Shown piece by piece: positions 1 to 34,454 of a DNA stretch of 34,454 bases. The position numbers were made by a program, and so were the translations under genes. Source of the DNA: Pseudomonadota bacterium (GTDB lineage Bacteria > Pseudomonadota > Gammaproteobacteria > Burkholderiales > Burkholderiaceae_C); the NCBI GenBank assembly GCA_021841865.1, contig JAKCDM010000026.1:1-34454 (forward strand). Direction: 5' to 3'. The stretch's first letter is position 1. Every line of letters begins with the position of its first letter. The notes beneath the pieces are model-generated. The model had not been told where the DNA came from and ran no database searches. It saw only the letters and a list, made by a program, of their open reading frames with translations.

Positions 1-725
1 CCACGCGCGACCGGCGCTGGATGCAGGGCAACGTGCAGCACCTGCGCCTGCTGGGAACCTCCGGTCTGCATTGGGCCAGCCGGCTGCACCTGCTGCTCGG
101 CGCGTCGGCCTACCTGACCTCGCCGGGTTGGCTGCTGCTGCTGCTCACCAGCGCGCTGCAGGTGTGCTTCTCGCGCCAGGCGACGCTGGTGGGCATGTCG
201 ACCCCGTGGGTGCTGTGGTTGACCCTGCTGCTGTTGTTCGGGCCGAAGCTGATGGGAATGACCTGGCTGCTGTCGTCGGCGCAGCGCAGGCGTGGCTTCG
301 GCGGCACGCTTCGCATCGTGCTGTCGGTGCTGATCGACATCCCGATGGCCGCGCTGATGGCCCCGGTCACCATGGTGACCCAGACCCGGGCGCTGGTGTC
401 GATGGCACTGGGAATCTCGTCGGGCTGGTCGGCGCAGGTGCGCGAGGCGCGGCGCATCCCGGTGCTGGCGGTGCTGCCCAACCTGCGCGAGCACCTGCTG
501 CTGGGACTGGCATTCGCCGCACTGGCATTCATCGATCCGGTGGTCGCGCTGTGGTTCTCGCCCATCACGCTCGGCCTGCTCAGCGCGCCGTGGCTGATCA
601 GCTGGACCTCGAGCGAACGGCTCGGCAGCGTGCTCGCGGGCTGGGGCCTGTTCCGCGTGCCTCCCCCGCAAATGGGCGAGCCGGAGCGGCCGCAAGGACC
701 CGCCGCGGCAACGGATCAGGCGTAG
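1..725 (+). CDS. opgH: Glucan biosynthesis glucosyltransferase H, C-terminal part
   Basis: This is the C-terminal part (about 240 codons, reading frame beginning at base 3) of the inner-membrane glucosyltransferase that makes the backbone of osmoregulated periplasmic glucans. The left edge of the window removes the catalytic GT2 domain. What remains begins with the family-typical stretch RRWMQGNVQHLRLL, which follows the catalytic core, and then carries the C-terminal membrane region: hydrophobic segments near LLLGASAYLTSPGWLLLLL, PWVLWLTLLLLFGPKLMG, a segment around IDIPMAALMAPVTM, and a last pair ending FSPITLGLLSAPWLI. The FGPK, AP..M..Q and LG..SGW..Q patterns match OpgH/MdoH as I know the family. 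The gene ends with TAG at 723-725. opgG normally lies upstream and would be outside the window. Confidence 0.9.
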   Translation, partial: TRDRRWMQGNVQHLRLLGTSGLHWASRLHLLLGASAYLTSPGWLLLLLTSALQVCFSRQATLVGMSTPWVLWLTLLLLFGPKLMGMTWLLSSAQRRRGFGGTLRIVLSVLIDIPMAALMAPVTMVTQTRALVSMALGISSGWSAQVREARRIPVLAVLPNLREHLLLGLAFAALAFIDPVVALWFSPITLGLLSAPWLISWTSSERLGSVLAGWGLFRVPPPQMGEPERPQGPAAATDQA

Positions 726-883
726 CGCGCGAGCACCCGCGCGACACGCCGAGCTCGCGTCGAAATCGAGCGCGCTGCCGGCTCACTCGGCGGGCGCAAG
801 CGCCGCAATGGATCAACCCGCTTGAATATGCGGCTATCCTTGCATGCAGGAATGCCATTTGCCTCAACCTGGAGGAACGCGCC

Positions 884-2971
884 ATGGCCCGCGCCCAACC
901 TGCGCCAGTCTGCCTGTTCGAGGCCATGGTCAACGCCCATGACGACGCCATGTTCACCGTCGACGGGCAAGGCACGGTGAGCAGCTGGAATCGCGCGGCC
1001 GAGCGCCTGTTCGGATACGCGGCGCAGCAGGCGCTCGGCCTGCCGCTGGCCGCGCTGCTTGCCGATGAGCCGGTGGCCCTCGATGCACCCGGCATGGGCG
1101 AGCAGGCGGCGAGCGTGCAGCGCGTGCTGCGCGACCGCCATGGCATGCTGCTATCGGTGCTGGTGACCCGTACCCCGATCGACGGCCCGACCCCCGGCAC
1201 CGCGGCCTCGCTGCTCACCGTGCATGCACTGCAACGCGCGCCGCTGCCGGGCCCGGGCGCGCCGCGCGACCGCGCGCTGAATGTCTACGAGTCGCTGGTG
1301 GAAGGCTCGGACGACGCCATCGTGACCAAGACCCTGGCCGGCATCGTCACCAGCTGGAACCCGGGCGCGCAGCGCCTGTTCGGTTTCTCGGCGGCGGAGA
1401 TGATCGGCGAGTCGATCACCAAGATCATTCCGCTCGACAGGCTGCACGAGGAGGAAATGATCCTGCAGCGCATCGCCGCCGGCGAGCGCGTGGAGCATTT
1501 CGAGACCGTGCGCACCCACAAGAGCGGCTCCCTGGTGCACGTCTCGGTGACCATCTCGCCGCTGTGCGACGCCAGCGGGCGCGTGGTCGGTGCGTCCAAG
1601 ATCGCGCGCGACATCGGCGATCGCATCCTGGCGGCGCAGACCATCTGGCGCCAGGCCAACCAGGACGCGCTGACCAACCTGCCCAACCGCAGCGCATTCC
1701 GCCGCCACCTGGAGATGGAGATCGCCCGCGCCGAGTGCGACAGCGGGCATTTCGCGCTGCTGTACGCCGACCTGGATCATTTCAAGATGGTCAACGACTC
1801 GCTGGGCCATGACGCTGGCGATGCGCTGCTCGTCGCGGTGGCCGCGCGCCTGCGCACCGCGCTGCGAGGGTCCGACGTGCTGGCCCGCCTGGGCGGCGAC
1901 GAATTCACCGTGCTGCTGCCCACGCTGGACGACCCGCTGGCCCTGCACACGGTCAGCTCGAAGCTGCACGACGCGCTGGCCGAGCCCTTCGCGCATGCGT
2001 CGCACCCGATCCACGTGTCGGCGAGCATCGGCATGGCGATGTACCCGCGCGACGGCAGCAGCGCCGACGAACTGCTGCGGCATGCCGACCTGGCGATGTA
2101 CGAGGCCAAGAACGCAGGTCGCAATCGCACCATCGTGTACGAGGCATCGATGGACCAGCGCGCGCGCGGGCGCCTGCTGCTGGCCGGGGACCTGCGGCGC
2201 GCCGCGCAACAGGGCGAGCTGTACCTTGCCTACCAGCCGGTGGTGAGGGTGAGCGATGGCGAAGCGCTCAAGTTCGAGGCGCTGATGCGCTGGCGGCACC
2301 CGGCCTTCGGCACCGTGCATCCGGCACGCTTCATCCCGCTGGCCGAGGAGACGGGGCTGATCCTGGAACTCGGTGACTGGGTGTTCAGGAGCGCGGCGCA
2401 GCAGGCGCTGCGCTGGTGCGAACTGCACGGTGCGCCGATGCAGGTGAGTTTCAACGTCTCCCCGCTGCAGCTCACCGCCGACGTCGACCACACCGAGCAA
2501 TGGGGCGCGCATGTGCGCGACATCGGGCTCGATCCCTCCCGGCTGGTGATCGAGGTCACCGAGACCGTGATGCTCGACAATTCGCCACGCATCGCGCAGC
2601 GCCTGCGCGAACTTCGCCGCCAGGGATTCCAGGTCGCGGTGGACGATTTCGGCACCGGGGTGTCGAACCTGGCAGCGCTCAGCCGAATCGATGTCGACTA
2701 TCTGAAGATCGACCAGTCGCTGGTGCGCAGGCTGCCCGACGACGGGCGCAAGCTCGCGATCTGCGAGGCCATCGTCGCCATGGCCCATCGGCTGGGCATC
2801 CAGGTCATCGCCGAAGGCATCGAGACCGACGAGGAACTCGAGCGCATCCGCGACATCCGGTGCGACTTCGCGCAGGGCTATCTGTACGCGCAGCCGCAGG
2901 ACGAAGCGCACGCCACGCAGTGGCTGCTCGAGCAGCGCGAGCGGCGCGCCTTGTCGCGCGGCGACGCCTGA
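884..2971 (+). CDS. PAS-PAS-GGDEF-EAL cyclic-di-GMP signalling protein
   Basis: A 695-residue protein with two PAS sensor domains (about residues 10-125 and 138-255; note the repeated WNRAAERLFGY and WNPGAQRLFGF), a diguanylate cyclase domain (about 265-420) and a phosphodiesterase domain (about 435-690). The GGDEF signature is intact at residues 337-341. The EAL motif is intact at 465-467, and the DDFGTG and IAEGIET motifs follow, so both catalytic activities are possible and either domain may dominate. No signal peptide or membrane segment is visible, so it is probably a cytosolic sensor. The reading frame is open far upstream, but the ATG at 884 is chosen because GGAGGA lies at 871-876, seven bases before it, and because the upstream translation is low-complexity Ala/Arg. 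It stands alone; the PAS ligand cannot be read from sequence. Confidence 0.93.
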   Translation: MARAQPAPVCLFEAMVNAHDDAMFTVDGQGTVSSWNRAAERLFGYAAQQALGLPLAALLADEPVALDAPGMGEQAASVQRVLRDRHGMLLSVLVTRTPIDGPTPGTAASLLTVHALQRAPLPGPGAPRDRALNVYESLVEGSDDAIVTKTLAGIVTSWNPGAQRLFGFSAAEMIGESITKIIPLDRLHEEEMILQRIAAGERVEHFETVRTHKSGSLVHVSVTISPLCDASGRVVGASKIARDIGDRILAAQTIWRQANQDALTNLPNRSAFRRHLEMEIARAECDSGHFALLYADLDHFKMVNDSLGHDAGDALLVAVAARLRTALRGSDVLARLGGDEFTVLLPTLDDPLALHTVSSKLHDALAEPFAHASHPIHVSASIGMAMYPRDGSSADELLRHADLAMYEAKNAGRNRTIVYEASMDQRARGRLLLAGDLRRAAQQGELYLAYQPVVRVSDGEALKFEALMRWRHPAFGTVHPARFIPLAEETGLILELGDWVFRSAAQQALRWCELHGAPMQVSFNVSPLQLTADVDHTEQWGAHVRDIGLDPSRLVIEVTETVMLDNSPRIAQRLRELRRQGFQVAVDDFGTGVSNLAALSRIDVDYLKIDQSLVRRLPDDGRKLAICEAIVAMAHRLGIQVIAEGIETDEELERIRDIRCDFAQGYLYAQPQDEAHATQWLLEQRERRALSRGDA

Positions 2972-2978
2972 GCCGCGC

Positions 2979-3371
2979 TCAGCGCGCCAGCAGGCCCTTC
3001 AGGCGCTCGATGTCGGCGGCGCAGGCGCGCGCTGCCGTGTGCTCGACATGGCGGTACAGGCGCACCAGTTCCTGCCCCGCGTCGGTCAGGCGGCTGCCCC
3101 CTCCATGCGCGCCGCCCTGCGCCGACTCGACTGCGGGCGTGTTCAGGCAGGCGTTGAGCTCGTCGAGCAGCAGCCAGGCGCGGCGGTAGGACATGTCCAG
3201 GCTTTTCGCGGCCGCGGTGATCGAGCCCGTGCGCTGCACGGCCTCGAGCAGCTCGATCTTTCCCGGACCGACCGCGATCTGGCCGTCGCGCGTGATGCGC
3301 AGCCGGAACCGCACCGACGGTTCCGGGCTGGCAGCAGGAGCGGCGGGCGGCGAGGACGGGGATGGGGTCAT
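2979..3371 (-). CDS. ModE-like winged-helix regulator, DNA-binding domain only
   Basis: A 130-residue protein matching the N-terminal LysR-like winged helix of the molybdate regulator ModE: GKIELLEAVQRTGSITAAAK, then a recognition helix around MSYRRAWLLLDELN, then a wing ending GGGSRLTDAGQELVRLY. Full-length ModE is about twice as long and carries C-terminal molybdate-binding domains. Those are absent here, so direct molybdate sensing is not supported by the sequence. The start at 3371 is the first methionine of the region that looks like the family; the upstream extension is Arg-rich and unlikely. No strong ribosome site is visible. It is divergent from the MFS gene (125-bp spacer). Two molybdenum hydroxylases lie downstream in the window, so a role in Mo-enzyme control is plausible but inferred. 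Confidence 0.8.
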   Translation of the reverse strand: MTPSPSSPPAAPAASPEPSVRFRLRITRDGQIAVGPGKIELLEAVQRTGSITAAAKSLDMSYRRAWLLLDELNACLNTPAVESAQGGAHGGGSRLTDAGQELVRLYRHVEHTAARACAADIERLKGLLAR

Positions 3372-3496
3372 CGTGGCGTCGCGCGGGGCGCGGCAAAAAA
3401 GGGCGTCAGGTGCGCAAGCATAGATCCTGCGCGCCACGCGCAGGCGCGGGACAATGAGAGGCTTGCCCCTGCGCGCCCACCGTCCCGCCGCCATCC

Positions 3497-4714
3497 ATGT
3501 CCGACACCGCCCAGCCCTCCGTCTGGAAAGTTCCCGGCTTCGCCCGCTTCTGGCTGGTGCGCGTCGCGCTCGCCGGCGCCTACCAGGTACTCGGCGTGGC
3601 CATCGGCTGGCAGATGTACGCGATCACCGGCAGCGCGCTGGACCTGGGGCTGGTCGGCCTGCTCCAGTTCCTGCCGCGCGTCGCGCTGGTGCTGCTCGCC
3701 GGCAGCGTGGTCGACCGCTTCGAGCGCCGCGACGTGGTGGCCGCGAGCATGGCGCTGCAGGCGCTGGTGGCCGCGCTGCTCATGGCCGCCGCGCAGGGCT
3801 GGGGCCTGCATGCGGGACGCGGCCTGATCCTCGGCGCGTCGCTCGCGCTCGGCGCCTGCCGCGCCTTCGACATGCCGGGCATGCAGGCCATGCTGCCGGC
3901 GCTGGTGCCCGAAGCGCTGCTGGCGCGCGCCATCGCGGTGGCGGCCTCGGCGACGCAGGCGGCCACGGTGGTCGCGCCGGCCTTCGGCGGCCTGCTGTAC
4001 GCGCTGGGCGCCGGCTGGAGCTACGGCCTGACCTTCGCGGTCGACGCCGCCGGCGTCGCGCTGCTGCTGAGCCTGCCGCGCGCCGCGGCGGCGCAGACCA
4101 CGCGCATCACGCTGCATTCGATGCTCGAGGGTGTGCGCCACATCCGTGCCCATGCCGTGATCCTGGGGGCCATTTCGCTGGATCTGTTCGCGGTGCTGCT
4201 GGGCGGTGCGACGGCGCTGCTGCCCATCTACGCCCGCGACATCCTGCACATCGGGCCGCTCGGCCTGGGGCTGCTGCGCGCGGCTCCCGCGGTGGGCGCG
4301 CTGGCCGTCGCGGCGTGGCTGGCGCACCACCCGATCGAGCGCCACGCCGGGCGCCTGATGTTCGGCTCCGTGGCGCTGTTCGGGCTGGCCACGCTGGTCT
4401 TCGGCCTGTCGCGCTCGGTGCCGCTGTCGATGCTCGCGCTGGCCGTGCTGGGCGGCGCCGACGTGGTCAGCGTGGTCATCCGCGGCACGCTGGTGCAGCT
4501 GCAGACCCCCGACGCGCTGCGCGGCCGGGTCAACGCCGTCAACTCCCTGTTCATCGGCGCATCCAACCAGCTCGGCGAATTCGAGTCCGGGCTCACCGCG
4601 GCCTGGTTCGGCGCCGTGCCGGCCGTGGTGCTCGGCGGACTGGGCACGCTGGCCGTGGTCTGGACCTGGCGCCGGCTGTTCCCGCAGCTGGCACGCTACG
4701 ACGCACTGCGCTGA
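3497..4714 (+). CDS. MFS transporter, probable exporter (EntS/MFS_3 type)
   Basis: A 405-residue inner-membrane protein of about twelve hydrophobic helices. The N-terminal FARFWLVRVALAGAYQVLGVAIGWQMY, the cytoplasmic loop SVVDRFERRDVV between helices 2 and 3, and the segment CRAFDMPGMQAMLPALVP are typical of the EntS-like 'transmembrane secretion effector' branch of the major facilitator family. That branch exports siderophores or small metabolites. The central loop near residue 195 (PRAAAAQTTRI) separates the two six-helix halves. The substrate cannot be predicted. The gene is divergent from the ModE-like regulator across a 125-bp spacer and is followed convergently by guanine deaminase, so it is probably monocistronic. 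Confidence 0.85.
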   Translation: MSDTAQPSVWKVPGFARFWLVRVALAGAYQVLGVAIGWQMYAITGSALDLGLVGLLQFLPRVALVLLAGSVVDRFERRDVVAASMALQALVAALLMAAAQGWGLHAGRGLILGASLALGACRAFDMPGMQAMLPALVPEALLARAIAVAASATQAATVVAPAFGGLLYALGAGWSYGLTFAVDAAGVALLLSLPRAAAAQTTRITLHSMLEGVRHIRAHAVILGAISLDLFAVLLGGATALLPIYARDILHIGPLGLGLLRAAPAVGALAVAAWLAHHPIERHAGRLMFGSVALFGLATLVFGLSRSVPLSMLALAVLGGADVVSVVIRGTLVQLQTPDALRGRVNAVNSLFIGASNQLGEFESGLTAAWFGAVPAVVLGGLGTLAVVWTWRRLFPQLARYDALR

Positions 4715-4739
4715 CGCGCCGAGCCGCGGCGCGACGGCG

Positions 4740-6107
4740 TCATGCCGCCAGCGCGTGGTCGGCCTGCTCGCGCAGGTCGGCGCGACGCCCGGCGACGTAC
4801 ACCGCCGCGACATTGCGCTCGTCGGCCAGGTGCATCCACGCGAACACGCGCTCGTGCAGGTCGCGCGCGAGTTCGACGCGATGGCGCTGCACGTCGCCGC
4901 TGGCCCAGCGCCACACCACCACGTCGCCCCATGCACCCGGCTCGAAATGTCCGAGTTCGCCCTCCAGGTCCAGCGCGGCAGCCGCGCCACGCGTGACGCC
5001 ATACAGTCCGCGCCAGGCGCTCAGGCGCTGGCCCTGCAGCGCCAGCACCTTGTAGGCGTCGCCCAGGCTGCGTAGCTGGCACAGGCTGGTGCCGGCGCCG
5101 ACGTCGCTGGCCACGGCCACGCGCATGCCGGCGGCGTCGGCGCGCGCCCAGTCGAACAGGCCACTGCCCAGGAACAGGTTGGACGACGGCGAGAACGCCA
5201 CCGTGCTGCCGCGCTCGGCGAGCAGCGCGCGATCGGTGTCGTCGAGCCAGATGCCGTGCGCGAACACGCTGCGCCGCCCGAGCAGCCCGAAGCCGGCGTA
5301 GACGTCGAGGTAGCTTCGGCTGGCCGGGTAGAGCTCGCGCATCCAGCGCACCTCGTCACGGTTCTCGGCGACATGGGTCTGCAGGTACAGCGGACCGCCG
5401 CGTGTCATCGGCTCGCCCAGCAGGCGCCCGCACAGCGCCAGCTGGGCATCGCTGCTGGTGGGCGCGAAGCGCGGTGTCAGCGCATAGCGCAGGCGCCCGT
5501 GGCCGTGCCAGTCCTGGATCAGCGCGCGACATTCGCGCTCGGCCTGCTCGACGTCGTCGCGAAGATCGTCCGGCGCGTTGCGGTCCATCAGCACCTTTCC
5601 CGAGATCATGCACATGCCCTGCTCGCGCGCGGCCTCGAACAAGGCGTCGACACTGCCGCGGTGCACCGTGGGGAACACCATCGCACTGGTCGTGCCGTGC
5701 GCCAGCAGCGCACGCACGAAGCGCCGCGCGCCCGACGCCGCGTGGCGGGCATCGGCCCAGCGCGACTCGGCCGGGAAGGTGTAGCGCTGCAGCCATTGCA
5801 GCAGCTCGCTGCCGTAGGACGCCATCACGTCGAGCTGCGGCGCGTGCACGTGGGTGTCGATGAACCCCGGCAGCAGCAGATGCCCGCGCCAGTCCTCGCG
5901 CGGCCAATCGGCGCCTGGCGGGTCGTCGGCCGCGCGCAGCGCGGCCACGCGCCCGCCCTCGAGCAGCAGCCAGCCGTCGGGTTCGAAATGCACGCAGGCG
6001 CCGGCGTCGGGGTCGACGCCCGGGTCCGCGCGCAGGTACAGCAGGTCGCCACGCAGCGCCACGCGCGATGGCGCTGCCGCGGACTGGGTGCTCGCCGTCG
6101 GCATCAT
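4740..6107 (-). CDS. guaD: Guanine deaminase
   Basis: A 455-residue zinc amidohydrolase that converts guanine to xanthine and ammonia. The HxH metal motif lies in PGFIDTHVHAPQ. Family-typical THVAEN, FAHGIWLDD and ASDVGAGTS follow in order, supplying the further His and Asp ligands. SPSSNLFLGSGLF is the guanine-deaminase version of the substrate loop. The ATG at 6107 (an ATG-ATG pair) lies eight bases after the stop of the purine permease, with GAGCGGG just upstream, so the two genes form one transcription unit. Its product xanthine is the substrate of the XdhAB enzyme encoded divergently nearby, which makes the block a coherent guanine-to-urate route. Confidence 0.93.
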   Translation of the reverse strand: MMPTASTQSAAAPSRVALRGDLLYLRADPGVDPDAGACVHFEPDGWLLLEGGRVAALRAADDPPGADWPREDWRGHLLLPGFIDTHVHAPQLDVMASYGSELLQWLQRYTFPAESRWADARHAASGARRFVRALLAHGTTSAMVFPTVHRGSVDALFEAAREQGMCMISGKVLMDRNAPDDLRDDVEQAERECRALIQDWHGHGRLRYALTPRFAPTSSDAQLALCGRLLGEPMTRGGPLYLQTHVAENRDEVRWMRELYPASRSYLDVYAGFGLLGRRSVFAHGIWLDDTDRALLAERGSTVAFSPSSNLFLGSGLFDWARADAAGMRVAVASDVGAGTSLCQLRSLGDAYKVLALQGQRLSAWRGLYGVTRGAAAALDLEGELGHFEPGAWGDVVVWRWASGDVQRHRVELARDLHERVFAWMHLADERNVAAVYVAGRRADLREQADHALAA

Positions 6108-6115
6108 GATCCCGC

Positions 6116-7414
6116 TCAATCCGCCGGGAACAGCACGAAACGCAGCAGGAACAGCCCGGCCACCACCCACATCGCCGGATGCACCTCGCGAGCGCGCCCG
6201 GTCAGCAGCTTGAGAGCCGCGTAGACGATGAAGCCGAACGCAAGCCCGTTGGCGATCGAATAGGTGAACGGCATGATCAGCGCGGCGACCGCCGAAGGCA
6301 CCGCCTCGGTGACGTCGTTCCAGTCGATCTCGAGCAACTCACGCATCATCAGCCCGGCCACGTACAGCAGCGCCGGCGCGGTGGCGTACGGCGGGACCAC
6401 CGCAGCCACCGGAGCGAAGAACAGCGCAGCCAGGAACAGCACGCCGACGGTCACCGCGGTCAGCCCGGTGCGCCCGCCCGCCTGCACGCCGGACGCGCTC
6501 TCGATGTAGGCGGTGGTGCTGCTGGTACCCAGCAGCGAGCCGGAGAAGATCGCCAGGCTGTCGGCGAACAGCGCGCGTCCCAGCCCCTCCTCGCGCCCGT
6601 TGGACAGCAGCCCGGCCTTGCGCGCCAGCCCGGTCAGCGTGCCGGTGGCGTCGAAGATCTCGACCAGCACGAATACCAGGATGATGTGGAAGAATCCCCC
6701 GCGCAGCGCGCCGGCGATGTCGAGCTTGAAAAAGGTCGGCGCGATGCTCGGAGGCATCGACACCAGGCCCTGGAAGCGCGTCAGGCCGAGCGCGATGCTG
6801 GCCGCGGTGACGGCGATGATGCCGATCAGGATCGCGCCGCGCAGCCGGAAGTAGTCCAGCACCGCGATGAGCACGAAACCCAGCGCCGCAAGCAGGACCG
6901 GCAGGGTGTGCAGGTCCCCCAGCCCGACCTTGGTCGCCGGGTTGGCGACCACGATGCCGGCCCCCGACAGCGCGATGATCGCGAGGAACATGCCGATGCC
7001 GGCTGCGATGGCGCTGCGCAGGGAATGCGGGATGCCGGCCACCAGCCAGCGCCGGATGCCGGTGATGGTCAGCAGCACGAACACGCAGCCCGAGATGAAC
7101 ACCGCGCCCAGCGCCTGCTGCCAGGTGAAGCCCATGCCCTTGACCACGGTGAAGGCGAAGAACGCGTTCAGGCCCATTCCCGGCGCCAGCCCGATGGGCC
7201 AGTTGGCCAGGAAGGCCATGATGAAGGTGCCCAGCGCGGCCGCCAGGCAGGTGGCGATGAACACCGCGTTGTGATCCATTCCCGTCGTCGACAGGATCGA
7301 CGGATTGACGAAGATGATGTACGACATGGTGAGAAAGGTCGTGACACCGGCCATGATCTCGGTTCGCGCGTCGGTGCCGTGCTCGCCGAGCTTGAACAGG
7401 GTTTGAAGGTTCAT
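6116..7414 (-). CDS. AzgA-type adenine/guanine/hypoxanthine permease
   Basis: A 432-residue membrane protein of the AzgA branch of nucleobase-cation symporters. The N-terminus NLQTLFKLGEHGTDARTEI and the following AGVTTFLTMSYIIFVNP are hallmarks of the branch. So are GMGLNAFFAF, VFVLVEIFDATGTLTGL and GTSSTTAYIESASGV. The last two correspond to the helix 8 and helix 10 segments that form the purine pocket in characterised members. AGGAG lies seven bases before the ATG at 7414. It is followed by guaD after eight bases, and is preceded on the same strand by a LysR gene with a 136-bp gap. It probably imports guanine, hypoxanthine or adenine by proton symport for the neighbouring guanine deaminase and xanthine dehydrogenase. 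Confidence 0.92.
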   Translation of the reverse strand: MNLQTLFKLGEHGTDARTEIMAGVTTFLTMSYIIFVNPSILSTTGMDHNAVFIATCLAAALGTFIMAFLANWPIGLAPGMGLNAFFAFTVVKGMGFTWQQALGAVFISGCVFVLLTITGIRRWLVAGIPHSLRSAIAAGIGMFLAIIALSGAGIVVANPATKVGLGDLHTLPVLLAALGFVLIAVLDYFRLRGAILIGIIAVTAASIALGLTRFQGLVSMPPSIAPTFFKLDIAGALRGGFFHIILVFVLVEIFDATGTLTGLARKAGLLSNGREEGLGRALFADSLAIFSGSLLGTSSTTAYIESASGVQAGGRTGLTAVTVGVLFLAALFFAPVAAVVPPYATAPALLYVAGLMMRELLEIDWNDVTEAVPSAVAALIMPFTYSIANGLAFGFIVYAALKLLTGRAREVHPAMWVVAGLFLLRFVLFPAD

Positions 7415-7550
7415 CGCTTGTCTCCTCTTGCGTTGTCATGATGCACGGCGGTCGTGCCTGCCCGCGCGCGTGCAAGTGCGTCACGCGGGACTGGAAAGGC
7501 GAAAGGGCCTGCGGCGGTCTTCGTGGTCGAACGCATCGCGGGTGGGCCGT

Positions 7551-8465
7551 TCAGGCCACCGTCCGGCGCACCTGCTCGCGCAGCCAGCGGTGGGCGGTGT
7601 CGTGATGGCTGCGCGCGTGCCACAGCAGGTAGTAGGTCAGCGGCGGGAAGGCCAGCGGACACGGCACGATGACCACCGGCAGCCCGGCCTGCACATAGCG
7701 CTCGCAATAGCGACGGCCGGTGGTCAGCACCAGCAGGCTGCGTGCGACCATGCCCGGGATCAGGTTGAAGAACGCACAGTGCACGGCGATGCTGCGTCGC
7801 ATGCCCTGGCGCTGCAGGTACTGGTCGATCACTCCGTCGCCGGCCGCGCGAAGCGCGGTCGGCGCGATGTGCTCGGCGTGCAGGTACTGCTGGGCGTCGA
7901 GTCCGCGCCGGGTCGCCGGATGGTCGCGCGCCACCAGGCACACGATCTCGTCGTCGATCAGCGGCGCGCGATGCAGGTCGGCCGGCGGCTCCAGCCAGTT
8001 GCCCAGCACCACGTCGGCCTCGGCGGCGGCCATCGCGCGCCGATAGTCGTAGCCCGGGTGCAGGCCCAGCACCTCGACCCCGCAGGCCGGCGCGTCGCGC
8101 TTGAGCCGTCCCACCAGCGCCGGCAGGAAGGCCGGGTCCAGGTAGTCGGCGGCGGCGATGCGGAACACCCGCTTGCTGGTGGCCGGATCGAACTGCGTGT
8201 CCCCTCCGCCGAGGTGCTGCGCCTGGCGCAGCAGTTCGGCCATCGGCTCGATCAGCGCCTGGCCGCGCTCGGTCGGCACCATGCCCGAGCCGCTGCGCAC
8301 GAGCAGTTCGTCACCGCAGGCATCGCGCAGGCGGCGCAGCGCGGCGCTGACCGCCGGCTGGCTCATGCCCAGGCGCAGCGCGGTGCGCGAGACGCTGGAT
8401 TCCGTGAGTAGGGTGTGCAACACGCGTATCAGGTGCAGGTCGATCGAGTCCAGTGGATTGTTCAT
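7551..8465 (-). CDS. LysR-family regulator of the purine (xdh/guaD) block
   Basis: A 304-residue LysR-type regulator. The N-terminal winged helix spans about residues 8-65 (RTALRLGMSQPAVSAALRRL), followed by a type 2 periplasmic-binding-like effector domain. The start at 8465 (MNNPLDSIDLHLIRVL) gives the usual NodD/SyrM-like LysR N-terminus; a longer frame reaches 8576 but would cross the palindrome at 8501-8514 and lacks family similarity. It is divergent from xdhA and on the same strand as the purine permease and guaD. The standard inference is that it controls xdhABC and perhaps azgA-guaD, with xanthine or another purine as effector; the effector is not visible from sequence. Confidence 0.88.
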   Translation of the reverse strand: MNNPLDSIDLHLIRVLHTLLTESSVSRTALRLGMSQPAVSAALRRLRDACGDELLVRSGSGMVPTERGQALIEPMAELLRQAQHLGGGDTQFDPATSKRVFRIAAADYLDPAFLPALVGRLKRDAPACGVEVLGLHPGYDYRRAMAAAEADVVLGNWLEPPADLHRAPLIDDEIVCLVARDHPATRRGLDAQQYLHAEHIAPTALRAAGDGVIDQYLQRQGMRRSIAVHCAFFNLIPGMVARSLLVLTTGRRYCERYVQAGLPVVIVPCPLAFPPLTYYLLWHARSHHDTAHRWLREQVRRTVA

Positions 8466-8500
8466 GGCCTGGGAGTCAGCGACATGGGGTTGCAGGCATA

Positions 8501-8514
8501 TTTTGTATACAAAA
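8501..8514. promoter_or_regulatory. Perfect 14-bp palindrome in the LysR/xdhA divergent promoter
   Basis: TTTTGTATACAAAA is a perfect palindrome of 14 bases in the 137-bp spacer between the LysR start (8465) and xdhA (8603). It is flanked by CATA on the left and by CAGCATATG on the right, giving an imperfect outer dyad. It is AT-rich in a GC-rich neighbourhood. The position suits an operator of the adjacent LysR protein, but the TTGTATACAA core also resembles sites of GntR-family repressors, so the binding protein is uncertain. Confidence 0.6.
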
Positions 8515-8602
8515 CAGCATATGTCATCTGCCGACGTGCGTGGCCTAATCATTTTCGGCAATGGCGCCGGGCCCATCGGCGCGAACAGCTTTGCGGATTG
8601 CG

Positions 8603-10159
8603 ATGAACCACCACCAACCCATTCGTTTCGTGCATCGGGGACGCGTGCACGAGGTCGACGGCCTGCCGGTCACCACCACGGCGCTGCAGTGGCTGCGCGA
8701 GCACGCGCGCTGCACCGGCACCAAGGAAGGCTGCGCCGAAGGCGATTGCGGCGCGTGCACCGTGGTCGTGGCGGAACTGGCGCGCGTCGACGCCGACGGT
8801 GACGACACGGCCGTGAACTGCGGCGCGTTGCGCCTGCGACCGGTCAACGCCTGCATTCGCTACCTGCCCACGCTGCACGGCAAGGCGCTGCTGAGCGTGG
8901 AGGACCTGCGTGACTTTGCCGGCGGCGCGCCGCACCCGGTGCAGCAGGCGCTGGTCGACTGCCACGGTTCGCAATGCGGCTTCTGCACGCCCGGGTTCGC
9001 GATGAGCCTGTTCGCCAGCTACGAGCGCGCCATGCAACGCGGCGTGCGCCCGTCGCGCACCGAGGTTGCCGACGATCTGGCCGGCAACCTTTGCCGCTGC
9101 ACCGGCTACCGCCCGATTCTCGACGCGGCCGCGCATATGTTCGAACTGCCGGCAGCGCGGCTGCGCACCGAGGCGCTGGAGGGCATGCTGCGCTCGATCG
9201 AGGCCGACGACAGGTCGGCCGGGCCGCGCCTGTACAGCGCCCCGAATCCGCTGCTGGCGCCGCCGCGCGTGGATCATTTCCACGCACCGCGCAGCGTCGA
9301 GCAGCTCGCCGAGCTGCGCCTGCGCCATCCGCGCGCGCGCCTGATCGCAGGCACGACCGACGTCGCGCTGTGGACCAACAAGCAGCTGCGCGACCTCGGC
9401 GACCTGCTGTGGCTTGGCGACGTCGCCGAGCTGCGGCGCATCGACGAGCGCGACGGCATGCTGCGAATCGGCGCCGGCGCCACGCTCGAACACGCGTGGG
9501 CCGAGCTGGCGCGGCGCTGGCCGGAGTTGCGCGAGATGGGCCTGCGCTTCGCCGGGCCCCCGGTGCGCCACGCCGGCACGCTGGCAGGCAACCTGGCCAA
9601 CGGCTCGCCGATCGGCGATGCCGCGCCGGTGCTGATGGCGCTGGACGCTCGCCTGCTGCTGCAGCGCGGCGACGAGCTGCGCGAGCTCGCGCTGCCTGAG
9701 TTCTACGTCGACTACATGCGCAACGACCTGCGCGACGGCGAGTTCGTGCGCGCCATCCACGTGCCGCTTCCCGCTCCGGGACTGCTGCTTGCCGCGGAAA
9801 AGCACTCGCGGCGCCGCGACTGCGACATCTCGGCGATCAGCCTGGGCGCCTCGCTGCGAATCGAGCATGGCCGCGTGAGCCACGTGCGCCTGGCCTTCGG
9901 CGGCATGGCGGCCGTGGTGCGCCGCGCCGCCGCCGCCGAAGCCGCGCTGCTCGGCCAGGCCTGGGACGAGACCGCGGTGCAAGCCGCGATGGACGCGCTC
10001 GACGCCGACTTCCAGCCCCTCGACGACCTGCGCGCCAGCCGCGCGCACCGCATGCGCGTGGCCAGGAACTGGCTGTGGCGCCTGTGGCTGCAATGGCGCG
10101 GGAACGACCCCGTGCCAGGCCATGCGCTGCGCCTGTGGGACGCGGAGGTGACGGCATGA
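8603..10159 (+). CDS. xdhA: Xanthine dehydrogenase small subunit (2Fe-2S and FAD)
   Basis: A 518-residue subunit that carries two 2Fe-2S clusters and FAD and passes electrons from the molybdenum centre to NAD+. The first cluster motif is CAEGDCGAC (Cys44, 49, 52) with a further Cys in VNACIRY. The second is CGFCTPGF followed by GNLCRCTGYRP. A FAD-binding domain follows from about residue 210 (LIAGTTDVALW, FAGPPVRHAGTLAGNLANGS), then the CO-dehydrogenase-flavoprotein C-terminal domain. The ATG at 8603 gives the normal N-terminus; an in-frame ATG at 8561 adds 14 residues without family similarity, and neither has a strong ribosome site. The stop overlaps the xdhB start as ATGA (10156-10159), so the two are translationally coupled. 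Confidence 0.95.
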   Translation: MNHHQPIRFVHRGRVHEVDGLPVTTTALQWLREHARCTGTKEGCAEGDCGACTVVVAELARVDADGDDTAVNCGALRLRPVNACIRYLPTLHGKALLSVEDLRDFAGGAPHPVQQALVDCHGSQCGFCTPGFAMSLFASYERAMQRGVRPSRTEVADDLAGNLCRCTGYRPILDAAAHMFELPAARLRTEALEGMLRSIEADDRSAGPRLYSAPNPLLAPPRVDHFHAPRSVEQLAELRLRHPRARLIAGTTDVALWTNKQLRDLGDLLWLGDVAELRRIDERDGMLRIGAGATLEHAWAELARRWPELREMGLRFAGPPVRHAGTLAGNLANGSPIGDAAPVLMALDARLLLQRGDELRELALPEFYVDYMRNDLRDGEFVRAIHVPLPAPGLLLAAEKHSRRRDCDISAISLGASLRIEHGRVSHVRLAFGGMAAVVRRAAAAEAALLGQAWDETAVQAAMDALDADFQPLDDLRASRAHRMRVARNWLWRLWLQWRGNDPVPGHALRLWDAEVTA

Positions 10160-12495
10160 ACCGGCGACTGAGCGCACACAGCGCAGTGGGCCTGCCCACG
10201 CCACACGAATCGGCGCAGCTGCACGTGGCCGGCACGGCCGACTACACCGACGACCTGCCGCAACTCGAGGGCACGCTGCACGCCGCGCTGGGCCTGTCGC
10301 CACTGGCCCACGGGCGCCTGCTGGACATCGATCTGCAACGCCTGCGCGAACAGCCCGGGGTGGTGGCCGTGTTCAGCGCCGCCGACATCGCCGGGCACAA
10401 CGACTGCGGGCCGGTGCTGCACGACGACCCGGTGCTGGCCGATGGCACCTTGCGCTACGTCGGCCAGCCGGTGTTCCTGGTGGTCGCCGAGCAGCGCGAG
10501 CAGGCGCGTCGCGCCGCGGCGCTGGCGCGCGAGGTGATACGCGCCGAGCCGCTGCCGGCGGTGCTGGACGCGCGCCACGCGCATGAACTCGGCCAGTACG
10601 TGCTCGACCCCATGCACCTGCTGCGCGAGAGCTCCCCCGGCGCGCTGGCGCGCGCGCTGGAGTCGGCGCCGCACCGCCTGCGCGGCAGCTGGTCCGTGGG
10701 CGGCCAGGAACAGTTCTACCTGGAAGGGCAGATCGCCTGCGCGCAGCCGCAGGCCGACGGCGCGATGCGCGTGCTGTGCTCCACGCAGCATCCCAGCGAG
10801 ATGCAGCATGTGGTGGCTGCGCTGCTGGGCCGCCCGCTGCACGACGTGCTGGTGGAGTGCCGGCGCATGGGCGGGGGATTCGGCGGCAAGGAATCCCAGT
10901 CGGCGCTGTTCGCGTGCTGCGCGGCGCTCGCCGCCGCGCGCCTGCAGCGCGCCGTGAAGCTGCGCGTCGACCGCGACGACGACATGCTGATCACCGGGCG
11001 GCGCCACGGTTTCGACTACGACTGGGACGTGGCGTTCGACGCCGGCGGGCGCATCCTCGGCTGCGAGGTCACGCTGATCGCCAACGCCGGGCACTCGGCC
11101 GACCTGTCGGGCGCGGTGATGACCCGCGCGCTGTGCCACCTGGACAACGCCTACCACCTGGCCGAAGTGGCCATGCACGGCTACTGCGCGCGCACCAACA
11201 CCCAGAGCAACACCGCGTTCCGCGGCTTCGGCGGACCGCAGGGCGCTCTGGTGATGGAGTACATGCTCGACAGCATCGCACGCCACCTCGGGCTGGACGC
11301 GCTGCAGGTACGGAAGGCCAATTTCTACGACCCGACGCGGGTGCAGACCACGCCGTACGGCCAGCCGGTGCGTGACAACGTGATCGGCGATCTGGTGAGC
11401 CAACTGGTGCACGATGCCGACTACGCGTCGCGCAGGGCCGAGGTCGCGAAATTCAACCGCGGCAACCCGGTGCTCAAGAAGGGCCTCGCGCTCACCCCGG
11501 TGAAATTCGGCATTTCCTTCAACGTTCCGCATTTCAACCAGGCGGGCGCTCTGGTGCACGTCTATACCGACGGCAGCGTGCTGGTCAACCACGGCGGCAC
11601 CGAGATGGGCCAGGGCCTGAACACCAAGGTGGCGCAAGTCGTGGCCCATGAACTCGGGCTGGATATCACCCGCGTGCGCTGCACAGCCACCGACACGTCG
11701 AAGGTGGCCAACACCTCGGCCACCGCGGCATCCACCGGTGCGGACCTCAACGGCATGGCGGCGCAGGACGCGGCCTCGCGCATCCGCGCACGCCTGGCGG
11801 AGCTGGCGGCCGGCCGCTTCGGCTGCGCTCCCGGGGATGTGCTGTTCGCCGGCGGTTGCGTGCAGGCCGGGGATGCCCGGATGGACTTCGCCGACCTCGT
11901 CGGCATCGCCTACCGCGAGCGCGTGCAGCTGTGGAGCGAGGGCTTCTACACCACGCCCGGGCTGCACTGGGACCCGAAGGCGCTGCGCGGCAACCCTTTC
12001 TACTACTTTGCCTACGGTGCCGCGCTCAGCGAGGTGCTGCTCGATACCCTGACCGGCGAGTGGCGCCTGCTACGCGCCGACCTGCTGCACGATGCCGGGC
12101 AGTCGCTGAACCCGGCCATCGACATCGGCCAGGTCGAGGGAGCGTTCATCCAGGGCATGGGCTGGCTGACCATCGAAAAACTGGTGTGGCACCCGAAGAC
12201 CGGCGCGCTGCTCACGCACGCGCCGAGCACCTACAAGATCCCCACCGCCAACGACTGCCCGCCGGTGCTGCGCACAGCCCTGTTCGACCGCGCGAACCCG
12301 CAGCCGACCATCCACCGCTCGAAGGCGGTCGGCGAGCCGCCGCTGCTGTTGCCCTTCTCTGTGCTGCTGGCGCTGCGCGATGCCGTGTCGGCCGTGGGCG
12401 AGCACCGGGTGCAGCCCGAGCTGCTGGCGCCGGCCACGCCCGAGGCACTGCTCGACGCAGTCGACGGCGTGCGGCGCGAGCTGGGACAGGCGTGA
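10156..12495 (+). CDS. xdhB: Xanthine dehydrogenase large (molybdopterin) subunit
   Basis: A 779-residue subunit with the molybdopterin active site that hydroxylates hypoxanthine to xanthine and xanthine to urate. Family motifs seen in order: GQEQFYLEGQ (the conserved Gln near Mo), MGGGFGGKE, FRGFGGPQG (the substrate Arg region), GGTEMGQGLNTK, and near the C-terminus KAVGEPPLLL with the catalytic Glu at residue 727. All expected active-site elements are present and the length is normal for bacterial XdhB. The start overlaps the xdhA stop (ATGA) and the stop overlaps a GTG that can start xdhC, so xdhABC is a translationally coupled operon. Electron transfer goes through XdhA. Confidence 0.95.
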   Translation: MNRRLSAHSAVGLPTPHESAQLHVAGTADYTDDLPQLEGTLHAALGLSPLAHGRLLDIDLQRLREQPGVVAVFSAADIAGHNDCGPVLHDDPVLADGTLRYVGQPVFLVVAEQREQARRAAALAREVIRAEPLPAVLDARHAHELGQYVLDPMHLLRESSPGALARALESAPHRLRGSWSVGGQEQFYLEGQIACAQPQADGAMRVLCSTQHPSEMQHVVAALLGRPLHDVLVECRRMGGGFGGKESQSALFACCAALAAARLQRAVKLRVDRDDDMLITGRRHGFDYDWDVAFDAGGRILGCEVTLIANAGHSADLSGAVMTRALCHLDNAYHLAEVAMHGYCARTNTQSNTAFRGFGGPQGALVMEYMLDSIARHLGLDALQVRKANFYDPTRVQTTPYGQPVRDNVIGDLVSQLVHDADYASRRAEVAKFNRGNPVLKKGLALTPVKFGISFNVPHFNQAGALVHVYTDGSVLVNHGGTEMGQGLNTKVAQVVAHELGLDITRVRCTATDTSKVANTSATAASTGADLNGMAAQDAASRIRARLAELAAGRFGCAPGDVLFAGGCVQAGDARMDFADLVGIAYRERVQLWSEGFYTTPGLHWDPKALRGNPFYYFAYGAALSEVLLDTLTGEWRLLRADLLHDAGQSLNPAIDIGQVEGAFIQGMGWLTIEKLVWHPKTGALLTHAPSTYKIPTANDCPPVLRTALFDRANPQPTIHRSKAVGEPPLLLPFSVLLALRDAVSAVGEHRVQPELLAPATPEALLDAVDGVRRELGQA

Positions 12496-13283
12496 GCGAC
12501 ATGGCCCACGCGCCGCCATGCTCCGTGGAGGTGCGCATCGCCGAGGTGCGCGGCTCGGCACCGCGTGAAACCGGCGCCTGCATGCTGGTAGGGCCCGACT
12601 TCGAGCGCGGCTCCATCGGCGGCGGACACCTGGAGTGGCACGCCCAGCGACGCGCCCGCGAGCTGCTTGCGCAGTGGTGCGCCGAGCCCGGCCCCGCCGT
12701 GCGCGAGACCCACGCGCTGGGCCCGTCTCTGGGCCAGTGCTGCGGCGGGGTCGTGACCCTGGAGTACGCAGCCTCGGCGCTGCGCGAGCTGCCACCGGCG
12801 GCGCCGCTGTTCCACCTGCAACTGCACGGCGCCGGCCACGTCGGCCGTGCGCTGGTACGCCTGCTGGCGACGCTGCCCTGCCAGGTCGACTGGGTCGACG
12901 AGCGCGACGAGGCCTTCGCCGGCGCCGGGCTCGGCGGCGGACCGGGGCCGGCGCGAATTCGCCAGCTGGCGGTCGACGAGCCGCAGGCCGAGGTCGAGCT
13001 GGCACCGGCGGGCGCCTTCGTGCTGGTCATGACCCACAGCCACGAGCTCGACGCACGCATCTGCGAGGCCGCGCTGCGCCGCCACGATCTCGGGCTGGTC
13101 GGGCTGATCGGCTCGCGCACCAAGCGCGCCCGCTTCGAGCACCGCTGGCTGGCCCGCGGTCTCGCCCCGCAGTCGCTGCAGCGACTGGTGTGCCCGATCG
13201 GCATTCCCGGCATCACCGGCAAGCAGCCCGAGGTGCTGGCGCTGGCGGTGGCCGCGCAGTTGCTGCAGCACGCCGGCTGCTGA
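12492..13283 (+). CDS. xdhC: XdhC, molybdenum cofactor maturation factor for xanthine dehydrogenase
   Basis: About 263 residues. The N-terminal XdhC/CoxI domain contains EVRGSAPRETGACMLV and GSIGGGHLEWHA; the middle has CCGGVVTLEY; a C-terminal Rossmann-like domain begins LQLHGAGHVGRALVRLL and ends GIPGITGKQPEVLALAVAAQLL. XdhC proteins bind Moco, promote its sulfuration and insert it into XdhB. The GTG at 12492 overlaps the xdhB stop as GTGA, which suits coupling; an ATG nine bases later (12501) is an equally possible start. As the only such factor in the window it might also serve the second Mo hydroxylase at 14990-17789, which has no XdhC gene beside it. Confidence 0.9.
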   Translation: MSDMAHAPPCSVEVRIAEVRGSAPRETGACMLVGPDFERGSIGGGHLEWHAQRRARELLAQWCAEPGPAVRETHALGPSLGQCCGGVVTLEYAASALRELPPAAPLFHLQLHGAGHVGRALVRLLATLPCQVDWVDERDEAFAGAGLGGGPGPARIRQLAVDEPQAEVELAPAGAFVLVMTHSHELDARICEAALRRHDLGLVGLIGSRTKRARFEHRWLARGLAPQSLQRLVCPIGIPGITGKQPEVLALAVAAQLLQHAGC

Positions 13284-13294
13284 GCCGCAACGCC

Positions 13295-13312
13295 GGGCGT
13301 CACAGCGCCCGC
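13295..13312 (+). terminator. GC-rich stem-loop after xdhC (possible terminator)
   Basis: CGGGCG pairs with CGCCCG around a six-base loop, 12 bases after the xdhC stop. The following bases are C- and A-rich rather than T-rich, so intrinsic termination is doubtful; a second stem (13336-13362) follows. Confidence 0.3.
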
Positions 13313-13417
13313 CCCCAAAACAAGACAGCGACCGCGGCCCCGCCCGAAGGGACCGTGGGGCCAGGCCGCGCGCGCTCGCCGCATCGTGGTGATAGCACAG
13401 GCGTATGACGAAGGCGC

Positions 13418-13432
13418 GGAAATAGTATTTCC
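13418..13432. promoter_or_regulatory. Perfect inverted repeat upstream of the NCS2 permease gene
   Basis: GGAAATA-G-TATTTCC is a perfect 7+1+7 inverted repeat, 173 bases before the permease start at 13605. It is an AT-rich dyad in a GC-rich region and would suit an operator, most economically for the LysR regulator encoded at 19226-20173 at the end of the same gene set. The assignment is inference; I found no second copy upstream of the minus-strand operon. Confidence 0.5.
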
Positions 13433-13604
13433 ACCTGCTGCGCGGCCGTGCCAAAGTGCGAGCACAAGATCAAGAAATTGCAGGCTGCAGCGCTGGCCCA
13501 GGCAACGCCGAAAGCATCCGCATGAACGGATGCGTGCACAGCAACCCACCGGGCCGCAAACGATCGACGTGCGAGGCGTGGCTCGGTACCTGGAGGAGAC
13601 ACCG

Positions 13605-14960
13605 ATGAGACATCCGCATCAAAGCGTCGACGAGATCCTGCCGGCGCGCAAGATGATCACCCTGGGCCTGCAGCACATGCTGGTGGCCTATGTCGGCGCC
13701 ATCGCCGTCCCGCTGATCGTTGCATCCGCGCTGAAGATGTCGCACCAGGACACCATCACGCTGATCAGCACAGCGCTGTTCTGTTCCGGCATCGCCACCC
13801 TGGTGCAGACCATCGGCGTATGGAAGTTCGGGGTCAAGCTGCCCATTCTCAACGGCGTGGCCTTCAGCAGCGTGGGACCGGTGATCGCCATCGGCACCAA
13901 CCCGCAGATCGGCTTCGTCGGAGTCTGCGGCTCGGTGATCGCTGCCGGGCTGGTCACCATCGTGCTGGCCCCCTACGTGGGCAAGCTGCGACGATTCTTC
14001 CCGCCAGTCGTCACAGGCTGCATCGTGCTGATCATCGGCCTGACCCTGTTTCCTGTCGCCTATCAGTGGCTGGGTGGCGGGCGTGGCAACGCGCAGTTCG
14101 GCAGCCCGGTCTATCTCGCGGTGGCGTTTTTCGTGACCGCCGTGATCCTGGGCATCAACCGCTACGCCACGGGACTCGTGCGTAACCTCTCGGTATTGAT
14201 CGGGCTGCTGTGCGGCGCGTTGGCAGGCGGCATGCTCGGCATGGCCGACTACAGCTCGGTCGCCAAGGCTCCATGGGTCGCAGTGCCGATGCCGTTCCAC
14301 TTCGGCATCCCCGTGTTCCGGGTGATCCCGATCCTGACCATGATCGTGGTCATGCTGGTGCAAATGGTCGAGTCGACGGGCCTGTTCATCGTCATCGGCG
14401 ACATCGCCAACAAGGAGATTCATGAGCAGGACGTGATCAACGGTCTGCGCGGAAACGGGCTGGCGAGCGCAATCGCCGGAATGTTCGCGGCCTTTCCCTT
14501 TATCGCCTTCATGGAGAACGTGGGCACCGTGATCCTTACCGGGGTGCGCAGCCGCTTCGTGGTCGCCGTCAGCGGCGTGCTGCTGTGCCTGGTCGCCCTG
14601 ATGCCCAAGATCGGGGCGGTGTTCGCGGCCACTGCGCCCGCCGCGCTGGGCGGGACAGGCATGGCCTTGTTCGGGGTCGTGGTCGCCGCCGGCATCAAGA
14701 CCCTGTCGCGCGTCGACTACACCAACGAAAACAACGTCTACGTCGTCGGGTTCACGCTGGTGCTGGCGGCAATCCCGATTTTCATGCCGTCCGTCTTCGG
14801 CCGCATGCCGACGTGGACCGCCCCCTTTCTGCAAAGCGGGGTCATCATCGCCAGCGTCGCCGCCGTGGCCCTGAACCTGTTCTTCAACGGCCTGCGCGAG
14901 GCTGTGCCCGAGACGCATGCACTGCGCGCCGAACTCGCCGATGCGTCGTGCGACGCCTGA
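13605..14960 (+). CDS. NCS2 nucleobase permease with UraA-like pocket residues
   Basis: A 451-residue membrane protein of the nucleobase-ascorbate (NCS2) family. The N-terminal half looks like the xanthine/urate branch ([37 protein letters not shown]). In helix 8 the conserved Glu is present (E256 in MVESTGLF). In the helix 9-10 region it reads RGNGLASA (N284) and FMENVGTV (E304, N305). In xanthine and urate carriers such as XanQ and UacT these positions are usually Asp and Gln, whereas Glu-Asn is what I recall for the uracil carrier UraA. The substrate may therefore be a non-standard imide-bearing heterocycle. GGAGGAG (13592-13598) sets the start; the frame is open upstream but that part is not membrane-like. 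It heads the plus arm of the catabolic module. Confidence 0.9.
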
Positions 14961-14989
14961 TCCACATGCCGAGACGGGGAGATACCGAC

Positions 14990-15448
14990 ATGCGCATGCA
15001 ACTTCGTGTAAACGGCTCGCTGCACAGCGTGGACGTGGCCGCGGACAAGCCCCTGTTGTGGGTACTGCGGGAGGACCTCGGCCTGACGGGCAGCAAGTAC
15101 GGCTGCGGTCGCGGCCTGTGCGGGGCCTGCACCGTGCACGTGGGCGCCGACGCGGTGCGCTCATGCCTGGTGCGCGCAGGCGACGTAGGCACGGCCGAGG
15201 TGACCACCATCGAGGGGTTGGGGCGCCACGGCCTGACGGCATTGCAGCAGGCCTGGATCGCCGAGGATGTCCCGCAATGCGGCTACTGCCAATCGGGGCA
15301 GATCATGAGCGCGGCCGCGCTGCTGCGCAGCCATCCCAGGCCCGACGAGCGCCAGATCGTCGACGCCATGTCGGGCAATCTGTGCCGCTGCGGCACCTAC
15401 GCCAGGATCCGCCGCGCCATCCGTCGCGCCGCCGGCGGCGGCGAATGA
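14990..15448 (+). CDS. 2Fe-2S subunit of an IorAB-like molybdenum hydroxylase
   Basis: A 152-residue ferredoxin-like subunit. The plant-type cluster is bound by Cys39, 44, 47 and 59 ([12 protein letters not shown] and RSC). The second cluster is bound by Cys97, 100, 132 and 134 ([10 protein letters not shown] and NLCRCGTY). Size and motifs match the small subunit of isoquinoline 1-oxidoreductase and similar two-subunit hydroxylases that lack FAD. GGGGAGA lies seven bases before the ATG at 14990. It has no signal peptide of its own, so if the partner subunit is exported by Tat it would travel as a complex with it. It lies 29 bases after the permease stop and 52 bases before the large subunit. 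Confidence 0.92.
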
Positions 15449-15500
15449 GCCGGCCGCCCGTACGCACGCATCCCTGAATCCCTTCTACAGGAGGCACACC

Positions 15501-17789
15501 ATGCCTGCTACGTCCCTGCGCGCGCCGCGCTCGTCGCGCCGTGATTTTCTTCGCCATGCCGCGGCCTGCGGTCCCTGCCTGATGATCGGCCTGACGCTGG
15601 CGCCGCGCGCCGGCGCCGCAGTCCTCGGGGCGCGTCCGGACAGCGCGCCCGCCCACTTGCCCGGCGAAGCAGACATGCCCGCCGCGCCTGACCTTGCCAA
15701 CGCCTGGCTGCTCATCGATCGCAACGGCCTGACCCAGCTCATCGTCAACAAGTACGACTCCGGAACGGCCATCCAGACATCCTTCGGCGCGCTGCTCGCC
15801 GACGAACTCGGGGTCGATCTGGACTCGGTTCGCATCATCGCGCCGCCGAATCCCTTCGACCCTGTGTACATGCAAAAGGACTGGGGCGAATTCTCGACGG
15901 GAGGCAGCACCAGCATCATGACTGAGTACCGCAACCTGCGCGAGGCGGCGGCGGCGGCGCGCACCCTGCTGGTCGAGAGCGCCGCGATGCGATGGCGCGT
16001 TCCCACGCAATCCTGCGACACCGCGCACGGCCATGTGGTACAGCTCGGCGGCTCGCGCAGGATTGGCTTCGGCGAACTGGTCGGGCAGGCAGCGCGCCTG
16101 CCAGCGCCGCGACAGGTACGGCTGCGCGCGCTGGAAGACCTGCCAAACGTCGGCAAGCTGCGCCACAAGCTCGGCGCAGAGTCCAAGTGCACCGGCGAAC
16201 GGCGCTACACCATCGATCTGCAGGTTCCCGCAATGCTGGTGGCCGGCATCGAGCGTGCGCCGGTGCTCAACGCACGCGTGAAATCCCTGGATGCTGCAGA
16301 GGCCTTGCGCGTGGCAGGCGTCCATGCCGTGCTGCGCGTTCCGGGGCGACCCGATCTCCTCGGCGGCAACCAGGAAGGAGTAGCGGTGATCGCGGACTCG
16401 TTCTGGTCCGTGCAGCAGGCCCGCCGCAAGTTGCGCGTGCAGTGGGAGGGAGGTGACGCAGGATTTGACAGCAGCCGTCTGCCGACCGAGCAACACGATA
16501 CCCTGCAGCGCTCACTGCGCGGCGACACCGCAGTCGAAGTGGTTCCCACCATCCGGCGCGGCAACCTCGCGGCATCGCTGGCGAGCTCGGCGCGTCAACT
16601 GCATGCCAGCTACGTCATGCCCTACAAGGCCGCCAATCCGATGGAGCCGCAGTGCGTGATCACGCAGGTTCGCGACGACGGCGTGCACTTCTGGGGGCCA
16701 CTGCAGGTGCCCAGCAATGCGCTGTTCGCAGCGGCCATGATCTGCGGCGAAAGCGATCCCGCGCGCGTGCATCTGCACGATGCCGACCTGATCGGCGGCG
16801 GCAGCTTCGGTTCCCGGGAATCCCGCTACTGGCTTCTCGAGGCGGTATGGCTGGCGCGGCAGACCGGGCGCGCGATCAAGCTGATCAACACTCGCGAGGA
16901 TGAGATGCGCGCCCTGTACTACCACGCGGCCAGCTACCACCACGTTGTCGGCGCGCTGGACGCCCGGGGCCGCCTGCGAGGCCTGCAAGTCCGCGCGGTG
17001 GTCCCGGCCTCTCCCGAACGCTGGCAGGCTGGCTACGACAAGCGACACCCGCCAATGGACTACAGCACGACCGAGGCGCTGTGCAGCTGGGACTTCGCCT
17101 ACACAGTGCCGGCGCTGGACGTAGCCTGGGTTCGACACGAAACCGCGCTGCCCACGGGCTGGTATCGAGCGGTGAGCTTCATTCCCAACGTGTTCGCCGT
17201 CGAGACCTTCATCGACGAGGTCGCCCAAGCCGCCGGAGCGGATCCGCATGCCTACCGCCGTGCGCTGATGCAAGGCAGGCCGCGGCATGTCGCGGTGCTT
17301 GACCAGGCCGTGCGTCGGGAGCGCGATGCCTTCCCGGGCGCCACGGAGGATGTCCTTGGCATCGCCACCAACCAGGCCTATGGCAGCTACTGCGCGGTGG
17401 TCGTTCGCCTGCGCGGCAGCGGCGGGGCCTGGCGCATCCGGCACGTGACCTGCGTGGCCGACTGCGGGCTCGCGGTGCTTCCGGGCAGCGTGCAGGAACA
17501 GTTGTACGGGGGCGTCATGTGGGGCCTGGGCCACGCACTGCACGATCGCGTCCAGGTCGTGGATGGAAGGGTTCGCGAGTCGAACTTCGACGACTACCCC
17601 GTGATGCGCATGTCGGAGATGCCCGAGGTGGACGTGCACATCGTGGACGGCGACACGCGGCACCCGGGAGGAGTCGGCGAACTGGCCGCGCCTTCCACGG
17701 TCGCCGCGCTGGGCAATGCGCTGTCGCGCGCTCTCGGGCGGCGTCTGCGGCAGACGCCCTTCGACGTGCCCGAACTGCTCGGCGCCTGA
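15501..17789 (+). CDS. Tat-exported molybdopterin subunit of an IorAB-like hydroxylase
   Basis: A 762-residue xanthine-oxidase-family molybdopterin subunit of the IorB type. The N-terminus carries a twin-arginine signal (SRRDFLR at residues 12-18, then a weakly hydrophobic stretch ending near RAGAAVLG), so the enzyme is probably periplasmic or membrane-attached. AGGAGG at 15489-15494 sets the start. Recognisable elements include the Moco-binding regions GGSTSIMTEYRNL and GGGSFGSRESRYW, and the C-terminal GGVGELAAPST with the catalytic Glu at residue 727. Members of this family hydroxylate N-heterocycles or aldehydes and pass electrons to a cytochrome. No cytochrome c or FAD subunit gene lies nearby, so the electron acceptor is missing from the locus. 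It is clearly distinct from XdhB of the same window. Confidence 0.9.
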   Translation: MPATSLRAPRSSRRDFLRHAAACGPCLMIGLTLAPRAGAAVLGARPDSAPAHLPGEADMPAAPDLANAWLLIDRNGLTQLIVNKYDSGTAIQTSFGALLADELGVDLDSVRIIAPPNPFDPVYMQKDWGEFSTGGSTSIMTEYRNLREAAAAARTLLVESAAMRWRVPTQSCDTAHGHVVQLGGSRRIGFGELVGQAARLPAPRQVRLRALEDLPNVGKLRHKLGAESKCTGERRYTIDLQVPAMLVAGIERAPVLNARVKSLDAAEALRVAGVHAVLRVPGRPDLLGGNQEGVAVIADSFWSVQQARRKLRVQWEGGDAGFDSSRLPTEQHDTLQRSLRGDTAVEVVPTIRRGNLAASLASSARQLHASYVMPYKAANPMEPQCVITQVRDDGVHFWGPLQVPSNALFAAAMICGESDPARVHLHDADLIGGGSFGSRESRYWLLEAVWLARQTGRAIKLINTREDEMRALYYHAASYHHVVGALDARGRLRGLQVRAVVPASPERWQAGYDKRHPPMDYSTTEALCSWDFAYTVPALDVAWVRHETALPTGWYRAVSFIPNVFAVETFIDEVAQAAGADPHAYRRALMQGRPRHVAVLDQAVRRERDAFPGATEDVLGIATNQAYGSYCAVVVRLRGSGGAWRIRHVTCVADCGLAVLPGSVQEQLYGGVMWGLGHALHDRVQVVDGRVRESNFDDYPVMRMSEMPEVDVHIVDGDTRHPGGVGELAAPSTVAALGNALSRALGRRLRQTPFDVPELLGA

Positions 17790-17794
17790 GCCCG

Positions 17795-17819
17795 CGCAGC
17801 TGCCGCCGTGGCAGCTGCG
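17795..17819 (+). terminator. Perfect 10-bp stem-loop between hydroxylase and porin genes
   Basis: CGCAGCTGCC, a five-base loop GCCGT, then GGCAGCTGCG form a perfect ten-base-pair stem, starting five bases after the stop of the molybdopterin subunit. No T-run follows (AACTTCCCC), so it may be a partial or Rho-assisted terminator, or an mRNA end-stabilising hairpin that sets a lower or separate level for the porin. Confidence 0.45.
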
Positions 17820-17962
17820 AACTTCCCCCATCGACAGCAATGTCCGCCGCGACGCGTCGCGCGGGCGAGCTGCCACCTGCGCGGCGGATGCGACGAGTGG
17901 CCGTCGCGAGCTCGGCCGGAACGGCCTGTCATGCCAAGCACCACAACCCAGGAGACATGTTC

Positions 17963-19027
17963 ATGCAAACCAGGAATCTTCTCGCCCTGGCGATCGGCGC
18001 CGTCAGCCTGAGCGGACCTTCCGCGCAGGCTGCCACCGCCACGCTGTACGGGACCATCGATCTCGCCGTGGAGCACTTCGACAACGGAGCGGGAGCTCGC
18101 ACCCTTCTCGGCAACGGCGTGCTCAACCCCAGCGTGATCGGTTTTCGGGGCCAGGAGTCCCTGCAGGGAGGAACGCAGGCGTTCTATCAGCTCGAAACCT
18201 CGCTGTGCGCCAACGGCAGCGGTGCCGGCGCGACGACCTTGTCACAGGAGTTCTGCGGCCCGGGCTTCATGGGCCGCACGAGCGTGCTCGGCCTGCGGGG
18301 CAACTGGGGCTCGCTGACCGCCGGCCGCATGTTCACCCTCAGCAACAACGATTTCTATGCCATCGACCCGCTGCACAGCGATTCGATCAGCCCGTTCGGC
18401 AACAACAACGTTGCGGGAATCGGCGAGGAAGTGTGGGCCAGCCAGGCCATCGAGTACCGCTCGCCGAGCTGGCGCGGCTGGAATGTCGCCGGCCTGTACC
18501 AGTTCGGCGGCGGGCTCGGCCTGCAGCGCACCACCGGCGGCTACAACCTCCACCTCGGGTACGCGCGGGGACCGTGGTACGCCGGCACCGACTACGAAGT
18601 CCAGTACACGCAGACCGGCGCGGCCGCAGTGCGCCACGGGATGGCCGTGCTGCGCTATGACTTCGGTGTGGCGCGCCTCGCGGGCTACGTGGCGCGCAAC
18701 CGCCCCGACCCCTCCAGCGGCAACCCGCGCCTCGATGCCTACGCGCTGACGGCCAGCATCCCCCGCGGGGCCTGGACCTTGATCGGTGAGATCGCCGTGC
18801 AGCACGACCGCAGCTCCTCGCGCGCCGACACCCGGCAGTACGACCTCGGGGCCATCTACGCGCTTTCACCCAGCACCAGGCTGTACGGTGTGCTCGCGCG
18901 CAGCAGCCATTACGCGACCTTCTCCAACATCGTCGACGCATTCGGCAACAACAGCGCCCCCACCCTGTCGGGCGAAACCGGGGCGGCGTCCAGCGCCCTG
19001 GCGCTGGGTCTCGAAGTGAATTTCTAG
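17963..19027 (+). CDS. Gram-negative porin
   Basis: A 354-residue outer-membrane beta-barrel of the betaproteobacterial general porin type. It has a signal peptide (NLLALAIGAVSLSGPSAQA, cleaved before ATATLYG), the first strand ATLYGTIDLAVEHF, the typical SVIGFRGQESLQGG and SVLGLRGNWGSLTAGR strands, and a terminal phenylalanine (LGLEVNF) required for assembly. The ATG at 17963 is preferred to the one at 17957 because AGGAGA (17950-17955) is seven bases away from the former and only one from the latter. A pair of cysteines (SLCANG and EFCGPGF) may form a loop disulfide. Its place between catabolic genes suggests it admits the substrate of the module. Confidence 0.9.
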   Translation: MQTRNLLALAIGAVSLSGPSAQAATATLYGTIDLAVEHFDNGAGARTLLGNGVLNPSVIGFRGQESLQGGTQAFYQLETSLCANGSGAGATTLSQEFCGPGFMGRTSVLGLRGNWGSLTAGRMFTLSNNDFYAIDPLHSDSISPFGNNNVAGIGEEVWASQAIEYRSPSWRGWNVAGLYQFGGGLGLQRTTGGYNLHLGYARGPWYAGTDYEVQYTQTGAAAVRHGMAVLRYDFGVARLAGYVARNRPDPSSGNPRLDAYALTASIPRGAWTLIGEIAVQHDRSSSRADTRQYDLGAIYALSPSTRLYGVLARSSHYATFSNIVDAFGNNSAPTLSGETGAASSALALGLEVNF

Positions 19028-19112
19028 TGCCCTGTCCCGCGGTCGCGCGAGCGAAGGGCGAGCGATCGACGGGACGAGACGCGAGGGCTGCAGGCCGGGC
19101 ACGCGGGGCGTC

Positions 19113-19141
19113 TTGCCGCGTTCCCACCCCTGCCCTATGCT
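19113..19141 (+). promoter_or_regulatory. Candidate sigma-70 promoter of the LysR gene
   Basis: TTGCCG (19113-19118) and TATGCT (19136-19141) are separated by exactly 17 bases, a fair match to the -35 and -10 elements. Transcription would begin near 19148, leaving a leader of about 80-100 bases before the LysR start. Confidence 0.4.
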
Positions 19142-19225
19142 GGTTTGCGCGCCGTGCCGGGCACAGGGGCCTCGCGGCGTCTTTTCCAGCTCGCCGCCAC
19201 GCGCGGCCTTTCTCGAGGACCTGGC

Positions 19226-20173
19226 TTGGACCTGCACCGCCTCAACGTCGACATGCGCCTGCTGCGCTATTTCAGCGTGCTGGCGGAAGAGCTGCATTTC
19301 GGCCGCGCCGCCGCGCGCCTGCATATCTCGCAACCTCCGCTGAGCCAGCAGATCAAGCTGCTCGAGCGTGACCTGCAGACCCAACTGTTCGTGCGAACCC
19401 ACCACCACGTGGAACTCACGTCGGCGGGTCGAATGCTCAAGGAGCAGGTGCGCTACGTGTTCGAGCAGTTCGACCGTGCGCTGACCCTGACCCGCCAGGC
19501 CGGGCGCGGCGAGGTCGGGCGCCTCGAAGTGGGCATGATCAGCTCGGTGATGATCGGCTTGATCACGCGCTCCCTCCAGATGTTCCAGGAGCGCTATCCG
19601 GGGGTGGACTGGCGCCTGCACGAACTCACCCCGATGGCGCAGATCGAGGCCCTGGAGGCCATGCGTATCGACGTCTGCTTCTTCCGCCTCGGCCATCAGG
19701 GAGCCGGCTTGCGCAACGAGTTGCTGATCTCGGAACCGGTGGCAGTGGCGCTTCCCGAACGTCACCGCCTGACGCGCTATGACTGTGTCGAACTCTGCGA
19801 GCTCGCGCAAGAACCCTTCGTGTCCTTCGAGTTGCAGCAATCGACCCTGGCCAAGGTGCTGCATCAGATCTGCATGGAGGCCGGCTTCGTGCCCCGCATC
19901 GTGCAGCAGGTCACCCAGGTGCAGACCCTGCTGTGCCTGGTACGGGGAGGATTCGGCGTGGCCTTGCTACCGGTGAGCGCCGAGTACACCAAGCCGCCGG
20001 GCGTGGTGTTCAGGCCCCTGAAGAACCAGGTACAGGAAGTTCCGCTGTACGCGATCTACCGCGACGAGGACGTCTCCCCCACGCTGGAACTGTTTCTACA
20101 GACGGTGCGCGAACTCGCGCGTCGCCACGCCCAGGTGGGGCCGGCGGAATTCGACGGACTCATCGCAGGCTGA
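19226..20173 (+). CDS. LysR-family regulator of the catabolic module
   Basis: A 315-residue LysR regulator of the CatM/BenM-like subgroup. The DNA-binding domain reads LRYFSVLAEELHFGRAAARL, then HISQPPLSQQIKLLERDL. An effector domain follows, with MISSVMIGLITRSLQMFQERYP and a C-terminal GGFGVALLPVS segment. Regulators of this subgroup usually respond to aromatic acids or ring-cleavage intermediates and activate catabolic operons. The TTG at 19226 is chosen because GAGG lies eight bases upstream; the ATG at 19253 gives a 306-residue protein with a more typical N-terminus but no ribosome site. It ends 26 bases before the convergent end of the six-gene operon, and is the best candidate to control both arms of the module. 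Confidence 0.88.
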   Translation: MDLHRLNVDMRLLRYFSVLAEELHFGRAAARLHISQPPLSQQIKLLERDLQTQLFVRTHHHVELTSAGRMLKEQVRYVFEQFDRALTLTRQAGRGEVGRLEVGMISSVMIGLITRSLQMFQERYPGVDWRLHELTPMAQIEALEAMRIDVCFFRLGHQGAGLRNELLISEPVAVALPERHRLTRYDCVELCELAQEPFVSFELQQSTLAKVLHQICMEAGFVPRIVQQVTQVQTLLCLVRGGFGVALLPVSAEYTKPPGVVFRPLKNQVQEVPLYAIYRDEDVSPTLELFLQTVRELARRHAQVGPAEFDGLIAG

Positions 20174-20199
20174 AGCCGCCGTGCGCGGCGGCCCCGCAG

Positions 20200-21597
20200 T
20201 CAGTCGGCCAGCAGGGCACGTACCCCGGCCGCAGCCTGCGCACGCAGGCTGCGCAGGTCGAGTCCGGGAATGCGTCCGTCGTCGACCACCACGCGCCCCT
20301 GCACCACGCTGTAGCGCACGCGCGTCGGCTCGCCGGCCGTCACGGGGGCCGAGGCCGGGTCGTGGAAACCCCAGAAGCGCGGGTGGTCGAGGTCATACAC
20401 CACCAGGTCGGCACACATACCCGGCTCGATCAGGCCCACGGCCCCCAGGCCGAGGACCTGCGCTCCGCCGCGCGTACCCCAGTGCACGATATCCTCGACG
20501 GTCGTCGCCTGCGCGCCCTGGTTCGCGCGATGCACCAGCCATGCCATGTGCGCCTCGGCGAGCATGCTGCCGGATTCATTCGATGCCACGCCGTCGACGC
20601 CCAGGGAGATCGGCACTCCGGCGGCGGCCAGTTGCGGCACCGGAGCGATGCCACTGCCCAGGCGTGCGTTGCTGACGGGACAGTGCGCGATGCCGGTGCC
20701 GCTTTGCGCCAGCAGGCGGATTTCCTCCTCCTGCAGGTGCACCAGGTGGGCGAACCAGACGTCCTGGCCCAGCCAGTCGTGGCGCGCGACGAATTCCACG
20801 GGAAGACAGTCGTGGTGCTCGCGACACCAGCTCACGTAGCCCATGCTCTCGGACAAGTGGCTGTGCAGCCGCACGCCCAGGCTGCGAGCGTGGGCGGCGA
20901 GTTCGCTCAGCAGCGACGCCGGAAGCGAATAGGTCGGAGTGGTCGGCGCCAGCACCACGCGGCGCATGGCATCTTCGCCGGCCTCGTGGTAGCTGCGGCA
21001 CAGACGCTCGATGTCCATGAGCATCTCGGCCTGCGACTCGGGAGCCAGCGCCGTGCGCGAAAAACCCGGATGGCTGCCCGCCGCTTCGATCGCTCCGCCT
21101 CTGCACAGCACGAAACGCATGCCGAATTCCTGGGCCACGTCGAACAGCACGTCGCCACTGTCCTTGGTGCCGCCGCCGTGGTAGAGGTAGTGGTGGTCGG
21201 CGCAGGTGGTGGCCCCCGAAAGCAGCAATTCGGCCATGCCCAGGCGTGCCGCCACCCGCACGAGATCGGGGGTGAACCTGGCCAGTCGCGGATACGGCAC
21301 GCTGGCCAGCCACTGCGCCAGCGGCTGGTTGATTCCCGACGGGACGGCCTTGAGCAGATTCTGGAACAGGTGGTGATGGGTGTTGACCCAGCCGGGAGCA
21401 ACCACGCAGCCGCGGGCATCGAGTACCCGCTCGGCGGGCAGGGCCCGCAACATCGGGGCGACCTCGAGGATTCGTCCGCCCTGGACCCGGATGTCCAGGC
21501 TCCCTGCCCGGGCAGCCGCACCGGGACGGCCGCTGAGCACGGCGTCTGCGCCCCGAATCAGCAGGCTGGGCACGCCTTCCTGCGGCTTGGCGTTCAT
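20200..21597 (-). CDS. AtzB / 8-oxoguanine deaminase-like amidohydrolase
   Basis: A 465-residue zinc amidohydrolase of the COG0402 deaminase group. The HxH metal motif is in NTHHHLF (His74-76). Then come [38 protein letters not shown] and [11 protein letters not shown], which supply the remaining metal and substrate residues. The DHHY and [12 protein letters not shown] segments are what I associate with 8-oxoguanine deaminase and with hydroxyatrazine ethylaminohydrolase (AtzB). It should remove an amino group from an amino-substituted N-heteroaromatic ring. The ATG at 21597 overlaps the stop of the CobW gene (ATGA), with GGAG upstream; a GTG three codons earlier is less likely. It is the last gene of the six-gene minus operon. 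Confidence 0.88.
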
Positions 21598-22607
21598 CGC
21601 AGGCACTCCAGCAGGCCCGTGCGCAGCGCGACCGAGTCGAGCCCGCGACCGATGAACACCAGCTTGCTGCGCCGCGCATCGTCACCCCAGGGTCGCGACA
21701 CCTTCCAGTCGACCATGCGGTGCACGCACTGCAGAACGTGGCGACGCGGATCGCCGTCGACAGCGACGATGCCCTTGATACGATACAGGCAGTCGCCCTG
21801 GCGCTCGAGCAGCTCGCCGATCCAGGACAGCAGCGCGTCGGCGTCGAACTCGGCTCGCGCGTCGACGCACACCGCCGCCACCTCGGGGTCGTGATGGTGC
21901 TCGTGCTCGTACCCGGCGTGCTCCAGCAGCGGCTCCAGCGGAGCCGTCGCGCTGTAGGCGCCGATGCCCAGGATCTGGTCCAGATCGACCTGGGCATGGC
22001 AGGAGTGCACGATCGGCGCGCTGGCGTTGAGGGCACGCAGGCGCTGCTCGAGTAGGCGCAGTTCCTGCTCGTCGGCGAGGTCGATCTTGTTGACCACGAT
22101 GCGGTCGGCGCAGGTGATCTGCGAGGCGGCCTGGTTGTCGGATCCGTCGAGCACCATCTCGTCGAGATGTGTGCCGATGTGGCGCGCGTCGACCAGCGTG
22201 ATGATGCCGTCGAGACTGACCCGCTCGGAGATCGGATCCTGGATGAAAAAGGTCTGCGCCACGGGATAAGGGTCGGCCAGCCCGCTGGTCTCGATCAGGA
22301 TGTGCTCGACCGGATCGGGACGCTGCGTGAGTTCGTGCAACACGCGCACCAGATCCTCGCGCACCGCGGCCACGCAGCACACGCATCCGTTGACCATTTC
22401 GTAGATCTCTTCCGTGGATTCGAGCACCAGGTCGCCGTCCACGCCAACCTCGCCGAACTCGTTCTCGATCACGGCAATGCGCCGTCCGTGAAACGTGGTC
22501 AGGATGTGGTTGAGCAGCGTGGTCTTGCCGGCACCGAGAAAGCCCGTCAGGATGGTGACGGGAATCTTGCGCGCTGCCTCGGGCATTGCTTGAGTCGATC
22601 GGGTCAT
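21594..22607 (-). CDS. CobW/ZNG1-family metallochaperone GTPase
   Basis: A 337-residue COG0523 GTPase. The P-loop is GFLGAGKTT (residues 22-30). The metal-binding CxCC motif is C75-V-C77-C78 inside [26 protein letters not shown] and VVNKIDL are the other G-protein signatures. A His-rich segment (HEHHHD, about residues 230-235) sits before the C-terminal CobW_C domain. Family members deliver zinc or cobalt to client enzymes. It overlaps its upstream gene (UbiX-like) and its downstream gene (deaminase-like) by ATGA, so it is made in step with three metal-dependent amidohydrolase-fold proteins of the operon, the likely clients. No zinc-uptake genes are nearby, which argues against a simple zinc-starvation role. 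Confidence 0.92.
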
Positions 22608-23248
22608 GGGTTTTCTCCGCCAGGCTGCGCGGTCGCGGCATTGCACTTCGCGCAGCGGATACCGGCCACCTCCCCCCAGCGGAAAGCCAGGTCGGTGGGC
22701 AGGTCGAAAAGGTCCAGCACGCGGCCGAGCGTGTGGTCGATCATCGCGTCGAGATCGCGCGGGCGCGCGTAGAAGGCGGGCACTGGAGGCGCGACGATCC
22801 CGCCCATCTCGGTCACGCCGAGCATGTTGCGCAGGTGCGTGGCGGTGAGCGGCGTCTCGCGTGCCAGCAGCACGAGTCGGCGGCGCTCCTTCAGCGTCAC
22901 GTCCGCCGCGCGAGTCAGCAGATTGGACGACATGCCCTGGGCGATTTCGGCCAGGCTGCGCATCGAGCACGGCGCGACGACCATGCCGAGGGTGCGAAAG
23001 GATCCGCTGGCGATCGCCGCCGCGAGGTCGTCGGCCCGGTACCAGGTATGCGCCAACTGCTGCACGTCTGCCACCTTCAGCGAGCTTTCATGCAACAGGG
23101 TCAATTGCGCGCCGCGACTCATCACCACGTGGGATTGCACGCCGAGTGCTCGCAGGTGTTGCAGCAGGCGCACCCCGTAGATGGCCCCCGAGGCACCACT
23201 GATGCCGACGACCAGGCGCGGCGCAAGCTCATTCTCACGTGGCTTCAT
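22604..23248 (-). CDS. UbiX-like flavin prenyltransferase
   Basis: A 214-residue enzyme that attaches a dimethylallyl group to FMN to make prenylated FMN, the cofactor of UbiD enzymes. [11 protein letters not shown] (residues 15-25) is the FMN-binding motif. [20 protein letters not shown] and the basic segment [16 protein letters not shown], then [10 protein letters not shown], are family hallmarks. It is slightly longer than typical UbiX (about 190-200 residues) because of a C-terminal tail that contains a CxxC (CAKC). GGGAG precedes the ATG at 23248. It lies 29 bases after the UbiD gene and overlaps cobW by ATGA. As part of this operon it probably serves the adjacent decarboxylase rather than ubiquinone synthesis. 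Confidence 0.92.
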
Positions 23249-23277
23249 GGCCGGACTCCCGCGGGACGATGGCGTGC

Positions 23278-24669
23278 TCACGGCTCGCGCCCGAAGCGCG
23301 CCAGCACGGCTTGCGCACGCGCCAGCGCGGCCTCGCCGATGCGTGCGCGCACGCCGTCGAACTGCGAACCGCGCGTGGCGTCGACTCCCATGCGAGAAGT
23401 CGTTCCGTCGGCTGACGAGGAAGGGTCGAGCGCGCTGCCCGGCAGGCCATCGACTACGAAAAGGTCCCGATGCGGCTGAAAGTGCGTCGCCATGGCCCAC
23501 AACACCTGGTCGTCGCGGGTGATGTCGACATCGGCGTCGACGGCCACCGCCGTCTTCACGTAGGGGTCCCACCCAAGAAGCGCCAGCAGCACCTGGCGTG
23601 CCTCGCCGTCACGCCTGGCTTCCAGCGACACGTAGCAGTGGAAATGCGTGCCCGACGTCGGGTAATGCAGCGCCTTGACGGCCGGAAAGCGCGCGCGCAG
23701 CTTCTCCGTCATCTCGGCCTCGCGAGGCAGGCGGGCCAGGTTGAGATGCTCGGCGCTGGCGCCTCCGGCGATGTCGACCAGCCAGGCGTCGCGACGTTGC
23801 AGGATGGCGTCGACGTGCAACACGTTGTTGGTCGAGCGCGACGACGAGTAGCCGGTGAACTCGCCGAATGGCCCTTCGTCCGCGCGCGCGGACGCGTCTA
23901 TGGTTCCCTCCAGCACGAATTCGGCGTGCGCCGGAACCAGGATTCCGTGGCGCGGCGTGGCCACCACGTCCAGCGCTTGCCCGAGCAATCCGCCGGCGAT
24001 GGCACGCTCGTCGCAGCCGTAGGGCACACGCGCGGAGGCGGCGAGGTTGACCATGGGGTGCGTGCCTATGACCATGGCCACCGGCAGTGCCTCGCCACGC
24101 CCGGCCGCCTGCTGCAGCATTCGCCACAGATCCCCGCGCGAGTGCAGGCTGGTCGCGAGCTCGTTGCGGGAGTGCAGCATCGAGCGGTGGTAGCTCAGGT
24201 TGGCCACCCCGGTCGTACGATCCTCGGCGATGATCAACGCGTTGGTCACGTAGGGGCCGCGGTCGGTCTCGAAGTGCCTCAGCATGGGCAGCTCGTGCAA
24301 GTCGACCGCATCCCCCTCGACCACCTGCTCGAGCACCGGTCCGTGTTCTACGACACGCGGCGGGATGGGCCGATTGGCACGCTGCTGATAGGCCTGATGC
24401 AGGCCGGCTGGCTCCACGCCGAACAGACGTGCCAGGCGCGTGCGCGAGGCGAATACGTTGCTGGCCACCGGAACCCGGCAGCCCCGCACGTTCTCGCACA
24501 GCAGCAGGGGATGCTGGTCGCGCGCCGCGAGCTCGTGGATCAGCGCGCTGACGTCCTGGTCGATGGACAGCTCCTGCCGCAGGGTCAGCACGTCGTCGCC
24601 GTGGGCCTCGCGATAGGCCTGGGCAAAGGCGTGAAAGCACTGCGTTCGAGAGTAGGCTGGTAGCTGCAT
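23278..24669 (-). CDS. UbiD-family prFMN-dependent decarboxylase
   Basis: A 463-residue member of the UbiD family, which reversibly decarboxylates unsaturated or (hetero)aromatic acids with prenylated FMN. The signature EGPFGEFTGY spans residues 265-274 and supplies the paired catalytic and cofactor glutamates (E265 and E270). NLSYHRSMLHSR (about 157-168) carries the conserved Arg region, and HFETDRGPYVTNAL and VIGTHPMVNLAA are further family segments. GGAGG lies five bases before the ATG. The substrate cannot be read directly. Family relatives act on furan, pyrrole, indole, vanillate and phthalate-type acids. Its neighbours here (NCS2 permease, Mo hydroxylase, deaminase) suggest a carboxylated N-heterocycle. 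Confidence 0.92.
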   Translation of the reverse strand: MQLPAYSRTQCFHAFAQAYREAHGDDVLTLRQELSIDQDVSALIHELAARDQHPLLLCENVRGCRVPVASNVFASRTRLARLFGVEPAGLHQAYQQRANRPIPPRVVEHGPVLEQVVEGDAVDLHELPMLRHFETDRGPYVTNALIIAEDRTTGVANLSYHRSMLHSRNELATSLHSRGDLWRMLQQAAGRGEALPVAMVIGTHPMVNLAASARVPYGCDERAIAGGLLGQALDVVATPRHGILVPAHAEFVLEGTIDASARADEGPFGEFTGYSSSRSTNNVLHVDAILQRRDAWLVDIAGGASAEHLNLARLPREAEMTEKLRARFPAVKALHYPTSGTHFHCYVSLEARRDGEARQVLLALLGWDPYVKTAVAVDADVDITRDDQVLWAMATHFQPHRDLFVVDGLPGSALDPSSSADGTTSRMGVDATRGSQFDGVRARIGEAALARAQAVLARFGREP

Positions 24670-24696
24670 GGTGCCTCCGGCGACTTGGCGTTGCGC

Positions 24697-25605
24697 TCAG
24701 CGCACGTAGGTGGCGTTCAAGCGCAGCTTCGCCTCGGCGAGGTCCCTGGGCGCGGGCGTGGGCTCGATGCCCACGAGGCGGGCTATGTTGTTGCCCAGGT
24801 AATCCTCGAGTCCCTCTTCGTCCAGGTTCATGCCCTGGGGCTCGGGCCTGCAAAGCACCTCGAGCTCGCGCAGCCACATGCCGGGTTCGTTCGGCGGCGA
24901 GTCGGTGCCGAATACGATCTTGTGTCGCGGCAGCTGGCGCGCGAACTCGACGATGCGTGACTGGAAGCACCACCCCGACTCGCAATAGACATTGGGCGTA
25001 TCCATGGCCATCCAGAATGCCTCGAATGAGTAGTTGCCTCCGGTCTGGATCCCGAAGTGGCCGATGATGAAGTTGACCATCGGGAACTCGCGGATGATCG
25101 GATAGAACATTGTCGGGATGGTGTACGGCCCGTCCCCGGTGTGGATCAGCACCACCACGTTGTACTTGGCGCACACCTTCATCGCCGGGCGCAGCCAGTC
25201 CAGCGCGCGGTCGGGGCGGTAGCCGTGCATGTTGGCGTGCAGCTTGAGCATCTTGAAGCCGTATTCGCGCACGTGGAACTCGAGTTCCGCGGCACCGTTC
25301 TCCGGACCCCAGCGCGGGTTGTAGGTGAAATTGCCGATGAAGCGATCGGGGTACTTCTGCGTCAACTCGGCGACATAGGCCATGTAGTCGCGAATGCCGT
25401 CGCGCCCGCGGCGGTTGCCGTCGCGGTAACCGGTGTTGCCCGGAGGCGGCTGGATGAAGCCCATGTCGATGCGGCGTGGCTTGCCGTTGATCATGTAGGG
25501 TCCGTCCATGAGCTTGAGCATGCGCTCGCCGGTGAACGGCTCGCCGGTGTGGCGCCAGGCCTCGTCGACCAGGTTGGTCGGATGCAGGTGGGTGTCGATG
25601 ATCAT
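24697..25605 (-). CDS. ACMSD-like amidohydrolase (intact metal site)
   Basis: A 302-residue TIM-barrel protein of the amidohydrolase_2 (ACMSD-related) family, whose members are metal-dependent decarboxylases or hydrolases/hydratases. The metal site looks complete: H6-L-H8 in IIDTHLHPT, K121-L-H123 in MLKLHANMH, H155 in LIHTGDGP, H183 in IIGHFG and D235 in VFGTDSPPNEP. GGAG lies eight bases before the ATG at 25605. It lies 65 bases downstream of a close paralogue (25671-26543), and more than half of aligned residues are identical by eye. A frame open to 25944 is a shadow; the ATG at the conserved IIDTHLH is the family start. The precise reaction is unknown. Confidence 0.88.
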   Translation of the reverse strand: MIIDTHLHPTNLVDEAWRHTGEPFTGERMLKLMDGPYMINGKPRRIDMGFIQPPPGNTGYRDGNRRGRDGIRDYMAYVAELTQKYPDRFIGNFTYNPRWGPENGAAELEFHVREYGFKMLKLHANMHGYRPDRALDWLRPAMKVCAKYNVVVLIHTGDGPYTIPTMFYPIIREFPMVNFIIGHFGIQTGGNYSFEAFWMAMDTPNVYCESGWCFQSRIVEFARQLPRHKIVFGTDSPPNEPGMWLRELEVLCRPEPQGMNLDEEGLEDYLGNNIARLVGIEPTPAPRDLAEAKLRLNATYVR

Positions 25606-25670
25606 GCGTGAACTCCAGGAGCCCGGCGCCATGCGCCGCGGGCGGTTTGGGGGCGGGCCGAGACGTTGAC

Positions 25671-26543
25671 TCAGGCCGCGGGTGGCGGCGAGGGCTGCAG
25701 GCCCAGCATGCGCGCCAGGTTGTTGCCGAGGTAGTCCTCGAGCACCTGCTCGGACAGGTTCATGCCCTGCGGCGGCTCGTGGCACAGCACCTCGAGAAGG
25801 CGCAACCACATCCCCGGCTCGTTCGGCGGCGTGTCCGATCCGAACAGGATCTTGTGGGTCGGCAGGACCTTGGCGAACTCCACGATGCGCGACTGCAGGC
25901 ACCAGCCGGACTCGCAGTACACGTTCGGCAGTTCCAGGGCCCACTGGAATGGTTCGAAACAGTAGACCCCGCCCGTCTGCACGCCGAAATGCGCCATGAT
26001 GAAGTTCACTTCAGGAAACTCTTTGATCATCGGCACCCACTCGGTGGGAATGCTGTACGGGCCGTCTCCGGTATGGAGTTTCACCGGCACATTTAATTCA
26101 GCGCATTTTCGAAAAGCCGGACGTACCCAATCCAGGGCGCGATCCGGTCGATACGCGTGCATATTTGCCTGCATCTGCACCATCTTGAATCCATGCTCGA
26201 CGACGTAGCGCTCGATCGCCTCGACGCCGTTGTCCACGCCGCAGCGCGGGTTGTAGACGAAGCAACCGAGCAGGCGATCCGGATGGCGACGCACGGCGTC
26301 CAGCGTGTACGCCATATAGGAGTCGATCGATTCACGTCCCGACAGCGAGCCATCGGTCCAGGTGTAGATGGTGTTGCCCTGCGGCGGTTGCACGAACGCC
26401 TTGTCGATTCGCCGCGGCTTGCCGTTGATCCAGTAGGGGCCGTCCATCATGGCAATCAGCCTTTCCACCGAGAAGGCGGGGCCGTCGTGTCGCCACGCCA
26501 GATCGACCTTGTCGGTCGGATAACAGCTCAGATCGATGATCAT
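25671..26543 (-). CDS. ACMSD-like amidohydrolase paralogue lacking the HxH motif
   Basis: A 290-residue paralogue of the preceding protein in the same operon. The N-terminal metal motif IIDTHLHPT is replaced by IIDLSCYPT, so the two histidines become S6 and Y8. The KLHANMH segment becomes QMQANMH, so Lys and His become Q123 and Q125. The other ligand positions remain: H157 in KLHTGDGP, H185 in MAHFG, D237 in FGSDTPPNEP. The fold-defining segments (DGPY.INGKPRRID, YRPDRALDW, NVYCESGWC, YLGNN.AR) are nearly unchanged, so the protein is under constraint rather than decaying. It may be a regulatory or structural partner of its neighbour, or use another mechanism. Strong ribosome site GGAGAGAGG precedes the ATG at 26543; it is the first gene of the operon. 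Confidence 0.88.
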   Translation of the reverse strand: MIIDLSCYPTDKVDLAWRHDGPAFSVERLIAMMDGPYWINGKPRRIDKAFVQPPQGNTIYTWTDGSLSGRESIDSYMAYTLDAVRRHPDRLLGCFVYNPRCGVDNGVEAIERYVVEHGFKMVQMQANMHAYRPDRALDWVRPAFRKCAELNVPVKLHTGDGPYSIPTEWVPMIKEFPEVNFIMAHFGVQTGGVYCFEPFQWALELPNVYCESGWCLQSRIVEFAKVLPTHKILFGSDTPPNEPGMWLRLLEVLCHEPPQGMNLSEQVLEDYLGNNLARMLGLQPSPPPAA

Positions 26544-26805
26544 GAAAACCTCTCTCCACAAATTTCGATTTGCACCATTCGAGCGCCAAAAACGATGGAA
26601 ACTGCCTTCGCCGCGCGAATTGAAGAACGTTGGATGGATTATTGAAAGGCCACTCGATTTCGTACAGTACTGTTTGCATGCACTGGTAAGACGTTTTCCA
26701 TATGGGCGCGTGCGGCACGCCACCGGCGAATGCCGTGGCTCGGCACGCGCGGCGATCTCCCGGGCATCAAGCACAATGCGGGTGTCGTCCCCCAGCCCCC
26801 CGCCC
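26544..26805. promoter_or_regulatory. AT-rich promoter region of the six-gene minus operon
   Basis: This 262-bp spacer between divergent genes is much poorer in G+C than the rest of the window, especially at 26544-26700. It contains three short perfect palindromes: ACAGTACTGT (26664-26673), TGCATGCA (26675-26682) and CCATATGG (26698-26705). The first two lie about 120-140 bases before the operon start, a plausible place for an activator site. A weak minus-strand -10-like AATAAT lies near 26640. No gene is visible. Confidence 0.5.
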
Positions 26806-28008
26806 ATGTACCGTCGCCTGCTCTGGTCCCTGCTCGCCGCTTGCGTTCTGTCGTTGCTGGCATGGTGGGGCGTGCAGCGCTGGCTGGGCCCGAACGTGGC
26901 CGCCTACCGCGTGCAGCGGCAGGCGCTGCTGCAGGACGTGGTGGCCACCGGGCGCGTGATCACGCCGTCGCGGGTCAACGTGGCCAGCGAGATCACCGGC
27001 ACCGTGCTGCGCCGGCTGGTCGAGCGAGGCGACCATGTACGCCCGGGGCAGCTGCTGCTGCGCCTGCGCAACGACCAGGCCGATGCGCAACTCGCGCAGG
27101 CGCGCGCGGCGCTGGCCCAGCTGCTGCAGCAGACCCGCCCGCAGGCCCTGGCGGCGCTGCGCGGTGCCGATTCCGCGCTGGCGCTGGCGCGAGCCGTTGC
27201 GCGCCGCGCGCGCGGGCAGGCCGCCAGCGGCGCCTTGTCGCAGCAGGCACTGGAACAGGCCGAGCAGGCCGAACAGGCGGCGGCGCAGCAGCAGCACGCG
27301 GCGACCGCGGCCTGGCAGGCGGCGCGCCCAGGCGGCGCGCTGCAGCGTCAGCTCGAAGCCGCGGTGCGCTCGGCGCAGGCCGTCGGCGCCCGCTCCGATA
27401 TCCGCTCCGAGGTCGCCGGCGAGGTGCTCACGCGCAATGTCGAGGTCGGCGACACCGTCACCCCCGGCCAGGTGCTGTTCACGCTGGCGCGCGCCGGCGA
27501 CACCGAGGTGTCGCTGCCGGTGGACGAGCAGAACCTGCGCAACCTGGCGCTGGGTCAGTCCGCGCAATGCCTCACCGACGCGTTCCCGGGGCGCGGCTTC
27601 GCGGCCCGGCTGGTGTTCATCGCACCGGCGGTGGACCCGAGCAGCGGCACCATCGAGCTGCGCCTGCGCGTGCCCTCGCCACCCGTCTGGCTGCGCCAGG
27701 ACATGACCACGTCCTGCGACGTGGTCACGGCGCGCAAGGCGCACGCGCTGGTCGTTCCGGACGATGCGCTGCGCGCGCGCGACGGCGACACCGCCCAGGT
27801 GCTGGTGCTGCAACGCGGCAAGGCGCGCGCCCGCCAGGTGCACCTGGGCCTGCGCGGGCTGGTGGCGACCGAGGTGGTGCAAGGCCTGCGCGCGGGTGAC
27901 GTGGTGATCGCCGACCGCGCGGTACGCGCCGGCCAGCGCGTGCGCGCGGCGCTGCAGGGCCTGCCGGCGAGCGCCCCGGACGCCGGCGCGGGCGTCGCCG
28001 CGCAGTAG
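26806..28008 (+). CDS. HlyD/MacA-like periplasmic adaptor of an ABC exporter
   Basis: A 400-residue membrane-fusion protein. It has one N-terminal membrane anchor (LLWSLLAACVLSLLAWWGV), a lipoyl-like half (NVASEITGTVLRRLVERGD), an Ala/Gln-rich coiled-coil hairpin (about residues 85-185), the second lipoyl half (IRSEVAGEVLTRNVEVGD), and beta-barrel and membrane-proximal domains (VFIAPAVDPSSGTIELRLRV). It would link the inner-membrane ABC transporter encoded next to an outer-membrane channel. The ATG at 26806 starts just before the anchor; an ATG at 26776 would add ten Pro/Ser-rich residues. The order adaptor-permease-ATPase resembles devBCA-type exporters. The substrate is unknown. Confidence 0.88.
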   Translation: MYRRLLWSLLAACVLSLLAWWGVQRWLGPNVAAYRVQRQALLQDVVATGRVITPSRVNVASEITGTVLRRLVERGDHVRPGQLLLRLRNDQADAQLAQARAALAQLLQQTRPQALAALRGADSALALARAVARRARGQAASGALSQQALEQAEQAEQAAAQQQHAATAAWQAARPGGALQRQLEAAVRSAQAVGARSDIRSEVAGEVLTRNVEVGDTVTPGQVLFTLARAGDTEVSLPVDEQNLRNLALGQSAQCLTDAFPGRGFAARLVFIAPAVDPSSGTIELRLRVPSPPVWLRQDMTTSCDVVTARKAHALVVPDDALRARDGDTAQVLVLQRGKARARQVHLGLRGLVATEVVQGLRAGDVVIADRAVRAGQRVRAALQGLPASAPDAGAGVAAQ

Positions 28009-28027
28009 CCAGCGCGGCCCGCACATC

Positions 28028-29230
28028 ATGGGACTGTCCTGGCGCATCGCCTTCAACTTCCTGCGGGACGGCAAGGCGCAGACCCTGCTGATCATCGGGG
28101 GCGTCGCGGTCGGCGCGGCGGTGATCGTGTTCATCACCGCGCTGGTCGACGGGCTGCAGGGCAACATCGTGCAGCGCACCCTCGGCACGCAGGCGCATAT
28201 CGTGGTGTCGGCTCCCGACCTGCTGGCGCTGGCGGCTGCGCCGCCGCCGGGCACGGTGGACCTGCGGGCCACCGACGCGCGGCCGCAGCGCCTGCGCTCG
28301 ATCAACAACTGGCCCGGCATGCTGCGCGTGCTGCAGGGCCTGTCCGGAGTGCGCGCGGTGTCGCCGATGGTCAGCGGCCCGGCCTTCGCGCAACGCGGCA
28401 CCGCGGTGCGCGCCATCGCCATCCTGGGAATCGAGCCGCGACGCTATGTGCGCGTGATCCCGCTCGACCAGGACATCGTGCAGGGACACCTGGCCGTGGG
28501 CGCCAGCCAGGTCCTGGTCGGCACCCGTCTGGCGCAGGACCTGGGGCTGCGCGTGGGCGACAAGCTGCGCGTGCAGGGCGCGGCCGGCGGCTCGCAGGTG
28601 TTCGACGTCGCAGGGGTGTTCAGCCTGGGCGTTCGCGACCTCGACGAGCGCTATGTGTACATGGGCCTGAAGCCGGCGCAGTCGCTGCTCGGGCTGCCCG
28701 GCGGCGCGACCGAGATCGATCTCACGGTGCAGCATATCTTCGACGCGCAGCGAATCGCGGCGCGCATCGCCGCGCTCACCGGGTTGAAGTCGGAAAGCTG
28801 GATGGACACCAATTCCCAGCTGCTCAACGCGCTTCGCTCGCAGTCCCTGTCGAGCGCGTTGATCCGCTTTTTCGTCGGTCTTTCGGTGGCTTTCGGAATC
28901 GCCAGCGTGCTGGCGGTCAGCGTGGTGCAGCGCACGCGGGAAATCGGCATCCTGCGCGCGATGGGGGCGACGCGCCAGCGCATCCTGGCGGTGTTCCTGT
29001 ACGAGGGAGCCGCGGTGGGCTTCGCCGGCTCGACGCTGGGAGCCGCCGCCGGAGGCGCGATGGTGTGGGCCTTCAACACCTATGGCCCCGGGTTGTTCTA
29101 CGTGCCGGTGCCGCCGGCGCTGGTGTTCGAGGCGGTGGCGCTGGCCACGCTGGCCGGCGTGGCGGCGGCCGCGCTGCCGGCGCTGCGCGCAGCGCGCCTG
29201 GACCCGGTGGTGGCCATTCGCTATGTCTGA
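28028..29230 (+). CDS. ABC exporter permease (FtsX/MacB type)
   Basis: A 400-residue permease with one N-terminal membrane helix ([25 protein letters not shown]), a large periplasmic MacB_PCD-like domain (about residues 45-270), and a C-terminal FtsX domain with three helices starting [39 protein letters not shown], the last ending [15 protein letters not shown]. The [11 protein letters not shown] coupling helix and DPVVAIR ending are typical of LolC/DevC-like subunits. It lies 19 bases after the adaptor gene and overlaps the ATPase gene by eight bases. Confidence 0.9.
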
Positions 29231-29945
29231 GTTCGCCGCCTCCCACGTGCTGCGCCTGCAGCAGCTGCGCAAGTCCTACCAGGTCGGCACGGCGCTGGAG
29301 ACCGAGGTGCTGCACGGAATCGACTTCGAGCTGCGGCGCGGCGAGTTCACCGCGCTGGTCGGCCCCAGCGGCTCGGGCAAGACCACGCTGCTGAACCTGA
29401 TCGGCCTGCTCGACACCCCCACGTCCGGCGAGTTGTACCTGCTGGAGCGGCCGACGCGCGAGCTGGACGACGCGGCGCGCACCGCGCTGCGAGGCGGCTC
29501 GATCGGATTCGTGTTCCAGTTCCACCACCTGATCCAGGCCTTCGGCGTGCTGGACAACGTGCTGATGCCGGCGCTGGTGCAGGGCGCGCGGCGCAGCGCG
29601 GAGCTCGAACGACGCGCGCTGGAGCTGCTCGAGGCCGTGGGCCTGGGCGCGCACGCGCACAAGCGCCCCTCCGAGCTGTCCGGTGGCCAGCAGCAGCGGG
29701 TGGCCATCGCCCGCGCGCTGCTGACCCGCCCGCCACTGGTGCTGGCCGACGAGCCCACCGGCAACCTGGACACCCACAGCGCCGATGACGTGTTCGCGCT
29801 GCTGCGCCGCTTCAACCGCGAGTTCGGCTGCGCTGTGCTGGTGGTCACGCACGACCCGCGGCTGGCCCAGCGCTGCGACCGCATCGTCGACCTGGTCGAC
29901 GGCCGGCTGGTCGGCGACCGGGCGATCGTCGCCGACGCGCGCTGA
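29223..29945 (+). CDS. ABC exporter ATP-binding protein (MacB/LolD type)
   Basis: A 240-residue ATPase. Walker A is GPSGSGKTT, the signature motif is [15 protein letters not shown], Walker B is [12 protein letters not shown], and the H-loop is VVTHDPRLA. These match the LolD/MacB subfamily, which powers FtsX-type permeases by mechanotransmission rather than by pumping through a classical channel. The ATG at 29223 overlaps the end of the permease gene. With the two upstream genes it forms a complete adaptor-permease-ATPase exporter. Confidence 0.93.
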
Positions 29946-29981
29946 CACGCGCGGCTCGGCGCCTGCCGGCCGCGCCGGCGA

Positions 29982-30587
29982 TCAGCCGGCCGCGGCGAGG
30001 CTTCGCGCCACCTGGCGCGCCAGATGCTGCGCCGCGCGGCGCCACATGGTCTGGTTGTCGGCCTTGACCTCGAGCGTGTAGTCGCCGACCACCGCTGCGC
30101 GGCGCGGATCGATCAGCCGGGCCTGCAGGTACAGGATCAGGTCGCTGACCTTGCGCACCGACGCGCTGAGCACATAGTCGGCGCCGGCGCTGCGCCCCAG
30201 GCGCAGCAGGCAGGGTCCGCAGCTCGACGGATGGGCGTAGTCCCCGGCCAGTTCGCGTTCGTCGCGGCGCACTCCCGGGGTGTCGAGCATGCGCACGCCC
30301 GGCGCGGCCTTGCGCAGCGCCTGTTCGAACTGTGCCGGCATGCTGCGCAGCCAGTCGGCCTGCCACTTCAGCAACCGCGGGCGCTGGTCGATCGACGTGT
30401 CGAAGAACTCGAAGGGCAGCACGACCATGCGCTGCTGGCGCGCCGCGGCCGCGGGCGGCGAGTCACCGGCGGCATGGGACGCAGGCGCGGCGAGCAGCGC
30501 GCTCAGCGCCAGCAGCGCCGCGCGCACCATGGCGAAGCAGCGGTGACGACGCGGCGCGGAGTTCGGCTGCAAGGTCAGTGGGGGCAT
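29982..30587 (-). CDS. Secreted DUF3280/DUF2380-like protein
   Basis: A 201-residue protein. It has an N-terminal signal segment (MVRAALLALSALLAAPASHA after a short basic leader), then the domain core: VVLPFEFFDTSIDQ, a Cys pair in SSCGPCLLRLGRSAGADYVL, VRKVSDLILYLQARLID, and a last segment ADNQTMWRRAAQHLARQ. I recognise this as the DUF3280/DUF2380 group, of unknown function, whose genes I recall often near PQQ-dependent alcohol dehydrogenases. The ATG at 30587 is preceded by AGGAG eight bases upstream; an internal ATG at 30530 would start exactly at the hydrophobic segment. It is convergent with the ABC exporter and divergent from the sigma-54 activator. Confidence 0.72.
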   Translation of the reverse strand: MPPLTLQPNSAPRRHRCFAMVRAALLALSALLAAPASHAAGDSPPAAAARQQRMVVLPFEFFDTSIDQRPRLLKWQADWLRSMPAQFEQALRKAAPGVRMLDTPGVRRDERELAGDYAHPSSCGPCLLRLGRSAGADYVLSASVRKVSDLILYLQARLIDPRRAAVVGDYTLEVKADNQTMWRRAAQHLARQVARSLAAAG

Positions 30588-31088
30588 GGCGACGGCTCCT
30601 GGAAGGGCCCGGCCGCGCACGCCGCGGTCGACGCGCGCCGGGGGACGCGTCGGACCAGTGTATGCCCGCGCCGGGGCAGGCGCCGAAGCGCCGCGCGCGG
30701 GCGTCGATACGTGTGGTTGCATCCCGCCGGGCATGGTGCGGGCGTCGGCAGGACTGGACAAACAACGCGAATGTCCTTGTGAAGAGGAATGATGCACATT
30801 TTGTTGCAGATATCGTTAGGGCTTCGGTTTTTTTCTTGGTTTTTGCTCTGGACTCGACGAGCCGTGCGCGCAAGAATGAGCCGCAGGCTTCTGGCTCACA
30901 CAGCGTCGTCCGCACCGGACAGGGCACGACCAAGACCCTAGACGCGGGAACCATCGGGAGCCCCGGGACACACGCACCCCGACAGGGTGCGGCAGGCAGC
31001 GCAGGCCAAGGGGGGCCACGCGGAGCATGGCGTGAGCGCGCGCCGCGGCGTTCCGGATGAAGATGGTTCGAATCCGAGGAGACCGGAG
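30588..31088. other. 501-bp divergent spacer before the sigma-54 activator gene
   Basis: No convincing gene is visible. The centre (about 30780-30850) is unusually AT-rich with runs of T (GGTTTTTTTC and GGTTTTTGC), and probably holds promoters for one or both divergent genes. A seven-base-pair hairpin CGCACCC/GGGTGCG with a five-base loop lies at 30973-30991 in what would be the activator leader. A ribosome site GAGGA at 31076-31080 ends the spacer. Confidence 0.5.
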
Positions 31089-33064
<1,976 letters not shown>

Positions 33065-33065
<1 letters not shown>

Positions 33066-33087
33066 CGGCGCGCGGCCTGTGCGCCGC
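33065..33087 (+). terminator. GC-rich hairpin just after the activator gene
   Basis: GCGGCGC and GCGCCGC form a seven-base-pair stem with a nine-base loop, beginning at the last base of the stop codon. Only a short T-run (TTT, about 33091) follows at some distance, so termination is possible but weakly supported. Confidence 0.35.
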
Positions 33088-33112
33088 GCCTTTCCACTGT
33101 GTTGCAGGCGCT

Positions 33113-33127
33113 GGAGCAAACTGTTCC
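33113..33127. promoter_or_regulatory. Candidate upstream activator site (inverted repeat)
   Basis: GGAGCA-AAC-TGTTCC is an inverted repeat with one mismatch, about 100 bases upstream of the sigma-54 promoter. That is the usual distance for an enhancer site of an AAA+ activator. The TGTTCC half-site resembles what I recall for AcoR-family sites. Confidence 0.45.
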
Positions 33128-33168
33128 GCGCCGCGCCGCGCCGACCCGGCGCGCGCGCATGGCTTGCG

Positions 33169-33189
33169 ACGCGCTCCCTCGGAGAGCGT
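33169..33189. promoter_or_regulatory. Second inverted repeat upstream of the sigma-54 promoter
   Basis: ACGCGCTCC and GGAGAGCGT are nine-base arms with one mismatch around a three-base centre (CTC), 24 bases upstream of the -24 element. It has the same three-base spacing as the repeat at 33113-33127, but a different sequence; it could be a second protein site. Confidence 0.35.
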
Positions 33190-33213
33190 GCGCGGCAGGT
33201 GCTTCGAGCGAAC

Positions 33214-33229
33214 TGGCACGGAGGTTGCT
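33214..33229 (+). promoter_or_regulatory. Sigma-54 promoter of the PQQ dehydrogenase gene
   Basis: TGGCACG-GAGG-TTGCT matches the sigma-54 consensus (TGGCACG, four bases, TTGCA/T) at every fixed position. The GG and GC elements have the required ten-base spacing. Transcription would start near 33240, leaving a leader of about 128 bases. The adjacent activator with an intact GAFTGA loop supports it. Confidence 0.85.
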
Positions 33230-33238
33230 CACTGCGTT

Positions 33239-33263
33239 CCCGAGACCCTCAAGATCTCTCGGG
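33239..33263 (+). promoter_or_regulatory. Hairpin at the predicted 5' end of the dehydrogenase mRNA
   Basis: CCCGAGA and TCTCGGG form a perfect seven-base-pair stem with an eleven-base loop, beginning at the predicted transcription start. A hairpin at the extreme 5' end commonly protects mRNA from decay. Confidence 0.45.
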
Positions 33264-33314
33264 CAAGCGCGGGTCCGTCCCGCGCCTTCCCGACCCCGCG
33301 ACGGGGGAGCTCAG

Positions 33315-33338
33315 AGTCGCAGTCGGGCGACTGCGACT
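33315..33338 (+). promoter_or_regulatory. Perfect 10-bp leader hairpin before the dehydrogenase start
   Basis: AGTCGCAGTC, a four-base loop GGGC, then GACTGCGACT form a perfect ten-base-pair stem. It ends 14 bases before the ribosome site GAGGAG (33353-33358). It lies inside the predicted sigma-54 transcript and could stabilise the mRNA or affect translation. No T-run follows, so it is not an obvious attenuator. Confidence 0.55.
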
Positions 33339-33367
33339 TCGTTCACTCGCTAGAGGAGACAACTGCC

Positions 33368-34454
33368 GTGTACAAGTTCGTCAAGTCCGCAAGCCGCAAG
33401 GCGGCCCTCAAGCCCAGGTGGCTTGCAGGAGCCGCGCTTGTCGCTTTCGCCTCCGCCGGCATGCTGGCGGCGCAGGCGCAATCCATCGGGGAAATGTCCA
33501 GCAACCCCGACAACTGGGTCATGCCGGCCGGCAACTACGCCAACTGGCGCTACAGCAAGCTCGACCAGATCACCACCAGCAACGCCAAGGACCTGCAGCC
33601 GGTGTGGACCATGTCCACCGGCACGCTGCGCGGCCACGAAGGCCAGCCGCTGGTGATCGGCGACATGATGTACTACGAGACCCCGTATCCCAACCACGTC
33701 TACGCGGTCGATCTCAACGATCCGGACCACAAGGTGGCCTGGGAATTCACGCCACCGCCCAACCCCAACGCTCCTCCGGTGGCCTGCTGCGACGTCGTCA
33801 ACCGCGGCCCCGGCTACTACCCGGGCAACGGCGGCGAGGTGATCGTGGCCGCGCTCGACGGCATGATCTACTCCCTCAACGCCAAGACCGGCGCGGTCGA
33901 CTGGAAGTTCCAGAACGGCGATCCGAAGCTCGGCCAGACCGTCACGGCCGCGCCGCAGGTGTTCAAGAACATCGTGCTGGTGGGCATCTCGGGTGGTGAA
34001 TACGGGGTCAACGGCTACATCACCGCGCTGGACGCCAAGACCGGCAAGATGCTGTGGCGCGGCTACAGCAACGGCCCGGACAAGATGACCCTGATGAACC
34101 AGGGTGGCGAGCAGACCATCAACGGCGCCACGCAGGAGCCCGTCGGTCCGGACTCCAGCCTGAAGACCTGGAAGGGCGACGAGTGGAAGGTCGGCGGCGG
34201 AACCACCTGGGGCTGGTATTCCTACGACCCCAAGACCGACCTGGTCTACTACGGCAGCGGCAACCCGGGGACCTGGAACCCCTCGCAACGCCCCGGCCTG
34301 AACCGCTGGTCGATGAGCATCTGGGCTCGCAACCTGCAGACCGGCGCGGTCAAGTGGGTGTACCAGATGACCCCGCACGACGGTTGGGACTATGACGGCG
34401 TCAACGAGATGGTGCTGTTCGACGCCCACGTCGACGGCAAGACCGTCCCGGCGC
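33368..34454 (+). CDS. xoxF: PQQ-dependent alcohol dehydrogenase, XoxF type, lanthanide signature (partial)
   Basis: The first 362 codons of a periplasmic quinoprotein dehydrogenase; the right edge of the window removes the rest. The GTG at 33368 follows GAGGAG by nine bases and gives a signal peptide (WLAGAALVAFASAGMLAAQAQS). Propeller motifs include WTMSTGTLRGHEGQPL, the vicinal disulfide C140-C141 in VACCDVVNRG, GTTWGWYSYDP and NRWSMSIWAR. The metal ligands are E211 (GGEYG), N299 (GSGNPGTW) and D341 in WDYDGVNEM. The extra D343 of that motif marks lanthanide-dependent XoxF/PedH enzymes; calcium enzymes (MxaF) have Ala there. Overall it resembles XoxF/MxaF more than the ethanol type. The sigma-54 promoter and adjacent AcoR-type activator suggest alcohol-induced expression. 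Confidence 0.9.
   Translation, partial: MYKFVKSASRKAALKPRWLAGAALVAFASAGMLAAQAQSIGEMSSNPDNWVMPAGNYANWRYSKLDQITTSNAKDLQPVWTMSTGTLRGHEGQPLVIGDMMYYETPYPNHVYAVDLNDPDHKVAWEFTPPPNPNAPPVACCDVVNRGPGYYPGNGGEVIVAALDGMIYSLNAKTGAVDWKFQNGDPKLGQTVTAAPQVFKNIVLVGISGGEYGVNGYITALDAKTGKMLWRGYSNGPDKMTLMNQGGEQTINGATQEPVGPDSSLKTWKGDEWKVGGGTTWGWYSYDPKTDLVYYGSGNPGTWNPSQRPGLNRWSMSIWARNLQTGAVKWVYQMTPHDGWDYDGVNEMVLFDAHVDGKTVPA

Follow-up and report, generated by a model that had tools for sequence, protein, structure and literature searches.

Pterins occur as pigments of insects and as fragments of vitamins. In Alcaligenes faecalis, McNutt reportedly described (1963-64) a route by which isoxanthopterin is converted to 7-oxolumazine, then to tetraoxypteridine, then through a ring contraction to xanthine-8-carboxylate and finally to xanthine. 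Tetrahydroxypteridine cycloisomerase (EC 5.5.1.3) is an orphan activity, and we know of no gene for it or for the McNutt pathway. In the literature that we searched, neither the name of this enzyme nor genes for the pathway were found.

We have analyzed a stretch of 34,454 nucleotides (the window) from a member of the Burkholderiaceae_C, in which genes of transport, ring oxidation, deamination and decarboxylation lie side by side (Table 1). We consider it about an even chance that this cluster is an island converting pterins to xanthine, which would be passed to ordinary purine breakdown. An earlier note on this DNA had described a plus arm and a minus arm meeting tail to tail, and its genes, coordinates, convergence point and overlaps agree with our check of the open reading frames; the LysR gene at 19253-20173 was not named there, and the porin that it included probably lies outside the module. 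The stop codons of the two arms are separated by 26 bases. Within the minus arm, CobW and UbiX overlap by 4 bases, as do the deaminase and CobW when counted from an ATG that lies three codons downstream of the GTG start (13 from the GTG), and the remaining gaps are of 29, 27 and 65 bases. Each module protein was placed in a family by Pfam and NCBIfam, the NCBIfam search giving no match for the two amidohydrolases A1 and A2.

Table 1. Genes of the module and of the neighbouring purine locus, with positions in the window.
Feature	Position	Strand	Evidence
Guanine deaminase, purine locus, not core	4740..6170	-	TIGR02967 473 bits vs cut-off 375
NCS2-type permease, purine locus	6116..7414	-	PF00860
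LysR regulator, purine locus	7551..8576	-	Pfam HTH_1, LysR_substrate
XdhA, xanthine dehydrogenase small subunit	8561..10159	+	Pfam Fer2_2, FAD_binding_5, CO_deh_flav_C
XdhB, xanthine dehydrogenase large subunit	10075..12495	+	TIGR02965 1184 bits vs 849.5; Pfam
XdhC, Mo-cofactor insertion factor	12501..13283	+	Pfam XdhC_C, XdhC_CoxI
NCS2 permease, xanthine-permease subfamily	13605..14960	+	TIGR03173 448 bits vs cut-off 414
[2Fe-2S] subunit, two-subunit Mo hydroxylase (IorA-like)	14990..15448	+	Pfam Fer2, Fer2_2
Mo-binding subunit (IorB-like), twin-arginine-like export motif SRRDFL	15501..17789	+	Pfam MoCoBD_1/2
Porin	17957..19027	+	PF13609
LysR-family regulator	19253..20173	+	Pfam
PRK12393-family deaminase (AtzB-like), predicted isoxanthopterin deaminase	20200..21606	-	NF009059 735 bits vs cut-off 543
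CobW/COG0523 GTPase, likely metallochaperone	21594..22607	-	Pfam cobW, CobW_C
UbiX flavin prenyltransferase	22604..23248	-	NF004685 (subfamily) 260 bits vs cut-off 188
UbiD prFMN decarboxylase, predicted xanthine-8-carboxylate decarboxylase	23278..24669	-	TIGR00148 303 bits vs cut-off 245
Amidohydro_2 subunit A1, full metal motif set, predicted ring-contracting enzyme	24697..25605	-	PF04909
Amidohydro_2 subunit A2 without HxH, predicted partner without full metal site	25671..26543	-	PF04909

Of 317 related loci, the 80 best were used to compare the module. All 80 contained A2, A1, UbiD and UbiX, always in the order A2-A1-ubiD-ubiX, while CobW, the NCS2 permease and the LysR gene were found in 76, the PRK12393 deaminase in 72 and the exported two-subunit Mo hydroxylase IorAB in 70. 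The porin had no match at E 1e-15 in any of these 80 loci and so probably does not belong to the module. The core order appears across Pseudomonas, Burkholderiaceae, Neisseriaceae and Paracoccus, and rhizobia carry a rearranged set; in Sinorhizobium meliloti 1021 the genes are on pSymB, at about 139-153 kb. The module is clustered in several genera of beta-, gamma- and alphaproteobacteria, and finding the same genes together in other genera, in gamma- and alphaproteobacteria, indicates more than chance. Independent scattering of the homologues, which the earlier note had named as the outcome that would speak against a single route, was looked for, and instead the core co-occurs in the best 80 of 317 loci. 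That the genes form one N-heterocycle pathway is therefore strongly supported. We prefer to see the carboxylate as an intermediate formed within this pathway and not, as had been supposed, as its substrate.

Some functions appear to stay while the genes are replaced. In a second branch (rhizobia, Cupriavidus and the window's own family) a three-subunit XDH-like hydroxylase takes the place of IorAB, and in a Paracoccus locus (L050) a cytosine-deaminase-like COG0402 protein occupies the PRK12393 slot. Seven of the best 80 of 317 loci had no recognised hydroxylase (L027, L040, L050, L052 and L095) or deaminase (L034 and L085) even though the expected stretch was covered, and L095 gave no IorAB even at E 1e-3; these loci count against the pterin-to-xanthine reading. 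Among genes picked from eight loci that we examined, a second LysR gene recurs in 69 of the same 80 loci and an Asp/Glu-racemase-like gene in 24. That few other genes recur would be expected for a product feeding into a pathway whose genes lie elsewhere.

The best PDB match of the deaminase, over residues 11-467, is 2paj, which we take to be isoxanthopterin deaminase; 2paj scores 750 bits against NF009059, so that both proteins belong to the same NCBI equivalog family. The 8-oxoguanine deaminase model gave 438 bits for the window protein, below its cut-off of 532, and 2paj likewise stays below. From this family membership, the window deaminase is predicted to act on isoxanthopterin. A review describes enzymes of this kind as deaminating isoxanthopterin and pterin-6-carboxylate (PMC5270733). 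Within the window's family, PRK12393 was found above cut-off in all six module carriers (window included) and in 12 of 293 genomes without the module (Fisher p 2e-8), the carrier and PRK12393 samples being of equal size and, as far as listed, of the same genomes. The 12 module-free genomes that still have the gene count against the pterin-to-xanthine reading. The NCS2 permease passes the cut-off of the PbuX xanthine permease subfamily. Since the deaminase is in the 2paj family and the permease is above the xanthine-permease cut-off, the pteridine is favoured among the pteridine, purine and pyrimidine carboxylates proposed before.

The Mo hydroxylase pair of the window (14945-15448, 15501-17789) does not score as a xanthine dehydrogenase, all XDH equivalog models being far below cut-off. 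The motif RRxF[LVIM] lies near the start of IorB in 71 of 72 IorB-carrying rows; this number shifts with the pattern used, a stricter version giving 53 of 70. Export of the IorAB-type hydroxylase to the periplasm is predicted from this export-like motif.

A1 and A2 form an isolated sequence family, the next relatives scoring below 60 bits against more than 600 within it (150 genomes). A1 (160 bits against PF04909, cut-off 26) has the HxH motif as DTHLHP in 94 of 94 places, and H155, H183 and D235 are invariant across 43 rows, completing the set HxH, H, H, D. A2 also passes the PF04909 cut-off and retains the later H, H and D, but has DxSCY where HxH is expected, again in 94 of 94 places, and so lacks this mark of the metal enzymes. 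This constant difference suggests that A1 and A2 are a heteromer, with one subunit devoid of the HxH motif. The predicted structures reached pLDDT 75 and pTM 0.82 for A1, and 76 and 0.83 for A2. Among the 50 matches listed, the fold neighbours of A1 were mostly decarboxylases, with LigW, the 2,6- and 2,3-dihydroxybenzoate decarboxylases, ACMSD and isoorotate decarboxylase among them, so that a hydrolase or isomerase is not the first suggestion of the fold.

UbiD has the N, rift and C domains (PF20695, PF01977 and PF20696). R162, E265 and E270 are invariant in four aligned orthologues, with a spacing (compared as such, not by superposition) like that of the Fdc1 catalytic residues, presumably R173-E277-E282. 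Its best PDB matches, all distant, were 6h6v/6h6x (222 bits) and 7p9q (155 bits), which we take to be HmfF, acting on furan-2,5-dicarboxylate, and the indole-3-carboxylate decarboxylase AnInD; both substrates would be acids on five-membered heteroaromatic rings.

Directly upstream of the module (4740-13283) lies a purine locus with guanine deaminase, an NCS2 permease, LysR and XdhABC, a setting that would suit xanthine as the product. Against this, XdhABC next to the module is peculiar to the window, since none of the 80 best loci among the 317 has it there. The genome also has adjacent genes for TIGR03212, presumably the allantoinase PuuE, and for an OHCU decarboxylase. Of 36 carrier genomes tested, 35 had XdhB above cut-off, as had 24 of the 150 genomes sampled from the order (two being carriers) and 123 of the 150 from the window's family, with 6 candidates scored per genome in these background samples against 21 in the carrier sample. 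Since the difference between order and family indicates that kinship explains much, XdhB in the carriers is weak evidence for a xanthine product.

The substrates, the order of the steps and the A1/A2 heteromer with its chemistry would be, as we infer them, the following. Starting from pterin or isoxanthopterin, with leucopterin and xanthopterin as other fitting substrates, the Mo hydroxylase would oxidise the pyrazine ring (in the periplasm where it is of the IorAB type), and the NCS2 permease would import the hydroxylated pterin. The deaminase would strip the 2-amino group, giving 7-oxolumazine from isoxanthopterin, and a second ring hydroxylation would yield 2,4,6,7-tetraoxypteridine. A1/A2 would open the pyrazine lactam using the A1 metal and reclose it as an imidazole to xanthine-8-carboxylate, the net isomerisation of EC 5.5.1.3; the earlier note had assigned the pair to hydrolysis or a second decarboxylation. 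UbiD, with prFMN from UbiX, would then release xanthine, to be oxidised to urate by XdhABC, and CobW would provide the amidohydrolases with metal.

Other routes can be drawn with the same enzymes. Pterin-6-carboxylate, a folate fragment, could be deaminated to lumazine-6-carboxylate and decarboxylated by UbiD, the Mo hydroxylase oxidising lumazine and A1/A2 opening the ring hydrolytically. We regard this as unlikely, even if enzymes of the 2paj kind are described to deaminate this acid besides isoxanthopterin (PMC5270733) and lumazine-6-carboxylic acid is named as a possible intermediate of bacterial folate breakdown (PMC9513972). The substrate class is that of the pterin-to-xanthine reading, with UbiD at another step. 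Against it, an extra decarboxylation would be required if ring contraction came afterwards, no widely common gene for degrading an opened pyrazine was seen in the eight loci examined, and the best solved relatives of UbiD presumably act on five-membered rings. Swapped roles within the pterin pathway, with A1/A2 decarboxylating xanthine-8-carboxylate and UbiD acting on an earlier acid or another step, would suit the non-oxidative decarboxylases that predominate among the listed neighbours of A1, such as isoorotate decarboxylase, whose substrate is a uracil carboxylate. However, no enzyme of the conserved set would then remain for the ring contraction, and the constant lack of HxH in A2 (94 of 94 places) means that A1 and A2 are not just a pair of decarboxylases; we find this exchange of roles quite improbable.

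A purine-like carboxylate such as 7-carboxy-7-deazaguanine is very improbable as the substrate. Its 2-amino-4-oxo ring fits deaminase and permease, and the similarity of UbiD to AnInD would suit decarboxylation of a pyrrole acid after deamination, before C8 hydroxylation and lactam opening by A1/A2, but the product would have no need for xanthine dehydrogenase and the substrates reported for the deaminase family, in the parts of the source used, are pteridines (PMC5270733). As to unrelated genes adjacent by chance, the GC content of 13605-26543 (0.672 against 0.710 in the remaining window) suggests that the segment may be foreign in origin. The core order kept in all of the best 80 of 317 loci, and the rearranged set in rhizobia, leave this explanation a negligible probability; chance assembly is refuted by the co-occurrence of the genes in related loci.

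If the pterin-to-xanthine reading is true, genes would be assigned to a pathway, and to an enzyme activity, for which no sequence is known to us since the 1960s, and there would be a route from pterins (insect pigments, folate, cofactors) back into purine metabolism. A purine carboxylate would join the UbiD substrates, A1/A2 would be a clear example of amidohydrolases that occur as an obligate pair, one member having lost the metal motif, and gene sets of well-studied strains, for instance S. meliloti 1021, would gain a testable function. Slightly less than evenly probable, to us, is the complete claim: that the first genes have here been found for a bacterial pteridine-to-purine ring contraction, with EC 5.5.1.3 as an Amidohydro_2 heteromer (one subunit without HxH), UbiD as a xanthine-8-carboxylate decarboxylase with a new type of prFMN substrate, and the island, with two alternative Mo hydroxylases and two alternative deaminases, spread over beta-, gamma- and alphaproteobacteria.

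Among known systems, the Arad3529-type pterin deaminase in the folate degradation of Variovorax sp. F1 also removes the pterin 2-amino group, but acts on folate and pteroate, and the parts of that paper used here mention no UbiD (PMC9513972). A1 and A2 share the barrel fold of the ACMSD/LigW/LigJ branch of PF04909 and A1 keeps its canonical metal motif set, whereas the pair is an isolated family and A2 has lost HxH. HmfF (6h6v) and AnInD (7p9q) are the closest solved sequences to UbiD, yet distant at 222 and 155 bits; 2paj is the best PDB match of the deaminase and a member of its equivalog family. The earlier statement that no described pathway holds such a set is doubtful, since the McNutt pathway of A. 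faecalis, known to us only as biochemistry without gene assignment, reportedly has one step for each conserved enzyme class of the module: deamination, ring hydroxylation, ring contraction, decarboxylation and xanthine oxidation.

All the genes that the earlier note had named were present at their positions when reading frames and Pfam/NCBIfam profiles were checked, and most of them form a module that recurs in other bacteria. The two arms do converge, with 26 bases separating their stop codons, and the tight packing described for the minus arm was confirmed: two overlaps are 4 bases long (the one at the deaminase needs an inner ATG), and the other intervals measure 29, 27 and 65 bases. Upstream lies a purine locus with guanine deaminase, permease, LysR and XdhABC (xanthine dehydrogenase, XDH) genes. 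The window is one whole contig (C35) out of 212, the assembly amounting to 3.45 Mb. Acquisition of the module is probable, since its GC content (0.672 for 13605-26543 versus 0.710 for the remainder of the window) is lower and all three genomes of the same genus in the family sample lacked a match to A1, the first of the paired Amidohydro_2 proteins A1 and A2. The CobW protein has, in translation, a CxCC motif and the His-rich stretch EHEHHHD, features that COG0523 metal chaperones share.

Features of the module, its flanks and related places (G, genomes sampled, G000 being the source genome; C, contigs; L, related loci)
Position	Strand	Feature	Remark
71-2971		PAS-GGDEF-EAL protein	close to the contig edge
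2979-3494		171-aa frame, LysR HTH part only	perhaps a truncated gene
	+	NCS2 permease	plus arm
14990-15448	+	IorA, [2Fe-2S] subunit	plus arm
15501-17789	+	IorB, Mo subunit	plus arm
	+	porin	plus arm
	+	LysR gene	plus arm
25671-26543	-	A2	minus arm, read from 26543 downwards
24697-25605	-	A1	minus arm
	-	UbiD	minus arm
	-	UbiX	minus arm
21594-22607	-	CobW	minus arm
	-	deaminase	minus arm
26536-29945	+	HlyD, FtsX/MacB-like permease and ABC ATPase genes	start overlaps that of A2, which lies on the other strand; probably an export operon unrelated to the module
30987-33065		sigma-54 activator with Fis-type HTH
G000:C194:27793-29196 (L169:9778-11190)		second PRK12393 deaminase	neighbours are another deaminase-like frame and a BMP-type protein; module absent
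G000:C115:6242-7420		second UbiD	40% identical
L030:17147-17878		Asp/Glu-racemase-like gene (Amdase/EutA-like)	example
L113:5363-6151		class II aldolase (PRK06486)	adjoins the Ensifer cluster

Leaving aside the window's own genome, matches to A1 came from 3 of 299 genomes of the order, 5 of 298 of the family and none of the 368 of the class sample. It was accompanied by A2 in every carrier of these samples (in G861 the pair is split across two contig ends). In a collection of named genomes 385 stretches matched the patterns and 317 encoded relatives, of which the best 80 were kept, so that this sample is biased to close relatives. It comes mostly from Pseudomonas, Burkholderia, Paraburkholderia, Caballeronia and Ralstonia, and also from Crenobacter, Pandoraea, Trinickia and Paracoccus. 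The co-occurrence check proposed earlier was carried out on these best 80 of 317 loci: A1, A2, UbiD and UbiX were found in all 80, CobW, NCS2 and LysR in 76, the PRK12393 deaminase in 72 and both IorA and IorB in 70. A second LysR gene, whose nearest model is GcvA with a score below its cut-off, appears in 69. The porin had no match in any of the 80, and its proposed membership was discarded; XdhABC was next to the module in none of them either. The commonest order (33 of 80) was lysR-iorB-iorA diverging from lysR2-A2-A1-ubiD-ubiX-cobW-ncs2-deaminase, and a further 19 differ from it by the position of lysR and an added gene. In 16 loci either the deaminase or the hydroxylase could not be recognised, nine of them cut by a contig end on the expected side and seven not (L027, L034, L040, L050, L052, L085, L095). 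The racemase-like gene was seen in 24 of the 80 loci, behind the deaminase in 22 and behind CobW in two. Among plasmid records 91 match A1, at 182 places, and these are not independent because 63 are from Sinorhizobium.

The Mo subunit of the window begins with a twin-arginine-like motif, SRRDFL, and RRxF[LVIM] stands close to the start in 71 of the 72 rows carrying IorB (a stricter pattern gives 53 of 70), so that this hydroxylase is probably exported. Its identity as an XDH was ruled out by the scores of the XDH models. A three-subunit XDH-like hydroxylase replaces IorAB beside the same core in S. meliloti pSymB, Ensifer and Cupriavidus, and this branch also appears in three genomes of the order and in loci of the window's family; it was not found in the Paracoccus loci L050 and L111. 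The UbiD tree of 92 rows has two sides (100/99), with 80 rows including the window (on a long branch, its exact placement unsure) versus 12, these being nine of the XDH type plus L034, L070 and L085 (Caballeronia/Paraburkholderia) with IorAB nearby. The deaminase changes as well. A cytosine-deaminase-like COG0402 protein occupies the deaminase slot in L050; in L111 it matches in two pieces that overlap and lie in different frames. Ensifer and S. meliloti have the cytosine-deaminase-like protein too, with ABC transport genes of the BMP type nearby. In four of the five other loci of the family a PRK12393 deaminase (50-52% identity) is near the module; in the fifth (G905) it is on a separate contig that also carries UbiX, the hydroxylase, CobW and part of UbiD. 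That both functions are mostly kept while the genes change would be hard to explain unless both were needed. The class II aldolase adjoining the Ensifer cluster perhaps serves the side chains of substituted pterins.

An identity as 8-oxoguanine deaminase was discarded, as the window's deaminase fails the cut-off of that model and passes that of PRK12393 (NF009059; 735 bits, cut-off 543). Among solved structures it matches 2paj best; this protein, which itself scores 750 bits in NF009059, we take to be the isoxanthopterin deaminase that Hall et al. reported in 2010. In the window's family PRK12393 was found in 6 of 6 module carriers versus 12 of 293 non-carriers, and none of the five places examined where it stands outside the module (four non-carriers and the second copy in the window's genome) had module core genes nearby. 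Besides, the module permease passes the xanthine-permease cut-off. The deaminase family, its association with carriers and this permease together indicate that a pterin is most likely the substrate.

Alcaligenes faecalis reportedly converts isoxanthopterin through 7-hydroxylumazine, tetraoxypteridine and xanthine-8-carboxylate to xanthine (McNutt's route), with the ring contraction classified as EC 5.5.1.3. In open-licence PMC literature we found no gene for this contraction and no paper for the name tetrahydroxypteridine cycloisomerase, for McNutt with pteridine and Alcaligenes, for UbiD and amidohydrolase with isoquinoline 1-oxidoreductase in Pseudomonas, or for a UbiD, UbiX, amidohydrolase and nucleobase cluster. 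There, the sole match for a pterin and UbiD decarboxylase gene cluster was unrelated by title, and no title among the pteridine matches listed concerned bacterial genes for the route. McNutt 1963 is cited for folate deamination by A. faecalis (PMC9513972), tetrahydroxypteridine and xanthine-8-carboxylate are listed as assignments of one mass (PMC5941619), and insect pteridines are treated in PMC11121863. The portions consulted of PMC2848018 and PMC2651895 contain nothing on the gene cluster.

XDH was over the cut-off in 35 of the 36 carriers tested (of 89), the exception being G905, where the match is partial and the assembly 79% complete. In the order it was over the cut-off in 24 of 150 genomes, two of them carriers (Fisher p 2e-21, which ignores kinship). 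The background in the window's own family is 123 of 150, and with this control the co-occurrence was downgraded as proof of a xanthine product. Besides XDH, the window's genome carries two other genes of purine breakdown, which lie side by side.

A1 and A2 (62-69% identity in the reference set) are an isolated family, whose next relatives in 150 genomes scored below 60 bits versus more than 600. Motifs were counted at 94 places, the window among them, with each genome or record contributing a single place; the A1 sequences there are of 63 kinds and the A2 sequences of 85. At all 94, A1 reads DTHLHP and A2 D-x-S-C-Y, and the other metal residues (H155, H183 and D235 in A1 numbering) are invariant in both. 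ACMSD, a fold neighbour, needs an arginine from the neighbouring subunit (title of 4ifk), and by analogy it is a reasonable inference that A1 and A2 form a heteromer, with A2 completing or shaping the site of A1.

The contraction could be written as a lactam hydrolysis followed by a cyclodehydration, which would suit a metal-dependent amidohydrolase such as A1/A2. The fold evidence leans to decarboxylases rather than hydrolases and counts against A1/A2 as the hydrolytic contracting enzyme; the predicted structures are both Amidohydro_2 barrels (mean pLDDT 75-76) that show the common fold alone and do not distinguish the two activities. UbiD has as nearest solved relatives 6h6v/6h6x and AnInD, which we take to be decarboxylases of furan and indole acids, and action on an imidazole acid would be in keeping with them. 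That UbiD and A1/A2 act with their roles exchanged appears improbable to us. A variant of the route with pterin-6-carboxylate is doubtful, if somewhat less so; enzymes of the 2paj kind act on both isoxanthopterin and pterin-6-carboxylate according to a review (PMC5270733).

We retain contraction by A1/A2 and decarboxylation by UbiD as the favoured reading. Every conserved enzyme class can be placed in the route that McNutt is said to have described.
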